64,000 nt of DNA from Nguyenibacter vanlangensis (GTDB lineage Bacteria; Pseudomonadota; Alphaproteobacteria; Acetobacterales; Acetobacteraceae). The translations under genes and the position numbers were made by a program. Each line of letters starts with the position of its first letter. The first letter of the stretch is position 1. The stretch is from positions 3,923,501 through 3,987,500 of the forward strand of contig NZ_CP152276.1 in assembly GCF_038719015.1 (NCBI RefSeq), read 5' to 3'. The notes beneath the pieces were generated by a model that saw nothing but the letters and a program-made list of their open reading frames with translations, searched no databases and had not been told where the DNA came from. Below, piece after piece: positions 1 through 64,000 of this stretch.

Positions 1-642
1 GCGCTGGACCCGCCGAGAGCGTATTATCAGCAATATCTCAGCGGGCGGCGGGCGAATGATGACATGTGGCACCCGCCTCAGGGTTTACGCAGATTTCTTC
101 GCGCATTTTTCTACGTCAAGAGCGCTGACTGGCCAGGAAACAAGCCCTATCGGTTGAAGGGAGGAACCGCCGCAGACCTTGCACAGATGCCTACTTATTA
201 CGTGATGGATCTCGGCAAGACGATGCCTGAGACGGTGGCTCCATTCGAACCGTCCGCCGCCGAGGTCCAGGCCTGCAAATGGCTCACTGAGCCGGAACTT
301 GGGGTGTACACGGAGGAGTATGGCCGCACCGGGTTTCAGGGCGCCCTGCAGGCTTATCGCGTCTTTTCCGACCCTGACCTAAACGCTGAGTTGCGCCTGT
401 TTTCGGGCAAGGCGATCGATGTCCCGTCGCTCTTCATCGGCGGGAAGAGCGATTGGGGCACCTATGCGGCGCCGGGCGCGCTCGATCTTATGAGGACGAG
501 GGCGGCGACGAGGATGGGTGGCATCGCGTTGATTGACGGTGCCGGTCACTGGATCCAACAGGAACAGCCGGCTCGGCTCGGCGCGCTCCTGCTCGCCTTC
601 ATCAACGAGGTTGGTGGGACGGATCAATGGTCAGTTCGCTGA
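1..642 (+). CDS. alpha/beta hydrolase, epoxide-hydrolase-like, 5' end outside window
   Basis: The reading frame is open from base 1 and ends at the TGA at 640-642, so only the C-terminal part of about 213 residues is seen. The stretch around WHPPQGLRRFLRAFFYVKS and the closing GAGHWIQQEQP (catalytic-His region, with a fitting spacing to LLLAFINE) are typical of the cap and last strand of epoxide-hydrolase-like alpha/beta hydrolases; the nucleophile elbow lies upstream of the window. The last residues (GGTDQWSVR) overlap an aldehyde dehydrogenase fragment in another frame, so the natural C-terminus was probably replaced at a recombination joint near 620. Substrate unknown. Confidence 0.75.
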   Translation, partial: ALDPPRAYYQQYLSGRRANDDMWHPPQGLRRFLRAFFYVKSADWPGNKPYRLKGGTAADLAQMPTYYVMDLGKTMPETVAPFEPSAAEVQACKWLTEPELGVYTEEYGRTGFQGALQAYRVFSDPDLNAELRLFSGKAIDVPSLFIGGKSDWGTYAAPGALDLMRTRAATRMGGIALIDGAGHWIQQEQPARLGALLLAFINEVGGTDQWSVR

Positions 643-790
643 AGCGTTCTTCGGGCTCCGCCCATCAAACGGACGCGGCACCATCGCCTGGGCCGGGGCG
701 ACCGAGACAAAGAAGGCGATCGACGCGGCGCAGTCAGCTTTCAAGGGCAGGTCGATGACGCTCGCCGGTGAGCGTGCGGCGGCGTTGCCG
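620..790 (+). pseudogene. aldehyde dehydrogenase N-terminal remnant
   Basis: In frame 2 the translation reads INGQFAEA, then ATETKKAIDAAQSAFKGR and GERAAAL, which follows the N-terminal pattern of NAD(P)-dependent aldehyde dehydrogenases (INGEF..., AxxAIDAAxxAF, ERAxxL). The part between INGQF and the AxxA helix is shortened, and the resemblance stops after about position 790, so neither the NAD-binding nor the catalytic Cys region is present. From 790 to about 930 I see nothing recognisable. It is debris joined to the end of the preceding hydrolase. Confidence 0.5.
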
Positions 791-978
791 GGCACCTCGC
801 GGAGCATGTCTCTGATCGGCGTGCCGAAGCTCGGCCTCGTTCGATTTGGGGGCGGCGACGTGCGAGCTTCTGGTCAGCTCGCCCCGGCCCAGGCCACCGC
901 GTCAGCCCCTGCGGGGATCCGCACGGGACTTGAGGGATCGGTCACCGCGCGCCATACGGCTTTGGCGACATCCTGCGG

Positions 979-1338
979 ATGCGTGATCGGTCCTGGTTCG
1001 CTGAATCCAGCCATGAAGCCCTTGACGAGCTACGCCGGATGCACGAAAGCCCGACCAAGACGTGGACCGTCGCACAATTGGCGAAGGAGGCTGCGCTTTC
1101 CCGTTCGGCCTTCTTCGAACGTTTCAATCGGGCCGTCGGCCTGGCACCGATGACCTACTTGCTGAACTGGCGCATGGCTCTGGCCAAAAACATGCTCCGG
1201 CGGAGCGAGGTTGGTATCGCCGAGATCGCGCAACGTGTCGGCTACGGCTCCGCGAGTGCTTTCAGCGTCGCCTTCACCCGCCATGTCGGACTGCCGCCGG
1301 CGCGCTATGCGCGGCAGCAATCCGTTCCTGCGCCCTGA
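979..1338 (+). pseudogene. AraC-family regulator, C-terminal DNA-binding domain only
   Basis: The translation gives the complete tandem helix-turn-helix region of an AraC/XylS regulator: WTVAQLAKEAALSRSAFFERF (first HTH), then GLAPMTYLLNWRMALA and AQRVGYGSASAFSVAF (second HTH), ending GLPPARYAR. The N-terminal cupin-type sensor domain of about 180 residues is missing and a TGA lies in frame at 931-933. The fragment may still make a short DNA-binding protein, but it is best read as a truncated gene left by rearrangement, next to the aldehyde dehydrogenase remnant. Confidence 0.7.
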
Positions 1339-1390
1339 CCGATGCGGGCGGCGCATCCGGCGACCGAGCGAAGCGGGGAATGGCTTGACT

Positions 1391-1439
1391 ATAAGAGCAT
1401 ATGCTCCTATATGCTCCGTATTGGAGCATATGCTCTTAT
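1391..1439. promoter_or_regulatory. operator: perfect 17-bp inverted repeat built from GAGCATATGCTC palindromes
   Basis: The arms 1391-1407 (ATAAGAGCATATGCTCC) and 1423-1439 are exact reverse complements, and each arm contains the 12-bp palindrome GAGCATATGCTC. The 15-bp spacer holds a further half-site, ATATGCTCC, at 1409-1417. It ends 19 bases before the ATG of the first gene of a five-gene operon that encodes its own MarR regulator (3549-3995), the obvious candidate ligand; this pairing is inference. Confidence 0.7.
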
Positions 1440-1458
1440 GTTCGCGCGGAGTAGAACC

Positions 1459-2340
1459 ATGAGCGAAGCTGACTTTCTCGTAAGCGGCGCGACGGGCCGG
1501 ACCGGCGGCGTCGCCATAGACGAACTGTTGAAGATGGGTAAGCGCGTCCGTGCCTATGTGCGCGCCGATGATGAGCGGGCGGCTGCCCTGAGGGCGCGCG
1601 GCGTCGATATCGCGGTCGGGGATTTCACCGACATCGACCGGATCCGGGCTGCGATGGAAGGCGTCAAATCGGCCTATTTTCTTTATCCGATTGCGCCCGG
1701 AATCATCGGAGCCGCCGCCTATTTCGCGCAAGCCGCGAAGGAAGCGGGCGTCGCCTCGATCGTCAACATGTCGCAAATTTCGGCGCGCCGGGAGTCGGCG
1801 AGCCATGCCGCGCAGGACCATTGGGTGTCCGAACGGGTGTTCGACTGGTCTGGCGTGGCGACAACCCACATTCGCCCGACCTTCTTTGCCGACTGGCTGG
1901 TGTACCCGCATTTCGCCAAGGAAATCTGGGCGAAGAAAAAGATCGAATTCCCCTTCGAGAATGGCCGCCACGCCCCGATCAGCACTGACGACCAGGGACG
2001 AGTGATCGCCCACCTCCTGGCCAGGCCGGCGGGCCATGAAGGCAAGATCTATACCCTCCATGGTCCGGTCGAGATGAACCATACCGAAATCGCCGCCGCC
2101 ATGAGCGAGGTGCTCGACGCCAAGATCGAGTACGCGCCGACTTCGATCGAGGCGTTCAAGGACAAGATGGAAAATCTCTACGGATTTCCGCCGTTCCTCG
2201 TGCAGCACCTTGTCGAGGTCGCGCAAAATTATCGCGACGGGATCTTCTCGGGCGTCAACGATGCCGTCGAGACGATTACCGGGACGCCGCCGCTCTCGGT
2301 CCAGCAGTTCATCGCGCGGAATCGCGCCGCATTCGCCTGA
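1459..2340 (+). CDS. NmrA-like NAD(P)-binding oxidoreductase
   Basis: A 293-residue atypical short-chain dehydrogenase. The N-terminus carries the nucleotide-binding loop GATGRTGG at residues 10-17, typical of NmrA/NAD(P)H-binding Rossmann proteins (redox sensors or quinone and isoflavone reductase-like enzymes). An SDR-type YxxxK pair is not obvious. ATG 1459 is chosen over upstream starts because GGAG sits at 1448-1451 and the operator repeat ends just before it. First gene of the co-directional set NmrA, NTF2-like, SDR, MarR, alpha/beta hydrolase. Confidence 0.85.
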   Translation: MSEADFLVSGATGRTGGVAIDELLKMGKRVRAYVRADDERAAALRARGVDIAVGDFTDIDRIRAAMEGVKSAYFLYPIAPGIIGAAAYFAQAAKEAGVASIVNMSQISARRESASHAAQDHWVSERVFDWSGVATTHIRPTFFADWLVYPHFAKEIWAKKKIEFPFENGRHAPISTDDQGRVIAHLLARPAGHEGKIYTLHGPVEMNHTEIAAAMSEVLDAKIEYAPTSIEAFKDKMENLYGFPPFLVQHLVEVAQNYRDGIFSGVNDAVETITGTPPLSVQQFIARNRAAFA

Positions 2341-2370
2341 GCGCGATCCCGGACAGGTCGAGGTTTCAAA

Positions 2371-2745
2371 ATGTCATACACCCAAGATGAGCGTCATCCG
2401 TTTCTGGATGATCTGACGCCTGACGCCGAACTCGTCAGCTCGGTGTTGCGCGGCTCGGTGATCGGGCGGGAAGATGTCCGGCTCGCGGTCAACGCCGTCG
2501 GAACCTTCTACGCCTCGCAGACACCGACGTTCGTTCAGACCGCCGGCTCGCGGCTTTTCATCGAATATGACGCCGTCCTGACGAGCGGCGAAAGCCTGAG
2601 CGCGAGCGTCGTCGTCGACCACAACGCCGATGGCTCTGTGCCGCGCGTGAGCGTGCGGATGAGCCCGCTGGGCGCTGTGCTGTCTCTGGCCTCTCATCTG
2701 CGGGATGCGCTCTCGAAGCAGTTGCCGGAAGGCATGTTCCTTTGA
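2371..2745 (+). CDS. NTF2-like (SnoaL-type) small protein
   Basis: A 124-residue protein with the alpha+beta cone pattern of nuclear-transport-factor-2-like proteins: an N-terminal helix (DAELVSSVLRGSVIGREDV), then amphipathic strands (SRLFIEYDAVL, ESLSASVVVDHN, PRVSVRMSPLG). Such proteins are isomerases, hydrolases or binding proteins, and no catalytic residue can be named. It starts 30 bases after the NmrA-like gene and is probably co-transcribed with it. Confidence 0.65.
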   Translation: MSYTQDERHPFLDDLTPDAELVSSVLRGSVIGREDVRLAVNAVGTFYASQTPTFVQTAGSRLFIEYDAVLTSGESLSASVVVDHNADGSVPRVSVRMSPLGAVLSLASHLRDALSKQLPEGMFL

Positions 2746-2811
2746 ATTGACACCCGCCGGCCCGGCGCGAATTGGTTCCCGCCGGCTGCGATTCTCAAAA
2801 TGGAGTTTGTC

Positions 2812-3528
2812 ATGGACGTCACCAACGCCACCGTCTTCATCACTGGCGCAAATCGTGGTTTGGGTCTGGCCTTTGCACGTGAGGCGCGTCGTCGCGGGGC
2901 GGCAAGGGTTTATGCGGGCATGCGCAAGACGAGCGGTTTCGACGAGCCTGGCCTCATTCCGGTCAGGATCGATGTCACCGACAAGGCGTCGATCGCCGCG
3001 GCTGCGGAACTGGCGGCGGATACCACGCTGCTGGTCAACAACGCCGGCATCGCCGCCCTGATCGACGGGCCGCTGGCCGCCGATGTCGAAGCGCAGTCCG
3101 CCCGCATGTTCGAGACCAACTATTATGGCGTGGTGCGCGTCACGCAGGCCTTTGAGCCGATATTGTCGAACAAACCGCAGGCCGCCATCATCAACGTGCT
3201 TTCCGACATTGTCTGGCTTCCGCGGCCCATTCTGGCACCCTATGCGGCGTCGAAGGCGGCAGCCTGGAACTATACGAACCAGCTTCGCTTTTACCTGCAT
3301 GAGCGCCGCATCCAGGTTCTCGGGCTGCATGTCGGGTTCGTGGACACCGACCTGACCAACGGGATCGACGTGCCAAAGGCCAGCCCGGATGACGTCGTGC
3401 GCCAGACCTATGACGCTCTCGCCGCCGGCAAGAACGAGATCATGGCCGACAAGGGGACCATGTTGCTGAAGAGCACCCTTGCGGCGGAGGCGCCCGGCTA
3501 TATCACCCCGCCGGCCGGGCTTTCGTAG
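2812..3528 (+). CDS. short-chain dehydrogenase/reductase (SDR)
   Basis: A 238-residue classical SDR. The cofactor motif TGANRGLG is at residues 11-18, NNAG near residue 81, and the catalytic YAASK in the expected place at about two thirds of the chain. Start: an in-frame ATG at 2800 also exists, but the GGAG at 2803-2806 makes ATG 2812 the better choice. It lies 66 bases after the NTF2-like gene and 20 bases before the MarR gene. Substrate unknown; carbonyl reduction is the usual role. Confidence 0.88.
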   Translation: MDVTNATVFITGANRGLGLAFAREARRRGAARVYAGMRKTSGFDEPGLIPVRIDVTDKASIAAAAELAADTTLLVNNAGIAALIDGPLAADVEAQSARMFETNYYGVVRVTQAFEPILSNKPQAAIINVLSDIVWLPRPILAPYAASKAAAWNYTNQLRFYLHERRIQVLGLHVGFVDTDLTNGIDVPKASPDDVVRQTYDALAAGKNEIMADKGTMLLKSTLAAEAPGYITPPAGLS

Positions 3529-3548
3529 AAAATTGAAAGGGCAAAGCG

Positions 3549-3995
3549 ATGCTGCCGGTCAGCCAGCCTCTCGGAATCGATCAATGCAATTGCTTCGCCA
3601 TCAGGAAGGCGAACCGGCAGGTCTCCCGCTTCTACGATGCCCACCTTGAGCCGACGGGCCTGCGCATCACGCAATTCCTCACCTTGGCGGCCCTGAACGA
3701 GGTAGGGAGCGCGGCGGTTAACGCTCTTGCCGAACGGTTGGACATCGAACGGACGGCGATGGGCAAAATGGTCGGGTTTCTGGAACGGGACGGCTTGGTC
3801 TGTATCAGGCCCTCTGCCACGGACGGCCGAAGCCGCCTGGTCGAACTCACCGAGGCGGGCCGCCGCCTTCACGACGAAGCGGCGCCCCTTTGGCAGGAAG
3901 CTCAACGACAATTCGTGCAACTGAACGGCACGAAACAGGTTGCCACGTTGCAGGGGGCCTTGAAGAGCATTGTGACGGGCGATGATGGCCCGTGA
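3549..3995 (+). CDS. MarR-family transcriptional regulator
   Basis: A 148-residue winged-helix protein. It has the MarR layout: dimerisation helix ([18 protein letters not shown]), then [12 protein letters not shown], recognition region [25 protein letters not shown] and wing [14 protein letters not shown]. It sits inside the operon it probably controls through the 1391-1439 inverted repeat. MarR proteins of this kind usually repress and are released by phenolic or oxidant ligands; Cys residues lie near the N-terminus (CNCF), so redox sensing is possible but unproven. Confidence 0.88.
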
Positions 3996-4062
3996 AACGA
4001 GGTGCTTGCCTTTAGCCGGTCGCACCCCGCATAACATTCATCACCCGCAAGGAGAGCCGACC

Positions 4063-4899
4063 ATGACATTCGTGACGACCAAGGATGGCGTGAACATCTT
4101 CTACAAAGATTGGGGACCGAAGGACGCCCAGCCGATCATGTTCCACCACGGCTGGCCGCTCAGCGCCGACGATTGGGACGCGCAGATGCTGTTCTTCCTC
4201 GGCCAGGGCTACCGCGTCATCGCTCATGATCGCCGCGGCCACGGACGTTCGAGCCAGGTCGGCGACGGTCATGACATGGACCATTATGCGGCCGACGCCT
4301 CCGCGGTCGCCGAGTCCCTGGACTTGAAGAATGCCATCCATGTCGGTCATTCGACCGGAGGCGGCGAGGTCGCGCGCTATGTCGCCCGGTATGGTCAACC
4401 GCAAGGCCGGGTAGCCAAGGCGGTCCTGGTCAGCGCGGTTCCGCCGTTGATGGTCAAGACGGACCACAATCCCGGCGGCACGCCGATCGACGTCTTCGAC
4501 GGCTTCCGCGCGGCCTTGGCCGCCAACCGGGCGCAGTTCTTCCTCGATGTGGCTTCGGGGCCGTTCTACGGCTTCAACCGTCCGGGCGCGAAAATCTCGC
4601 AGGGCGTCATTCGGAACTGGTGGCGCCAGGGAATGATGGGGAGCGCCAAGGCCCACTACGACGGTATCAAGGCGTTCTCGGAGACCGACCAGACCGAGGA
4701 TTTGAAAGCGATCACAGTGCCGACGTTCTGCATCCAGGGCGATGACGATCAGGTCGTGCCCTACAGGAACGCGGTCGAGTTGCAGGTCAAGCTGATAAAG
4801 TCCAGCACCCTCAAGGTCTATGCGGGGCTTTCGCATGGCCTGCTGACCGTGAATGCCGACCGCGTCAATCCCGACCTGCTCGCATTCATCCGTGGCTGA
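4063..4899 (+). CDS. alpha/beta hydrolase of the non-haem chloroperoxidase/esterase family
   Basis: A 278-residue hydrolase. The oxyanion motif [12 protein letters not shown], the nucleophile elbow GHSTGGGE, the acid region GDDDQVVP and the late SHGLL (catalytic His) are all present in order, matching cofactor-free haloperoxidase/esterase proteins. ATG 4063 is preceded by AAGGAGAG at 4049, which excludes the in-frame upstream ATG at 3982 that would overlap the MarR gene. Last gene of the operon that starts at 1459. Confidence 0.88.
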
Positions 4900-4937
4900 G
4901 CTTTGATCCTGGACCGTTGAAGGTCCATCAAGTCGGC

Positions 4938-4960
4938 GCGAGGGGCACAGTGCCCCTCGC
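4938..4960. terminator. strong hairpin after the 1459-4899 operon
   Basis: GCGAGGGGCAC at 4938-4948 pairs exactly with 4950-4960 around a single base. There is no clear T-run (GTGCAAGTTT follows). It lies between convergent genes and could end transcription from both sides. Confidence 0.5.
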
Positions 4961-5095
4961 GTGCAAGTTTAGCCGCGGGGCGGACTTTCCGATCCGGCGG
5001 AATTTCCCGCCGTAACCGCTCATCTTTTGCCGCAAAATTGTGTTGGCAAACCGCTGCACAAGGTGAAATCATTACTCCTTAACACAGACCACCTA

Positions 5096-5949
5096 TCATG
5101 ATGGTGAGGCGACTCTGTCTTTCACCGCGTCACGCCGCCGTTGCTTCCGAAGAGCGATCGTCGCCGCCAGGCGCAAGATGGCAAACCAGCTTGCCGGCCG
5201 CAGCTTGTCCAGTCCCGCCAAAATTCTCGACGCCCGGACGAGTTGGTCCGCCGGGTAATCCTCCGGCAGCTTCGAGAGAATTTCCGTTGCTTTATCGCGG
5301 TTGCGCTTGGCCATTTCCCGATCGGCGCGCGCGAGCAACATGCGCAGTTCTGTCCTTGTCGCATCGGTGCAGTAGGCTGGCTGTCCTGGCTGTTGGCGCC
5401 ACGATTCTGCGAGGGAGCCGGCGTCGAACGCGTCGAACCCAAATGCCTCCACAAGAGCCATGATGGCTCTGCGGCTCGCCAAATCATCGCCAGCGACCGG
5501 TAGTGCGATGCGGCGCCGTCTCCTGCGGGCCTACATTGATCGGCCAGCCGGGATGCCATGATGCTGTTGAACGCTTTGACCACCGGTACGCCGAGCTTTC
5601 GGGAGATCCATTGAGACTCCGGAAGGCCCTGGTCGATTTCCGGGATCGCCCCATCACGTCGCGGGTAATAATTGCCGGCATCGACAATGATCGCGTCGCC
5701 AGGAAGCGAGCTGACGACCGATTTTGGCAGATCGGGAACACGACCGAACGGGATGGCAAGAACAAGGACCGCGGCACCCGCGGATATGTCCGTAATGTCG
5801 ATGGGCTCGGCGCCTGTGCTTTTGGCGACATCCCGAAGGCTCGCCGGACCTCTCGAATTTGCAATCCGGACAACGTATCCGAGCGCGACAAGCCGCTTGG
5901 CCAGGCCTTGTCCAACAGGGCCAGCGCCAATAACGCCAATTTGCTGCAT
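5096..5949 (-). pseudogene. NADPH-dependent F420 reductase-like oxidoreductase, frameshifted
   Basis: The frame starting at 5949 begins MQQIGVIGAGPVGQGLAKRL, a Rossmann start, followed by NSRGP and the conserved DAGNYYPRRDG and VVKAFNSI of F420-dependent NADP oxidoreductase-like proteins. Around 5505-5515 the expected continuation RIALPVAGDD jumps to another frame, which then runs on to 5096 (LVEAFGFDAFDAGSLAESWRQQPGQP). One small indel therefore splits an otherwise intact gene of about 280 residues. It is divergent from the HxlR gene, the usual arrangement for regulator and target. A sequencing error is possible. Confidence 0.75.
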
Positions 5950-5964
5950 TTGGGTTCCCTTTCA

Positions 5965-5980
5965 TAACTCTTGATAGTTA
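5965..5980. promoter_or_regulatory. candidate HxlR operator
   Basis: TAACT at 5965-5969 and AGTTA at 5976-5980 form a perfect 5-bp inverted repeat with a 6-bp spacer. It lies 16 bases upstream of the divergent oxidoreductase start and about 70 bases upstream of the HxlR gene. Short half-sites of this kind suit dimeric HxlR winged-helix regulators, but the site is short enough to be chance. Confidence 0.35.
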
Positions 5981-6050
5981 CGAAGGTATACTGCTATGGG
6001 GTTTCCACAAGACGGCACGTTTTTGTGCTTCGGTTACAAGGAGAGAACCG

Positions 6051-6455
6051 ATGCCACCGACGGCAAATGGACAGTCGCAGGCAGATGTGGAGCCGGTCGC
6101 TTCGTGCGCACCGCATGATGTGCTCACTCACCTTGGCGATAAATGGACGATTCTTGTGTTATCGATGCTCGCTCAAGCTCCGGACAATCGCGCAAGGTTT
6201 TCGGAGATAAAACATGGGGTGCGGGGAATTTCTCAGAGAATGCTGACTTTAACTCTGAGGATGCTGGAACGAAACGGAATCGTATCAAGACATTATTTTC
6301 CAGAAGTGCCGCCCCGCGTTGAGTATCAACTGACTTCCATGGGGAAGAGCATGCTGCATCCGATCGAAGTCTTTACGAGTTGGATCAAGGAGAACTGGCC
6401 GGCCATGGAGCAAGCGAGAGGTGCTTACGATGCTGCCGCGAGTGTCTCGAGTTGA
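6051..6455 (+). CDS. HxlR-family transcriptional regulator
   Basis: A 134-residue protein with the HxlR signature LGDKWTILVLSMLAQ, then RFSEIKHGVRGISQRMLTLTLRMLERNGIVSR (recognition helix and wing) and RVEYQLTSMGKSML. These single-domain winged-helix proteins usually control a neighbouring divergent oxidoreductase in response to electrophiles or oxidants. Here the target would be the frameshifted gene at 5096-5949. Two Cys residues lie before the HTH (ASCAPH and upstream numbering near residue 20), so a redox switch is possible. Confidence 0.88.
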   Translation: MPPTANGQSQADVEPVASCAPHDVLTHLGDKWTILVLSMLAQAPDNRARFSEIKHGVRGISQRMLTLTLRMLERNGIVSRHYFPEVPPRVEYQLTSMGKSMLHPIEVFTSWIKENWPAMEQARGAYDAAASVSS

Positions 6456-6814
6456 GCCGATGCAGTTCAATGGTTTCTACCCGTTTTCAAATCACTTTTT
6501 GGAATTATTCGCCTTAGCCGGAACCACGAATTGTTCGATTCTGTCAGCAATTTTTTATTTATAGGCGAGCTCCCTTATTGTGCCCGAAGCCCTGGTTAAC
6601 GCCACCATCATCTCGGCTGACGCCGGAGACATACGCGACGGACGCCGCCTGATTGAACGGGTGCCCGGCCTCGGCCGCGGGCCGCTCGCCGAAGGCTCCG
6701 GTGTTCGGATGCGACGATCGCCCAGCGAAGCTCCCGGAACTCATCCGTGCGGCAGGAACGGCCGCATCCTGCTTGTGCCGCAAGGCACGCAGATCTCCGC
6801 GCGACATCCACCTA
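6456..6814. other. intergenic stretch with a short C-terminal coding remnant
   Basis: 6470-6565 is AT-rich and shows no gene. On the minus strand, 6563-6620 reads VSRDDGGVNQGFGHNKGARL and then stop; a related peptide ending in stop is readable on the plus strand at 13437-13499, so both may be ends of the same decayed gene family. I do not recognise the family. No other gene is visible. Confidence 0.3.
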
Positions 6815-8233
6815 TCATTCTCGTGTTTCGACGTCGCTTAGCCGGCGTGGCAACTGGATTGCGCCAAGAAAGGTGAATGCGTGGAGGCCGCAGAGAATCA
6901 GAAACGTCCAGGCATATGCGCTCGAAACGGCGTGATCGGCGGCGTGCGGTCGCAGCTTCCAGGCCAGGAAGGTTGCGCAAACGGTCGTCATTGTAGGGCC
7001 GCCGAGACGTTGAACGATGTTCAGCGAGGTCGTCGCCATCGGTATTTTCTGTCGGCTGACCGAAGCATAGGCTGCCGTCAGCGATGGCAGGCCCACCCCG
7101 CTCATACCCATTCCCCTCAAAAGCAGAGCGGGTATGAGCACCAGCAGATTCAGCCCTCGGGTGGCGAGGTAAAGCATGGGCAATGTGGCGACGAGTGTCA
7201 GGAGAGCGCCCCCTGCGGACACGCGCCGAATGCCGAACCTATCCGTCAGCGCGCCCATGAAGGGATTGGCGAGCATCATGCCGATGCCCAGCGGCGCCAG
7301 CATCCAACCCATTTCGCCCGGCGTTCGGCCACATGCCTGGATGAGGAACGCCGGGATGAGCATCTGGCCGGCGAACATGCCGCCGTTTGAGAGGAATTGC
7401 GTGATGGCCGCCGTGGAGAAGACCTTGCCTTCGAACAGGCGCAGGTCGATCAGCGCATCGTCGCCCTTTCGTCGCGCCGTCCACAAGAAGCCGACCATCA
7501 TCGCGATTCCGCCTGCCAGAATGACGCGCCCCACCATGTCGTCGAGACGCTCGGAGCCGTACAGGAACAGAACCAAGCCGGGCGAGAGCAGCGTGAGACC
7601 GAACCAGTCCAACGTCCGTCGCGTCGTCTCATGCCGGTCGCTGGGCAGGAGCAGGATCACCAACACAAGGGCGACCGCCCCGACCGGCAGATTGACCAGA
7701 AACAGCCAGCGCCATGACGCATATTGCAGGATGGCGCCGGCGATGATGGGACCGAGGACCGGCGCCAGCAGGACCGGCAGCGCCATATAGCCCGCTACGC
7801 GGGCCATGTGCTTGCCTGCGGCCCGCGCGATCATCATCTGGGTCATGGGCGCCAGGAGGCCGCCGCTGATGCCTTGCAAGACCCGGAATCCGATCAGCGA
7901 GGGCGCCGACCAGGCAAGGCCGCATAGTGCCGAGAAGAGTGTGAATGCCGAGAAGCACCACAGATAAAGCGCCTTGGCACCGATGCGGTCGACCAGCCAT
8001 CCGTTCAACGGCAGAACCAGGGTGAGCGCCAACAAATAGCCGCTGGTGACCCACTGTATCGTCGACAGGCTGCTGTTCAGCTCCGTCGCAAGGCTCGACA
8101 GGGAGACGTTGACGATCGTCGCATCCAACTGTGCGAGCAAAGCCCCGAACAACGCGACGCCCGCAATTTTCCAGACCGAGGGATCGAGCCGATCGCCCGC
8201 TCTATCAGCCGTTTCAGAATCGTTCTGTTGCAT
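6815..8233 (-). CDS. MFS drug exporter, DHA2 (EmrB/QacA) type
   Basis: A 472-residue integral membrane protein with about 14 hydrophobic segments. The first helix has LDATIVNVSL, the acidic motif of DHA2 drug:H+ antiporters; WVTSGYLLALTLVLPLNGWLVDRIGAK carries motif A, and GFRVLQGISGGLLAPM carries motif B. The start overlaps the end of the upstream membrane-protein gene by 20 bases, so it is the last gene of the minus-strand operon MarR, isochorismatase-like hydrolase, membrane protein, exporter. Confidence 0.9.
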   Translation of the reverse strand: MQQNDSETADRAGDRLDPSVWKIAGVALFGALLAQLDATIVNVSLSSLATELNSSLSTIQWVTSGYLLALTLVLPLNGWLVDRIGAKALYLWCFSAFTLFSALCGLAWSAPSLIGFRVLQGISGGLLAPMTQMMIARAAGKHMARVAGYMALPVLLAPVLGPIIAGAILQYASWRWLFLVNLPVGAVALVLVILLLPSDRHETTRRTLDWFGLTLLSPGLVLFLYGSERLDDMVGRVILAGGIAMMVGFLWTARRKGDDALIDLRLFEGKVFSTAAITQFLSNGGMFAGQMLIPAFLIQACGRTPGEMGWMLAPLGIGMMLANPFMGALTDRFGIRRVSAGGALLTLVATLPMLYLATRGLNLLVLIPALLLRGMGMSGVGLPSLTAAYASVSRQKIPMATTSLNIVQRLGGPTMTTVCATFLAWKLRPHAADHAVSSAYAWTFLILCGLHAFTFLGAIQLPRRLSDVETRE

Positions 8234-8543
8234 GGCCGCCGTTGAACCGGCCGAAGTGCCGCGCCGAGAACAGGGAGATCAGGAATGCGCCGGCGCCCAG
8301 GGCGACCATGTCTGTCGTATTCCTCAACTGGAAATCCCCGACGCGGCAGACCAGCAGGTAGCCGACGACGATATTGAAGAAGCCCCAAAGCACATTGGTG
8401 GTCGAAGAGGACAGGCCTTGTCCTGGCGGCATTGCGAATGGGCTCTGGAATGGCCGTCCCATCATACCGCTCACGACATGCGGCACCGCATTCGCCAGGA
8501 AGAAGCCCCCGAAGAAATAAGCAAGAAGTGGGAGCCAGGACAT
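8214..8543 (-). CDS. small membrane protein of unknown function
   Basis: A 109-residue protein with three or four hydrophobic stretches (LLAYFFGGFFLANAVPHVV, VLWGFFNIVVGYLL, MVALGAGAFLISLF). The ATG at 8543 lies two bases after the stop of the hydrolase gene, which suggests translational coupling; its 3' end overlaps the exporter start. Family not recognised. Its position suggests a role alongside the exporter. Confidence 0.7.
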   Translation of the reverse strand: MSWLPLLAYFFGGFFLANAVPHVVSGMMGRPFQSPFAMPPGQGLSSSTTNVLWGFFNIVVGYLLVCRVGDFQLRNTTDMVALGAGAFLISLFSARHFGRFNGGHATERF

Positions 8544-8544
8544 G

Positions 8545-9108
8545 TCAGGCGCCCCGTGTCGATAGGAGGTCGATAATGTCTTGGGTTGTGGCGGTCTCGC
8601 CGAGCTTTGGAAAAATCCGCTCAACGCTGTTGGCATGCGCCTCCGCGCCGAGGTCGGTCATGGCGTCGACGGCGAGGGTGACATTGAAACCGAGTTCGTG
8701 GGCCTGGCGTGCGGTCGATTCGACGCCGACACTCGTCGCGACGCCGCAGACCACGACGTGGGTGACGCCGGCGGACTTCAGGTAATCCTCAAGCCCGGTG
8801 TTGGTGAATGCCCCCCAAGTTTTCTTCGACACAAGATGATCCTGCGGCTGCTGATTCAGGTCCGGCAGCAATTCGGACCAGTCCGGCGGAAGGCCGCCGC
8901 CCGAACGGCTCTGCTCCGTCCGACCCGGCGCCATCCCGACGACATTGACCAGGATTACGGGAAGATCACGTTGACGGAAGGCGTCAGCCAAACGGCTGGC
9001 GTTCTTCAACACCTCAGCGAAGGGATGGGCGCTGGGCATCGAGGCGACGATCTTCTGGAGATCGACAACGATCAGGGCGGTTCTGGGGTCGAGCTGAGTC
9101 GCAGCCAT
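8545..9108 (-). CDS. isochorismatase-like hydrolase with Gly at the usual Cys position
   Basis: A 187-residue protein with the isochorismatase-superfamily core: LIVVDLQK (catalytic Asp), KKTWGAF (conserved Lys) and VVCGVATSVGVESTARQAHELG. In cysteine hydrolases the residue before VESTAR is the nucleophilic Cys; here it is Gly, as in EntB/PhzD-type isochorismatases that act without a Cys. ATG 9108 is chosen because GTGGAGG precedes it. It lies between the MarR gene and the membrane-protein gene in one operon. Substrate unknown. Confidence 0.82.
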   Translation of the reverse strand: MAATQLDPRTALIVVDLQKIVASMPSAHPFAEVLKNASRLADAFRQRDLPVILVNVVGMAPGRTEQSRSGGGLPPDWSELLPDLNQQPQDHLVSKKTWGAFTNTGLEDYLKSAGVTHVVVCGVATSVGVESTARQAHELGFNVTLAVDAMTDLGAEAHANSVERIFPKLGETATTQDIIDLLSTRGA

Positions 9109-9175
9109 GATGGCCTCCACGGATTCGATGTTTGATTGTTGCCGCAGGCTGACCTGGGGCTCCGAGCGCATGAGG

Positions 9176-9613
9176 TCAGGACTCGCCGACCTGCCGGATG
9201 ACGGGGATCGCAGCGACGAGCGCTTCCCGTTGAGCCGGATCGAGTTTAGCGAGAGCGCGCACCAACCAGTCCCGCTTCATGGCGCGATGCTTCGTCCTCA
9301 CCGCTGCGCCAGCCTCGGTTAGCGCGAAAAGTACCTGACGGCGGTCGGTCGGATGGGGCTGCCGCTTGACCAGTCCCTCCTGCTCGAGGCTTCCTAAGAT
9401 GACGCCCATAGACTGCGGCTTCATCAGTTCTGCGCGCGCCAGGTCTGCCGTGTTCATCGGACCGCCCTGCTCGAGGCGCGACAGCACACCCATCTGCGAA
9501 AGAGCCAGCTCGGTCGGGTTCGCCTCGGTGCGAAGCCGTCGCAGCACCCGGCTGATAGCGGTCGTGAAATCCTTGGCGACGATTTCTAATGATCGGTCAG
9601 TTTCATCCGTCAT
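9176..9613 (-). CDS. MarR-family transcriptional regulator
   Basis: A 145-residue winged-helix regulator: LALSQMGVLSRLEQGGPMNTADLARAELMKPQSMGVILGSLEQEGLVKR is the HTH and recognition helix, and HPTDRRQVLFALTEAG the wing. It is the first gene of the minus-strand operon leading to the DHA2 exporter. The extended palindrome at 9633-9658 lies directly upstream, so autorepression and induction by an exported compound is the natural model (MarR paradigm; inferred). Confidence 0.9.
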   Translation of the reverse strand: MTDETDRSLEIVAKDFTTAISRVLRRLRTEANPTELALSQMGVLSRLEQGGPMNTADLARAELMKPQSMGVILGSLEQEGLVKRQPHPTDRRQVLFALTEAGAAVRTKHRAMKRDWLVRALAKLDPAQREALVAAIPVIRQVGES

Positions 9614-9632
9614 ACCCCATGCATATTATAAG

Positions 9633-9658
9633 ACAGACTAACTTGCAAGTTTATCTGT
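9633..9658. promoter_or_regulatory. MarR operator palindrome
   Basis: A 26-bp dyad: central perfect palindrome AACTTGCAAGTT (9640-9651), flanked by ACAGA (9633-9637) and TCTGT (9654-9658), with only the 2-bp linkers unpaired. It begins 20 bases upstream of the MarR start codon on the minus strand and is about the length MarR dimers protect. Confidence 0.7.
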
Positions 9659-10093
9659 TTATTGCGATTGGCGCCGCAGCACGGTCAACTGACGCGGCCC
9701 GGCGTGGGCTGCGGCATAGGCCACCGCCTCGTTGGCCTCATCCAGTCCGAATTCGGCAAGGCGATACGGACGCCGCATTCGGACAGTTCGGTTCACCGGC
9801 GATGAAGCGCACGACCGAAGGTCGATCTGCGACGCGGCCGGCGAGCCGATCGATTTGGTCCTGGATTTCCTGGCAAAGTTTTCCAATGTCTCCTGACTGC
9901 GGCCAGTGACCGCGACCCGCCCCGCGCTCATCGCCAATGCCATCGCGATTCCTGCGCCGCCGAAGCCCCCGGTTCCGCCGTTGACGACAAGCGTCTCGCC
10001 AGCCTGCAGATTGCCTGCAAGTAGACCTCCGGAGGGAACCAACAGTCGGGCGAGGGCCGTCCATCGTCCGGCGTCGGTTGCCTCGATCTGACC
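9659..10093 (-). pseudogene. MDR alcohol dehydrogenase, truncated and internally deleted
   Basis: The readable parts are WTALARLLVPSGG, LQAGETLVVNGGTGGFGGAG (cofactor loop) and the C-terminus LAEFGLDEANEAVAYAAAHAG, with an intervening segment out of frame or lost. The first 140 or so residues, including any zinc ligands, are missing. Its broken 5' side meets a broken AraC fragment of opposite orientation near 10095, as if a deletion removed the shared divergent promoter and both N-terminal halves. Confidence 0.65.
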
Positions 10094-10102
10094 GATCGGC
10101 GT

Positions 10103-10290
10103 GTCTCGCCGATCGGGTATCTGTCGGCCTGGCGTATGTTGCTGGCCAAGGCCGCTCTCGTGTCGAGCAAGCGGCCAATGATGGAAGTGGCCGAGATCGC
10201 GGGTTTGGATCGGTCAGCGCGTTCAGCACCGCGTTCAGCCGCGTCACAGGATTGTCGCCGACGGTTTACAGCCAATTGGCGGCAAGCTGA
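10103..10290 (+). pseudogene. AraC-family regulator C-terminal remnant, frameshifted
   Basis: From 10103 the frame reads VSPIGYLSAWRMLLAKAALV and MEVAEIAG, the inter-HTH region of AraC regulators; near 10200 the continuation FGSVSAFSTAFSRVTGLSPTVY lies in another frame and stops at 10290. Both the sensor domain and the first HTH are gone. It was probably the regulator of the adjoining alcohol dehydrogenase remnant. Confidence 0.65.
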
Positions 10291-10351
10291 GGCGAGTCTT
10301 CAAAATTGCCGCTGGCCCGACCTTTCTGGAGATCGGACGCGTTCGCCGCAG

Positions 10352-11167
10352 TCAGCCGCCGTGAACCCGCAGCCACCCGGCGACGCGGTCGATCACCGGC
10401 TGTTCGATGTCATAGTAGCCGTGCGGCGATAGCGAGCCGCACGCGCTTTGCGACCGCTGGGCGCCGCCGCTGACCGGTAACAACTGCACACTCGGAGAGT
10501 GGATCATGGCCGCGACGATGCGCTCTGCCATTGCGGGAGGCGCCACGTCGCAAGCATCGTCGCGGTTGGCGACGATCAGGGCGGGGACCCGCACGTCCTG
10601 CGGCCTGGCATCGAAGACGGTCTCCGTGCTGCGACGCCCGGGAACACTCACCGACTCGGTCAGCACCACGCCTGCAATCAGCCCAGGCCCAGCCCGGGCG
10701 GCGGCGTTCATCGCCGCGATCGTTCCTTGGCTGGTGCCGACCAGGAACACCGGCGCCTGAAACCGATCCCGAGCATAGTCAGCTACGTCATCCACCAGGC
10801 GGCCGTATGCGGGAGAACTGCGCACGCCGCGCAGGTTCGCCTGATCGATGGTGTCTGGGATCACCACGGCATAGCCCTTCGCCACCCAAGCCGCCCGCGT
10901 GCGGACGACGAAATTGTTGTCGTGCCGCGGATCGCCGTCGCGCCCTACGCCAACGTCGCCCGTTCCCCCCGGGAGCATGACCAGCGTGGCGCGCGGACGA
11001 AGCGGCGCATCGAGCAGCACACGCTGGGTGACTCCATCGCCTGATGGCAGATCCACAACTTGTTCACCGGCGGCGGAGGTCGACCACGCCGGCTCGGGCT
11101 GCGCAAGGGCCGGAGTGGATACGGCAAGTAAGACTGTTGCGGCAGCGAGTAGCGAAAAGTTCAGCAT
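10352..11167 (-). CDS. secreted alpha/beta hydrolase-like protein
   Basis: A 271-residue protein whose N-terminus (MLNFSLLAAATVLLAVSTPALAQ) is a classical Sec signal peptide with AXA cleavage. The mature part has LVMLPGG and the nucleophile elbow GTSQG after a strand (APVFLVGTSQG), an acid region (ALIVANRDDACD) and a C-terminal His candidate (SPHGYYD). ATG 11167 is preferred over the upstream 11272 start because the signal peptide begins there. Likely periplasmic esterase or peptidase-like enzyme; substrate unknown. Its codons just after the cleavage site are part of a 24-bp direct repeat (see 12302-12325). Confidence 0.75.
   Translation of the reverse strand: MLNFSLLAAATVLLAVSTPALAQPEPAWSTSAAGEQVVDLPSGDGVTQRVLLDAPLRPRATLVMLPGGTGDVGVGRDGDPRHDNNFVVRTRAAWVAKGYAVVIPDTIDQANLRGVRSSPAYGRLVDDVADYARDRFQAPVFLVGTSQGTIAAMNAAARAGPGLIAGVVLTESVSVPGRRSTETVFDARPQDVRVPALIVANRDDACDVAPPAMAERIVAAMIHSPSVQLLPVSGGAQRSQSACGSLSPHGYYDIEQPVIDRVAGWLRVHGG
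11078..11101. repeat. 24-bp direct repeat, copy 1
   Basis: Identical over 24 bases to 12302-12325. Copy 1 lies inside the secreted hydrolase gene, coding QPEPAWST on the minus strand. The two copies bracket 1.2 kb that holds the hydrolase 5' end, the NTF2-like gene and most of the TetR gene. Confidence 0.75.
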
Positions 11168-11268
11168 GGCGAACCATCCCAGTCCTCCGTTTGTCGCTCC
11201 GCTACACCGCAGGGGATGAACGACGAGGGTGGGTGCCCAAGAAGAGACTGCCGTCCCGAACGCCGCCT

Positions 11269-11670
11269 TCATTCGGCTACGATGGACGATAGCTGACGTG
11301 GATTCATATAATCCCGGAAATGTACGACCTTGCCGTCCCGGGTCTTGATGAACCAGACGTAGGAGATTTCCCTGACCGTGTCGTCGGCAACGCGCCGGTG
11401 ATGTCCCGTGGCTTCGACGATCAGTTCATCATCCGCTACCAGCGCCCGCACATCGCTGAGCGCGCCGAAGCGGATGAGCGATGGCAACCGGCTCATATAG
11501 CCCGCGATGGCGTCACGCCCGACAAGCTCACGCGGGGCGCCCTCGGGTGCAAATGAAAATTCGTGAACTGCCTCGGGTGCGTAAATCGTCATCCATCGCC
11601 CGATATCTCCCGCGCGAAGCCCTTCGAGCGCCTGTTCGAACCAGTCCGGCAAACAAGATGTTGGGGTCAT
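11269..11670 (-). CDS. NTF2-like (SnoaL/ketosteroid-isomerase-type) protein
   Basis: A 133-residue protein with the family pattern: helix WFEQALEGLRAGDIGRWMTIYAPEAVHEFSF, GRDAIAGYMSRLPSLI, and strands ELIVEATGHHRR and ISYVWFIKTRDGKVVHFRDYMNP. It is transcribed divergently from a TetR gene with only 26 bases between the two start codons, so both share one operator region. A general acid/base function is possible; substrate not identifiable. Confidence 0.8.
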   Translation of the reverse strand: MTPTSCLPDWFEQALEGLRAGDIGRWMTIYAPEAVHEFSFAPEGAPRELVGRDAIAGYMSRLPSLIRFGALSDVRALVADDELIVEATGHHRRVADDTVREISYVWFIKTRDGKVVHFRDYMNPRQLSSIVAE

Positions 11671-11689
11671 GAGGCAACCTCGCTATAAT
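11661..11689 (+). promoter_or_regulatory. promoter for the TetR gene
   Basis: A perfect -10 box TATAAT at 11684-11689 lies 17 bp after TTGGGG (11661-11666), a plausible weak -35. The expected transcription start falls at about 11695-11697, i.e. on the annotated ATG, which points to a leaderless message. Confidence 0.5.
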
Positions 11690-11691
11690 TC

Positions 11692-11737
11692 GGACCATGG
11701 GTCCAACAGCCTCTTCTATATCGGACTATCAGTCCGA
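11692..11737. promoter_or_regulatory. two tandem TetR operator palindromes
   Basis: GGACC ATG GGTCC at 11692-11704 and TCGGACT ATC AGTCCGA at 11721-11737 are two perfect dyads with the same half-site (GGAC), centred 31 bp apart. The first surrounds the TetR start codon; both follow the -10 box. A bound repressor would block both the regulator and the divergent NTF2-like gene. Confidence 0.65.
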
Positions 11738-12350
11738 AACGCAAGCCGTGCGGCGTGGGCGTCGCCCGCTTTCCCCTGTCGCGATGCTGGCGGCCGCCGA
11801 CAGGCTGTTCGCCGCAAGCGATGTTCCGGGGAACGTGACGATGGACGCCATCGCGGCCGCTGCCGGGGTTGGCAAGGGGACGCTCTTTCGCGCCTTTGGC
11901 AGCCGTGACGGGCTTCTCGATGCGCTTTGGGCGTCCAAGATCGCGGCCTTACGCGAGGAGGTCGAGCGGGGTGCGCCGCCGTTCGAAGCCGCCACGACGC
12001 CAGAGGAGCGGCTTGTGGCGTTCCTGGATGCGATTCTGATGTTCAAGCTGGACAACCGGCATCTGATCCGTGCCCGCGAGGTCGGCGCAGGTCTTCTGCA
12101 ATCACCTCACTACCGCTGGATGCACAAGATCGCGCAAACGCTTATCGAAGATGCCACGAGCCCAACGACGGCGGACGACTCGCTCTATGTCGCCCACGCG
12201 CTGCTGGCTTCGCTGCATATCGATCTCATCGACGAACTGCTCGCGAGCGGTCTTTCGCTACAGGCGATCCGGCGCGCACAGGCCATGCGTGTCAGGGCTG
12301 TGGTCGACCACGCCGGCTCGGGCTGTGCGAAGCGCTCCGACCGACGATAG
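11697..12350 (+). CDS. TetR-family transcriptional regulator
   Basis: A 217-residue protein with a TetR N-terminal domain: MLAAADRLFAASDVPGNVTMDAIAAAAGVGKGTLFRAFGSRDGLLDALW is helix 1 to the recognition helix. The start at 11697 lies inside the first operator, so either the message is leaderless or translation begins at a later codon; the HTH would be kept either way. The last 17 residues include the second copy of the 24-bp repeat and may not be native. It should regulate itself and the divergent NTF2-like gene. Confidence 0.85.
   Translation: MGPTASSISDYQSETQAVRRGRRPLSPVAMLAAADRLFAASDVPGNVTMDAIAAAAGVGKGTLFRAFGSRDGLLDALWASKIAALREEVERGAPPFEAATTPEERLVAFLDAILMFKLDNRHLIRAREVGAGLLQSPHYRWMHKIAQTLIEDATSPTTADDSLYVAHALLASLHIDLIDELLASGLSLQAIRRAQAMRVRAVVDHAGSGCAKRSDRR
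12302..12325. repeat. 24-bp direct repeat, copy 2
   Basis: Identical to 11078-11101; here it codes the TetR tail (VDHAGSGC). Sequence similarity does not continue on either side apart from two bases after one mismatch. Confidence 0.75.
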
Positions 12351-12371
12351 TGGGCCGGGGCCCGGCGCTGG

Positions 12372-13208
12372 CTACTGCTGAGCCGGCGCCAGCCAACCCT
12401 TCCCCTGCGCCAGATCAAGCGTCAGATCCCAGTGGTCCAGAAAGCCGCGTCCGATATCGCCGTCCAAGATAAGGTCGCGAACGATCGCCGCATCCCGCAC
12501 CGTCACACCGGGACGAAGTGGCATGGTGAGGGGCTGAGGCTTGTCCTCCCCCGCCTTCACGCCCACGAGATCCGCGACGTGGGCGGCGATCAGGGTCGGA
12601 CCATTGTTGCCGGTGTCCAGCTCCATCCAGGCGGGGCCATCGGCTGTCGGCACGGCCACGTCCACGGTAAGGGCGGCGCCTTGTGCGTCGCGTACGGGCC
12701 GTACGGTGATCCCCTGAGCGGTCTTGATGCGAGCCTCTCGGCTAGCGCTGGTTTCCAGCACGAGGCGGTGAAGGTGCGACTGGATCGTCACGGTGTGCCC
12801 GGCAAAGAGGTCCAAGCCGATGCCGCCACTCAGGGGCTGCGTGCCCGGGGGTAAGAACTTCATGAGATCGACGACAATGACTTCCGGCGCCTTGGCCTGA
12901 AAGCCGCCAGCCCGGAACGTGGCGGCGTTACAACGTTGGCTGTCCAGCCGCTCTCCGATCGCCCGAAACCCTGTGACACGTCCCCAGGGCTTGCAGCCGA
13001 TAATGGCTGCAACCGTCGGTGTGACGGCGCTGACGCCCCAGCCGGTGTCAAAGAGAAAACGCCCAAGATGGCCATCGACGGTGACATCTAACGCCAACCC
13101 CACACCTGGCACTTCTTGCAAAGGCAAAACGTCGGGCGAGTCGGCCATGGCCGGCTCGCTTATCATGAACGCGCAGGCCAGAACTGCGGTTAATTTGGGA
13201 AGTTTCAC
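12372..13208 (-). CDS. retropepsin-like aspartyl protease, secreted
   Basis: A 278-residue protein with a signal peptide (KLPKLTAVLACAFMISEPAMA) and two aspartyl-protease active-site motifs, LFDTGWG near residue 55 and ELDTGNNG near residue 198, i.e. two lobes in one chain. This matches the bacterial periplasmic aspartyl-protease-like family. I choose GTG 13208 because the signal peptide starts there; the frame is open further up to 13277, but that part enters an IS end whose outer base is 13242. The IS probably displaced the native promoter. Confidence 0.75.
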   Translation of the reverse strand: MKLPKLTAVLACAFMISEPAMADSPDVLPLQEVPGVGLALDVTVDGHLGRFLFDTGWGVSAVTPTVAAIIGCKPWGRVTGFRAIGERLDSQRCNAATFRAGGFQAKAPEVIVVDLMKFLPPGTQPLSGGIGLDLFAGHTVTIQSHLHRLVLETSASREARIKTAQGITVRPVRDAQGAALTVDVAVPTADGPAWMELDTGNNGPTLIAAHVADLVGVKAGEDKPQPLTMPLRPGVTVRDAAIVRDLILDGDIGRGFLDHWDLTLDLAQGKGWLAPAQQ

Positions 13209-13241
13209 GACGATCTCTTGCAATCCGTTGAACAGGAGGCG

Positions 13242-13437
13242 TGAACCGCTCCGGGATTGGCGGAGACCGGTTTGCACAAATTAGGCTGCCATAGGGACAC
13301 GGTCTATAGCGGCGTAGAACTGTTGTTCGGCCTCGGCCGGCGTGATGTTGCCGATGGGCTCGAGGATGCGGCGGTTGTTGAACCACCCATTCCAGCGTCG
13401 CATATTCGACGGTATCGAACGATCGCCACGAGCCGCG
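13242..13437 (-). mobile_element. IS3-family remnant, left arm (transposase C-terminus plus terminal repeat)
   Basis: On the minus strand this reads RGSWRSFD, then NNRRILEPIGNITPAEAEQQ and a stop, the C-terminal end of an IS3-type transposase, followed by a TGAACCG... terminal repeat whose outer base is 13242. A 5-bp loss at about 13385 breaks the frame. It is an inverted partner of 16018-16219 and both arms begin at the same codon of the transposase. Confidence 0.75.
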
Positions 13438-13616
13438 CCTGGCGCGATGACGGCGGCGTCGACTGGGGCTTCGGTCGCAATCGGGGGTTGGGGCTCTGAG
13501 ATGATTCGCACCGCACTACAGCGTCGTCGCCTGCCGATGGCCCCATCAAAAAGGGCACGGACCTGACGCGCTTAAGCTTCCGCCTCCCACTGCCATGGAA
13601 GGCGGGCATTGTGCGG
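13438..13616. other. gap between the IS3 arm and the AhpD-like gene
   Basis: Plus-strand 13437-13499 reads WRDDGGVDWGFGRNRGLGL followed by stop, resembling the minus-strand peptide at 6563-6620. No complete gene is visible. The rest shows nothing I can name. Confidence 0.3.
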
Positions 13617-14192
13617 CTATGCGATGGCGTGAAGCTTGCCCGGCGCGGTCCATTCGGCGCCCTTCATGAAGTCGTCGTTGGGAGTGGCCGCCAGGTGGTT
13701 GGTGTAGTTGGAGATGAGCTTGGTGGCCGCCAGGACCAGCACATCGAGCACGGACTGGTTGGTGTAGCCCGCGGCCTTGAAGGCGGCCACGTCCGTCTCA
13801 CTGACGACACCGCGCTGGCGGGTGATTTTGGCAGCAAACTGCCGCAGGGCCTCCAGCTTGCTATCGGCGATGGCGCGGCCTGCCCGGATCGCTTCGATAT
13901 CGGCCGGGTTCACCTTTGCCATCTTAGAAAGATTGGTGTGCCCCGCCATGCAGTAGGTGCACTCGTTTTCGTAAATGATCGAGAGATAGGCGATATTCCG
14001 TTCTTGAGCGGTGAAGCTCGTCTTCTCCGCGATACCCCACAGAGTGGCATAAGCTTCCAGGGCGGCGGGACTTTCCGCGAGCACGCGGTGCAGATTGGGC
14101 ACGAAGCCCCACGCCGCCTGGACCTCATTGAGGATTTGGGCCGACTCAGTGGGGGCTGTCGTCGCGTCGAGAAGCGTGAATCCGTTGATCAT
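13617..14192 (-). CDS. carboxymuconolactone decarboxylase/AhpD-like protein
   Basis: A 191-residue all-helical protein with the AhpD active-site pattern CTYCMAGH (CxxCxxxH) near residue 90, typical of peroxidase-related members that use a vicinal Cys pair. ATG 14192 is chosen for the GGAGG just upstream; the open frame to 14303 has no such signal. It is the last gene of a minus-strand set OYE fragment, peroxiredoxin, SDR, AhpD-like, enclosed by the two inverted IS3 arms. Confidence 0.88.
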   Translation of the reverse strand: MINGFTLLDATTAPTESAQILNEVQAAWGFVPNLHRVLAESPAALEAYATLWGIAEKTSFTAQERNIAYLSIIYENECTYCMAGHTNLSKMAKVNPADIEAIRAGRAIADSKLEALRQFAAKITRQRGVVSETDVAAFKAAGYTNQSVLDVLVLAATKLISNYTNHLAATPNDDFMKGAEWTAPGKLHAIA

Positions 14193-14306
14193 GGTGAGCC
14201 TCCGTTCGAGGAAGGCTGAGAGATGAGGGCGCGCCAGCACGGCCGGTCGCCTTGATCCGTCGACGAGCGCCGACGCGCTAGCCGCGGTGTTTCTGCTGGC
14301 CAAAGG

Positions 14307-15023
14307 TCAGAAGGCAGATTTGCCGATAGATGCGCCGCCATCGACATGCAGCGCCTGTCCCGTGACGAAGCCCGCATCTTCGGACAGAAGAAATGCGATC
14401 GCCGCGGCGATCTCGTCGGGCTTGCCGAAGCGCCGCATCGGCACCGCCGTAAGATAGCGGCGCTCTCCGTCGGAGCCCGGCGGATTATTGGCGCGGAAGA
14501 GTTCCGTCTCGGTCGGTCCCGGTGCGACGGCATTGACGGTAATCCCCGTCTCGGCAAGCTCCAGCGCCCAGCCTCGGGTAAAGCTGGTCAGGGCTGCCTT
14601 GGCGGCCGCATATGCGGTACGCTGGATGCTTCCGAGCACGGTCAAGCTGGTGATATTGACGATACGTCCCCAGCCGCGCGCTTTCATGCCGGGCAGAAAC
14701 ACCTGGGCGCTTTGTACGGCGGGATGAAGATTGACCCGCATCACCTCATCGAGCGTCGGGAGATCGACCGCTCCCAGCAATTGCGGGCGAACGAGGCCGA
14801 CATTGTTGACCACACCATCGACCTCGAAACGGCCGCTGAGATCGGTCAGCACCGCATTGGTCGCGGCACCGTCCCCGAGGTCGATGGGCACAAGCTCGCC
14901 CGGAAAGTCGTCGGTCCGGTGGCGGGCGATGCCGATGACGTGGTGCCCAGCTTTAACCAGGCGATGGGAGAGCGCCAAGCCTATGCCCTTGCTGGCGCCG
15001 GTGACGAGGAACGTACGAGACAT
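14307..15023 (-). CDS. short-chain dehydrogenase/reductase, FabG-like
   Basis: A 238-residue classical SDR: TGASKGIG near residues 8-15, NNVG in place of NNAG, YAAAKAA active site with the Ser of ITS upstream, and the C-terminal GQALHVDGGAS typical of FabG-like enzymes. ATG 15023 is the real start (the preceding codon is TTG). It lies 57 bases downstream of the peroxiredoxin gene and 114 bases upstream of the AhpD-like gene. Confidence 0.9.
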   Translation of the reverse strand: MSRTFLVTGASKGIGLALSHRLVKAGHHVIGIARHRTDDFPGELVPIDLGDGAATNAVLTDLSGRFEVDGVVNNVGLVRPQLLGAVDLPTLDEVMRVNLHPAVQSAQVFLPGMKARGWGRIVNITSLTVLGSIQRTAYAAAKAALTSFTRGWALELAETGITVNAVAPGPTETELFRANNPPGSDGERRYLTAVPMRRFGKPDEIAAAIAFLLSEDAGFVTGQALHVDGGASIGKSAF

Positions 15024-15079
15024 CAATTTGCACTCCGTCCGGGGCTCCGGGCGCGTTGAAGATCGGAGCCCGCGTTTCC

Positions 15080-15688
15080 TCAGGCCGTGGCACGCGCCGC
15101 GTGACGAAGCGCGGGCAGCATGCCCGCGGGTTCAGGACGGCGTGTGTAGTCCGGGTTCACCTCGGCGTAGAGGATGACGCCGTCCTGACCGATGACGAAG
15201 CGGCCCGGCATCGGCAGGGTCCAGCTGTCATCGCCATTGAAGGACGGCAGATCGTTCTTGAGGTCCTTGTAGAGGTCGACAAGATAGTCAGGCATGGCAA
15301 AGCGCAGACCAAAGGCGGCGGCAACGTCGTTGTGCTCGTCCGAGAGGATCGGAAAGGAAAGTTCGTTCTGGCGGACCGACTTTCGGCTGTTCACCGAGGT
15401 TTGCGGTGAAATGGCAATCAGGCTCGCGCCGAGCTTTTCGAAAGCCGGGAGCGCCTCCTGAAGCGCCTGCAATTCCATGTTGCAATAGGGGCACCAGACA
15501 CCGCGATAGAAGCTCACGACCAGGGGGCCATGGGCGAGCAGATCGCGCGAGGAGACCGGTTTGCCGTCCGGGTCGTTCAACGTGAACGCGGGCATCTTGT
15601 CACCGGCCTTGAGCGCGCGGCCGGCAGCGCCCGAGGCGATCAATTCCGCCGTCGCCCGATGCATGGTCTCGATCACCGAATAGGGCAC
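15080..15688 (-). CDS. peroxiredoxin-like (AhpC/TSA, redoxin) protein with unclear start
   Basis: The fold is clear: GDKMPAFTLNDPDGKPVSSRDLL, then FYRGVWCPYCNMELQAL with a CxxC site, SFPILSDE, and RFVIGQDGVILYAEVNPDY. The coordinates begin at a GTG. However, 22 more codons upstream fit the family (TLQEKLDAFKGDFEAGKPPY), a good ribosome site (AGGGAG) is in place, and the codon before TLQEK is ATC at 15754 where ATG is expected. Either an ATC start is used, or the gene lost its start codon. Confidence 0.8.
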   Translation of the reverse strand: MPYSVIETMHRATAELIASGAAGRALKAGDKMPAFTLNDPDGKPVSSRDLLAHGPLVVSFYRGVWCPYCNMELQALQEALPAFEKLGASLIAISPQTSVNSRKSVRQNELSFPILSDEHNDVAAAFGLRFAMPDYLVDLYKDLKNDLPSFNGDDSWTLPMPGRFVIGQDGVILYAEVNPDYTRRPEPAGMLPALRHAARATA

Positions 15689-15860
15689 GTTATACGGCGG
15701 CTTGCCCGCTTCGAAGTCGCCCTTGAAGGCGTCGAGCTTCTCTTGAAGGGTGATGATGGCGCTCCCTGATTGGCGTCTTGATGTGACGAGAATGATGCGC
15801 CCCGGTGGGGCTGCGTAGGCGGCTTTCCCGAATAGGCGTTATTCCTGAGAGGAATGCGGA

Positions 15861-16219
<359 letters not shown>

Positions 16220-16469
16220 GTTGCGTGGTGCGCTGGCTGACCTCGGCCGATGGACGATCGAGATCGTCAAGCGCAGCGATCGGGCCGAAGGCTTCGTCGT
16301 CCTGCCGAAACGCTGGATCGTGGAGCGCAGCTTTGCATGGCTCGGGCGCTACCGCCGCCTCACGAAGGATGTCGAGGCAACAATCTCGTCATCCCACGCG
16401 TGGTTGATGATCGCCCATATCCGCAAAGTTCTGCGGAAAATCAATCAGACCGCTTTCTGATTCAGGCTC
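16220..16469 (+). mobile_element. IS5-family transposase C-terminal remnant
   Basis: Directly after the IS3 end the frame reads ALADLGRWTIEIVKRSDRAE, then GFVVLPKRWIVERSFAWLGR and RYRRLTKDVE, the DDE C-terminal part (catalytic Glu in VERSFAWLGR) of an IS5/IS427-type transposase, stop at 16460. GATTCAGGCTC at 16459-16469 resembles the IS5 terminal repeat, followed by TAA. The 5' two thirds are missing. Confidence 0.75.
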
Positions 16470-16565
16470 TAAGAGACTGATATCAATGGAACAGATACCA
16501 AGGCATGGTCGCCCAGGGATTTCCGACGGCAGGCGAAGTCGAAGTGCGACATGAATGACGGCATC

Positions 16566-17546
16566 TTAAGCCGACCGCGCCGGCTGGGCTGCCACGGACC
16601 TGCGTTTATCATTTTCCCCGACCAGATTTCCAATCAGGTTTCGGACCCAGCGGTGGCCTGCATGCCCATGACATCTCTCGTGCCAAATCAGGCTGACATT
16701 GAATTGCTCACCTAGCCAGGGCAGGTCAACCATCGTGAACTTTTCTGATTGTCTAAGAAATAGCCGCCTGGGCACGAGAGCAACCAAATCGCTGTCTGAG
16801 ACGATCTCCGGCAGGAACAAAAAGGAGGCCGCTGATACGACGACGTTGCGTCGATAGCCAAGTGTCGCCAAAGCGCTGTCCACTGGCGTTTCGAAGCCGC
16901 CGCCTTGCGGTGAGACCACGACGTGTTCCAATTCGACATATTCGTTTATTGTCATGCCCGATTTCAGCCGAGGATGACTGTGCCTTCCTACGAGGACATA
17001 ACTTTCATCGAATAGGTGGTACGTCCGCAAGTGCGCGGCCGACCGTTCGGGAGTAGCGATAACGAGATCGACTTCTTTATTCCCCAATTGCTGCTCGATC
17101 AGCTCGGGTACCAGATGCCGTACCGCCACCCGTACTCCCGGCGCCGTCTGCCGGAGAGCCAAGACGAACGGCATCACCACTGCTGCCTGGATGTAGTCAG
17201 AACAGCCGATCGATACGGTCAGTTCTGCCTTGCCTGGATCAAAGTCCTGATGAGAATGCAGCGCGTTGCGCACGTGATCCAGCGCGTCTCTCAGTTGCGG
17301 CGCAAGTTCGAGTGCCTTGGCGGTCGGGATCATGCCTCGACGCGTCGGGAGCAGAAGCGGGTCGTCAAACAAATCCCGAAGCCGTGCCAGTTGCGCGCTT
17401 ACAGCCGGCTGACTGAGATGCAGTTTAGTTGCCGCTTTCGTGACGTTTTGTTCGGTAAGCAGCACTTCGAGTGTCGCCAAGAGATTGAGGTCGATGCGAC
17501 TGTCATCCACGCCGTCTATTCCTGGTCGCCGTTTAATCGATTTCAT
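16566..17546 (-). CDS. LysR-family transcriptional regulator (NodD/LinR-like branch)
   Basis: A 326-residue LysR protein: winged HTH DLNLLATLEVLLTEQNVTKAATKLHLSQPAVSAQLARLRDLFDDPLL at residues 18-62, then a periplasmic-binding-protein-like effector domain (TVSIGCSDYIQAA, ATPERSAAH). The DPLLLPTRRGM wing is typical of the NodD/NahR-type branch. It is divergent from the quinone reductase-MFS-MDR operon at 18149-21186, its likely target, although 600 bases lie between. Confidence 0.88.
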   Translation of the reverse strand: MKSIKRRPGIDGVDDSRIDLNLLATLEVLLTEQNVTKAATKLHLSQPAVSAQLARLRDLFDDPLLLPTRRGMIPTAKALELAPQLRDALDHVRNALHSHQDFDPGKAELTVSIGCSDYIQAAVVMPFVLALRQTAPGVRVAVRHLVPELIEQQLGNKEVDLVIATPERSAAHLRTYHLFDESYVLVGRHSHPRLKSGMTINEYVELEHVVVSPQGGGFETPVDSALATLGYRRNVVVSAASFLFLPEIVSDSDLVALVPRRLFLRQSEKFTMVDLPWLGEQFNVSLIWHERCHGHAGHRWVRNLIGNLVGENDKRRSVAAQPARSA

Positions 17547-18148
17547 ATATGATGGTCGTGGCGCGACACGTCAACGGCTTGGGCCGCTTGACCGGAAGGT
17601 GTCTGTGTTCGCGTCGGACCGCTTGCGACGAAAGCGATCGGCGCTGTTCTCACGATTGGTAGATGACCGCCAAACTGGAGCGTGTTGAGCCGCGCCTCGG
17701 CGACGGGCCAATGCACACCCCGTGCAAGTGCCGCAAACGTCGCGATCAGCGACTAGATATGCGTCATTTGGATACCATGGGTTAAGATAATCGATTTCAC
17801 AAATCTCTGTCAGATGCCCATGTTGATGCTCGTCGGGCTTCCAATCCCGATCCGGAGGCATCGAGTGATCTTAGTCAGCATCCCATACCCGAATAGCCTA
17901 GCGCGCGGTTTGGCGCGAATCGCTGCAACGACAAGCATTCTGCTTGTGATCGAGGAGCCTCGCCGCGCCATCGACAGCGTAAGTGTCGAAATCGATGTCG
18001 GCACCACCGAGCCCAGCGCGCCCGCGCAGGCACGCAAATTTCTCGAAGATGTCCGTGTCACCAGCGCGCAAGCCCTGGCGAGAAATTGATGCCGATCGGC
18101 AACATCAATCAAGCGGACAAAGCTCCCAACAACTACGGAGATCATTTC
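17547..18148. other. long intergenic region between LysR and its divergent operon
   Basis: No convincing gene. A plus-strand frame of 91 codons at 17814-18089 lacks a ribosome site and any recognisable motif. The stretch should hold the LysR-controlled promoters; I could not single out one T-N11-A site with confidence. Confidence 0.4.
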
Positions 18149-18937
18149 GTGAGAAGAAATATTCTCGTCGTTTACGCGCACCCTGAACCCACCTCGCTGA
18201 CACGGCAGTTGGTCGACGTGACCGCTGAGACGCTGTCGGCGGCGGGGCACACCGTGGTCCATTCCGACCTCTACGGCATGAAGTGGAAGGCGGTGTACGA
18301 CGCCGATGACTTTCCGACGCGCGACAACCCCGAACGGCTGTCGTTCATCATGGAATCGGGCCATGCTTACGCAAGCGGGCGTCAGACGCCAGACGTGATC
18401 GCCGAGCAGCAGAAGCTGCTCGAGGCCGATGCTGTGGTCCTACAATTCCCGCTGTGGTGGTACGGCGTGCCCGCGATCCTGAAGGGCTGGATAGAGCGGG
18501 TCTATGCCTTCGGTTTTGCCTACGGCTATCAGAATGGCTCCAACGAGTTCCGCTTTGGCGAGGGCATCCTCAAGGGCAAGCGAGCGTTGGTCAACGTGCA
18601 GGCAGGCGGCCCAGTGGTCGATTATGGCCCGCGGGGTATCAACGGGCCGATCGAGCAACTGTTGTTCCCGCTGACTCATGGCGCGCTGTTCTACCCCGGC
18701 ATGGACGTGCTGCCGACGCACGCGGTCTATGGCGCGGGTCAAATTTCCACGGCGGAAGAAGTGGAGGCGATCAAGGCAGCATGGCGTGTGCGTCTCGCCG
18801 GGCTATTCACCGACACGCCGATTCCCTTCCGGTCGCAAAACGGCGGCGACTTCCCCGATCGCCACACCATGGCCGACCATGTTGCGCCGGGCCAAACCGG
18901 CCTCGTCGCGCACTTTGCCGATCTGGTCGACTCATAA
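18149..18937 (+). CDS. NAD(P)H:quinone oxidoreductase, flavodoxin-like
   Basis: A 262-residue flavoprotein of the NQO1/MdaB type: NILVVYAHPEPTSLTRQLVD (flavin phosphate loop), QFPLWWYGVPAILKGWIERVYAFGFAY (the family hallmark) and a TTGG-like AGGPVVDYGPRG. I choose GTG 18149 because GGAG lies 8 bases upstream and the protein starts with the first strand; an ATG-started frame from 18086 has no such signal. Two-electron reduction of quinones is the expected reaction. First gene of an operon with an exporter and an MDR reductase. Confidence 0.88.
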   Translation: MRRNILVVYAHPEPTSLTRQLVDVTAETLSAAGHTVVHSDLYGMKWKAVYDADDFPTRDNPERLSFIMESGHAYASGRQTPDVIAEQQKLLEADAVVLQFPLWWYGVPAILKGWIERVYAFGFAYGYQNGSNEFRFGEGILKGKRALVNVQAGGPVVDYGPRGINGPIEQLLFPLTHGALFYPGMDVLPTHAVYGAGQISTAEEVEAIKAAWRVRLAGLFTDTPIPFRSQNGGDFPDRHTMADHVAPGQTGLVAHFADLVDS

Positions 18938-18949
18938 AGAGCGACACCG

Positions 18950-20176
18950 ATGTCGCCCGCATTGATCGCGCTTGCCGTGGCGGCCTTCGCCATCGGCACT
19001 ACGGAATTCGTCATGATCGGGCTTATCCCGGATGTCGCGCGCGATCTTACGGTAACGATACCCCAAGCCGGTCTGCTTGTGACTGGCTATGCCCTGGCCG
19101 TGACCGTTGGTGCGCCGACGGTCACGGCCCTTACCGGGAGGCTTCCCCGCCGCGGGCTTGCGGTTGGGCTGATGGGCCTATTCACGCTCGGTAATCTGCT
19201 TGGCGGCGCTGCGCCGACTTATGAAGTGCTGCTGGCCGGGCGGATCATGACCGGAGTGGCGCACGGCGTGTTCTTCGCAGTCGGCGCGCCGATTGCGATG
19301 AGCCTGGCGGATCGTGAGCGCGGCGCGCAGGCGGTGGCGATGATGTTCGCAGGGCTCACCCTTGCAATGGTGATCGGTGTCCCGTTCGGCACAATCGTCG
19401 GACAGAGCCTTGGGTGGCGCGCACCGCTGCTGGCGGTGGCTGTGCTCGGATGCCTCGCGACAGCGCTATTGCGACTTTTGTTGCCGCGGGAAATCCCCCA
19501 CGCTCGGCCCGCCGGATTGCAGTCGCAGTTCGCCGTACTGGCGAAGCCCCGCCTCCTGGCGCTCTATTTCATCGCCATGACGGGGTTCGGCGGATCATTC
19601 GTGGTTTTCACCTTTCTCGCGCCGCTGCTGATGGAGGTCACCCATGTGTCTCCGGCCGCAGTCAGCTTGGCGCTTATGGCATTCGGCGCAGCTGCGATGG
19701 TCGGGAATTTTGGCGGGGGCCGGCTTAGCGATGCACTCGGCACGCGGCGCGGCCTGACAGCAGCGCTGGTCGGTCTTGTCCTGGCGCTTGCGGCGCTGCC
19801 CTTTTCGGCCCCGCACGTCCTGACAATGTTCACCAACCTGCTCCTCTGGTCTGCCTGCTGCTTCTGTCTTGGCCCCATCGTTCAGTCGGGCGTGGTCGCG
19901 GCCGCGGAAGAGGTCGCGCCCGACGCGGTCGCGACTGCTTCGGGCTTCAACATCGCCGCGTTCAACTTCGGCATCGCAACATTCTCGGCGATCGGCGGTC
20001 TGCTCGTGGCCGGCCCCGGTATCATGACGACGCCCTGGGGGGGCGCAGCTGCTGGCTGCGCTGCGCTTGTCGCCAGTTTGTTCGTCCGCTCGCGGCAGCC
20101 GGGGCGCATGCCGATTTCCGGAGAAAGGTCCGGTTCTGCAGCCCGATCAACCATTAATGAAAGCACTGTCTTATGA
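18950..20176 (+). CDS. MFS exporter, DHA1 (AraJ/YdhP) type
   Basis: A 408-residue protein with 12 predicted membrane segments. It opens LALAVAAFAIGTTEFVMIGLIPDVA, the hallmark of the DHA1 sugar/purine/drug efflux group, and has LTGRLPRRGLAVGL as motif A and GRIMTGVAHGVFFAV as motif B. It starts 12 bases after the quinone reductase stop and its end overlaps the next gene by four bases (ATGA). Confidence 0.9.
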   Translation: MSPALIALAVAAFAIGTTEFVMIGLIPDVARDLTVTIPQAGLLVTGYALAVTVGAPTVTALTGRLPRRGLAVGLMGLFTLGNLLGGAAPTYEVLLAGRIMTGVAHGVFFAVGAPIAMSLADRERGAQAVAMMFAGLTLAMVIGVPFGTIVGQSLGWRAPLLAVAVLGCLATALLRLLLPREIPHARPAGLQSQFAVLAKPRLLALYFIAMTGFGGSFVVFTFLAPLLMEVTHVSPAAVSLALMAFGAAAMVGNFGGGRLSDALGTRRGLTAALVGLVLALAALPFSAPHVLTMFTNLLLWSACCFCLGPIVQSGVVAAAEEVAPDAVATASGFNIAAFNFGIATFSAIGGLLVAGPGIMTTPWGGAAAGCAALVASLFVRSRQPGRMPISGERSGSAARSTINESTVL

Positions 20177-21186
20177 AGACCTACGTCGTGCGCGCCCCCG
20201 GCGGTTTAGATCGTCTCGAAATCGTCGAGCGGGATGACCCGGGCGAGCCCGGACCCGGTGAAGTACGCGTGGCGATCCACGCGACCTCGCTCAATTTCCA
20301 TGACTTGCTCGTCGCTAACGGCGGTATCCCTACCGAAGATGGTCGTGTCCTCATGGCCGATGGCGCTGGCGTTGTCGAGGCAGTGGGCGCAGGCGTTGCC
20401 GAATTTACCCCGGGCGATCATGTCGTTTCGACTTTCTTTCCGCACTGGATCGCCGGCAGACCCTTCACCGCAGTCGGCAACTTCGCGGGGACGCCAGGCG
20501 ATGGGATCGACGGCATGGCGGCGACGCATGTCGTGCGCCCTGTCTCGGCCTTCACCCGGGCGCCCAAGGGCTGGAGCCATCCCGAAGCCGCGACTATTAC
20601 CACCGCCGGGCTTACCGCTTGGCGCGCGCTCGTCGTCGACGGCGCGCTGCAGGCGGGTCAAACCGTGCTGACCATGGGAGGCGGCGGCGTGTCAATCGCC
20701 GCACTTCAACTCGCCAAAGCGATGGGTGCGAATGTAGTAGCCACCTCGTCCTCAGACGAAAAACGCGAGCGCCTACGCGCGCTCGGGGCAGATCACACGA
20801 TCAACTACAAAGCCACGCCCGAATGGGGCAACGAGGTCTTGCGGCTGACGGGCGGAGAAGGCGTGAGCCATGTCGTCGAAATCGGCGGGCCGGGCACCTT
20901 GCCACAGTCGGTCAGGGCCACACGGGTTGGCGGGCATATCGCGCTGATCGGCGTGCTCACCGGGCGCGAGGGTCAGGTGCCGACGATGGAGCTGATGCGC
21001 AAGCAAATTCGCCTGCAGGGATTGATCGTCGGCAGTCGGCGCGATCAGCAGAATTATATCGCAGCGCTTGAAGCGACCGGCGTCCGTCCCGTCATCGACC
21101 GCAGCTTTGCCTTCGGGGAGTTGCCCGAGGCCTTCGCCTATCAGCTGAGCGGCGAACATTTCGGCAAGATCTGCGTCGAATGGTGA
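20173..21186 (+). CDS. MDR-family zinc-type alcohol dehydrogenase/quinone reductase
   Basis: A 337-residue medium-chain dehydrogenase: GroES-like N-terminal half (FHDLLVANGGIPTEDGRVLMADGAGVVEAVG), then the cofactor fold with MGGGGVSIAALQLAKAMGANVVATSSS and the C-terminal SGEHFGKICVEW. The structural Cys cluster of true zinc alcohol dehydrogenases is not visible, so a zinc-free enoyl/quinone reductase is more likely. Translationally coupled to the exporter. Confidence 0.88.
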   Translation: MKTYVVRAPGGLDRLEIVERDDPGEPGPGEVRVAIHATSLNFHDLLVANGGIPTEDGRVLMADGAGVVEAVGAGVAEFTPGDHVVSTFFPHWIAGRPFTAVGNFAGTPGDGIDGMAATHVVRPVSAFTRAPKGWSHPEAATITTAGLTAWRALVVDGALQAGQTVLTMGGGGVSIAALQLAKAMGANVVATSSSDEKRERLRALGADHTINYKATPEWGNEVLRLTGGEGVSHVVEIGGPGTLPQSVRATRVGGHIALIGVLTGREGQVPTMELMRKQIRLQGLIVGSRRDQQNYIAALEATGVRPVIDRSFAFGELPEAFAYQLSGEHFGKICVEW

Positions 21187-21212
21187 AGGGTGAAGCCTCT
21201 TTTCGCGCAGAG

Positions 21213-21233
21213 GCGGCCCCTTCGGTGGGGCGC
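21213..21233. terminator. hairpin after the 18149-21186 operon
   Basis: GCGGCCCC-TTCGGT-GGGGCGC forms a short GC-rich stem just after the MDR gene. No T-run follows, so factor-independent action is uncertain. Confidence 0.35.
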
Positions 21234-21463
21234 TCGGCACGGAGCGAGCGATGAGCAGAATCGGGCTGTCAGACGCGACGGCGACCGACGATCTCGCCGG
21301 ATCGCGCGGCACCGGATGCCCACCATCGCGCAGGGATATATCGAGAGCGGCACGGGCGCCGACATGGGCTGCGCCGCAATTGCGACGCACTGGACGCGCG
21401 TACGCTGAGATCCCGCTATATGCGCGACGTTGCCGCGCGCTCGATCGCGACGGAACTCTTTGG
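21234..21463. other. non-coding debris
   Basis: Between the hairpin and the TrbB remnant all frames are short or interrupted. A plus-strand frame ends THWTRVR stop at about 21408 but I cannot assign it. Nothing else is supported. Confidence 0.3.
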
Positions 21464-21604
21464 CCGAAGCCGGCCGTCGGGATTGAGCATCACCTCGACG
21501 ATCGAGGGGTCTTCGAGGAAGGCGGCGATTGCCGGGCCGAGCGCGGTGCGCAGCATGCGCGCGCCGCGTGAGAAGGCCTCGGAATGGAGCGGAGCTGCCG
21601 CCAC
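21464..21604 (-). pseudogene. TrbB conjugal-transfer ATPase N-terminal remnant
   Basis: The minus strand reads RMLRTALGPAIAAFLEDP, then SIVEVMLNPDGRL, the well-conserved start of TrbB, the secretion ATPase of P-type conjugation systems. The match ends after GRL and the ATPase core is missing. It is direct evidence that a conjugative element once occupied or delivered this island. Confidence 0.75.
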
Positions 21605-21671
21605 GATCGTCCCCGTCGTTGGCCAATCGCGGCATGCGGTTGGCGACGGGGATGATTAGAAAAGGAAGAAA

Positions 21672-21752
21672 ATGGGGTGGTTCAACAAGTATTCAGATGG
21701 CGTAGTGGCGTGGCGCAGAGCAGAGAAAAAATACTTGCGCCATGCGAAGTAG
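21672..21752 (+). CDS. possible micro-ORF of 26 residues
   Basis: ATG 21672 is preceded by AAAGGAAGAAA, a fair ribosome site, and codes MGWFNKYSDGVVAWRRAEK followed by KYLRHAK and stop. The peptide is basic and amphipathic. No family is recognised and the frame may be chance; it is listed because it is the only reading frame with a good start signal between 21605 and 21878. Confidence 0.2.
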   Translation: MGWFNKYSDGVVAWRRAEKKYLRHAK

Positions 21753-21878
21753 ATTCTTTCGTTGATGTGAGCGCCGGGCGTGCACGATCTCTACGTCACG
21801 ACGCGATCTTGCCGAATGTTGTGAGCGTGGCGCATCAATGGGCGAGTCTTGCATCGTGCAAAACCCGCCCACCGGGAT

Positions 21879-22553
21879 CTAGCGTCCGCGGCCCGCAAAG
21901 GCCTCCACGCGCTGACGAGCGTCGCCCATCAACTTTCCCATCTGGTCGATCGTCATGTAGCGAATGTGGGTCGGTGCGGTGTCCGCGTTGCCGGCATCGA
22001 ACGGCGGCTGCGGGTCGTATTCGAGCGCGAGCTGCACGCATTGCGCCGTGTCTTCGTCGCGCAGCTCGGAGATGAGGGTCAGGGCGAAATCCGCGCCCGC
22101 CGTCACGCCACCGCCGGTGATAAGGTTGCCGTCGCGTACCACACGCGCTTTCTCGGGGACGGCGCCGAAAGCGCGCAGCAAATCGAGCCACGCCCAATGC
22201 GATGCCGCACGGCGGCCGGTGAGGAGCCCTGCGGCCCCGAGAATGATCGAGCCCGAGCAGACCGATGTGATGTAAGTGGCCGTCTTGGCCAAGCGTTGCA
22301 CGGCCGAGAGGTACTGCGGGTTTTCCATCGCGTTGATGCAGCCGAGCCCGCCGGGGACCAGCAGCACGTCGCATTGCTCGATGGTGTCGAGGTCGGCAAG
22401 TTGGTCGAACACCAGGCCGCCAGTCTTTACCGGCGCGCCGCCGATCGAGGCGACGATCACCGTGATGTCGGGTACCAATGTGAGGAACTGATGCGGGGCG
22501 GTGAAGTCGAGCTGCGTCACTTCATCGTAAACGGGGATCACGACCGTGGTCAT
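21879..22553 (-). CDS. DJ-1/PfpI-family protein, isonitrile-hydratase-like
   Basis: A 224-residue protein: VVIPVYDEVTQLDFTAPHQFL at the start (acidic residue of the active site), VLLVPGGLG, and the nucleophile elbow ITSVCSGSIILGAAGLLTGRRAASHW, the layout of cyclohexyl-isocyanide hydratase (InhA) and GlxA-type DJ-1 proteins. ATG 22553 is chosen because the conserved first strand begins there. A methylglyoxal- or isonitrile-related reaction is possible. Same orientation as the AhpD-like gene upstream. Confidence 0.88.
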   Translation of the reverse strand: MTTVVIPVYDEVTQLDFTAPHQFLTLVPDITVIVASIGGAPVKTGGLVFDQLADLDTIEQCDVLLVPGGLGCINAMENPQYLSAVQRLAKTATYITSVCSGSIILGAAGLLTGRRAASHWAWLDLLRAFGAVPEKARVVRDGNLITGGGVTAGADFALTLISELRDEDTAQCVQLALEYDPQPPFDAGNADTAPTHIRYMTIDQMGKLMGDARQRVEAFAGRGR

Positions 22554-22722
22554 GCGAGTGTCCTTTGGCCCCCCTCTCGGGCGGCCTTGCTGTTTGGGAT
22601 TAGTGGGAGTGGCCTCTCGCGTTACGTCGGCACGCGATGGGCGGTTTTTGGTTTCGATTGCGGGCAACCGGGACGGGCCCGCGGCAGGTAGGCCGGGCGC
22701 GGACGCCCGGCTTATCCACGCA

Positions 22723-23274
22723 TCAGGCGGCCTTTCGCACGCTGAGCGGCGGGAAAGCTGAATCGCGTTCCGTCGCGAAGGTGTTGTTGAAGATGTTGGT
22801 GATGAAGCTGAAAGCAGTCTCGGCGACGATATCGATGATCTGCTGATCGGTGAAGCCGGCAGCGCGCACTTCCTCGACGTCGGCGGCTTCGATGTGGCCG
22901 CGCGACTTGGCGATCTTGTAGGCGAACTGCAGCGCTGCGTCGGCCTGCGGATCGGTTGAGTGACCGTCGCGGTTCAGCTCCATGTCGTCGGCGGCGAGGC
23001 CCTGGAGTTTTCCGCCGAGGAAGGTGTGGGCGGTCAGGCAGTAGCTGCAGCCGTTCACCTCGGCGGTCATGATATGGATGCGCTCGCGGGTCTTGTGACC
23101 CAGGCTCTTGCCGAGCGTCGCGTGCATGTCGGCGATCGCCTTCAGGGCGTCCGGTGACTGCGAAATCATCGCGAAGAAGTTGGGGACCAGGCCGAGGACC
23201 TGCACATAGTTGCGCAGGATGGGCAGGGATTTGGCGGGTGCTTCTTCGATCGTGGGGATGGCGATGCGGGCCAT
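22723..23274 (-). CDS. carboxymuconolactone decarboxylase/AhpD-like peroxidase-related protein
   Basis: A 183-residue helical protein with CSYCLTAH (CxxCxxxH) near residue 75 inside VNGCSYCLTAHTFLGG, and the preceding helix ALKAIADMHATLGKSL. This is the second AhpD-like gene of the island; the first is at 13617. The start region KxMARIAIPTIEEA is preceded by AAAGGAGAAAGAC, a good ribosome site. Probably regulated by one of the two LysR genes upstream. Confidence 0.88.
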   Translation of the reverse strand: MARIAIPTIEEAPAKSLPILRNYVQVLGLVPNFFAMISQSPDALKAIADMHATLGKSLGHKTRERIHIMTAEVNGCSYCLTAHTFLGGKLQGLAADDMELNRDGHSTDPQADAALQFAYKIAKSRGHIEAADVEEVRAAGFTDQQIIDIVAETAFSFITNIFNNTFATERDSAFPPLSVRKAA

Positions 23275-23428
23275 TGTCTTTCTCCTTTGAGCGGGGCCAC
23301 CTCGGCTCCGGTGAGGAGAAAATGCGACATTACGGCCAAACTAATAATACGCTCATTTCGAGACTATTGCTTTCACTGGGTGAAAGAAGATCGAGCGCCC
23401 AATAGGGTTGTCGCTCGGCTCTGAAAGG

Positions 23429-24340
23429 CTACCCGGCCTTCAGATCCGAAAGCGCTGCGCGGAGCTGGCTGGCGGCTAGGTCAAGGAAGACGCGCATCTT
23501 GAGCGGCATCTGACCACGGGCTGCATGGATCAGATGCACAGGGATAGGATCGACGTCGAAGTCGCCGAGCACCTGCACCAGCGTTCCGGCGCGCAGGGCA
23601 TCCGCGCAGTGATAGCGATAGAGCCGGCTGAAGCCGGTGTTGCGCAGCGTCGCCTGCAATGCGGCCTCGGCCGACGTGACGGACAGGCGAGCGGTGATGT
23701 CGACAGCAAAATCGCGCTTTGCCCCCGCATCGCGAAAGGTCCAGGTCGTCGTCGCTGGGCCCGCAAAGATGACGCAGGGCAGCTTCTCCAAGTCCTTTGG
23801 ATGCTTGGGGGTGCCGTGGCTGGCCAGCAACTCCGGCGAGGCGCAGACCAGCGTGTCCATCGTACCGACACGCGTCGCGATCATGCTGCTGTCCGGCAAC
23901 GCGCCGAGACGCACCGCCATGTCGACGTGATCGTCATAGAGGTGGAGGTTGCGATCGGAGAGGAGCAGGCGGACGTTGATTTCAGGGAAGGAGGCGAGGA
24001 AGTCCGTGACGATTGGCAGGATATATTTCTGGCCGAACAGGAATGGCGCCGTCAGCACCAGCTCGCCGCGCGGGCGATTATATTCACCCGATGCGGTTCT
24101 TTCGACCTCATCGATCTGCTCCATGATCCGCTTGACGCCCTCGACGTAACTCGCGCCGGCGTCGGTCAGCGTGAGCTTGCGAGTCGAGCGTTGGAGGAGC
24201 TTCGTCCCCAGATGCGCCTCAAGGTCGCTGATTTTCCGGCTGACGGTCGGTAGCGGGATGTTCAGCTCCTTTGCGGCGGCAGTCATGCTGCCCCTCTCCA
24301 CGGCCAGCAGCACGATCGACATCGCTTCGAGGCGATCCAC
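23429..24340 (-). CDS. LysR-family transcriptional regulator
   Basis: A 303-residue LysR protein: MDRLEAMSIVLLAVERGSMTAAAKELNIPLPTVSRKISDLEAHLGTKLL is the HTH. The effector domain (GELVLTAPFLFGQKYILPIVTDFLASFPEINVRLLLSDR) belongs to the DmlR/YafC-like branch. It is co-directional with a close paralogue at 24408-25316 and with the AhpD-like and DJ-1 genes downstream. Confidence 0.9.
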   Translation of the reverse strand: MDRLEAMSIVLLAVERGSMTAAAKELNIPLPTVSRKISDLEAHLGTKLLQRSTRKLTLTDAGASYVEGVKRIMEQIDEVERTASGEYNRPRGELVLTAPFLFGQKYILPIVTDFLASFPEINVRLLLSDRNLHLYDDHVDMAVRLGALPDSSMIATRVGTMDTLVCASPELLASHGTPKHPKDLEKLPCVIFAGPATTTWTFRDAGAKRDFAVDITARLSVTSAEAALQATLRNTGFSRLYRYHCADALRAGTLVQVLGDFDVDPIPVHLIHAARGQMPLKMRVFLDLAASQLRAALSDLKAG

Positions 24341-24407
24341 TTATTTCACTCCATGTAATTTCACGGAGCCAGTCTAGTTCTTATTGCGCCTGCTGTAACT
24401 ATGCCGG

Positions 24408-25316
24408 TTAGCCGAGCGTCGCCTGGGCTATGCGGTCGCGCAGGCGGGGAACGACAAAATCGACGAAAGCGCGGAGCTTCAACGGAAGGCGGTTCTGCCG
24501 GTCATAAACGAGATGCACCGGCCGCGGCGACGGCTCGAAGCCCTCAAGCACGACGGCCAGGCGCTGCGCTCGGACCAGTTCGGCGACCTGGTAGGAGACG
24601 GCACGGACGAGACCCGCGCCGGCGAGGGCGGCATCAATCGCCGCGTCAATCGTGTTGACGCAAAGACGGGCCCTGAAAGTCGCGTTCACCGGGACACCTT
24701 CGGCCTCGAATGACCAGGTGGTCGGCGCAGACACGCTTTCGAAGCTGATCACGTTGTGCTGCGCCAGCTCCTCCAACGTTTTGGGGATGCCCTGCGTCGC
24801 AAGGTAAGTCGGGCAGGCGCACATGACCCTTCGCACCGATCCGAGGCGGGTCGCGATCAAGTTGCTGTCCGGCAGGTCGCCGATTCGCAAGGCGACATCA
24901 ACCTGGTCGTCGAGGAAGTGGGTCACCCGATCGGTCAGCTCCAGTTTCACGGCGACGTCGGGGAAGGCTTCAAGGAAGCGCGTTACCACGGGCAGCACAT
25001 GCAGCCGGCCGAACATGATCGGCGCCGTCACCACGAGGTCGCCCTTGGGCTCGGTATATTCGCCGGCCGCAGCGCGCTCTACCTCGCTCAATTGCTCGAG
25101 GATGGCTTTGGCACCCGCGACGTAGGACCGGCCTGCCGGCGTCAATTCAAGCCCCTTGGCGGAGCGGATGACAAGCGTTGCGCTGAGATGCGCTTCCAGT
25201 TCCGCGACCTTGCGGCTGACCGTGGCGAGCGGCAGCCGCAATGTGCGGCTCGCCTTCGAAAGGCTTCCGCTCTCTACGGCTGCGAGCAGCACGGACATGG
25301 CGTCGAGACGGTCCAA
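24408..25316 (-). CDS. LysR-family transcriptional regulator, paralogue of the adjacent one
   Basis: A 302-residue LysR protein with the same opening as its neighbour (MDRLDAMSVLLAAVESGSLSKASRTLRLPLATVSRKVAELEAHLS) and the same effector-domain layout (GDLVVTAPIMFGRLHVLPVVTRFLEAFPDVAVKLELTDR). The pair looks like a tandem duplication that has diverged. It is divergent from the hydrolase at 25447 with 130 bases between, and probably controls it. Confidence 0.9.
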   Translation of the reverse strand: MDRLDAMSVLLAAVESGSLSKASRTLRLPLATVSRKVAELEAHLSATLVIRSAKGLELTPAGRSYVAGAKAILEQLSEVERAAAGEYTEPKGDLVVTAPIMFGRLHVLPVVTRFLEAFPDVAVKLELTDRVTHFLDDQVDVALRIGDLPDSNLIATRLGSVRRVMCACPTYLATQGIPKTLEELAQHNVISFESVSAPTTWSFEAEGVPVNATFRARLCVNTIDAAIDAALAGAGLVRAVSYQVAELVRAQRLAVVLEGFEPSPRPVHLVYDRQNRLPLKLRAFVDFVVPRLRDRIAQATLG

Positions 25317-25446
25317 AAGGCCTTCCGCTGAATGAGAGGTCTCCTACCGATATTAGCGTCTGCCTCTTAATCTCGGAAGGGGCGAAAAGGGTCTTCGAGA
25401 GGGACGGCAACCAAGCCGGTTCGTCCACGCCAAGGAGACCCACATC

Positions 25447-26304
25447 ATGACCACCCAAACCTATCACCGCACCGCCACCGTCAACGGCCGCAAGATCTTC
25501 TATCGCGAAGCTGGCGACCTGGCCGCGCCGACTATCCTGTTGCTGCACGGCCTGCCCACCAGCAGCCAAATGTTCCGCGATCTGATCCCCGCCCTGGCTG
25601 ACCGTTTCCACCTGATCGCCCCGGATTATATCGGCTTCGGCCACTCCGATGCGCCCTCGCGCGACGAGTTCACCTACACCTTCGATAATCTGGCCACTCA
25701 CATCGCCGGCTTGGTCGATGTTCTCGGGCTGGAGGACTACATCCTCTACATGCAGGACTATGGCGGCCCGATCGGGCTCCGCCTGTTCACGCAGCGCCCG
25801 GAGAAGGTGAAGGGCTTCATCATCCAGAACGCCAACGCCTACATGGAAGGCGTCGGCGACGCGCCCAAGAGCGTGCTGCTGCCGCTGTGGGAGAACCGCA
25901 CGCCCGAGACGGAGAAGCCAGCGCGCGACTTCGTGAGCATCGAAGGGACCAAGTTCCATTGGCTGGTCGGCGCCAAGGACCCCGAGGCGATCAATCCGGA
26001 CAATTGGGTGCTCGATCAGGCGCTGCTCGATCGCCCCGGCGTGCAGGATTATCAGGTCGACCTGCTGGAGAACTACAAGTCCAACATCGCCCTCTATCCG
26101 GAGTGGCAGGCCGCTTTCCGCGAGCACACGCCGAAGACGCTCATCGTGTGGGGCAAGAACGACCCGTTCTTCATTCCGCCCGGTGCGCGCGCCTACCTCA
26201 ACGATCTGCCTGACGCCAAGCTGGTCTGGCTCGATGCCGGTCATTTCGTCCTGGACGAAAACGGCCCGCAGGTCGCGACCGAGATCAAGACGGTTTTCGC
26301 CTAA
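25447..26304 (+). CDS. alpha/beta hydrolase, haloalkane dehalogenase/epoxide hydrolase-like
   Basis: A 285-residue protein with HGLPTSSQMFRDLIPAL (oxyanion hole), an Asp rather than Ser nucleophile in YMQDYGGPIGLRL, WGKNDPFF with the acid, and DAGHFVLDE with the catalytic His. An Asp nucleophile marks the epoxide hydrolase/haloalkane dehalogenase branch. AAGGAG at 25433 precedes ATG 25447. It heads a two-gene plus-strand unit with the NTF2-like gene. Confidence 0.9.
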   Translation: MTTQTYHRTATVNGRKIFYREAGDLAAPTILLLHGLPTSSQMFRDLIPALADRFHLIAPDYIGFGHSDAPSRDEFTYTFDNLATHIAGLVDVLGLEDYILYMQDYGGPIGLRLFTQRPEKVKGFIIQNANAYMEGVGDAPKSVLLPLWENRTPETEKPARDFVSIEGTKFHWLVGAKDPEAINPDNWVLDQALLDRPGVQDYQVDLLENYKSNIALYPEWQAAFREHTPKTLIVWGKNDPFFIPPGARAYLNDLPDAKLVWLDAGHFVLDENGPQVATEIKTVFA

Positions 26305-26371
26305 CGCTTTCACACAAGGCTGGTCGCACGGCTCCCGGCGGCCAGCCCGTTCCTGATCGAGGAGATCGGCC

Positions 26372-26764
26372 ATGACTTCCCCAACCGACATCGTGAAATC
26401 CTTTTACGGCGCCTTGGAACGCGGAGATGCTCCGGCGGCGCTGGGGCTCCTCTCACCCGACATGGAATGGAGCGTGGTCGCCGGCTGGCCATACAAGCCT
26501 ACCGGCCGCGGCCCTCAAGCAGTGGCCGAAGGCGTCCTCATGCCCGTGCTGAAGGACTGGCGTGATTATGCGCTGCACGGAAGCGACCTGTTCGCTGCTG
26601 ACGGCGATAAGGTCGTCTCGATGGGCATGATGACCGGCACCCATGTGGTGACGGGCAAACGGCTTGAAGCTGCCTATGTCCATGTGTGGGAGGTCGCCGG
26701 CGGCCAAATCGTGCGGATGCGGCAGACCGTCGATACCGCCCGCGTGCTGGAGGCCAGGTCGTGA
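26372..26764 (+). CDS. NTF2-like (SnoaL/ketosteroid-isomerase-type) protein
   Basis: A 130-residue protein: IVKSFYGALERGDAPAALGLLSPDMEWSVVAGWPY is the family N-terminal helix and first strand, followed by GDKVVSMGMMTGTHVVTGKRLEAAYVHVWEVAGGQIVRMRQTVDTA. ATG 26372 follows GATCGAGGAGATCGGCC. Its pairing with an Asp-type hydrolase repeats the island's habit of combining NTF2-like proteins with hydrolases or reductases. Confidence 0.85.
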   Translation: MTSPTDIVKSFYGALERGDAPAALGLLSPDMEWSVVAGWPYKPTGRGPQAVAEGVLMPVLKDWRDYALHGSDLFAADGDKVVSMGMMTGTHVVTGKRLEAAYVHVWEVAGGQIVRMRQTVDTARVLEARS

Positions 26765-26854
26765 GCACGAACCCGGTCTGCGCTCTCACTCTACCGGGGG
26801 GCGTTGCGGGGTCTCCCGCAGATGGGGATGTGCCGGCGACCTCGGCGCCGGCCA

Positions 26855-26872
26855 GGGGGAAGGCTTTCCCCC
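26855..26872. terminator. hairpin between convergent genes
   Basis: GGGGGAA at 26855-26861 pairs with TTCCCCC at 26866-26872 around GGCT. It lies at the convergence of the NTF2-like gene and the SRAP remnant and could stop transcription from either side. No T-run. Confidence 0.4.
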
Positions 26873-26874
26873 GG

Positions 26875-27512
26875 CTAGATCAACGCTTCCTGCGTTCCGG
26901 CCGCCTTGCGCTTGACCCAAGGCTCGGGCGTCCGGTTCATCTCAATCAGTTCGTCAGGAAAGCAGCGTTTTTGGAACGACATCAGGTCGTCAAAGCTACC
27001 ATGGAGCCAAGTGTCGTACTCGTTCGGCATCAACAGAACGGGCATCCGATCATGCACTGGCCGGATGGCCTCGTTGCAGTCCGTCATGGCGCCCGAATAA
27101 ACCGGACCCCATTCCTCGCTGTCGCGCCACAATCCGCCCCAGCCAAAGATGGGCTGGTCTTTGACATTGAACCATGTGCGGTCTTCGAACCCTTCGCGCC
27201 CTCTGCTTCGGCAAAGCCCGTCACCGGGATGATGCAGCGCCATTCGGGTTTGCGCGCGAGATCGACCCAGAAGCCCTTGGCGAGATCGGCAATGTTGTTG
27301 ACCGGGATGGGCTTCGATCCGGGCTTCATCATCTTCAATCGGACGGGAAAGCCCCAGGTCATCGACTGTAGAATGCGAGCGCCATCGCGTTCGCGCATCA
27401 CCATGCCGGGCGTGCCCGGGTAGACTTCTTCACCGGCGTTGGAAGCTGGCGCTGTCGAGACGCCGAAGTGATCGGCAAGATCCTGCAGGCTGCTCTGCGG
27501 TCATCAGCCGTG
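26875..27512 (-). pseudogene. SRAP (YedK/HMCES-type) protein, 5' truncated and frameshifted
   Basis: Readable pieces in order on the minus strand: SSLQDLADHFGVST, EEVYPGTPGMVMRERDGARI, MTWGFP, PVTGFAEAEGAKGSKT, then after a frame change near 27180 RTWFNVKDQPIFGWGGLWRD and PVHDRMPVLL. This is a SRAP-family abasic-site-binding protein. The essential N-terminal Cys2 (MCxx) segment is missing, a stop interrupts the frame at about 27511, and the second frame ends at 26875. A non-functional remnant. Confidence 0.75.
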
Positions 27513-27826
27513 GTCGAAAGAAGCCGGCCGCTCCAAGCGACGCCGTGCTCATCCACGGTTTGGGTCGTTGCTGCGGCGGCTGCGCGGGTTTCGCCGAGCC
27601 GAAGCAGCTCAACTGCCCACTCCTGACCGCGATTCGCGAAGCCAAAATCGATCGTGGCAGCGCCTTCTCCCGGAACTTCGTAAGTCGGTACGAGCCCGGC
27701 GCGATGCAGCGCGTATGCGAAGCGCAGCTCGAAGAGGCGATCTTTGTTCTGTCGTCCGACGCCGCCGTTAGCGTTGATTACTGCAATAATGGGCTGAGCA
27801 GCAGCAGAACCCGCCAGGTCGCTCAT
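27398..27826 (-). CDS. hypothetical protein fragment fused out of frame to the SRAP remnant
   Basis: Residues 1-100 look like real protein (DRLFELRFAYALHRAGLVPT, YEVPGEGAATIDFGFANRGQ, EWAVELLRLGE), perhaps a nuclease-like alpha/beta fold with an acidic D...E..E pattern, but I do not recognise the family. From about 27515 the frame runs antisense to sense into SRAP sequence in the wrong frame, so the C-terminus is not native. The 5' side is cut by the IS that begins at 27890. Confidence 0.45.
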   Translation of the reverse strand: MSDLAGSAAAQPIIAVINANGGVGRQNKDRLFELRFAYALHRAGLVPTYEVPGEGAATIDFGFANRGQEWAVELLRLGETRAAAAATTQTVDEHGVAWSGRLLSTTADDRRAACRILPITSASRQRQLPTPVKKSTRARPAW

Positions 27827-27889
27827 AGCCTTGATTGCGAGTTCAGCCTCTGCTTGGTGTCAAACGAATTGAAGAACTGACCCCTCGTG

Positions 27890-29531
27890 TTGCCTCATCT
27901 GAAAATGTTACTGAGGATCGTCGACGGAAAGGGAGCCGGGATATCCTCCCGCCGCGGCGGGAGGATATCCCGGTGACGCCTCTTTCCAGTGCCGACCGAG
28001 GATGAACTGTTCGGCGGCCTGGGGACGCCACGCCTTGAGAGTGATTTGAACGATCCGGAGCTGCCTGTCTCCGAAATGCCCGGGATCGATCTCATGGAGA
28101 CGGCGTAGCGCCTCCGTCGCGGGCAGCGCCGGCTCCGCCTCAAGCCACGCCCGGATCTGCGCTTCGTGAGGATCGAACATACTCGGCCGTCGCGGAATGG
28201 GCTTCTGACGCCGGTAAGGGCGACGGTGCGTCGGACGGGTTTCGCCCGCCTGCCAGGTCGATAGCATCGGACTCTGCCGGTTGCACGCCCAGGCCCCGGC
28301 GGTCGACACGCCGGCCCAACTCCTCCTGCGCCGCCCGAATCTCCGCGAACAGAAGCACAGGATCGGCCGAGGCCAGCATCGCCTCGATTTTTCCCTTGTC
28401 GGTCGGGGTGACATCCGGATGAGCCAGAACACGCGCTGCCGGCGGCAGGGGCGGATGATAGCGCTTGATAACCCGCGCGCCGGTCCGCGTCTTCTCACGC
28501 AGCTTGAACGACGGCTGGAACAGATTGCCATGAAGCCGCGCAGACTCGTAGAGCCCGGCCAGGGCCGCTGCCGATTCCGCGCCGACCAGTCGGCCATACC
28601 CGACGAGCCGCCTGACGATGGCGCCGTTCTTCTGCTCAACCCAGGCCTGGTCATTCTTCCGGTAGGCGCGGGCGCGGGTGACGACCAGTCCCTGGTTGCG
28701 GCACCACGGAACCACGAGATCATTCATGAAGGCGCTGTCATTGTCGAAATCGACACCGAGCAGATCAAATGGAAACAGCTGACGCGCCCGGTCGAGAGCG
28801 GCGATCACCAGGCTGCTTTCCCGCATCAGCACCGCAATGCACTCGGTCCAGCCGGTCGCGATGTCGGTCAGCACCAGAGTCTGCACGAAGCTCCCCGTCG
28901 ACGACGGACCCGAATGAGCCACGAAGTCCACCTCGACATAGCCGGGCGGCGGATCGTGCCAGTCACCGAACGTGCGCACCGGGACCGAGCGTCGAACCGC
29001 CGAACTCAGCCCGGCACGCCGCCTTTGGCCCCCGCACGCCACAATGCGAACCGGCGAGAGAAGGCGGTCCATCGTCGCCGTGCTGACAGTCAGCAACTTT
29101 TCGCGCAAATCGGCGTCCAGGCTGAGACGGCCATGCCGTTCCAGCGCTGGCAGAAGCACGGGGATCATCGCCCTGAGCCGCCTGGAGCATAAACGGTCGG
29201 AAACCTCCCACACGGCTACCAGGGCGTCGCGGACGTCGTCCCCATAGCGTGTCGCAGTCCGCTTCCCAAGGCGGGGAGGCTCCTCGTCTTTGCGAAGGAG
29301 CCGAATCGCGTGCTTGCGATGATAGCCCGTCACCGCCACGAACTCGTCGAGAACAGGCGTCTTTTCGGACCCGCCGCATGATCGGTAACGATCCCTGATC
29401 GCCGATACCAGTTCGACCCGCGTCGCCATGCTGATCCGCCTCGCCATTCTTCGCCTCCCGGCCAGAACGACAATCGACGTCATCACCAGCCCGGAACGCA
29501 AACCCTATCGGTAACATTCAGCGTGAGGCAA
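27890..29531 (-). mobile_element. insertion sequence with DDE integrase-type transposase, about 1.64 kb
   Basis: The ends are imperfect inverted repeats: TTGCCTCA... at 27890 and its counterpart ...TGAGGCAA ending at 29531, both followed inward by a TGAA.ATGTTAC segment. Inside is one transposase gene on the minus strand. It separates the hypothetical fragment from an MFS fragment whose coding starts at the other IS end, so it either inserted with a deletion or joined two segments by recombination. I see no clear target-site duplication. Confidence 0.7.
27908..29447 (-). pseudogene. IS transposase (integrase catalytic core), frameshifted near its C-terminus
   Basis: From MARRISMATRVELV at 29447 the frame has an N-terminal HTH region (GYHRKHAIRLLRKDEEPPR) and the DDE triad: Asp in GYVEVDFVAH, Asp in LLGVDFDNDSAF, Glu in QAWVEQKNGA. 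The frame runs to 28140, but the expected tail (ETRPTH, AWLEAEPALPATEALRRL, HEIDPGHFGDRQL) is in a different frame from about 28245 to 27908. A frameshift in the tail thus splits it; programmed shifting is possible but there is no obvious slippery run. Confidence 0.75.
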
Positions 29532-30199
29532 TGCGCCCAACATCGGAAGCGACGCCAGCGCACAACCATCTCTCGCTATGGTCGCTTTTGTCGATCCCGA
29601 TCGCCGTCCTCAAGGAGGCCGCCGCGGTTCCCGTGTTCTGGGTCCTGTTCTTCACCTTCTTCATCTGCGGGGCGAGTACCAACGGCTTGATCCAAACCCA
29701 CTTCGTTCCGCTCTGCGGGGATTTCGGCATTCTTCCCGTGGCGGCTGCGGGCGTCCTAGCGATGATGGGGGTCTTCGATCTTTTTGGAACAGTGGGATCG
29801 GGATGGCTGTCGGACCGGTTCGACAATCGCCGGCTGCTGTTCTGGTACTACGGTCTGCGTGGCCTCTCCCTTGTCTATCTCCCCTTCTCGGACTTTTCCC
29901 TGTGGGGCCTATCGTTCTTCGCCATGTTCTACGGGCTCGACTGGATTGCGACGGTTCCACCGACTCTTAAACTGACGATCGAGCGCTTTGGCCGCGACAA
30001 GGCCAACATCGTTTTCGGTTGGATCTTCGCCGGCCATCAGATAGGCGCGGCAGCGGCCGCGTACGGCGCTGGCGTAACGCGCACGCTGCTTGGCAGCTAT
30101 CTGCCGGCGTTCTTCGTGTCAGGTATGCTCTGCCTAATCGCGGCACTCCTCATAATCGTTGTGAGCAGAAGCCCGAAACTCGGCGTTCAGCCCGCGTGA
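29531..30199 (+). pseudogene. MFS transporter, C-terminal half
   Basis: About 220 residues with six hydrophobic segments (VFWVLFFTFFICGASTNGL, VAAAGVLAMMGVFDLFG, YGLRGLSLVYLPF, IFAGHQIGAAAAAYGAG) and the central motif-A-like SGWLSDRFDNRRLLF. The first six helices are missing and the frame opens exactly at the IS end, so the IS or a linked deletion removed the 5' half. Confidence 0.7.
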
Positions 30200-30278
30200 G
30201 GTGCTCAAGAGTAGCTGGCAGAGTCTTCTGGCTAGCTTCCGCTCGGATATCTGGAGTTCGAGGCGCGATCAGGCCGTC

Positions 30279-30396
30279 CCGATGACGGCGATGGTCGGCG
30301 CGGTAATTTTCGCCCGCTCCGTCGATGACCGAGAGCTTTCCGACCAGATCGAGGCCATCAAGCGCTGGCTCCTGGCGGACTCATCTGAAATCCGCT
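30279..30396 (+). pseudogene. TetR-family C-terminal remnant
   Basis: The frame reads MTAMVGAVIFARSVDDRELS, then DQIEAIKRWLLA, the last helix pair typical of TetR/AcrR ligand domains (VGALxLARAVDDxxLS). Nothing N-terminal remains. From 30400 to 30578 nothing recognisable is seen up to the tRNA terminator; no integrase gene is visible on this side of the island. Confidence 0.55.
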
Positions 30397-30578
30397 CTCC
30401 CAGCCGTGAGACATTCTTTGCCTCAAAAGACACGTGCGGGATCATGGGCAAGGAATGCAGAGCCCGTGGGCCTTCTGCAGGGCCAACGTCATGCGCGGCG
30501 TTGCGCGTCCGCCTTTCAACACACCCTTGCTCGGCCGACACTCGTCTAAGCCCGTGGTGTCTAGGTGGTGTCTAACAC

Positions 30579-30608
30579 AAAAAAGCGAAAGGCCGCCTTA
30601 CGGCGGCC
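30579..30608 (-). terminator. rho-independent terminator of tRNA-Gly
   Basis: Minus strand: GGCCGCC-GTAA-GGCGGCC stem (30608-30591) followed by TTTCGCTTTTTT. It lies 33 bases after the 3' end of the tRNA gene. Confidence 0.8.
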
Positions 30609-30641
30609 TTCTCGTAACGCTCTGATTTCCTTGGAGGAAAT

Positions 30642-30716
30642 TGGAGCGGGCGAAGGGATTCGAACCCTCGACCCCAACCTTGGCAAGGTTGTGCTCTACC
30701 CCTGAGCTACGCCCGC
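30642..30716 (-). tRNA. tRNA-Gly (GCC anticodon)
   Basis: A 75-base gene including encoded CCA. The acceptor stem GCGGGCG pairs with the 3' strand CGCCCGC; the anticodon loop reads CTTGCCAAG; the T-loop is GGTTCGAATCC. The accessory island begins directly beyond its 3' end, so it is the probable integration site. Confidence 0.95.
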
Positions 30717-30962
30717 ATCGTGTCGGTGAACGGCGGTTTAGGGGAAAGCGGGGGGGCTGGCAAGGGGGTAAAATTCATCTGGGGCGTTTTTTGTCGTTCG
30801 TCCGCATCGGCGCTTGTGGGACGGGAGGCGGGCGACAATGTTATGGGGTATCATGGTGATGTCGTTGGGCGCGCCGGTCGGGTGACCGGGCCCGGGGACG
30901 GCCGGGCGTGGCCGGGGGCGGGCAGCGGCGGATCACCAGTCAGGCAAGCAGGATCGGGTTTC

Positions 30963-31985
30963 ATGGAGTACATCATCGGTCAGTCCCGCACAGGACGAGG
31001 TGGCGCCGCGGCGGACGCCGTTGGCGGCCTGGTGGACGAATCGGGCGTGCCGACGGCCGCCGCTGTGGGCGCCGCCGGGGGAGGCGGCGATGCCGGATTG
31101 ATCGTCGATGGCACCCAGGACAGTTTCATGCAGGACGTGCTGGAAGCCAGCCGCAGCCTGCCGGTGCTGGTCGATTTCTGGGCGTCCTGGTGCGGTCCGT
31201 GCCGCCAACTGACCCCGGTGCTGGAGAAGATCGTCCGCTCGGCCGGCGGGCGGGTGAAGCTGGTGAAGATCGACATCGACGCCAATCGCGCGCTGGCCCA
31301 GCAACTGACGCAGGTCGGGCTGCCGTTGCAGTCGATTCCCCTGGTGGCGGCCTTCTGGAAAGGGCAGATCCTGGATCTGTTCCAGGGGGCCCTGCCGGAG
31401 AGCGAGATCCGGCGCTTCGTCGAGGGGCTGTTGAAGGAAGCGGGCGGGGGCGGCATGCCGTCGGCCGACCTGATCGCCGCCGCCCGGGCCGCGCTGGAGG
31501 CCAACAGCGCCGAGGAGGCGGCCGGCCTGTTTTCCCAGACCATCGAGATCGAGCCCGAAAACCCCGCGGCCTGGGGCGGGCTGGCGCGTGCGCTGATCCT
31601 GATGGGCGACGAGGACGCCGCCGAGGGCGTGCTGGCCGACGTGCCGGCCAAGATCGCCGACCATGCCGAGGTCACCGGCGCCCGCGCCGCGCTGGAGCTG
31701 AAGCGCGAGGGACGCAAGGCCGCCGAGGCCGCCGAGGGGCTGCGCCGGCGCCTGGCGGCCAATCCGGCGGATCACGAGGCCCGCTATGAGCTGGCCGCCG
31801 CCCTGAACGCGGCCGGCAAGCGGCAGGAGGCGGCGGACGAGCTGCTGGCCATCATGCGCCAGGATCGGGCCTGGAACGACGACGCCGCGCGGCTGCAACT
31901 GATTCGCCTGTTCGATTCCTGGGGCCATGACGACCCGGCGACCCTGCAGGCGCGCCGCCGCATGTCGTCGCTGCTGTTTTCATGA
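30963..31985 (+). CDS. YbbN-type thioredoxin-domain/TPR co-chaperone
   Basis: A 340-residue protein. Thioredoxin domain at residues 50-155 with VDFWASWCGPCRQLTPVLEK (CGPC site intact), then TPR-like helical repeats (LIAAARAALEANSAEEAAGLF, AWGGLARALILMGDEDAAEG, ARYELAAALNAAGKRQEAADELL). This layout matches YbbN/CnoX, a holdase-type co-chaperone of DnaK and GroEL. A long Gly/Ala-rich segment precedes the thioredoxin fold. ATG 30963 begins the conserved N-terminus. Confidence 0.88.
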   Translation: MEYIIGQSRTGRGGAAADAVGGLVDESGVPTAAAVGAAGGGGDAGLIVDGTQDSFMQDVLEASRSLPVLVDFWASWCGPCRQLTPVLEKIVRSAGGRVKLVKIDIDANRALAQQLTQVGLPLQSIPLVAAFWKGQILDLFQGALPESEIRRFVEGLLKEAGGGGMPSADLIAAARAALEANSAEEAAGLFSQTIEIEPENPAAWGGLARALILMGDEDAAEGVLADVPAKIADHAEVTGARAALELKREGRKAAEAAEGLRRRLAANPADHEARYELAAALNAAGKRQEAADELLAIMRQDRAWNDDAARLQLIRLFDSWGHDDPATLQARRRMSSLLFS

Positions 31986-32058
31986 CGGGTCGCCCGGCGG
32001 CGGCGCGGCGTTGAGCCGGGGCGAGGATATCCCGCGCGCCCTGCCGCGTCCGCGCGAC

Positions 32059-32760
32059 ATGACGCTGGCGGATATCCCGCCCGAGCTGGGCCTGTTCCCG
32101 CTGCGCGAGGCGTTGCTGCTGCCGCGCGGCAAGTTGCCGCTGAACGTGTTCGAGCCGCGTTATGTCGCGCTGGTGGAGGATGCGCTGGCGGGGGCGCGGC
32201 TGATCGGCATGATCCAGCCGCGCGGCGACGCGCTGGACGAAGACGCCGAGGATGGAGACACCGCGGACGGGGACGCCGCGGCTGGGGACGAATTCGGATT
32301 CGCGGGCCCGGCGGCATTGTATGACATCGGCTGCATCGGGCGCATCACCTCGATGACCGAGCGGGCGGACGGGACCTATGCGGTGACCCTGACCGGGCTG
32401 AGCCGCTTCCGGTTGCTGCGCGAGGCGCGGCCGCGTCGCGGCTATCGCCTGGGACGAATCGACGCCTCGTCCTTCGCCGGGGATCTGACCGAGGGCGAAG
32501 GGCTGTTCTTCGACCGGCCGCGGATGATCGCCGCGCTGCGGCGCTATTGCCGCCGCCGCGGTTTCGGCGCGCGCTGGACCGTGATCGAGCAGATGGACGA
32601 CGAGGCCCTGTTGATCACCCTGCCGATGATCTGTCCCTTCGCCACGGCGGAAAAGCAGGCGCTGCTGGAGTCGGGCACGCTGAATGACCGCGCGCGCACC
32701 TTGCAGGCGCTGCTCGATCTGGGCGGCCATGGGGTGGATGACGAGGGGCGCCCATCCTGA
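32059..32760 (+). CDS. LON peptidase N-terminal (substrate-binding) domain protein
   Basis: A 233-residue protein: LGLFPLREALLLPRGKLPLNVFEPRYVALVEDAL is the LON N-domain signature, and IGMIQPRG and IGCIGRITSMTERADGTYAVTLTGLSRFRLLRE follow. No ATPase or protease domain is present, as in stand-alone YbaA/LON-substrate-binding proteins. An acidic insert (DEDAEDGDTADGDAAAGDEF) interrupts the domain. ATG 32059 is taken as start; an in-frame TTG at 32011 is an alternative. It follows the YbbN gene closely. Confidence 0.85.
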   Translation: MTLADIPPELGLFPLREALLLPRGKLPLNVFEPRYVALVEDALAGARLIGMIQPRGDALDEDAEDGDTADGDAAAGDEFGFAGPAALYDIGCIGRITSMTERADGTYAVTLTGLSRFRLLREARPRRGYRLGRIDASSFAGDLTEGEGLFFDRPRMIAALRRYCRRRGFGARWTVIEQMDDEALLITLPMICPFATAEKQALLESGTLNDRARTLQALLDLGGHGVDDEGRPS

Positions 32761-32908
32761 ACGCCCGCCCCCAACACCTGCCCCCAACACCCGCCCTGGA
32801 CGCCGGTCCGGCCCTCTTGCGTGACGGGTCTTCACCTCGGCCGGTCTTGGCTTTAGAACCCTGTCGAATGCGTCGCACATGGCGCGCGTCGAGCGGGAAA
32901 GCCATCTG

Positions 32909-33100
32909 ATGTCCGAAACCGTCCAGCCGCCTCTGGATCCGCGCCTGCTGTCCATCCTGGTATGCCCGGTCACCAAGGGGCCTCTGATCTATGATCGCGA
33001 GGCCGGGGAGCTGATCAGCCGCCAGGCCAGGCTGGCGTTTCCGATCCGCGACGGCATTCCGATCATGCTGCCCGACGAGGCGCGCAGCCTGGACGCCTGA
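32909..33100 (+). CDS. Trm112-like zinc-ribbon family protein
   Basis: A 63-residue protein: [46 protein letters not shown] is the UPF0434/Trm112 pattern. Only one Cys of the usual pair is kept, as in many bacterial members. Trm112 proteins activate methyltransferases in eukaryotes; bacterial roles are largely unknown. An ATG at 32879 in frame is possible, but the family begins near 32909. Confidence 0.85.
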
Positions 33101-33144
33101 CGCCGGAGGGACGGTTCAAGGCCCGGATTGTTCGAGGCCCTGAT

Positions 33145-34011
33145 TCAGGCCTTGGTGGGGACGGACATGTTGTCGATCAGGCGGACCGTGCCCAGCCGGG
33201 CCGCCGCCAGCAGGCGCGCCGGCCGGCCGTCATAATGCGCCAGGGACGCCAGGTCGGCGTCGGCCCGCAGTTCCAGATAGTCGATTTCGGCGAAACCGCC
33301 GGCCACCAGTCGCTCGCGCGCCTGCGCCAGCACGGCGGCGACGGAATCGCCGACCGCGATCCGCCGTGCCGCGTCGCGCAGGGTTTCAGGCAGGCGCCGC
33401 GCCTGGTCGCGTTCGGGGCCGGCCAGGCGGCGGTTGCGCGACGACATGGCCAGGCCGTCGGCCTCGCGCAGCGTCGGGCAGGCGACCAGGCGGATCGGGA
33501 TGTCCAGGTCGGTGGCCATCCGGCGCACGACGTGGATCTGCTGGAAATCCTTCTCGCCGAAGAAGGCCATGTCGGCCTGGCTTTGCAGGAACAGCTTGCA
33601 CACCACCGTCGCCACCCCGTCGAAATGGCCGGGACGGTGGGCGCCGCACAGCCCGGCCGACACGCCGGCGACCGAAACATGGGTGGCGAAGCCCGCCGGA
33701 TACATCTCGGCGACCGTGGGGGCGTACAGCACATGGACCCCGGCATCGGCCAGCAGGCGCCGGTCGTCGTCCCACGTGCGCGGATAGGTTGCCAGGTCCG
33801 ACGGATTGTCGAACTGGGTAGGATTGACGAAGATCGAGACGATCACCCGGTCCGCCTGCGCCAGCGCGGCGCGCGCCAGGCTGAGATGCCCTTCGTGCAG
33901 CGCGCCCATCGTCGGGACCAGCCCCACGGTCAGGCCCTGCCGTTTCCAGTCGCGCACCGTCTGCCGCAGGGCGGCGACGGCGTCCAGCGTATGCATCGGG
34001 GGGCGCGGCAT
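33145..34011 (-). CDS. panC: pantothenate synthetase
   Basis: A 288-residue enzyme that joins pantoate and beta-alanine with ATP in coenzyme A synthesis. Signatures: LVPTMGALHEGHLSL (HxGH nucleotide site), SIFVNPTQF, GHFDGVATVVCKLF, FGEKDFQQ and ADGLAMSSRNRRL (KMSKS-like). Starts at 34011 and 33996 are both possible; 34011 has AGGAG 12 bases upstream. It runs towards the Trm112-like gene and is divergent from the small lipoprotein gene. Confidence 0.95.
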   Translation of the reverse strand: MPRPPMHTLDAVAALRQTVRDWKRQGLTVGLVPTMGALHEGHLSLARAALAQADRVIVSIFVNPTQFDNPSDLATYPRTWDDDRRLLADAGVHVLYAPTVAEMYPAGFATHVSVAGVSAGLCGAHRPGHFDGVATVVCKLFLQSQADMAFFGEKDFQQIHVVRRMATDLDIPIRLVACPTLREADGLAMSSRNRRLAGPERDQARRLPETLRDAARRIAVGDSVAAVLAQARERLVAGGFAEIDYLELRADADLASLAHYDGRPARLLAAARLGTVRLIDNMSVPTKA

Positions 34012-34181
34012 CCGTCCTGCGATCTCCTTCGGGCGTGGCGAGGTTGGTTGGCCGAGATATATCGGCGTGTTTCGCGCCCAGGGGAAGGGGGAGAAGGGAA
34101 GAGCGGAGCGCCGTTCCGCCGCGTCTTTCGCCCCGGATGGCTTCTCTGCTATGAACGCCTCGGTCCCGGCAGGAGGCATCG

Positions 34182-34331
34182 TTGATCCAGACCATCCGTT
34201 TTCTTGGGCTGACCGCCCTGCTGTTCTCGCTCGCGGCCTGCGGGGGCGGGGACGACAAGAAGCTGACCCAGAAGGAACGGTGGCAGAAGATGGGTTTCGA
34301 GGCCGGCCTGACCAAGACGGCGAGTCAGTAA
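34182..34331 (+). CDS. 49-residue lipoprotein
   Basis: Start TTG 34182 with GGAGG five bases upstream. The product begins with a hydrophobic signal and the lipobox SLAAC, giving a lipidated Cys at about residue 20, and then GGGDDKKLTQKERWQKMG. Short lipoproteins of this pattern are conserved near panC-like regions only as far as I can infer; function unknown. It ends 16 bases before the convergent transglutaminase gene. Confidence 0.7.
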   Translation: MIQTIRFLGLTALLFSLAACGGGDDKKLTQKERWQKMGFEAGLTKTASQ

Positions 34332-34347
34332 GGGGCGGCCTGGCGGA

Positions 34348-35244
34348 TCAGGGGAGCGGGTCCGCCCATTCCTCGGCCGGCACCAGGTCCACGCCGACCG
34401 TCAGCACGTCGTTGCCGCCGCCCAGGATCAGCCCGTGCACCGGGCTGATATCGGCATAGTCGCGGCCCCAGCCCAGCACCACGTGTTCGTCGCGCACCAC
34501 GATCCCGTTGGTGGGGTCCAGCCCGACCCAGCCATGGGCCGGGCCCAGCCAGGCCGCGACCCAGGCGTGGGACTGGTCCGCCCCCAGGCGCCGCTGCTGC
34601 CCCGGCGGGGGACGGGTGCGGATATAGCCTGACATGTAGCGGGCCGGCACGCCGAGCCAGCGCAGGGCGCTGATCATCAGATGGGTGAAGTCCTGGCACA
34701 CGCCCTCGCGCCGGGCCAGGATCTGGTCGACCGGGGTGGACAGGGTGGTGACCCCGGCGCGGAAGCGGAATTCGCGGTGGATCCGCCCATTGAGGTCCAG
34801 CAGGGCCGCCAGGATCGGCCGGCCGGGCGTGAAGCATTGCGCGGCATAGCGGCCCGCATCCGGGCTGGTGGCGCACATCGGGCTGTCGAACAGGAATTCC
34901 GCCGCCGCCCATGCCGCGTCGCCGCCGGCCCTGGCGGTGGCGACGATGTCCTCCCAGGCCGGGGTGGCGGTCTCGGGCGGGGGCGGAGGGAAGGCGACGT
35001 CGACCTCGGAATCGGCCAGCACGTCGAACGTCGTGTGGGGGGCTTCGTGATACAGCCAGGTGACGCGATTGCCGAAATAATCGGCGCCATCGACCCGCCG
35101 CACCGGGGCAGGCGTGATTTCGAGCCGTGTCCAGCGCACGACCTGGCCCGGCAGGTCGCGGGGGGTGACGTGGACGATATGGGCGGCAAGGTCGACCGGG
35201 CTGCCATAGGCGTAGCGGGTCAGGTGACGGACGCGATAGATCAT
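34348..35244 (-). CDS. transglutaminase-like protein with bacterial N-terminal domain
   Basis: A 298-residue protein. N-terminal beta domain MIYRVRHLTRYAYGSPV (bacterial transglutaminase-like N), then the papain-like core with the catalytic triad: Cys in GVCQDFTHLMISALRWLGVPARYMSGYI, His in DQSHAWVAAWL and Asp in GLDPTNG. Its ATG overlaps the stop of the ATP-grasp/alpha-E gene (ATGA). Families of this kind are found with COG2308 and COG2307 genes in predicted peptide-ligation systems. It could cleave or transfer amide bonds. Confidence 0.88.
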   Translation of the reverse strand: MIYRVRHLTRYAYGSPVDLAAHIVHVTPRDLPGQVVRWTRLEITPAPVRRVDGADYFGNRVTWLYHEAPHTTFDVLADSEVDVAFPPPPPETATPAWEDIVATARAGGDAAWAAAEFLFDSPMCATSPDAGRYAAQCFTPGRPILAALLDLNGRIHREFRFRAGVTTLSTPVDQILARREGVCQDFTHLMISALRWLGVPARYMSGYIRTRPPPGQQRRLGADQSHAWVAAWLGPAHGWVGLDPTNGIVVRDEHVVLGWGRDYADISPVHGLILGGGNDVLTVGVDLVPAEEWADPLP

Positions 35245-37820
35245 GATTCGTCGATGGCCCCGAGTTTGGTGCCGGGTTCGCCATCGGGTTCGCCCCTGGA
35301 GCCCGCGCGGTCGGCATAGCGGCCGCCGCCCACCGCGCGCGGCGGCGTCAGCACGACGAAGTAGCGCCGGGCGATCTGCTGCCCCAGCCAGCGCAGGGAT
35401 TCGCGGATTTCGTCGATCGTCCCGGGCAGGGCGGCGGCCGCCTGGTCCTGCTGCGGGGCGGCCAGCACCGTGTCCACCAGCCCGCGCAGCCGCTCCATGA
35501 CCGCGTCCGCCGTGCCGGTCAGGCCGGCGCCGTCGCCCGGATCCAGCTCGGCCAGGGTTTCGGCGATCATCGCCATCTGGTAGGCGACGCCGCGCGGGTT
35601 GCCTTCGTCCAGCAGCAGCAGGTCGAGCACCGGGGCGGGCTGCAGCAGCGCGAAATAGCGCGACCGGTAGGTGATGACGCAGTCGCTGAGTTCCAGCATC
35701 AGCCGCAGCGCGCCCTCCATGCGGCCGCGCTGGGCCACGTCCTTCTGCCGCAGCACCAGCGCCGTTGCGGTCAGCAGCGCGCCTGCGCGTTCCACCCGGC
35801 GGCCCAGATCCATGAACTGGCGGCCGCCGCTGCGGACCATGTTTTCAGCCGTCAGGCCCGAAATGGTCGCGCCGAAGCGCAGGATACTGTCCGTGACGCT
35901 GCCGATCCGCTCCAGCGTGCGGCCCGGGTCGCCGGGTACCCGGGCCTCTTGCAGCCGGGCGCGCAGCGTGTCCGCCCCGTGGACGATGGTATCGAAGGTT
36001 TCGACCGTCAACCGGTCGCGCAGGCCGGCGGCGACCCGCACGATTTCGGAGAGCAGCCGTTGCGGCAGGGCGGAGTCGAAGGTGACGGCGGACAGGGCGC
36101 GCACCAGGGTCGCGTAGCCGGCGCCGATGGCGGTTTCCTCCTGCCACAGCCCGACCGCGCCGGCCAGGCGCAGCACCGTGTCCAACTCCACCCGTTCACG
36201 CGGGGAGCCGTCCACCCGGCCGACCCGGCGCGTCACCACGCGCAGCACGCGTCCGGCCTCTTCCAACTGTTCCAGATAGCGGCCCAGCCAGAAGAAATCG
36301 TCGGCCGCGCGGCTGGGCAGGTCGCCCTGTCCGCGGCGGATCGCCAGGGTCGGCGTGGGGGACACGGCGCTGCCGACCAGCTCGGCCGAGTCCTCGACCG
36401 TGACCCAGACGTCCTTGGTCACCACCGGGCCGTCCAGCGGGCTGCCCGGCGGCGTGTCGTCGTCCGGCAGCAGCCGGGCCAGCCCGCCGGGCATGACCTG
36501 CCATTGCGCCCCGTCGAACAGCGCGAACAGGCGCAGCACCACCGCCCCGGGTTCGATGCCGTTCGGCCGGATCGACGGCATGACCGAGGGGGCGATGGCC
36601 TCGACCGCCACGAAACGGCCGGGATGGCGCCGCAGCACGTCCAGCGTGTCGCCGTCCGCCCTGTCCAGCCGCTGGGCGGCCGCCTGGGGGTCGGCGGCAC
36701 GGCGCAGCCACCATGCCCCGCGGTCGCCCCCCAGCAGGGTGTCGATCGCGCCGTCGATCGCGCCGTCGGAGGCCGGCCAGATCGTCCGCAGGTCGGGCAG
36801 CATGAGGTCCTGGCCCAGCAGGTGTCGGGCCAGGGCCGGCATGAAGGCGGCCAGGCCCGGGGCCTCGACCACGCCGGCGGCCGGATGGTTGACCAGCTTC
36901 ACGGCGCCGCCGCGCGCCGCGTCCAGCAGGCCGGCGATGCCGGGGACCGGGCCGCCTTCCAGTTCCAGGGGGTCGACCGTCCAGCCGTCCTGGCGCAGCA
37001 GCAGCACGTCCACCCGGCGCAGGCCGCGCACCGTCTTCAGCCACAGCGCGCCGTCGCGCATCGCGAGGTCGCCGGCCTCGGCCAGCACGCAGCCCAGTTC
37101 CCGCGCCAGGATCACATGTTCGGCCCACAACGTGCCGCGTGGGCCGGGGGTCAGCAGGGCCAGGCCGGGATTGCGGTCCGCCAGGCCGGCCTGGCGGTAC
37201 AGGCTGTCCTGCCAGGCATCGAAGAACGGCGTCAGGGTCCGGACCTCGCGCCCCGAGAACAGTTCGGGCAGGACGCGCGCCATCTGGCGCCGGTTTTCCA
37301 GCGTGTGGCCGACGCCGTTGGCGCGGCCCACGCGGTCGGCCGCCACGCGCCATTGGCCGTCCGGCCCGCGCACCAGGTCGACCGCGTAGAAGGACAGGAA
37401 ACGGTCGATGACCGGTGCGCCGGCCGCCGCCGAAGCGCTTGCGTCCGCGCTGCCCATGCGCAGATAGCCGGGTGCGGGATAGACCAGCGGGGGCGGCAGG
37501 ATGCCGGCGGACAGCAGGCCGCGCGCGCCGTACAGATCGCGCAGGATCTCTTCGAGGAGGCGCGCGCGCTGGGTCACGCCCTCGGCCAGGCGGGCGAATT
37601 CCTGCGGCGGCAGCAGCAGGGGAATCGGATCGCATCCTGCCAGCCCGCCCGCCGCGGACGGGCCGGTCTGGTCGTGCAGCGCGCGCGCGATCTGCCTGCC
37701 GCGTTCGAGCAGTTCGCGATGGCCGAGATCGCTGATGGTGCCCAGCAGCCGGCGCCAGTGCGGCCGGACGCCGCCACGGCCGTCCACCATTTCATCCAGG
37801 GGGATGCGCGCGAGATCCAT
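35241..37820 (-). CDS. circularly permuted ATP-grasp/alpha-E fusion protein
   Basis: An 859-residue fusion. Residues 1 to about 500 resemble circularly permuted ATP-grasp proteins (GVRPHWRRLLGTIS, ARLLEEILRDLYGARGLL, NGVGHTLENRRQM, EHVILARELGCVLAEAGDL); residues from DFFWLGRYLEQLEEAGRVL on are an alpha-E domain. Compared with the paralogue at 52200, the segment LEDNARTPSG is replaced by AADRVGRANG and the glycine-rich KPVGESGGYG is absent, so this ATP-grasp part may be catalytically impaired. Middle gene of metallopeptidase, fusion, transglutaminase. Confidence 0.85.
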   Translation of the reverse strand: MDLARIPLDEMVDGRGGVRPHWRRLLGTISDLGHRELLERGRQIARALHDQTGPSAAGGLAGCDPIPLLLPPQEFARLAEGVTQRARLLEEILRDLYGARGLLSAGILPPPLVYPAPGYLRMGSADASASAAAGAPVIDRFLSFYAVDLVRGPDGQWRVAADRVGRANGVGHTLENRRQMARVLPELFSGREVRTLTPFFDAWQDSLYRQAGLADRNPGLALLTPGPRGTLWAEHVILARELGCVLAEAGDLAMRDGALWLKTVRGLRRVDVLLLRQDGWTVDPLELEGGPVPGIAGLLDAARGGAVKLVNHPAAGVVEAPGLAAFMPALARHLLGQDLMLPDLRTIWPASDGAIDGAIDTLLGGDRGAWWLRRAADPQAAAQRLDRADGDTLDVLRRHPGRFVAVEAIAPSVMPSIRPNGIEPGAVVLRLFALFDGAQWQVMPGGLARLLPDDDTPPGSPLDGPVVTKDVWVTVEDSAELVGSAVSPTPTLAIRRGQGDLPSRAADDFFWLGRYLEQLEEAGRVLRVVTRRVGRVDGSPRERVELDTVLRLAGAVGLWQEETAIGAGYATLVRALSAVTFDSALPQRLLSEIVRVAAGLRDRLTVETFDTIVHGADTLRARLQEARVPGDPGRTLERIGSVTDSILRFGATISGLTAENMVRSGGRQFMDLGRRVERAGALLTATALVLRQKDVAQRGRMEGALRLMLELSDCVITYRSRYFALLQPAPVLDLLLLDEGNPRGVAYQMAMIAETLAELDPGDGAGLTGTADAVMERLRGLVDTVLAAPQQDQAAAALPGTIDEIRESLRWLGQQIARRYFVVLTPPRAVGGGRYADRAGSRGEPDGEPGTKLGAIDES

Positions 37821-37847
37821 GATGCTGGATGTATGGGCGAATGCCGG

Positions 37848-38990
37848 TCAACAGTAAACGGAATTGCGGGCCCGGCGGACCAGATCGTGGATGAAGGCCA
37901 GTTTTTCCAGAACCGGCGGCGCCAGGACGAACGGGTAGAAATCGGCCTGGCCCATCGAGCGGTTCAGGCTGTTGATCGCGTAGGTCAGGGGCATCCAGGC
38001 CCGTGCCACCGGTTCGAACGATTCGACGTCATAGGGGTCGAAATCGATGTCAGCCTGCGGCGCTGGGCTGGCCTGCGGCGCCGGATTGCCGGGAGCCTGC
38101 GCCCCGACCGACAGGCCATAGGCCCGGGCGGTTTCGAGTGTCGCGACGATGTGCAGGTAATGCGCCCAGGTCTCGGCGAAATCCTCCCATGCATGGGTGG
38201 TGGCGTAGTCGCTGACATAATGGTCCTGCCAGCCGGGGGGAGGGCCCGACTGGTAATGGTGCTGCAGGGCCGCCCGGTAATCGGCGCGGTCGTCGCCGAA
38301 TATGGCGCGGCAGGCCGCCAGGGCCCCTTCGTCCCTATCCCCGCTCTCGTCTCCGCCCCCGTCGCGGACCAGCAGGTTCCAGTAATAATGGCCGACTTCG
38401 TGGCGGAAATGGCCCAGCAGGGTGCGGTAGGGCTCGCCCATCGCGACGCGCATCGTCTCGCGCGCCGCATCGTCGGCCTCGCGCACCGCGATCGTGACCA
38501 CGCCGTCCTGGTGGCCGGTCATCGCCCGCGTGCCGTCCGCGGCATCCTCGAGGAAATCGAATGCCAGGCCGTCCCGCGGGTCGTCCTGCCGCGTGCGGAT
38601 CGGCAGGCCGAGGCGGAGCAGCGTATAGATCAGCCGGTGCTTGGCCGTCTCCAGCCGCTGCCAGCGTTCGGCATTGCCCGGGATGGCGAGGTCGGGGATC
38701 ACCCGGTTGTGGCGGCAGGCCAGGCAGAAGGCCTCGCCGCCCTCGGGCACCAGCCAGTTGCAGACGCCATGCGCGGCATTGGCGCAGAATCGGTACGTCG
38801 CCCCCTCGGCCGCCCGCACCGACAATGGGCGCCAGACTCCGCCCTTATCGTCCTCGCCCGTCGCCACGGGTTCCAGCGCGCTGAGATCATTTTCCTCGGG
38901 CAGGTACCCCAGCGTGTGACCGCACCGCTCACAGACCGTGTTTTCGAAGAACAGGACCTGATCGCAGGCCTGGCAGACGAACAGCTTCAT
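37848..38990 (-). CDS. putative zinc-binding metallopeptidase (COG4307-like)
   Basis: A 380-residue cytosolic protein. A zinc ribbon opens the chain (CQACDQVLFFENTVCERCGHTLG), with another Cys set CANAAHGVCNW and CLAC, and the metalloprotease motif HFRHEVGHYYW (HExxH form) sits near residue 200, followed by HAWEDFAETWAHYLHI, which may give the third ligand. ATG 38990 is chosen for GGAG nine bases upstream. It is 27 bases upstream of the ATP-grasp/alpha-E gene, so the two are probably co-expressed. Confidence 0.85.
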   Translation of the reverse strand: MKLFVCQACDQVLFFENTVCERCGHTLGYLPEENDLSALEPVATGEDDKGGVWRPLSVRAAEGATYRFCANAAHGVCNWLVPEGGEAFCLACRHNRVIPDLAIPGNAERWQRLETAKHRLIYTLLRLGLPIRTRQDDPRDGLAFDFLEDAADGTRAMTGHQDGVVTIAVREADDAARETMRVAMGEPYRTLLGHFRHEVGHYYWNLLVRDGGGDESGDRDEGALAACRAIFGDDRADYRAALQHHYQSGPPPGWQDHYVSDYATTHAWEDFAETWAHYLHIVATLETARAYGLSVGAQAPGNPAPQASPAPQADIDFDPYDVESFEPVARAWMPLTYAINSLNRSMGQADFYPFVLAPPVLEKLAFIHDLVRRARNSVYC

Positions 38991-39005
38991 GACGAGGGTC
39001 TCCAT

Positions 39006-39227
39006 GCCGTTTCACGCGCTTGCACAACGTTTTGATCGGCATGGTGTTCCGCTCCGGCAGGGCGTGGAGCGTCCGGGACCCGAATGGGTTGAAGTCGGCC
39101 GCTTCGGCCTTGTGAAGTGGTTTGATATTATTATTTTTTATTAATTTATTGTAAATTTTTTAATGAATGGAATAAAAATTTTACAATACATGTTGCGAGG
39201 CAACCTGCGAGTGTTCGAGAAGACAAT
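39006..39227. other. AT-rich leader of the desaturase gene
   Basis: 39121-39190 is strikingly AT-rich (long A/T runs, TTATTTTTTATTAATTTATTG) inside a GC-rich chromosome. It lies between divergent genes and fits a promoter of imported DNA, possibly a target for nucleoid silencing proteins. No gene is visible. Confidence 0.6.
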
Positions 39228-40247
39228 ATGGTATCGTCAAGTTACGACAGCGAAACGGTCAGGTCGATCCGGCGGTTCCAGGGCTCGCACTTCATCACCA
39301 GTCTCTTTCAGCTTGTCTCGACCATCGGCCTGCTTCTGGCCTGTTATGTCCTGCTTTATGCGGGTCTGGCCCATGGATGGTGGGGGGTCCTGCTGCTGAC
39401 CCCTCTTGCCTCGGGGCTGTCCATCCGTGTCTTCGTGCTGCAGCATGATTGCGGGCATGGATCAATGTTCAGAAGCCGGTGGGGCAACGATGCGGCTGGC
39501 CGCCTCTGTTCGCTGCTGACATTGACCCCTTATGACCACTGGAAAAAGCATCACGGCCTGCATCATGGTTCATGGAACAACATGGACACGCGCGGACGTT
39601 TGTCGGACCTGTATTCGGACTGCATGACGGTGGCGGAATATGGGAAGATGACACGCTTGCGGAGGTATATATACCGGACCAGCAAGAATCCTGTCCTTAC
39701 CATCTTCCTGATGCCGCCGCTGATCTTCTTTGTTATTTACCGAATTGCGTTCGATACGCCGCGCCACTGGGTGAAGGAACGTGTCGGCGTCTATCTCACC
39801 AATCTCTGCCTGCTTATCGGGTACGGAACGCTTGCCTGGCTGGTCGGACCGAAATCCGTCGCGCTTGTCAGTTTCATGGTGATCTATCCCGCCGCCGTGA
39901 TCGGTGTCTGGCTGTTCCTCGTGCAGCATAAATTCGAAGGTGTTCAGTGGTCTGGAAATCCACAATGGAATATTTTCGATGCCGCGGTGACCGGATGCTC
40001 CTTCCTGCGGCTTTCAGGAATCCTTCGTTGGTTCACAGGGGATATCGGGACTCACCACATACACCATCTGGCCCCCGGGATTCCCAACTACCGCCTGGTC
40101 GCCTGCCACGAAGCGCATCCGGTTTTTCAAAACGTAAAGATACTCACCTGGCAGGACGGAATCCGGGAGGCCTGGACCAATAAGCTGTGGGACGAGAGTG
40201 CCCAGGCCATGGTGGATCTGCGCTCTGTGCGCCATCTTTTGCAGTAG
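39228..40247 (+). CDS. fatty acid desaturase (membrane di-iron)
   Basis: A 339-residue membrane protein with the three histidine boxes of acyl-lipid desaturases: HDCGH near residue 74, HHGLHH near residue 109 and THHIHHL near residue 276, with hydrophobic pairs before and after (FQLVSTIGLLLACYVLLYAG, IFLMPPLIFFVIYRI). It should introduce double bonds into membrane acyl chains. Codon use is less GC-biased than in the flanking genes and the leader is AT-rich, so transfer is likely. Confidence 0.9.
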   Translation: MVSSSYDSETVRSIRRFQGSHFITSLFQLVSTIGLLLACYVLLYAGLAHGWWGVLLLTPLASGLSIRVFVLQHDCGHGSMFRSRWGNDAAGRLCSLLTLTPYDHWKKHHGLHHGSWNNMDTRGRLSDLYSDCMTVAEYGKMTRLRRYIYRTSKNPVLTIFLMPPLIFFVIYRIAFDTPRHWVKERVGVYLTNLCLLIGYGTLAWLVGPKSVALVSFMVIYPAAVIGVWLFLVQHKFEGVQWSGNPQWNIFDAAVTGCSFLRLSGILRWFTGDIGTHHIHHLAPGIPNYRLVACHEAHPVFQNVKILTWQDGIREAWTNKLWDESAQAMVDLRSVRHLLQ

Positions 40248-40490
40248 ATCGGGCGGGTACATTTGAGTCGAGATTGTCAGGAAGCATCTTTGCATCGCGG
40301 CCATTCGGGTGCGGCTGCGAAATGGTGCTTGAGCCGTGACGTGGTGGCCTCGATCCCGGCATGCCAGCGATGTCCGCACATTGCGGCGTTCGGATGGTCG
40401 ATCGCATTTCGCCGAAAAAGCGACATGGAAAATTTCACAAATTGGCAAAACCGGTGTATAGGTGTTTATCTGCCGATCTGGGGGTAAGCC

Positions 40491-40730
40491 ATGTCCACCA
40501 TCCGCTGGAATGTCGCGATTTCATCTGAAGTGGATCAGTCCGTTCGCATGTTTCTCGCCGCCAATGGAGGGGGGCGCAAAGGCGACCTGTCCCGTTTTAT
40601 CGAAGAAGCCGTGCGGTCCTACCTGCTGGAACAGGCTGTAGACCAAGCCAAGAGAGCGACCCAGGATATGAGCGAAGCTGAACTGGCCGATTTGGTGAAT
40701 GAAGCCGTGCAGTGGGCACGCGGGCACTGA
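40491..40730 (+). CDS. ribbon-helix-helix antitoxin
   Basis: A 79-residue protein. The strand-helix-helix pattern RWNVAISSEVDQSVRMFLAANGGGRKGDLSRFIEEAVRSYLLEQAV is a CopG/MetJ-type DNA-binding fold; the rest would bind the toxin. GGGGTAAGCC precedes ATG 40491. The toxin gene starts on the base after its stop codon. It probably represses the pair's own promoter. Confidence 0.82.
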   Translation: MSTIRWNVAISSEVDQSVRMFLAANGGGRKGDLSRFIEEAVRSYLLEQAVDQAKRATQDMSEAELADLVNEAVQWARGH

Positions 40731-41153
40731 ATGCGGGTTGTTCTGGATACCAATATCCTTGTTTCCGCTCTGATTTACCCTTGTGGTGCCCCTGACGCGA
40801 TCTATCGCGCCTGGCGGGCGCACCGCTTCGATCTGGTCACGTCCACGACCCAGCTTGAAGAACTCAGGCGCGTCAGTCGCTATCCCAAACTCCGACCGAT
40901 TCTGCCGCCTCACCGTGTCGGGGCGATGATCAACAATATGCGCAAAGTATCTGTGGCCGAGCGGCTCCCTGCCTTACCGGCTGACGTGACGATCAACGAT
41001 CCCGACGATACCTTTCTCCTGACGATGGTGCTGGCGTTCGATGCCGATTACCTCGTAACCGGCGATCATCGTGCCGGTCTGCTGGAGAAGGGCCGGTTTC
41101 AGAGAGCACGCATCGTTACCCCCTCAGAGTTCTGTTCCATCGTCCTTGGTTGA
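40731..41153 (+). CDS. PIN-domain toxin ribonuclease
   Basis: A 140-residue protein with PIN acidic residues: VVLDTNILVSALI near residue 6, ELRRV in the middle, and NDPDDTFLLTMVLAFDADYLVTGD near residue 100. The COG1569-type layout (GAPDAIYRAW, EFCSIV) suggests a VapC-like RNase. ATG 40731 directly follows the antitoxin stop (TGAATG). Confidence 0.88.
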   Translation: MRVVLDTNILVSALIYPCGAPDAIYRAWRAHRFDLVTSTTQLEELRRVSRYPKLRPILPPHRVGAMINNMRKVSVAERLPALPADVTINDPDDTFLLTMVLAFDADYLVTGDHRAGLLEKGRFQRARIVTPSEFCSIVLG

Positions 41154-41297
41154 GTGGTTTCAGGCCAGTTTTGGCCGCCGGCCGCGCCGGCGTTCCGGCA
41201 GGCGGATGACGGGCGGCCTCGGTCGAGGATGTTCTGGCTCTGACGTTGGAGGCGCTGTTATTTTGTGAAGGACATGCCCGATGTGGCGTTTCCATTT

Positions 41298-42530
41298 TCA
41301 ATGAAGAAGGAGGTCATTCCGATAGATTATGCCGCCCTTCATGACGATTTTGATGTTTCGGGCATTGCCGAGGATGTCTGCGTGCGCCAGGGGGTTGCCG
41401 TCCACCACGATGAGATCGGCTGCTGCGCCGGGTTGTACGATACCGAGTTTTCCTTCCATACCAATCAATTTGGCAGCGATTGTCGTCGCACTTGCAACAA
41501 TGTCGAATGCGGGCAGCACGCGGGCGCGGATGGCGAATTCCTCGTTCTGCCGGGGATGGGCCGCACCCAGGAGGTCCGTTCCAAACGCCATCGTCAGTCC
41601 GGCCTCCTGCATGATCGCAAGGCTTTCCATGCCGCGGATCCGGACATCGGCGACCTTGGCGATCGACACCGGGGGCAGTCCGTATCTGTGTCCGTCGCTT
41701 GCCAATGCCTCGTATGTCACGAGCGTGGGGACGGCGATCGCACCGCGGCTTGCCGCCAGCGCCGCGGTGGGCGCATCGATGTTGTTGCAGTGTTCCAGCG
41801 AGTACACGCCTGCGCGCACAGCACGTTCGATGGCGTCGGGCATGTAGAGATGCGCAGCCACGTACGTGCCGTTGTCGCGCGCCTCCTGCACCGCCGTCTC
41901 GATCTCCGCCACGGAATATCCCTGCGCGGCGATCGGATCGGTCGGTGACGATACGCCGCCATTGGCCATGATCTTGATGAACTGGGCGCCCTCGCGCATC
42001 GTCTCGCGCACCGCGACACGCACCTCGTCCACGCCATCGGCCACGCGGCCCAGAGCGCCAAAATTGCGTGCCCAGCGCTTGGCGTCATACGTATCGTAAC
42101 GAATCCGGTTATCCGCATGCCCGCCCGTGCGGGAGAGGGCCTTGCCGCAGACGATGAGGCGGGGGCCGACGATATGCCCTTCCTCGATCCCCTCCGCCAG
42201 ACCACGCGTCGCGCCGCCGACATCACGTACTGTGGTGAAGCCGCGCGCCAACATGCCCTTCATGATCGGAAGCGAGCGGGCCATGGCGAGCGCATCCGGA
42301 AGCTGCGCGTTGGCGGTAAGATCCATCGTGCTGGCGACGACGTGAACATGGCAGTCGATCAGACCCGGCATCAGGGTCGCCCCGCGGAGGTCGATCACCT
42401 GTCCGGCCTTTTGGTCGAAGGCGGCATCGGTCGCGACGATCGTGCCATTCTCGACCAGGACATGGCCTTCGCGGGGCTCGCGCGCAGTGCAGTCGACGAT
42501 CGACGCATTGCGAAACAGGATCTGGCTCAT
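41298..42530 (-). CDS. amidohydrolase-family metal-dependent hydrolase
   Basis: A 410-residue TIM-barrel enzyme: HVHV metal ligands in LMPGLIDCHVHV near residue 66, metal-bridging Lys in FIKIMANGG, His in YVAAHLY and SLEHCNN, and Asp in AFGTDLLG. This is the imidazolonepropionase/prolidase-like subgroup acting on amide bonds of small molecules or dipeptides. Start ATG 42530 follows GAGGTGTT. Last gene of the minus-strand unit TonB, GAF, TetR, MFS, amidohydrolase. Confidence 0.9.
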   Translation of the reverse strand: MSQILFRNASIVDCTAREPREGHVLVENGTIVATDAAFDQKAGQVIDLRGATLMPGLIDCHVHVVASTMDLTANAQLPDALAMARSLPIMKGMLARGFTTVRDVGGATRGLAEGIEEGHIVGPRLIVCGKALSRTGGHADNRIRYDTYDAKRWARNFGALGRVADGVDEVRVAVRETMREGAQFIKIMANGGVSSPTDPIAAQGYSVAEIETAVQEARDNGTYVAAHLYMPDAIERAVRAGVYSLEHCNNIDAPTAALAASRGAIAVPTLVTYEALASDGHRYGLPPVSIAKVADVRIRGMESLAIMQEAGLTMAFGTDLLGAAHPRQNEEFAIRARVLPAFDIVASATTIAAKLIGMEGKLGIVQPGAAADLIVVDGNPLAHADILGNARNIKIVMKGGIIYRNDLLLH

Positions 42531-42589
42531 AACACCTCGGGTACGATGGATCTGATGATAAAGATGTCTGGGAAAAAGGTTTGCGGCCC

Positions 42590-43927
42590 CTAAAGCGCTT
42601 CGAGCACCAGGCGCTCGGTTCGCGGCCCGAAGAGCAGGACGACGCCGCCGCCGAGCAGCAGGGTCGCGGCGATCGCCGCGAAGACGCCGGGGACGCCGAT
42701 ATGCGGCATCGCTTCGGCCACCAGGACGGGCGAGACAATGGCCCCCAGGCGTCCGATCGCGGACGCGCTTCCGCAGCCGATCGCGCGGAGATGCGTGGGG
42801 AAAAGCTCGGGCGTGTAGGCGTAGAGACTGCCGTAGGCCCCGCTCAGACAGGCCGAGAGGGCGGAGGCGGCCGCGATTACGCCCGCATCGCTGCCCGCGA
42901 TGCTGATCGCGCCGCCCGAGGCGACGCAACCGAGCAGAAACGACGTGATCGTCTGGCGACGGCCGATCACTTCGATCAGGGCACTGGCCAGAAGATAGCC
43001 GGGTAGCTGCGCCGCATAGATCAGTATCGAGAAGCCGAAACTATGCACCATCGTCATCCCGCGTGCGATCAGCAGGCTCGGCATCCATGTGAATACCGCG
43101 TAGTAGCTCGCTGTCAGGCAGAGCCAGACCGTCCATGCGACGAAAAGCCCGCGACGATGCCGCGCCGAAAGCAGGCCACCGCCGTAAGGCAGCACGGGGA
43201 CAGGCAGTATCGCGGGCTCGGATAAGCCGGATACGGGACCCAGTACCGTGCCGCGTGCGGCGATCTGCGCCTCGATCCCGCTCATGACGCGCGCGGCCTC
43301 GTCGGGGCGCCCGATACTCTCCAACCAGCGCGGCGACTCCGGCAGCCGCCTGCGCCACCAGAGCAGCGCCAGCACGGGGAGTGCCGTCAGGCCGATCGCC
43401 TCGCGCCAGCCTGCGGGGCCGCTCGGCACCACGATCCAGCCGATCACGGCCGCCGCGACGAAGCCGCAGGAGAAGAACGCCGCCAGCGCGCTGACGAAGG
43501 CGCCGCGATATCGCGCGGCCACGAATTCGCTGAGATAAGGCGCCACGATGGCGGATTCCGCCCCGGTCCCGAGGCCCGCCAGGATCCGGCTGGCGAGGAA
43601 CGCGGGATAGGACGATACGAGCGCGGAAATGCCCGAGGCCACGCAGAACACCGCCAGGGCCCCCATCATGACCCCACGGCGGCCGAACCGGTCCCCCACC
43701 GCACCGGCACCCAGGGCGCCGAAGAAGAAACCGATATAGGTCGCGCTGCCGACCAGGCCGAGCCTGGCCCCGCTCAGGGCCCATTGCGTCTTGAGCACCG
43801 GAAGCACGAAGGCGATGATCGCGGAATCGAGGCCGTCGAACGTATAGCCGGCGCCCCCGATAAGAAGCAGCACGAGATGGAAGCGCGAGAACGGCAAACG
43901 TTCGATCCGCTGGCCGATGGTGCTCAT
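42590..43927 (-). CDS. MFS transporter, AAHS/SP-type organic-acid importer
   Basis: A 445-residue protein with 12 predicted segments. GGAGYTFDGLDSAIIAFVLP in the first helix and GDRFGRRGVMMGALAV (motif A) match the aromatic-acid:H+ symporter group; WRRRLPESPRWL is the central-loop PESPRWL motif of sugar-porter-like and AAHS carriers. ATG 43927 overlaps the TetR stop (ATGA), so regulator and carrier are coupled. It probably imports the amidohydrolase substrate across the inner membrane. Confidence 0.9.
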   Translation of the reverse strand: MSTIGQRIERLPFSRFHLVLLLIGGAGYTFDGLDSAIIAFVLPVLKTQWALSGARLGLVGSATYIGFFFGALGAGAVGDRFGRRGVMMGALAVFCVASGISALVSSYPAFLASRILAGLGTGAESAIVAPYLSEFVAARYRGAFVSALAAFFSCGFVAAAVIGWIVVPSGPAGWREAIGLTALPVLALLWWRRRLPESPRWLESIGRPDEAARVMSGIEAQIAARGTVLGPVSGLSEPAILPVPVLPYGGGLLSARHRRGLFVAWTVWLCLTASYYAVFTWMPSLLIARGMTMVHSFGFSILIYAAQLPGYLLASALIEVIGRRQTITSFLLGCVASGGAISIAGSDAGVIAAASALSACLSGAYGSLYAYTPELFPTHLRAIGCGSASAIGRLGAIVSPVLVAEAMPHIGVPGVFAAIAATLLLGGGVVLLFGPRTERLVLEAL

Positions 43928-44571
43928 GGCGGTGCGCCGCGGGCGGCCGCGATCTCGCGGCGGAACAGGGCACGCCAATAATGCAGCAGGTCGTCGAAAT
44001 AATCCTCGTCCTGCCGCAGCACCTGCTGCGCGACCATGCCGCGCATCAGGCACATCGTCGCGTTCAGGATCGTCCGTGCCTGTTGCGGCGTGAGCGAGGT
44101 GCTTCGGGCGAGATGCTCCCAGATGCGATCGAGCGCCGCATGAAACGTCGCCACGACCGGTATCAGGCGCAGCCGGAAGGCCTGATTGTTGCGGGCCTCC
44201 GGCAGATACTCCAGCGTGACGTGGAACAGCCGTTTCGCCATCATCTGCCACAGATAATCGACGATACGGTCGGTATCGATGGGAAGAAGCTCGATCCTCG
44301 AGGCGAAATCTTCCAGCGCCGAGGTCGCCTCGCTCAACTGCCACGAGATCGCGGCGACCACGAGGTCTTCCTTGTGCGCGAAATGATGGGTCAGCGCCCC
44401 GCGCGATACCTGCGCCCGTTCGGCCACGTCCTGCGTGGTCAGGCGGGTGTAGCCGTTCTCATGGAGAAGATCGATCGTCGTCTCGAGCAGCGCCATGCGC
44501 GTGGTCTCGCTGCGCTCGGCTTGCGAGCGCCGGCCGCCGGATCTCGTCTCCCGCCGCAATTGCACCTCCAT
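43924..44571 (-). CDS. TetR-family transcriptional regulator
   Basis: A 215-residue regulator: MALLETTIDLLHENGYTRLTTQDVAERAQVSRGALTHHFAHKEDLVVAAI is the HTH with recognition helix. The C-terminal domain is helical and ligand-binding by analogy. It lies in the middle of a minus-strand cluster and probably senses the imported compound. A candidate quasi-palindrome (ACGA-N6-TCGT) is at 47577-47590, upstream of the TonB gene. Confidence 0.88.
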   Translation of the reverse strand: MEVQLRRETRSGGRRSQAERSETTRMALLETTIDLLHENGYTRLTTQDVAERAQVSRGALTHHFAHKEDLVVAAISWQLSEATSALEDFASRIELLPIDTDRIVDYLWQMMAKRLFHVTLEYLPEARNNQAFRLRLIPVVATFHAALDRIWEHLARSTSLTPQQARTILNATMCLMRGMVAQQVLRQDEDYFDDLLHYWRALFRREIAAARGAPP

Positions 44572-44650
44572 GATGAATCTCCGGTCGCAGATCAAGCACG
44601 CGGGAGTGTAGCGGTGGGGTGGCCATCCCGCCAAGCCGCCGGGCGCCAGG

Positions 44651-45142
44651 TCATCCGTACGTCGCCAATAGGCCGCGGGCGATCAGCGGCGCCGTTGCGA
44701 GCTGAACGAGCGTTTCGAAACTTCTGAGATCGACGGAAACGAAATGGCGGGCGTCGTGCAGCAGATTGATCGTGCCGATCACCGTACCGTTCCAGCGCAC
44801 CGGGAAATTGACGGCGCTCGCGCAACCGAGGGATGCGATGATCGCGTGGTCCGCATAGGCCGCCCGCACCGCATCCTCGTCCGGAGCATGAAAGATGCGC
44901 GCCTCGAACAGCGCGGCTTGGGCCCAGGGCGCGTCTGCCACCGGCTTCGCCCCGCCGATCGGATAGCGGGCCGGGTCGTTCGTCCAGACGCGCCGGCAAA
45001 GGGCCGCTTCCGGATCGTGCTGCAGGATCGTCGCAAGCCGATATCCCGGATCGTCGAAAAAGGCCGCCATCAGAGCCGAGAAGCCCGCATCGGGTTGTGG
45101 CGTGTCCGCGAAGGCGCGCAGGACGCCGGCGACGGATCGCAT
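44651..45142 (-). CDS. GAF-domain protein
   Basis: A 163-residue single GAF domain: ATILQHDPEAALCRRVWTNDPARYPIGGAKPV, HAIIASLGCASAVNFPVRWNGTVIGTINLLHDARHFVSVDL. The NxPVxxxGxxIGTINLL stretch is the GAF core strand. It likely binds a small ligand. ATG 45142 overlaps the TonB receptor stop (ATGA), so it is co-translated with the receptor. There is no output domain, and a role as intracellular binding protein or enzyme is open. Confidence 0.82.
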   Translation of the reverse strand: MRSVAGVLRAFADTPQPDAGFSALMAAFFDDPGYRLATILQHDPEAALCRRVWTNDPARYPIGGAKPVADAPWAQAALFEARIFHAPDEDAVRAAYADHAIIASLGCASAVNFPVRWNGTVIGTINLLHDARHFVSVDLRSFETLVQLATAPLIARGLLATYG

Positions 45143-47502
45143 CAGAATTCCGCCCCCACCGTCACCATCGCCGAGAACGGCGCGGCGACATAATAGGAGG
45201 GGGTGTTGCCGGCGATCGTGGTGCCGTAGATCCCCTTCGTCATCCGTGCGTTCGGCTGGATAACGGCGACCTGGCTCAGATACGGGACATCGGAGAGATT
45301 GGCCAGATTGAGCCGGATGCTCGGTTTGTGCAGCATGCCCATGTTCGGCAGACGGTAGCCCAGTCCGAGATCGACCGTCTTGTAGGCGGGCATCGACTGG
45401 TCGTTCATGAAAGTCGCATACTGGCTGTCGACCCATTTGAACGTCAAGTTGGCGAAGAACGGGCCGCGCGTGTAATTGACGCCGAGCGTGGTGATGAATT
45501 TCGGGCTGGCGACCATGGTCCGCCCCTTCGTCGGCAGGAGATCGCGTCCTACGGCGAGGTTGTTGTCGAGGCGGGCATCGAGGTACTGGCCGTTCACATA
45601 GGGCGAGAATCCCAGGAACGGCTTGAGCGCCACTTCGGCCGTCACGCCGCGGATCGTCTCGCCGCCGGCGGAGATGGCCTGCTGGACGGGTGCGCCGTTC
45701 AGATAGGTCAGCGCCACGAGCTGTCGGTTCGTCAAGTTCATGTTGAACAGCGCCATGTCGAAATCGAACATGCCATGATAACGCATGCCGATTTCCTCGC
45801 CGATGCTGTATTCGGCGCGCGCGGAGGGATTCCCCGCCGACGTCACCTTGCCCGTCGTGACGTTGAAGGAGGTCGGATAGGTGCTCAACGTCACCGGCGG
45901 CCGCGTGTTCGTCGTGCCGTTGACGTAGAGCTGGACCTGCCGGTTCACCTGCCAGGACATTGCGACACGCGGCATCGGCTGCGTGATCGCCGACGAGTAA
46001 TGATAGGGCGCGCCCGGCAGCTCGTTGGTGCCGGAGAGATAATACATCATCGCCTTCAGCCCGGCCGTGAGCTTGACCCGATCCTGGAACAGGCTCTGCG
46101 TGTCGGAGACGTAGAATTCGTTGATCTGCGAGCTTTCCTGGAAATGGTTGCCGGTATAGATCGCCCCGTTCGGCGCGCGGAGGACGTATTTGCCGAAAGC
46201 GTTGGGAGAATTGCCGTCCGAGTCGAGCGGCGTGTAGCCGCCGACCTGCTCCATGTTCCAATGGTCGTACCAGTACCCGGCGATCAAGTGGTTCGTGGTG
46301 GTCGGGTCGTATTGCACGTATGCGTTGACGCCGGTTGCGAACTGCGTCTGGTTGGAATGAACCATTGCCGGCGTAACGGCGCTCGGAAGCCCCGGATCGA
46401 CCTTCTGATCGCCGAAGTAGAAAGCATTCCTGTTGATGGTCGTCTGGCCAGGGCTGTCCACCTGCGTCCAGTGAAAATACGGCGTGATGTGCAGTCTCAG
46501 ATTTTCGGCAAGCGCGACTTCGTTCTGCCATGACAGGAGAACGTTCTGCCGGTTGTATACGTAAGATTTCCAGTAATTCGTGGTCTTTCCGGGGAGGTAA
46601 TTCGATGCATAGGTATTTTGGGAGAAATTGTCTCCGGCCGTGTTCGATGCCTCCCAACCGGCGAGGGTGAAGGGCGCGAGGCGGGCATTGTCCCAATCCG
46701 AATATGAGATGAAGAGCGACGATTTCGCGCTGTCACGCCATTCCCTGACCGCCTTGAAATCCACATGATCGCGCGTGTTGCGTCCGGGGCCCGTGTAGTT
46801 GTCCGCAGCCGCCCGCGCGTAGGACGCGAACAGCCTGATGCCGGAATGACCGATCTCGCCGCTATCGGCACGGGCGAAGACACGCTGTCCGCGAAATGAG
46901 CCGTAGCTGTAATCCACCATGGCCCCGCGGCGGCGCGACGGGTCGCGGACGGATTCGATCAGTTCGCCGCCGGATGCGGTTTGAACGGGATCATTGATGC
47001 GCGATGTGCCGGCGATCAGGGTGATGTCGGAAATGTTCTCGTTGTCGGCCCAGGTCTCGGTGTATGGCCAGTAATAGGCCTGATCGACCCCGGGCGCCCC
47101 CTCGATGGTCCAGCCCATTTCCGTCGAATCGAGTCCGCGCACCGAAATATTGTTTCGGACCGACAGACCATAAGCGTCCGAGGAGCCGAAATTCACGCCC
47201 GGCAGGGACGCCGCGATCTGCAATGGCGACGAAGCGGCACCGCGCTGCTGAATGGCCGTTGCGCTGATCGAGTTTGTCGCCTCGGGTGCATGCTGACGCT
47301 TCATGAGCCCACCGGCGAGGGTTCGCGCGGCACTGACCTGTATTTCTTCCGGGTCTTGCTGCAGGGAGGCGGATGCCGGTTTCTTGGCCACGCCGTGCGC
47401 GGCCTTGGAGGGCGCCCCCAGTGCCCCGGAAACAGGGGGTGCGACCTGCGTCAGCACCGTGGCGCAGAGCAGGATACCGGGGCTGGAGACGATCTTGCGC
47501 AT
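45142..47502 (-). CDS. TonB-dependent outer-membrane receptor
   Basis: A 786-residue protein with signal peptide (ILLCATVLTQVAPPVSGALGA), a TonB-box-like EEIQVSA near residue 52, a plug domain (SISATAIQQRGAASSPLQIAASLPGVNFG, VRGLDSTEMGWTIEGAP) and a long beta-barrel ending PFSAMVTVGAEF with the terminal Phe. Substrate unknown; the plug resembles non-siderophore receptors. First gene of the minus-strand unit that continues to the amidohydrolase, so it should import that compound through the outer membrane. Confidence 0.92.
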   Translation of the reverse strand: MRKIVSSPGILLCATVLTQVAPPVSGALGAPSKAAHGVAKKPASASLQQDPEEIQVSAARTLAGGLMKRQHAPEATNSISATAIQQRGAASSPLQIAASLPGVNFGSSDAYGLSVRNNISVRGLDSTEMGWTIEGAPGVDQAYYWPYTETWADNENISDITLIAGTSRINDPVQTASGGELIESVRDPSRRRGAMVDYSYGSFRGQRVFARADSGEIGHSGIRLFASYARAAADNYTGPGRNTRDHVDFKAVREWRDSAKSSLFISYSDWDNARLAPFTLAGWEASNTAGDNFSQNTYASNYLPGKTTNYWKSYVYNRQNVLLSWQNEVALAENLRLHITPYFHWTQVDSPGQTTINRNAFYFGDQKVDPGLPSAVTPAMVHSNQTQFATGVNAYVQYDPTTTNHLIAGYWYDHWNMEQVGGYTPLDSDGNSPNAFGKYVLRAPNGAIYTGNHFQESSQINEFYVSDTQSLFQDRVKLTAGLKAMMYYLSGTNELPGAPYHYSSAITQPMPRVAMSWQVNRQVQLYVNGTTNTRPPVTLSTYPTSFNVTTGKVTSAGNPSARAEYSIGEEIGMRYHGMFDFDMALFNMNLTNRQLVALTYLNGAPVQQAISAGGETIRGVTAEVALKPFLGFSPYVNGQYLDARLDNNLAVGRDLLPTKGRTMVASPKFITTLGVNYTRGPFFANLTFKWVDSQYATFMNDQSMPAYKTVDLGLGYRLPNMGMLHKPSIRLNLANLSDVPYLSQVAVIQPNARMTKGIYGTTIAGNTPSYYVAAPFSAMVTVGAEF

Positions 47503-47762
47503 TGTGCTGATTGCCTTGGCGAGGGGGTGGTTCGCTTCATTATCGCCCTACGAATCGATATCGCAACTAAAAACATACGAGTCGGTTCGTTTTTGCGTGG
47601 GCACTGTTCAGTGCGCCGCCACGATCGGGGCGTAATTTTGCAGCCGCGCCCGAATGGCTTCAGTGCGAAGGAAACGTCCTGACCGATCGCGATTCAGATG
47701 TCCAATGCACGCAATGCGGTCCCATGCCTTTCCCCCCCCATCTACAGTAGGCGGACGGCCGG

Positions 47763-48208
47763 TTACTGGTCATGATTGCCGCTCGATTCGAGCAGCAGGT
47801 AATCGCCTTCGGGCGCCGAGCCGGTGCCTATCTCGACGAAGTTGCAAGCACGATAGAACGCCATCGCCGGCTGGTTGGCGAGCAGGCACTTGAGCCGGTA
47901 GCGTTTCGCCGGCCAGCCCGGCAGCGCGCGTAACAACGCCCGGCCGACGCCGCGCCGAAAATATGACCGTTCCACGTGCAGGTGGTGGATGAAATCATCC
48001 GGCTCCCAGAGCGACATGAAACCAGCAAGCCGTCCCCCTTGTCCATAAGCGACAAGCAGCCTTTCCCCGTCGGTCTGCGCGTCGAAGTCGGCCAGGGCGA
48101 ATGCGCTTTCCGGTTGCCATGCAAAGGTTTCACGCCGCGAACGTAGAACAGTTCGCGCAGGGCCGGCCTATCTTCGGCGACACCATCACGTATGAAAATC
48201 GTCATCAT
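47763..48208 (-). pseudogene. GNAT acetyltransferase, frameshifted
   Basis: The frame from ATG 48208 begins MMTIFIRDGVAEDRPALREL and FYVR, then the expected continuation (RETFAWQPESAFALADFDAQ, LLVAYGQGGRLAGF) lies in another frame from about 48145, followed by MSLWEPDDFIHHLHVERSYFRRGVGRALL (acetyl-CoA loop) to 47763. One indel breaks the gene; a sequencing error is possible. The protein would be a small N-acetyltransferase. Confidence 0.75.
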
Positions 48209-48332
48209 TCTCTTGTCTGGCTGGGAGAATCCGGGAATGCAAGCTTCCGTATCCTCTTCCCCAACCCGGGGGTGAAGGGGACGATTATCCCCTTCCGGGT
48301 GTAGGGCAGCGCCCTGCGTCTCCACCCCCGTT

Positions 48333-48383
48333 AGAGCGCATCTTGACCTGTTCAAACGAGTCCGTTTGAACGGGACTTGCTCT
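48333..48383. repeat. palindromic element, family A copy 1
   Basis: Bounded by AGAGC (48333) and GCTCT (48379-48383). Its core GTTCAAACG-AGTC-CGTTTGAAC (48350-48371) is a perfect 9-bp stem. The core recurs at 59941-59968. Confidence 0.75.
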
Positions 48384-48392
48384 GGTGTCCTG

Positions 48393-48420
48393 CCGAGAAA
48401 TTCTTATGAGAATTTCTCGG
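48393..48420. repeat. palindrome with 12-bp stem
   Basis: CCGAGAAATTCT (48393-48404), loop TATG, exact complement 48409-48420. It belongs to the repeat cluster after the transglutaminase gene. Confidence 0.7.
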
Positions 48421-48447
48421 ACCAGCAGGCCACTAAAATATTGATTC

Positions 48448-48500
48448 TAGTGTCCTTTCGATTCCGAAATTCGCTTGCGAATTTCGGAATCAGGACACTA
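48448..48500. repeat. large palindrome supplying the transglutaminase stop codon
   Basis: Inner stem 48460-48474 pairs exactly with 48477-48491 (15 bp) around TT; outer TAGTGTCCT (48448-48456) pairs with 48492-48500, a three-base bulge between. Its last three bases CTA are the TAG stop of the minus-strand gene, so the element also can act as its terminator. Confidence 0.75.
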
Positions 48501-51500
48501 GGCGAACCGTCGCAGGTCCAGCGTGCGCGGCTGCTCCAGCGAGCGGGCGGGCACGGGGGCCGCCATGGGGCCCACCGTGTGGCCGAACGGGAAGAAGCGC
48601 GTGCGGCGCCGCGCCTCGGCCTCGTTCGCGTTCACCGGCCGGGTTTCGTAATTGCGGCCGCCCGGGTGTGCGACATGGTAGGTCAGGCCGCCGATGCTGC
48701 GGCCGGTCCAGCCGTCATACACGTCGAAGACAAGCGGCGACTGTGCGCCCACGGTCGGGTGCAGGGCGCTGGGCGGGTTCCAGGCCTTGAAGCGTACCCC
48801 GCCGACATATTCGCCCTGCCGGTCGGTGCGGGTCAGCGGTATGCCCACGCCGTTGCAGGCCAGCACGTAGCGTTCGTCCACCCAGCCCGAGACGCGGACC
48901 TGCACCCGCTCGGCGGAACTGTCGACATAGCGGACGGTGCCGCCCGAGCCGGGTTCCTCGGCCAGGGTGTGCCATGGTTCCAGCGCGTGGCGCAGTTCCA
49001 GCGTCATGCCCAGCAGCGGGATCGTGCCGATTTCGGGGAAGCGGAATTCGAAATGCGGCGCGAACCAGGCTGCGTCCAGCGGCGCGCCCAGCGCGCGCAG
49101 TTCGGCGATCGCGTCCTCGAAATCCTGGCGGACGAAATGCGGCAGCATGAAATCGTCATGCAGGCGGGTGCCCCAGCGGACCAGGCGCCGGTCATAGGGC
49201 TGGTTCCAGAAGGCCGCCACCGCCGCGCGCATCAGCAGCATCTGTGCCGCTGCCATCTGGTGATGGGGCGGCATTTCGAAGGCGCGATATTCCACCAGCC
49301 CCAGCCGGCCGGAGCTGCTTTCGGGGGCATAGAGCTTGTCGATGCAGAATTCGGTGCGGTGGGTGTTGCCCGTCATGTCCGCCAGCAGGTTGCGGAACAG
49401 CCGGTCGGTCAGCCAGGGCGGCGTCGGCTGGTCGGGCCGCACCTGCGCGAAGGCGATTTCCAGTTCCGCGACGCTGTCGCCGCGGGCCTCGTCCACCCGG
49501 GGGTGCTGCGAGGACGGGCCGATGAACAGCCCGCTGAACAGGTAGGACAGCGCGGGATGGTTGTGCCAGAAGCCCAGCAGCGATTTCAGCAGGTCGGGCC
49601 GGCGCAGGAACGGGCTGTCGCCGGCGCGGGCGGCGCCCATGACCACGTGGTTGCCGCCGCCGGTGCCGACATGCCGCCCGTCGACCATGAATTTCTCGGC
49701 CACCAGCCCGACCTGCCGCGCCTGTTCGTACAGTTCCTGGCTGCGGGTGACGTGCTCGTCCCAACTGGCGGCGGGGTGGACATTCACCTCGATCACCCCG
49801 GGATCCGGCGTGATCGAGAAATTCAGCAGGCGCGGGTCGCGCGGCGGCTGGTAGCCCTCCAGCACCACCTTGCGGCCGAAGGCGCGGGCCGTGTCCTCGA
49901 TCGCCGCGCAGAGATCCAGCCAGTCCTCGGCCGCGTAGAGGGGCGGGAAGAAGACGTGCAGGATGCCGCCCCGGGCCTCGACCGCGAGGGCGGTCCGCAC
50001 CAGTTCGGGCTCTTCGCGGCCGACCGCGACCAGATGCTCGGCGATCGCGCGGTCCAGGCCGATCCGGCCGCCACCGGGATGAGGGGGCAGGGCGGGTAGG
50101 TCGGACAGTTCGGGTTCAGCCCCGTCCGGAATGCTGCCCGGAATGCCCGGAATATTGCCCGGAACATTGCTGGGAACGCCCTGGCGCATCCATTCCGGCG
50201 CGCCGTTGCCGGCCGGCCCGGCCCGGCGGGCCAGGCCCGGATGGGGCGGCAGCGGCGCGACGGGCGCGAAGGGGTCGCGCGCCATGTCCTGGTCGATGCT
50301 GCCGTCCTCGGCCCAGAGCAGGCTTTGCAGCGGCAGGCGGAAGCCGACCGGCGCGTCGCCCGGGACCAGGAACATCAGGTCGCCGCGGAAGAACCAGCGC
50401 CCGGACTGCCAGCGCCGTACCCCGTCGCGCACCACGACGCGCAGCGGCAGCACGCTGCCCACCGGCATGTTCAGCCCGTGGCCATAGACCCGGGCCAGGC
50501 GCTCGCGTTCCAGCGGATCGCGCAGCTTGGCGTCCTCGACGATCACGTTGGCGGGCAGGCGGTGCTCGCGCCACAGATAATAGTGGATGTCCTCGTAGGC
50601 CGGGCTGACCAGGCCGGGATCGACCTGCAGCCGTTCGGCCAGCGCGCGGCAGAAGGCGGCGGCGTCCTGTTCGGTCGCGTCGTCGCGGTCATCGTCCGAG
50701 GCCAGCAGCGCCGGGTCGGTCCAGATCGGCTGGCCGTCGCGGCGCCAATGGCACAGCAGCGCCCAGCGCGGCAATTGCTCGCCGGGATAATGCTTGCCCA
50801 GCACGTGCTGGATCGCCGCCCCGCCGGACCAGAGCGGCAGCAGGCGGCGCAGCAGCCGCCCGGCATAGGCCCGCTTGGTCGGGCCCAGCGCGTCGACGTT
50901 CCATTCCGGCGCGTCCATGTCGGCGGCGGCGATGAAGGTCGGCTCGCCCCCCATGGTCAGGTCGACATCCCCGGCCTGCAGCGTCGCGTCGACCGCGCGG
51001 CCGGCCGCGAGGATCGCCTGCCATTGCGCGTCGTCATAGGGGCGGGTGGTGCGCGGCGTCTCGAGCACGCGGGTGACCGACATCGTGAAATCGAATTCGG
51101 TCTCGCATGGCTCGATCAGGCCGGTGATCGGGGCGGCGGAGGCGGGTTCGGGGGTCGCGGCCAGCGGGATGTGGCCCTCGCCGGTCAGCAGGCCGGACGT
51201 GGCGTCCAGGCCGATCCATCCGGCGCCGGGGAGATAGACCTCGGCCCAGGCATGGAGGTCGGTGAAATCCGCGCTGGGGCCCTCGGGGCCGGTCACGGGC
51301 TTCTGGTCCGCCACGAGCTGGATCAGATAGCCCGAGACGAATCGGGCGGCGAAGCCCAGGTGGCGCAGGATCTGTACCAGCAGCCAGGCGCTGTCGCGGC
51401 AGGAGCCGCAGGCGCGTTCCAGCGTTTCCTCGGGCGTCCAGACACCTGGTTCCATCCGTACGACATAGGCGATGCGCTGCTGGATCTGCTGGTTCAGCGC

Positions 51501-51938
51501 GACCAGCATGTCGACGGTGTGCCGGGGCGTGCGGTCGATCCCGTCCAGCAGGGTCGCGAGCAGGGGCCCCGGCGTCTCGCGGACCCGGTACGGCGCCAGT
51601 TCCCCGGCCAGCACGGGGTCATAGGCGAAGGGCCATTGTTCGGCCTGGGGCTCGAGGAAGAAATCGAACGGGTTGATCGTCGCCATGTCGGCGACCAGAT
51701 CGACCGCGACGTCGAAATGGGTGATCCGCTCGGGGAAGACGACCCGCGCCTGGTAGTTGCCCGAAGGATCCTGCATCCAGTTGATGAAATGCGGTTTCGG
51801 CTCGATCCGCAGCGCGTAGGACAGGACGGGCGTTCGGGCATGGGACGCCGGGCGGAGCCGGATGGTCTGTGGTCCCAGCGAGACCGGACGGTCGTAGCTG
51901 TAGCGGGTGCGATGTGTCAGCGCGACATGCAGGGTCAT
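48498..51938 (-). CDS. large transglutaminase-like protein with DUF2126 domain
   Basis: A 1146-residue protein. N-terminal bacterial transglutaminase-like domain (HVALTHRTRYSYDRPVSLGPQTIRLRP), transglutaminase core with Cys in ACGSCRDSAWLLVQILRHLGFAARFVSGYL, His in DLHAWAEVYL and Asp in GLDATSG, then a long DUF2126 region from about residue 300 (GGEPTFI, LLNFSITPDPGVIEVNVHPAASW, DGRHVGTGGGNHVVMG), whose circularly permuted layout suggests glutamine-synthetase- or ATP-grasp-like chemistry. It is divergent from the ATP-grasp gene at 52200. Confidence 0.9.
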   Translation of the reverse strand: MTLHVALTHRTRYSYDRPVSLGPQTIRLRPASHARTPVLSYALRIEPKPHFINWMQDPSGNYQARVVFPERITHFDVAVDLVADMATINPFDFFLEPQAEQWPFAYDPVLAGELAPYRVRETPGPLLATLLDGIDRTPRHTVDMLVALNQQIQQRIAYVVRMEPGVWTPEETLERACGSCRDSAWLLVQILRHLGFAARFVSGYLIQLVADQKPVTGPEGPSADFTDLHAWAEVYLPGAGWIGLDATSGLLTGEGHIPLAATPEPASAAPITGLIEPCETEFDFTMSVTRVLETPRTTRPYDDAQWQAILAAGRAVDATLQAGDVDLTMGGEPTFIAAADMDAPEWNVDALGPTKRAYAGRLLRRLLPLWSGGAAIQHVLGKHYPGEQLPRWALLCHWRRDGQPIWTDPALLASDDDRDDATEQDAAAFCRALAERLQVDPGLVSPAYEDIHYYLWREHRLPANVIVEDAKLRDPLERERLARVYGHGLNMPVGSVLPLRVVVRDGVRRWQSGRWFFRGDLMFLVPGDAPVGFRLPLQSLLWAEDGSIDQDMARDPFAPVAPLPPHPGLARRAGPAGNGAPEWMRQGVPSNVPGNIPGIPGSIPDGAEPELSDLPALPPHPGGGRIGLDRAIAEHLVAVGREEPELVRTALAVEARGGILHVFFPPLYAAEDWLDLCAAIEDTARAFGRKVVLEGYQPPRDPRLLNFSITPDPGVIEVNVHPAASWDEHVTRSQELYEQARQVGLVAEKFMVDGRHVGTGGGNHVVMGAARAGDSPFLRRPDLLKSLLGFWHNHPALSYLFSGLFIGPSSQHPRVDEARGDSVAELEIAFAQVRPDQPTPPWLTDRLFRNLLADMTGNTHRTEFCIDKLYAPESSSGRLGLVEYRAFEMPPHHQMAAAQMLLMRAAVAAFWNQPYDRRLVRWGTRLHDDFMLPHFVRQDFEDAIAELRALGAPLDAAWFAPHFEFRFPEIGTIPLLGMTLELRHALEPWHTLAEEPGSGGTVRYVDSSAERVQVRVSGWVDERYVLACNGVGIPLTRTDRQGEYVGGVRFKAWNPPSALHPTVGAQSPLVFDVYDGWTGRSIGGLTYHVAHPGGRNYETRPVNANEAEARRRTRFFPFGHTVGPMAAPVPARSLEQPRTLDLRRFA

Positions 51939-52199
51939 GCATCGACCTTGGTCAGTGATCTTCCGGACGGACCTGTTCCGGTCCGGTGACGGTAGACCAG
52001 CTCGGCCGCCCGCGAACAGGGGAAATACCCAAAATTCACATCATCCGGCTCCGAAATGATCGCACTGTCGAGAGCGTGCCGATTGGCCCTTGGCGGCGAC
52101 CCGTTTTCTTGCTTGGCTGTCTGGAAATCGGACCAGCAGGTGGGTGGACATGAATCCTTCGCGCCTGATCTCCCCTCATGCCGGGGAGAGCACGGGACA

Positions 52200-53741
52200 A
52201 TGAGCGACCTGACAGAGCGCAACGCGCAGCCGGGGGCGGGCCTGTTCGTTTCCTACGACACGCCGGAATTTTTCTGCGAATTGATGAACCGCCGGGACAT
52301 CCCCCCTGACGGCCCTCCGCCAGACGGCCCCCCCTCTGACGGCCCCTTTGGCGGCCCCCCCCTCGGCGGCCCCCTTGGCGGCGTGGCGGTGATCCGCGAG
52401 AGGCTGGCGCATTTCGGCCTGGGCGAACTGCGCCAGCGGGCCCTGGCGGCAGAGGCCGACCTGTATAACCTGGGCATCACCTTTACCGTCTATTCCGACC
52501 GGGACGCCATCGACCGGATCCTGCCCTTCGACCTGATTCCGCGCGTGCTGACCGCGGCCGAGTGGGACCATGTGGATCGCGGGGTGCGGCAGCGGGTCGC
52601 GGCGATCAATCATTTCCTGTGGGACATCTATCACGAGCGCCGGATCCTGCGCGACGGGATCATCCCGGCCGAACTGGTGCTGGGCAATGCCAATTACCGG
52701 CCGGAAATGGAGGGGCTGGACGTTCCGGGCGGCGTCTATGTCCATATCAACGGCACCGACCTGGTGCGGGACGGGGCGGGACGGTTCCTGGTGCTGGAGG
52801 ACAATGCCCGTACGCCGTCGGGCGTGTCCTACGTCATCGAAAACCGCCACATGATGCTGCGCAGCATGCCGGACCTGGCCAGCGGGCTGGACCTGATGCC
52901 GGTCGACGAGTACGGGCCGCGGCTGCGCCAGGCGCTGGCCGAGGTGGCGCCCCAGGGCGTGGATGCCCCGCAGGTGGTACTGCTGTCGCCGGGCATCTAT
53001 AATTCGGCCTATTTCGAGCATGTCTTCCTGGCGCGCGAGATGGGCGTGCCGCTGGTCGAGGGGCGCGACCTGGTGGTCGAGGACGGCCGCGTCTTCATGC
53101 GCACGGTCGCCGGGCTGCGGCCGGTCCATTCGATCTATCGCCGGCTGAATGACGATTTTCTGGATCCCGCGGTCTTCAATCCCGACAGCATGCTGGGCGT
53201 GCCCGGGCTGATCGACGCCTATCGCCGCGGCAACGTCACCATCGCCAACGCGGTGGGCACCGGGGTCGCGGATGACAAGGCGGTCTATGCCTACATGCCG
53301 CGCATCATCCGCTATTACCTGTCGGAAGAGCCGATCCTGTCGAATGTCGAGACCCATATCTGCGCCGAGGCGGACGGGCTGGCCTATACGCTGGCCAACC
53401 TGGAGCGGCTGGTCGTCAAGCCGGTGGGTGAATCCGGCGGCTATGGGCTGATCATCGGTCCGCATGCCAGCGCGCTGGAGATCGAGGAATTCCGCGCCAA
53501 GCTGATCGCCGATCCATCGAACTATATCAGCCAGCCGGTGATCGACCTGTCGGTCTGTCCGACGCTGTGCGAGGCGGGCGTCGAGGCGCGGCACGTCGAT
53601 CTGCGCCCCTTCGCCGTGACGGGGCGTTCGACCTGGGTGCTGCCGGGCGGACTGTCGCGGGTGGCGCTGCGCAAGGGGTCGCTGGTGGTCAATTCCTCGC
53701 AGGGCGGCGGGTCGAAGGATACGTGGGTGCTGGCGTCATGA
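52200..53741 (+). CDS. circularly permuted ATP-grasp peptide ligase-like protein
   Basis: A 513-residue COG2308-type protein. It has FLVLEDNARTPSGVSYVIENRHMM, PGIYNSAYFEHVFLAREMGV, LVVKPVGESGGYGLIIG (glycine-rich, with the Lys) and HVDLRPFAV, i.e. the complete ATP-grasp elements. A low-complexity Pro/Gly/Asp insert lies at residues 35-62 (PPDGPPPDGPPSDGP). It probably ligates an unidentified peptide or amine to a carboxylate. Its stop overlaps the ATG of the alpha-E gene. Confidence 0.9.
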   Translation: MSDLTERNAQPGAGLFVSYDTPEFFCELMNRRDIPPDGPPPDGPPSDGPFGGPPLGGPLGGVAVIRERLAHFGLGELRQRALAAEADLYNLGITFTVYSDRDAIDRILPFDLIPRVLTAAEWDHVDRGVRQRVAAINHFLWDIYHERRILRDGIIPAELVLGNANYRPEMEGLDVPGGVYVHINGTDLVRDGAGRFLVLEDNARTPSGVSYVIENRHMMLRSMPDLASGLDLMPVDEYGPRLRQALAEVAPQGVDAPQVVLLSPGIYNSAYFEHVFLAREMGVPLVEGRDLVVEDGRVFMRTVAGLRPVHSIYRRLNDDFLDPAVFNPDSMLGVPGLIDAYRRGNVTIANAVGTGVADDKAVYAYMPRIIRYYLSEEPILSNVETHICAEADGLAYTLANLERLVVKPVGESGGYGLIIGPHASALEIEEFRAKLIADPSNYISQPVIDLSVCPTLCEAGVEARHVDLRPFAVTGRSTWVLPGGLSRVALRKGSLVVNSSQGGGSKDTWVLAS

Positions 53742-54784
53742 GCCAAATCATCGTCGATGCGTCGCCGGGCGGCGCGATGCCCAACCTGCTGTCGCGCTAT
53801 GCCGAATGCACGATCTGGCTGGCGCGCTACATGGAGCGGATCGAGAACCTGGCCCGCCTGATCGACGTGACGGAAACCTTCGTGCGCACGCGCAGCACGG
53901 TCAGCGGCTGGCTGTCGATCATCCAGATCAACGCGGACGAGGAGCGGTTTTTCGCCCGCCACGACACGGCGTCGGAGGAGAACGTCGTCGGATTCTATGT
54001 CACCGACCGTGAGAATCCGAACTCCATCGTCTCGATCGCCCATGCGGCGCGGGAGAATGCCCGGTCGCTGCGGCCGCTGATCTCGACGGAGATGTGGACG
54101 CAACTGAACGTGTTCACCAACTGGATTCGCGGGCTGGGCGCCAGCGACATCCGCTCGGCCAATCTCTCCAGCCTCTGCGCCCGGCTGAAGCAGGATTGCC
54201 AGACCCATCACGGGATTACCGAGGGCACGTTCTATCGCGACCAGGCCTGGCTGTTCTATCTGATCGGCCGCAACCTGGAGCGCGGCGACCAGATCACGCG
54301 GCTGATCGATATCAAATATCATACCTTGCTGCCCAGTGTCGCCGGCGTGGGGTCGGAGCTGGATCTCGGCCAATGGGCCGCGGTGCTGCGCTCGGCCGCC
54401 GCCTATCACGCCTTTCGCCGCACCCTGCTGCCCGGGGACATGACGCCGGCCAATGTCGCGGGGTTCCTGCTGAAGAATGACGGATTTCCCCGTTCGCTTT
54501 CGACCAGCCTGCGGCAACTGCACTGGGCGATCGGCCATCTGCGGACCGATTACGGGCTGAAGAACGGCTATGCGGTGGCCGAGCGGGTTGAGGAGCTGCG
54601 CGCCACGCTGGCCGAGCAGACGATCAAGGACATCATCCTGCGCGGGCTGCACGAATTTCTGGACTGGGTGCAGCGCGAACTGCAGCTTGTGCAGAACGAG
54701 ATTGCGCAGGCTTTCTGGCCGCCGGTCGTGCCGGCCGCCCTTTCCGCCGCCGGTCCCGCTGCGCAGGGGCAGTCCCAGGGCTGA
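53738..54784 (+). CDS. alpha-E domain protein (COG2307)
   Basis: A 348-residue alpha-helical protein. It has LLSRYAECTIWLARYMERIENLARLIDVTE (the alpha-E start), WLFYLIGRNLERGDQITRLIDIKYH and ELQLVQNEIAQAF. Alpha-E proteins have no known activity and accompany ATP-grasp ligases and transglutaminases; a role as scaffold or peptide carrier is suggested in comparative genomics (Iyer and co-workers). It overlaps the ATP-grasp gene by four bases. Confidence 0.88.
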   Translation: MSQIIVDASPGGAMPNLLSRYAECTIWLARYMERIENLARLIDVTETFVRTRSTVSGWLSIIQINADEERFFARHDTASEENVVGFYVTDRENPNSIVSIAHAARENARSLRPLISTEMWTQLNVFTNWIRGLGASDIRSANLSSLCARLKQDCQTHHGITEGTFYRDQAWLFYLIGRNLERGDQITRLIDIKYHTLLPSVAGVGSELDLGQWAAVLRSAAAYHAFRRTLLPGDMTPANVAGFLLKNDGFPRSLSTSLRQLHWAIGHLRTDYGLKNGYAVAERVEELRATLAEQTIKDIILRGLHEFLDWVQRELQLVQNEIAQAFWPPVVPAALSAAGPAAQGQSQG

Positions 54785-54794
54785 GCGTGGCGTG

Positions 54795-56135
54795 ATGTCG
54801 GGGAATGGCGTGACGGCCGGGGCGGGGCGCCCCCTGCCGGCCAGCCTGTATGCCGAGACCGCCCGCGCGGCGGCGCCGACCCCGGCGCTGGCCGCCGATA
54901 TCGCGGTCGGCACCGTGCTGATCGGCGGCGGGATCACCGCGCTGTCGGCGGCGCTGCATCTGGCCGAGGCCGGGCATGACGTGGCGGTGCTGGAGGCCAA
55001 TGTCCCCGGCTGGGGGGCGTCGGGCCGCAATGGCGGGCAGGTCAATCCCGGACTGAAACCGCCGCCGTCGCAGGTCGAACGCGATTTCGGCCCCGAACGC
55101 GGCGGCCGGCTGGCGCGGGCGGCATGGAACGCGCCCGACCTGGTGTTCGAGCTGATCGCGCGTCATGCGATCGATTGCGCGCCGGCGCGCGGCGGGACGC
55201 TGCGCGCGGCCACCGCCGACGACCAGGTGCCCGCCTTGCGGCAACTGGCCGAGGAGTGCCGGGCGCGGGGCGGTCCGGTTGTCTGGCTGGACCGGGCGGA
55301 GATCGCCGCGCGCACCGGCGCCACCCATTACCGGGCGGGCCTGCTGGATGCGCGCGGCGGGCAGGTCAATCCGCTGGGCTATGCGCGCGGCCTGGCCGAG
55401 GCGGCGATGCGCCGGGGGGCGGGGATCTATGGCGGCACCCGGGCCCTGTCGGTGCGCCGCATCGGCGGGGGCTGGCATGTTGGCACGCGGGACGGTTCGG
55501 TGCGGGCCGAGCGGGTCGTCTTCGCCACCAACGGCTATGCCGATGGCTTGTGGGATCGTCTGCGCCGGTCGGTGGTGCCGGTGTCCAGCGCGATCCTGGC
55601 CACCGCGCCGCTGCCGGAGGCCGCGCGCGCGCGCATCCTGGCGGCACGGGAAGTGCTGTACGAGCTGGGCGAGATCACCACCTATTACCGGATCGACGAT
55701 GCCGGGCGGCTGCTGATCGGCGGCCGTTCGCAGTGCGGCGAGCGGAGCGGCCCCGATGCGTTTCCGTTCCTGAAGCGCCATGCGCTGCGGCTGTGGCCGT
55801 TCCTGCGCGATGTGGCATGGACCCATGGGTGGAACGGCCGGGTGGCGGTGACCCTGGACCATTATCCGCATTGGCACGAACCCCTGCCGGGCATTCTGGC
55901 CTGCGTGGGCTATAACGGGCGCGGCATCGCCATGGCGACCCTGCTGGGGCGCGAGATCGCCCGCCGCGCGCTGGGGGCGGCGGCCGAGGAGATGCTGCTG
56001 CCGCCCGGCGCGTTGCGCCCGATCGCATGCCACGGCGCATGGCCGATCGGGGTATCGGCCAAGATCCTGCAGGGGCGCGTGGCCGACGCGCTGTCGCGTC
56101 TGCGTTCGGGGGAGCGTTCGCGCGTGGGCGCCTGA
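54795..56135 (+). CDS. FAD-dependent amine/amino-acid oxidoreductase (PuuB/DAO-like)
   Basis: A 446-residue DAO-family flavoprotein: dinucleotide motif VLIGGGITALSAALHLAEAGHDVAVLEA at residues 40-67, GASGRNGGQVNPGLK, a Gly-rich cofactor region and the late GYNGRGIAMATLLG that places FAD. This is the pattern of gamma-glutamylputrescine oxidase and related amine oxidases. ATG 54795 starts 11 bases after the alpha-E gene, so it may belong to that operon and oxidise a related amine. Confidence 0.88.
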   Translation: MSGNGVTAGAGRPLPASLYAETARAAAPTPALAADIAVGTVLIGGGITALSAALHLAEAGHDVAVLEANVPGWGASGRNGGQVNPGLKPPPSQVERDFGPERGGRLARAAWNAPDLVFELIARHAIDCAPARGGTLRAATADDQVPALRQLAEECRARGGPVVWLDRAEIAARTGATHYRAGLLDARGGQVNPLGYARGLAEAAMRRGAGIYGGTRALSVRRIGGGWHVGTRDGSVRAERVVFATNGYADGLWDRLRRSVVPVSSAILATAPLPEAARARILAAREVLYELGEITTYYRIDDAGRLLIGGRSQCGERSGPDAFPFLKRHALRLWPFLRDVAWTHGWNGRVAVTLDHYPHWHEPLPGILACVGYNGRGIAMATLLGREIARRALGAAAEEMLLPPGALRPIACHGAWPIGVSAKILQGRVADALSRLRSGERSRVGA

Positions 56136-56228
56136 CGACGGGTCGGCTCGACAGCGCGGGCCGTCCCGGCCATCATCGGCGCCGCCGCCTGCCGCCGAAA
56201 TCGTCCGCCGAAAGGAGCGTAGCGCGCA

Positions 56229-56714
56229 ATGGTCTCCCGTCCTGCCGTGCTGTTCGTCTGTATGGGCAATATCTGCCGCTCGCCCCTGGCCGAGGCGGCG
56301 TTCCGAGCGGCGGCCGCGCGGCATGGGCTGGATGTCCGGATCGATTCGGCCGGCACCGGCGACTGGCACGCGGGCGATCCGCCCGACCGGCGGGCGCAGG
56401 CGGTGGCCCGTCAGGCCGGGATCGATATTTCCGGCTATCGCGCCCGGGCGGTGACCGTGGAGGATTTCCGCCGCTTCACCCATATCCTGGCGCTGGATCA
56501 CGACAATCTGCGGACGTTGCGCGCGCGCCGTCCGCCCGACGCCACGGCGCATCTGTCGCTGCTGCTGGATCATGTGCCGGGCCATGCCGGCCGGCCGGTG
56601 CCCGACCCGTATTACGGACAGATCCGGGATTTCGAGACCACATGGGACCTTGTCTCGCAGGGGGCCGAGGCGCTGGCGCGCGCGCTGGCCGGTGCCCCGC
56701 CCCGGGATATCTGA
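56229..56714 (+). CDS. low-molecular-weight protein-tyrosine phosphatase
   Basis: A 161-residue enzyme: VLFVCMGNICRSPLAEAAF contains the CX5R(S) active site, and the general acid Asp is in VPDPYYG near residue 130. Such enzymes (Wzb/PtpA) dephosphorylate Tyr in polysaccharide export control or other targets. ATG 56229 follows GAAAGGAGCGTAGCGC. Its neighbours include an ABC exporter of the capsule type further downstream. Confidence 0.92.
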   Translation: MVSRPAVLFVCMGNICRSPLAEAAFRAAAARHGLDVRIDSAGTGDWHAGDPPDRRAQAVARQAGIDISGYRARAVTVEDFRRFTHILALDHDNLRTLRARRPPDATAHLSLLLDHVPGHAGRPVPDPYYGQIRDFETTWDLVSQGAEALARALAGAPPRDI

Positions 56715-56717
56715 ACC

Positions 56718-57944
56718 ATGGGGCGCATGTGGCGGCCGCCGGCCGTTCTTCTGCCAGCGCTTTTTCTGCCAGCGCTTTTTTTGTCGGCCCTTTGTCTGCC
56801 GGTCCTGCTTCTGTCCATGATGCCGGCCGCGGCGCGGGCGGCGCCGCCGGTCGACAGGCTGCGCCTGCCGCCGGGCTTTCATGTCGCGGTGCTGACCGAC
56901 CGGGTGCCTTCGGCGCGGGAAATGGCGATCGGGGCGCAGGGCACCCTGTTCGTGGGGTCGATGTCCGCCGGGGCCGTCTATGCCGTGCCGCTGCTGCCGG
57001 GCGGCCGGGCCGGACGGGTGCGGGTGGTGGCGCGCGGCCTGACCATGCCGGTGGGCGTCGCCTTTCGCGATGGCGACCTGTACGTGTCCGAACCGCGCGA
57101 CATCCTGGTGCTGCGCGGGATCGAGGACCGGCTGGACGATCCGCCCGCACCGGCGGTGGCGGTGTCCGGCCTGCCCTGGCGGGCGGGCGACCATGGCTGG
57201 AAATTCATCGCCTTCGGCCCGGACGGCAAGCTGTACGTGCCGATCGGGGCACCGTGCAATATCTGCGATGTCGGGCACCGGTTCGGCAAGCTGATGCGGA
57301 TGAATCCCGACGGCACGGGGCGCGAGGATGTGGCCTGGGGCATCCGCAACAGCGTCGGTCTGACCTGGCAGGACCTTGGGCAGATCCTTGGGCAGCACCT
57401 TGGGCAGCACCTTGGACAGCCGGGCCGTTTCGTGTTGTGGTTCACCGATAACGGGCGCGACCTGATGGGGGACGATGTACCCAGCGACGAGCTGAACCGG
57501 CTGGACCATGCCGGGGAATCGTTCGGTTATCCCTATTGCCATCAGGGCGACGTGCCGGATCCGGTCTTCGGCCGGCTGCACGCCTGCGCCGAATTCACGC
57601 CGCCGGTGCTGAAGCTGGGGGCGCATGTCGCGGCGCTGGGCCTGCGCTTCTATGACGGGGCGATGTTTCCGCACGAATACCGGGGCGCGCTGCTGATCGC
57701 CGAGCACGGGTCGTGGGACCGCAGCCGGCTGGCGGGTTATCGCGTCATGACGGTGCGTTTCGGCGCCGATGGACGGGTGGCGTCCTATGCGCCGCTGCTC
57801 GACGGATTCCAGCAGGACCAGATCCCCTGGGGGCGTCCGGTGGATGTGCAGCCCCTGGCGGATGGCAGCGTGCTGGTCAGCGACGACCTGGCCGGGGCGA
57901 TCTATCGCGTGACCTATGACGGCGCGGCGCGCGGCGCGCGGTAG
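56718..57944 (+). CDS. sorbosone-dehydrogenase-like PQQ-dependent sugar dehydrogenase
   Basis: A 408-residue six-bladed propeller protein with a signal peptide. It has WKFIAFGPDGKLYVPIGAPCNICD, FTDNGRDLMGDDVPSDELNRL, GESFGYPYCHQGD and AEHGSWDRSRLAGYRV, the hallmarks of L-sorbosone dehydrogenase/PQQ glucose-type dehydrogenases of acetic acid bacteria. It should oxidise an aldose or sorbosone in the periplasm. Odd points: four 12-bp tandem repeats at 57374-57421 coding LGQ/LGQH units, and a repeat-rich signal peptide with LLPALFLPALFL. Confidence 0.88.
   Translation: MGRMWRPPAVLLPALFLPALFLSALCLPVLLLSMMPAAARAAPPVDRLRLPPGFHVAVLTDRVPSAREMAIGAQGTLFVGSMSAGAVYAVPLLPGGRAGRVRVVARGLTMPVGVAFRDGDLYVSEPRDILVLRGIEDRLDDPPAPAVAVSGLPWRAGDHGWKFIAFGPDGKLYVPIGAPCNICDVGHRFGKLMRMNPDGTGREDVAWGIRNSVGLTWQDLGQILGQHLGQHLGQPGRFVLWFTDNGRDLMGDDVPSDELNRLDHAGESFGYPYCHQGDVPDPVFGRLHACAEFTPPVLKLGAHVAALGLRFYDGAMFPHEYRGALLIAEHGSWDRSRLAGYRVMTVRFGADGRVASYAPLLDGFQQDQIPWGRPVDVQPLADGSVLVSDDLAGAIYRVTYDGAARGAR
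57374..57421 (+). repeat. 12-bp tandem repeat inside the sugar dehydrogenase gene
   Basis: Four copies of CCTTGGGCAGCA (with AT, GA/CC variants in the first and last) at 57374, 57386, 57398 and 57410. They code LGQ(I/H)LGQHLGQHLGQ in frame, so unit changes alter only loop length. Confidence 0.85.
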
Positions 57945-57978
57945 GGCGCGCCTTGCGGCCGTCCGGCGCCTTGTCTAA

Positions 57979-58092
57979 GAGGCTGCTTCAGAAGCCCTGC
58001 GACCGGCGATCCGACGCGCGTTTTCTGTGCTCCGATGCCCAGGGCTTCTGATGCTCAGGGCTTCTGATGCCCAGGGCTTCTGAAGCAGCCTC
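57979..58092. repeat. 21-bp inverted repeat enclosing 16-bp tandem repeats
   Basis: 57979-57999 is the exact reverse complement of 58072-58092 (start GAGGCTGCTTCAG). The right half contains three copies of CAGGGCTTCTGATGCY (last partial) at 58040-58085. The middle 58005-58038 is nearly identical to 59760-59793. It fills the gap between the sugar dehydrogenase and the ABC exporter. Confidence 0.7.
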
Positions 58093-58129
58093 CAGGGCGC
58101 GCACAGGGCAGGGGCGGTAAGGAGCAGCG

Positions 58130-58993
58130 ATGGCGGAGACCGGCGGAAGCCCCGGAACGAACGGATCGGGCGCGGACTGCGTGCTGGACCTGATGCCCGA
58201 ATCCGGGATCGGCTATCTGACACAGGCGCTGGCCGATATCGGGCGGGGCCTGGCAATGTGGCGGCTGGGCTGGGCGCTGGGCTGGGTGGATATCAAGCTG
58301 CGCTATCGCGGTTCGCTGCTCGGCCCGTTGTGGCTGACCTTCTCCACCGCCGTGATGGTCGCGGCCATGGGCCCGATCTATGGCCTGCTGTTTCATATGG
58401 ACATGCGCACCTATGTGCCGTTCCTGGCGGTGTCGCTGGTGCTGTGGGGGTTCGTCAGCGGGGTCGCCAATGACGGGGCGACGATCTTTACCGGTGCCGC
58501 CGGGCTGATCCAGGCCGCGCGCCTGCCCTTTACGCTGCACGCGCTGCGGGCGCTGGTGCGCAACAGTCTGATCCTGCTGCATAACGTGATCGTCATCGTG
58601 GTGGTCTTCGCGCTGTGCGGCGTGGTGCCGGCCCACCTGGGGGGCGCGCTGCCGGCCGTGGCGCTGTGGGGGATCGACAGCCTGGCGCTGTCGCTGCTGC
58701 TGGGGGTGGTGGGGACGCGCTTTCGGGATATCCCGCCCATCGTGTCGAGCCTGATGACGATCGCCTTCTTCGTGACCCCCGTGTTGTGGGAGGCGCGGCT
58801 GGTGACGGTCGATCCGCGTTTCCTGCTGTTCAATCCGTTCTATGCGCTGCTGGACATCATCCGTGCCCCGCTGCTGGGCGCGCCGGCGGCGCTGTCGTCC
58901 TGGGTGGCGGCGCTGGCGTACAGCGTGCTGCTGTGGGTGGGCATGCTGCTGCTGTTCGCGCGCCTGCGGTCGCGGCTGGCATACTGGGTCTGA
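58130..58993 (+). CDS. ABC-2 type permease for polysaccharide export (Wzm/KpsM-like)
   Basis: A 287-residue membrane protein with six hydrophobic segments, including WRLGWALGWVDIKLRYRGSLLGPLWLT (the family start), LAVSLVLWGFVSGVAND and FFVTPVLWEARLVTVDPRFLLFNPFYALLDIIRAPLLG. The DIKLRYRGSxLGPLW motif is typical of capsule/O-antigen exporters. It is followed four bases later by the ATPase. GGAG lies upstream of ATG 58130. Confidence 0.9.
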   Translation: MAETGGSPGTNGSGADCVLDLMPESGIGYLTQALADIGRGLAMWRLGWALGWVDIKLRYRGSLLGPLWLTFSTAVMVAAMGPIYGLLFHMDMRTYVPFLAVSLVLWGFVSGVANDGATIFTGAAGLIQAARLPFTLHALRALVRNSLILLHNVIVIVVVFALCGVVPAHLGGALPAVALWGIDSLALSLLLGVVGTRFRDIPPIVSSLMTIAFFVTPVLWEARLVTVDPRFLLFNPFYALLDIIRAPLLGAPAALSSWVAALAYSVLLWVGMLLLFARLRSRLAYWV

Positions 58994-58997
58994 CGCC

Positions 58998-59741
58998 ATG
59001 GCCGGAATCGATGTCAGCGATCTGCAGATCGCCTTTCCCCTGTATCACGGCAATGCCGCCAGCCTGCGCAAGCGGATGGGGCGCGCCATGTCGGGGCGCC
59101 TGGGCCATGATGCGCGCGACCGCGTGGTGGTACGCGCGCTCAACGGACTGAGCTTTTCGGTGCGGCCCGGCGAGCGGCTGGGGCTGATCGGCCGGAACGG
59201 CGCGGGCAAGACCACGCTGCTGCGCGCGCTGGCGGGGATCTATGAGCCGGTGGGCGGGCGCGTGAGCGTGCGCGGGCGGATCGGCGCGCTGCTGGATACG
59301 AATCTGGGCATGGTCGCGGAACTGACGGGGCGGGAGAATATCCGCCTGCGCGGCCTGTATTCGGGGCTGGATTCCGCCGCCATCGCCGGGGTGGAGCAGG
59401 ACGTCTCGGCCTTCGCCGAGCTGGGGCCGTTCCTGGACCTGCCGCTGCGTTCGTACAGTTCGGGCATGCAGATCCGCCTGGCCTTCGGCCTGGCCACCGC
59501 CGGCCGGCCGCAGGTGCTGCTGATGGATGAGTGGTTCCTGGCGGGCGACGCGGCCTTTCTGAGCCGGGCGCAGTCGCGCCTGGAACGGATGATCGAAGAG
59601 GCGGATATCCTGGTGGTCTCGACCCATCAGGCGGAGATCCTGGCGACCTGGTGCACGCGGGTGCTGTGGATGGACCAGGGGCGGATCCGCATGGACGGGC
59701 CGCCGGGCACAGTGCTGCCAGCTTATCTGGGCCGAGCCTGA
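58998..59741 (+). CDS. ABC transporter ATPase for polysaccharide export (Wzt/KpsT-like)
   Basis: A 247-residue ATPase: Walker A GRNGAGKTT near residue 68, signature YSSGMQIRLAF (YSSGMQ is the KpsT/Wzt-type form), Walker B QVLLMDEW, and H-loop STHQAE. It pairs with the permease at 58130. Together they would export a glycan or lipid-linked polymer across the inner membrane. Its stop codon is inside a 19-bp inverted repeat (59732-59750 and 59984-60002). Confidence 0.93.
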   Translation: MAGIDVSDLQIAFPLYHGNAASLRKRMGRAMSGRLGHDARDRVVVRALNGLSFSVRPGERLGLIGRNGAGKTTLLRALAGIYEPVGGRVSVRGRIGALLDTNLGMVAELTGRENIRLRGLYSGLDSAAIAGVEQDVSAFAELGPFLDLPLRSYSSGMQIRLAFGLATAGRPQVLLMDEWFLAGDAAFLSRAQSRLERMIEEADILVVSTHQAEILATWCTRVLWMDQGRIRMDGPPGTVLPAYLGRA

Positions 59742-60002
59742 CCGGACATGCGCGCTGGAGGCGATCCTGCGCGCGTTTCCTGTGCTCCGGTGCTCGCGGC
59801 CATCCAGGCCGCTCCGCTCCGGTGCTCGGAAACACACGCCGGGCGCGGCCCTGTCGGGCCGCTCTCGCTCACTAGAGCATTTCCACTGAACACTGGTTCA
59901 GTGGAAATGCTCTATGTCGTTATTTTATCGAGCATCTTCACCCATTCAAACGATTCCGTTTGAATGGGATCTGCTCTAGCCCACATGTCCGGTCAGGCTC
60001 GG
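59732..60002. repeat. nested palindromic cassette after the ABC exporter
   Basis: A 19-bp perfect inverted repeat (CCGAGCCTGACCGGACATG at 59732-59750 and its complement 59984-60002) encloses: the repeat 59760-59793 shared with 58005-58038; a perfect 19-bp stem, 4-base loop hairpin 59873-59914; and a family-A element 59929-59977 with core CCCATTCAAACG-ATTC-complement (59941-59968). Confidence 0.75.
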
Positions 60003-60060
60003 GGCTGTTGAAGCAACCTCCGGCGATTTCCGGGACGATATTTTCAGGATTTTCGGGGAA

Positions 60061-60137
<77 letters not shown>

Positions 60138-60275
60138 AGCGGCGCGGGGTTTTCGGCCCCGCATCCGTTCGTGGAGGGCGAATTAACAAAGGCGGGCGAT
60201 TCTGGCAACAGGTTCCGCCGGAAAAAATGACGGCGCGATGATTCGCGCCGCCGGAAGCGGGAAACAGGCGGGCTT

Positions 60276-60818
60276 TCAGGCGGCGCCCGCGTCGCCCAGC
60301 GCCGCCGCGCCGTCCAGGGTGGCGGCCACGGCATGCACGGTCGCGGCGATGCGGACCGCGGTCTGGACCTGTTCGGTGGTCAGTCCGGCGTCACGGACCA
60401 TTTTTTCATGGCTTTCGACGCACATGCCGCAGCCATTGATCGCCGAGACGGCCAGCGACCAGAGTTCGAAATCCAGCTTCTCGACCCCCGGGCGGCCGAT
60501 CACGTTCATCCGCAGCCGGGCCGGCATCTGGGCGTAGTCGCCGCCCACCATGTGGACGAAGCGGTAATAGATATTGTTCATGCCCATGATCGCCGCGGCG
60601 GCCTTGGCGGCGGTCAGTGCCTCGGGCGTCAGGACGGATTCGTATTCGGCGACGATGGCGCGCGTCACGTCCGCGTTGCGCGCGGCGAGCGCCGACGCCA
60701 CGAAGGTGCCGGCCCGCTGCTGCGGGGTGAGCGTGATGTCGTTCGCCAGCGAGCCGAGATTGAGCTTGAGATCCTTCGCGTAGTCGGGAAGGCGTTCCTT
60801 GAGCGAGTCGATCGACAT
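60276..60818 (-). CDS. ahpD: alkyl hydroperoxide reductase AhpD
   Basis: A 180-residue helical protein with [14 protein letters not shown] (CxxCxxxH) near residue 130, the catalytic Cys pair of AhpD that feeds electrons to AhpC via thiol chemistry. The ahpC gene lies 196 bases upstream in the same direction, so the two probably form one operon under OxyR. ATG 60818 has the conserved [20 protein letters not shown] start. Confidence 0.92.
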
Positions 60819-61014
60819 GGCCAGGGCCCTGTTGCTGTGCGGCGCGGTTCGCGACCGGCCGGCCGGCCCGTCACGTTGCGACGCGGATGGAGGGGATTCG
60901 GAAAGGATGGATATGTCCGGCCGTGCCGGATGGGGCATGGGTGCGGGCCATGCCCCCGCCGGCGGGCGCCGGCGGAATCCGGTCCGGCCCCGGGGGCCGG
61001 ACCGGCCAAGGTGA

Positions 61015-61557
61015 TCAGACCTTGAGGAAGGCTTCGCCCTGCTTCCAGTTGCAGGGGCACAGCTCGTCGCTCTGCAGCGCGTCGAGGATGCGCAGGATTT
61101 CCTGCGGGTTGCGGCCGACCGAGAGGTCGTTGACGCTGACATGGCGGATGATGTTGTCCGGATCGACCAGGAAGGTCGCGCGATAGGCCACGCCGGCATC
61201 GCCCGACAGCACGCCGCAGGCGTCGGACAGTTCACGCTTGATGTCGGCCAGCATCGGGATCTGCAGGTGCTTCAGGTCCTCGTGGTGCAGGCGCCAGTTC
61301 AGGTGCACGAACTCGCTGTCGATCGACACGCCGTACACCACGGTGTCGCGGTCCTTGAACTCGCCGGCCATCTTGCCGAACGCCACGATTTCGGTCGGGC
61401 AGACGAAGGTGAAGTCCTTCGGCCAGAAGAAGACAAGCTTCCACTTGCCTTCGTCGGTCTTGTCCGAGATCTGCACGAATTCGCCGGTCAGGCCCGCGGC
61501 GCCACCGGCGACGGAGGTCAGGTCGAATGCGGGGAATTTGTCACCGATCGTCAGCAT
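61015..61557 (-). CDS. ahpC: alkyl hydroperoxide reductase AhpC (2-Cys peroxiredoxin)
   Basis: A 180-residue peroxiredoxin: peroxidatic Cys in [19 protein letters not shown] near residue 47, resolving Cys in [11 protein letters not shown] near residue 165. It reduces H2O2 and organic hydroperoxides. ATG 61557 is chosen because AAGGAGC then lies about eight bases upstream; ATG 61563 would sit only two bases after it. Divergent from oxyR. Confidence 0.95.
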
Positions 61558-61688
61558 CAGCATGCTCCTTGCATCAATGGTCCTGGCGCGGCGCCGCAAT
61601 GCGGTCCGCGCCGTGTGGGCTATTCTATAAGCGCCGATGGCGATATCATGCCAATGAATAATTTATATCCGGATGATCGAAGGGATCG

Positions 61689-62669
61689 ATGACACCACTG
61701 CCCTCGGCCCAGCAACTCCGCTATCTTATTACTCTCGCCGAATTGCGCCATTTCGGACGGGCAGCCCAGGCCTGCGCGGTCACGCAATCGACCCTGTCGG
61801 CGGGGATTCTGGCGCTGGAACGGCAACTGGACGTCCAGTTGCTGGACCGCAATGTCGGCAAGCGGGTGGTGTTCACCCCGATCGGCGACGAAGTGGCGGC
61901 CCGGGCGCGCTTCGCGCTGGATTCGCTGCAGGCGGTGCAGGACGTGGCCGATGCCTCGCGCGCGCCGATGAGCGGGCTGTTGCGCATCGGGGTGATTCCG
62001 ACCATCGGCCCGTTCGTGGTGCCCGGCCTGGTCGCGCGCCTGCGCCGGCAGTTTCCGCAGATCCGCGTGTCGGTGAACGAGGACGTGACCGGCAACGTGC
62101 TGGACAAGCTGGCGCTGGGCCGGCTGGACCTGGCGCTGCTGGCCATGCCCTGTCCCTGCGAGGGGGCGGAGACGTTCCCGCTGTGGCGCGACGAATTCAT
62201 GCTGGTGCTGCCGGCCGGCCATGCCCTGGCGCAGTGCGAGTCGATTCCGGTCGCACGGATCGCCGCCGAGCGCATGGTGCTGCTGGAGGACGGGCATTGC
62301 CTGCGCGACCAGACGCTGGCGCTGTGCCGCCAGGAGCGGGGCTGGACGACGACCGAGGGCGAGGAGGAGTTCGTCGTGACCTCGCTCCATACCCTGATCG
62401 ACATGGTGGCGGACGGGCTGGGGATCGCGCTGCTGCCGCGCCTGGCGGTGGAATCGGGCATATTGCGCGACCTGCCGGTCGTGGTACGGCCGGTCACGGG
62501 CTGCCAGGCCTGGCGCACCATCGGCCTGGCCTGGCGTCCGCGTTCGCCGCGCGCCGCCGATTTCCGTCTGCTGGCCCCGCATATCCGTCCGCCGGAGGGG
62601 AAGGCGCAAGGGGCGAAAAATGGCCCGGAAGGGCGGGAAAGTCGGGATTTTTCGGGACTGCGCGGTTGA
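61689..62669 (+). CDS. oxyR: OxyR-type LysR peroxide sensor
   Basis: A 326-residue LysR protein: HTH SAQQLRYLITLAELRHFGRAAQACAVTQSTLSAGILALERQLDVQLLDR; the OxyR redox region LLEDGHCLRDQTLALCRQERGW holds both Cys residues near 205 and 214. Disulphide formation should switch on ahpC-ahpD. The 131-base gap to ahpC has short ATAT/CTAT half-sites but I could not fix one OxyR box. A 46-residue Gly-rich tail exceeds the E. coli protein. Confidence 0.93.
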   Translation: MTPLPSAQQLRYLITLAELRHFGRAAQACAVTQSTLSAGILALERQLDVQLLDRNVGKRVVFTPIGDEVAARARFALDSLQAVQDVADASRAPMSGLLRIGVIPTIGPFVVPGLVARLRRQFPQIRVSVNEDVTGNVLDKLALGRLDLALLAMPCPCEGAETFPLWRDEFMLVLPAGHALAQCESIPVARIAAERMVLLEDGHCLRDQTLALCRQERGWTTTEGEEEFVVTSLHTLIDMVADGLGIALLPRLAVESGILRDLPVVVRPVTGCQAWRTIGLAWRPRSPRAADFRLLAPHIRPPEGKAQGAKNGPEGRESRDFSGLRG

Positions 62670-62735
62670 CTCTGTGCATCCGGGCCGGTATTCGGCGCGT
62701 CTTCGCGGTGTCAAGCCGCCAATGAGGATCAGGTC

Positions 62736-62861
62736 ATGAAGATCAGAAACAGCCTGAAGTCGGCCAAGGTGCGTGACAAGGACTGCCGTGTCGTCCGTCG
62801 TCATGGCAAGGTCTACGTCATCAACAAGAAGAATCCGCGCATGAAGGCCCGCCAGGGCTGA
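62736..62861 (+). CDS. rpmJ: 50S ribosomal protein L36, zinc-free type
   Basis: A 41-residue protein, [15 protein letters not shown] then [20 protein letters not shown], identical in layout to alphaproteobacterial L36. Only one Cys remains, so it lacks the zinc-binding Cys set of the C+ form. AGGATCAGG precedes ATG 62736. It lies between oxyR and a TPR protein gene. Confidence 0.95.
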
Positions 62862-62950
62862 TTGTCCGGACGGCCTTGGCCGTACGGTTTCTCTTGCACG
62901 ACGCGCATGCCCGCGTTCCTGGCCGGATGACCGGTCGGGGACGCGGGCGT

Positions 62951-63643
62951 ATGTGTTTGCGCCTGCCGGCCGCTTGTGTCCTGGCCCTGTCGCTGGGAGC
63001 GGGCCTGTGCCCGTCGCGGGCCGCGGCTCCGCCGGCCGGGCAGAAGGCCCCGGTGATGACCCCGCCCGCCGGGAAGGCGGGTTCCGGCCAGGTTTCTCCT
63101 GATCGGGTTTCCCCCGGCCAGGTTTCTCCGGGCCAGGCGGTTCCGGGGAAGGCCGTTCCCGGGCAGGCGGATCTGGCGCTGCTGGTGGCCGAACTGGCCC
63201 GTGCGAATACGCGCGCCCTTGCCGCCGAACTGGAAGTGCGGATCGAGCAGGTGCGGCTGCGGCCGCTGTCGCCGACCACGCGGCTGCTGCTGCGGCGGGC
63301 CCAGGGGCATCTGGCGGCTGGCAAGCCGGTGGATGCGGTCGAGGACCTGGACGATGCCCTGGTGCTGCAGCCCGAGGTCGGAATCCTGTGGCGCGACCGG
63401 GCGCAGGCCCGGCTGGCGGCCCGTGACCTGGACGGCGCGATCGCCGATCTGGGCAGCGCGCTGCAGCATGACCCGAATGACGGCGTGGCCTGGCAGGTGC
63501 TGTCGGCGGTCGAGGAGCAGCGCGGCGACTGGCAGGCGGCCTATCGCGCGTGGCAGCACGCGATGGCGCTGGATCCGATGATCGAGGGCGGCCATGCCCA
63601 TGCCGAGCGGCTGCGGCTGCGGGCCTTCGGCCAGCCGACCTGA
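62951..63643 (+). CDS. secreted TPR-repeat protein
   Basis: A 230-residue protein with signal peptide MCLRLPAACVLALSLGAGL and a Pro/Gly-rich linker containing repeats of SPGQV/AVPGKAVPGQ, then TPR-like helices (LLLRRAQGHLAAGKPVDAVEDLDDALVLQPEVGILWRDRAQARLAARDLDGAIADLGSALQHDPNDGVAW). Start 62951 fits the signal peptide; in-frame ATGs at 62876 and 62927 would add a basic extension. Partner unknown. Confidence 0.75.
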   Translation: MCLRLPAACVLALSLGAGLCPSRAAAPPAGQKAPVMTPPAGKAGSGQVSPDRVSPGQVSPGQAVPGKAVPGQADLALLVAELARANTRALAAELEVRIEQVRLRPLSPTTRLLLRRAQGHLAAGKPVDAVEDLDDALVLQPEVGILWRDRAQARLAARDLDGAIADLGSALQHDPNDGVAWQVLSAVEEQRGDWQAAYRAWQHAMALDPMIEGGHAHAERLRLRAFGQPT

Positions 63644-63711
63644 CGCGGCTTGCTTCATCCGCGCGTCCACCCCCTGTCGCCATTCGGACATTCTGTGCCA
63701 TCATCCCCGTC

Positions 63712-64000
63712 ATGACGGAGCGCACCGCATGGCGAGAGACCGCGCGCGACCGGGCGCGGCCGGTCGCGCCCGCGCCCGATCGCGCCGCGCTGCGCGCGGC
63801 GGCGCTGGCCCATCTGGCGCGTTTCGGCACCACGAGCGCGGGGTTGCGGCAGGTGCTGGAACGGCAGGTCCAGCGCTGGGGCCGCCGCGCGGCTTCCGCC
63901 GGCCTGCCGTCCGAGGATGTCGCGGCGCAACTGGCCCGGGCGTTGGACGACATCGCCCCGGTGGTGCGCGACATGGCCGATCTGGGGGCGGTGGACGATG
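63712..64000 (+). CDS. recX: RecX-like regulatory protein, 3' end outside window
   Basis: The first 96 residues are seen. LRAAALAHLARFGTTSAGLRQVLERQVQRWGRRA is the RecX helical-repeat pattern (LRxxALxxLxRxxxTxxxLxxxLxRxxxRW), with a variable basic N-terminus. RecX inhibits RecA filaments. The assignment rests on this part only. Confidence 0.65.
   Translation, partial: MTERTAWRETARDRARPVAPAPDRAALRAAALAHLARFGTTSAGLRQVLERQVQRWGRRAASAGLPSEDVAAQLARALDDIAPVVRDMADLGAVDD

Follow-up and report, generated by a model that had tools for sequence, protein, structure and literature searches.

The stretch of DNA considered here, called the window throughout, spans 64,000 nucleotides of Nguyenibacter vanlangensis and carries on its minus strand a trio of genes recognized from Pfam profile matches and open reading frames: a zinc metallopeptidase (37848..38990; PF10005 zinc ribbon and PF15887 Peptidase_Mx, with an HEVGH motif), a fusion of a degenerate circularly permuted ATP-grasp with an alpha-E domain (35241..37820; PF14403/PF04174 and PF04168), and a small transglutaminase (TGase)-like protein (34348..35244; PF08379 and PF01841). 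The ATP-grasp Pfam match occupies residues 67-450 of the fusion and the alpha-E domain residues 501-821. A preliminary description of this DNA had given the order of the trio, the 27-base gap between peptidase and fusion (37821-37847) and the four-base ATGA overlap between fusion and TGase, and the sequence confirms all three. At a distance lie a TGase-like domain fused to a DUF2126 putative amidoligase (48498..51938, minus strand), which the PF09899 profile matches over its full length (1-826 of 826; 1235 bits), and, on the plus strand, a standalone circularly permuted ATP-grasp (52056..53741) whose ATP/Mg motifs EDN, VVK and SGGYG are intact and a standalone alpha-E protein (53732..54784), the starts of the latter two being unsure. 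The two groups are separated by genes outside the system (39006..48497; desaturase, PIN, amidohydrolase, MFS, TetR, GAF and TonB-type receptor), and panC (33145..34179, minus strand), also outside the system, is a conserved flank in the genus that stands next to the small TGase gene in all eight other same-genus regions (L220-L227). ATP-grasp, alpha-E and TGase-like genes, the clustering of which marks an amidoligase (Anbu-operon) system, are thus found together, with at least one ATP-grasp copy (52056-53741) retaining intact motifs; the COG numbers for these genes are COG2308, COG2307 and COG1305, and for the peptidase COG4307. Directly 3' of the standalone alpha-E gene there is also a FAD-dependent DAO-family oxidase (about 54795-56135, plus strand), which may act on amines or amino acids and be tied to the product; of the six same-genus regions, two (L221 and L224) have a homologue downstream of alpha-E, the flanks being short.

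The identification of the HEVGH protein as a metallopeptidase was upheld by its PF15887/PF10005 matches, Peptidase_Mx covering the full profile at 360 bits, and by an invariant HExxH. The start at 38990 (MKLF...) agrees with homologues, the longest open reading frame beginning at 39005, and in all 34 aligned relatives the eight zinc-ribbon cysteines of the N-terminal region and the HExxH are unchanged, as are W268, E269, D270, A272 and E273 downstream of it. The AlphaFold model (mean pLDDT 91.6) gives a zincin-like match when the predicted fold is compared with solved structures by VIA-align, and a match to the catalytic domain of a toxin would reflect common fold, with no bearing on harmfulness; a sequence search of the PDB returned no clear relative (best E 0.015). 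Members of PF15887/PF10005 (DUF2248) are predicted zincins in the available part of PMC3650047, and the protein at this locus is a full-profile Peptidase_Mx member of that family with a predicted peptidase activity. Among the best 80 of 592 matches, the closest named locus is from Nguyenibacter vanlangensis (99% identity), a species in which the desaturase adjoining the peptidase is likewise seen (L140).

The preliminary description had treated the trio as a "first" system and the more distant genes as a "second", a division that finds no support within the genus, since six of the eight other same-genus genomes keep all six genes together in the order of the window; the most fitting view is that the two systems are parts of a single locus, each making up one half. 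In these six (L220-L225, two of them near-identical here) alpha-E and ATP-grasp are divergent from TGase-DUF2126, which is followed by peptidase, fusion, TGase and then panC. The gap between TGase-DUF2126 and peptidase, counted between stop-to-stop frames, is 4 b, 0.1, 0.1, 1.2, 2.2 and 5.1 kb, and the window shares this order but with a gap of 9.5 kb containing unrelated genes; with such variable length across the six genomes, this interval looks like a preferred insertion site. In the remaining two genomes (G135 and G145) the peptidase, fusion and TGase genes still cluster, but the ligase half maps to a different contig and is absent from the 8.9 and 7.7 kb scanned beyond the peptidase. Outside the class, G198 (L268) has all six genes within about 11 kb, with the peptidase beside the standalone alpha-E.

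Whether the peptidase belongs with these genes was assessed in 150 genomes of the order, the present one included, where the peptidase occurs in 80 (in G011 and G051 as fragments or broken matches only) and alpha-E, among the matches listed, in at least 111. Counted in the same way, alpha-E is present in at least 79 of the 80 genomes with the peptidase versus at least 32 of the 70 without it, and it lies within 15 kb of the peptidase in 51 of the 80, while the other 29 have no listed alpha-E that near; chance would place about 1% within this distance (by hand arithmetic, about 50 kb of 4752 kb). In the 51, the nearby protein is a standalone alpha-E in 36 (mostly about 3 kb away), a fusion in 9 and both in 6. 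All nine same-genus genomes have the peptidase directly before the fusion, with domain matches 61-544 b apart. A phylum sample of 249 genomes gave 34 with the peptidase, 33 of which have alpha-E (G234 is the sole exception) versus 99 of the 215 without it. Part of the system lies near the peptidase in 10 of 36 phylum regions and none in 26 (these regions span 37 of 43 matches, leaving out the locus itself and five weak fragments). Named loci, taken as the best 80 of 592 matches, show a system part near the peptidase in 30 and none in 50; excluding a lone TGase, the 30 become 28, and among the 57 loci with full flanks a part is near in 24. Linked loci in this set include several Methylobacterium and Aurantimonas, 1 of 12 Bradyrhizobium, and Hymenobacter (Bacteroidota), and in 16 named loci an operon of TGase-DUF2126, fusion and TGase runs divergently from the peptidase gene. 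Since genomes of one family are not independent, the stronger argument is the spread across groups and arrangements: before the fusion, after TGase, divergent from TGase-DUF2126 or beside Anbu, in several orders and classes. The conservation beside the other two genes on which the preliminary description had staked the link is thus observed, and such recurrent proximity to amidoligase genes speaks against a fortuitous link; coincidence or hitchhiking would explain the many peptidase loci without a system nearby, but against 51 of 80 observed where about 1% is expected, in several arrangements and classes, I consider it extremely improbable. The many loci lacking a nearby part do suggest that the peptidase may do additional work elsewhere.

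Anbu, the proteasome-like protein of the known operon, had been noted as missing from the window, and the search now extends to the whole genome (one contig, 99.7% estimated completeness), where a relative's Anbu as query (best PDB match 5loy, E 1e-86) found none; the genome's sole PF00227 match is hslV (solved HslV, E 1e-62), followed by an AAA ATPase frame. All nine same-genus genomes, this one included, gave no Anbu, and the 150 order genomes gave 25 full copies and one fragment, with a standalone alpha-E within 1 kb of Anbu in at least 24 of the 25 Anbu genomes among the matches listed. These counts come from the Anbu-query search only; counts based on PF00227 would be too low because that profile misses most Anbu proteins, detecting 2 of 25. 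In an alpha-E tree of 62 rows the standalone proteins of the order fall into two clades, one of 14 rows with 12 peptidase-linked and none Anbu-linked (support 100/99) and one of 30 rows with 23 from Anbu genomes and none peptidase-linked (100/100), so that judging from these separate clades a swap inside the order is possible, but peptidase and Anbu are not exclusive. A general replacement of Anbu by the peptidase was rejected: the two share a locus in L174, L258 and L267, and 11 of the 25 order Anbu genomes also have the peptidase, none at a shared locus, with two on the same contig (399 and 839 kb apart) and nine on different contigs, so that a break between contigs might conceal a linkage. 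In the tree, deeper rows whose loci contain both proteins fall outside both order clades, and the tree should be read knowing that L234 repeats L048, that the Anbu of L024 is on another contig, and that L235 is labelled as neither even though a fragment of the peptidase occurs at a distance of 1.8 kb in its genome. L174 itself, from Paracoccus chinensis (10001-21047), holds two tandem peptidase/ATP-grasp/alpha-E sets plus Anbu.

The fusion had been cast as the ligase. EDN, VVK, SGGYG and SSQGGG are kept in all 35 standalone ATP-grasps, 52056-53741 included (the second V of VVK and intervening residues vary), whereas the Glu, the Asn, the Lys and the whole SGGYG are kept by 0 of 119 database fusions (from the best 120 of 5203 matches, one dropped for length) and by 0 of 50 locus fusions (one of them gapped across much of the region). 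The fusion match in G027 has a reported TGA and was used for its open frame alone. The Lys position is Arg in 100 of the same 119 database fusions, the SSQ stretch is mostly deleted, and among 23 mostly distant fusions, drawn from operons of the non-Acetobacterales type and from the phylum regions, the Glu is kept in one and the Asn and Lys in none. By analogy with glutathionylspermidine synthetase (GspS), the Glu and Asn presumably hold metal and the Lys and glycine loop ATP, and motif and fold likeness to that enzyme suggests that the lost positions would be the ATP/Mg binders; a profile alignment with the GspS-like family places ExN on ExN, but not significantly. Structure 3n6x, labelled a putative glutathionylspermidine synthase, keeps EDN, VVK and SGGYG, in contrast to the fusion. 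The fusion scores 314 bits against Pfam CP_ATPgrasp_2, Asp148, Arg151, Asp162, Arg430, Asp470 and Trp472 are largely retained, and the predicted model (mean pLDDT 83.7) still has the fold of 3n6x and glutathione synthetases. Its dN/dS of 0.27-0.35 (four relatives) indicates constraint and argues against decay, although it exceeds the 0.13-0.21 of the ligase half. As the fusion is without the ATP/Mg positions that the neighbouring standalone ATP-grasp keeps, it is, on sequence grounds, probably not an active ATP-grasp ligase.

The alpha-E half presents a different picture. W511, R514, E517, R524, G655, G673, E677, R678, P742 and R743 form a core common to fusions and standalones, and beyond it R603, E659, R674, R675, D713, R721, Y722, D733, N741 and Q748 do not vary among the 119 database fusions, and D738 is missing from one of them (again from the best 120 of 5203 matches). 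This polar set, D738 included, is all kept in 20-23 of the 23 mostly distant fusions, and at these positions the 50 standalone alpha-E rows have other residues or vary; T717, R719 and Q727 seem invariant in those 119 database fusions but are not so in the 23 others. In the tree described above, the 12 fusion rows, all close ones, form one group (100/100), and a standalone alpha-E is also present in 51 of 52 order fusion genomes (among the alpha-E matches listed, with one fusion, G101, added).

Neither the peptidase link nor the degenerate fusion turned up in my literature search, and Iyer et al. in 2009, reportedly the founding paper on the alpha-E/circularly permuted ATP-grasp/TGase system, may mention the peptidase. 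The genes of the window resemble the Anbu operon in bringing ATP-grasp, alpha-E and TGase-like genes together with a peptidase in the set, but appear to differ from it in that Anbu is absent and a zinc peptidase, a DUF2126 amidoligase and a degenerate fusion are present. They differ also from the glutathionylspermidine and trypanothione synthetase-amidases (2io8, 2vpm), since here the opposing activities would sit on separate proteins. In the available excerpts, the Anbu-operon or alpha-E/ATP-grasp/TGase system is credited to that 2009 paper (PMC5666114, PMC6376114), phosphate is released from ATP by the Yersinia Anbu-operon ATP-grasp, Anbu is described as having no peptidase activity, and the function of these genes was in 2017 called experimentally unconfirmed (PMC6376114); later literature settling this function was not found.

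Taken together, I tentatively favour, with somewhat less than even confidence, a six-gene amidoligase locus with a ligase half and a processing half in which the fusion is a binder that acts on the product and does not use ATP. The ligase half would consist of the ATP-grasp (52056-53741), the alpha-E protein (53732-54784) and TGase-DUF2126 (48498-51938), predicted to form an ATP-dependent amide bond on a small molecule, peptide or protein; the processing half would comprise the fusion as a pseudo-ligase, the small TGase-like protein and the zinc peptidase. The fusion would be a ligase paralogue that lost its ATP/Mg site while retaining the fold and further conserved residues; it may bind the ligase product or a partner, after which the TGase-like protein and the peptidase might trim, transfer or remove that product. 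The direct basis of this proposal is gene set, order, conservation, motif loss and clade structure. Against it stand the peptidase loci without a part nearby (29 of the 80 in the order, 50 of the 80 named ones, themselves the best of 592 matches, and 26 of the 36 from the phylum), the two genomes with halves on different contigs, the possibility that most fusions, with Arg at the Lys position, bind nucleotide in another way, and pull-downs in which, as far as the available text of PMC6376114 goes, Anbu showed no specific interaction with other Anbu-operon proteins.

The same observations can be arranged differently. If the fusion itself were an active ATP-grasp ligase, with alpha-E as scaffold and the peptidase closing the cycle in Anbu's place, then the peptidase conserved beside fusion and TGase, the failure to find Anbu in the genome and the 314-bit CP_ATPgrasp_2 match would all fall into line, but the motifs are lost across the fusions examined, an intact ATP-grasp is already at the same locus and Anbu occurs together with the peptidase at L174, L258 and L267, making this very unlikely. 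A mainly degradative role, in which TGase-like protein and peptidase would, when nitrogen is limiting, break unusual peptides whose products the ligases store or cap, seems rather unlikely, though it draws on the DUF404/407 and DUF403 genes at -8.2 and -9.4 in a B. cenocepacia NtrC-regulon table (seen in an excerpt of PMC5491218), on Anbu being up under nitrogen limitation (excerpts of PMC5666114, PMC6376114) and on marine metagenome networks associating DUF403/404/407 and Bact_transglu_N with urea metabolism domains (excerpt of PMC3597751); ligases would be superfluous for hydrolysing ordinary peptides, and no sigma-54 box was found in the window (with at most one mismatch) or in 13 scanned upstream stretches. 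The fusion might instead be a new enzyme that uses the ATP-grasp half as a frame and has moved catalysis or binding to a polar site in alpha-E, as the polar set invariant across database fusions, kept in distant ones and altered in standalones would suggest; that set could, however, be a protein-binding surface, and Y722 is also present in 29 of 50 standalone rows, so that I regard this as distinctly unlikely.

Returning to the six-gene amidoligase locus, the cycle of ligase, scaffold and peptidase put forward in the preliminary description is retained as a proposal, but its ligase is now sought in the opposite half of the locus, and a zinc peptidase paired with a ligase look-alike hints at a make-and-break cycle. 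A bolder extension, unlikely as a whole, is that the fusion founds a ligase-derived family that does not use ATP, has its working site in alpha-E and forms an editing or removal arm beside TGase and peptidase, in a bacterial cycle of amide tagging or peptide capping for which the standalone ATP-grasp, alpha-E and DUF2126 proteins would do the writing. The peptidase link, the probably non-ligase fusion and the six-gene layout tell an experimenter where to look for ligase activity, where for hydrolysis and where for binding, and the zinc peptidase provides an experimental entry point to the system.
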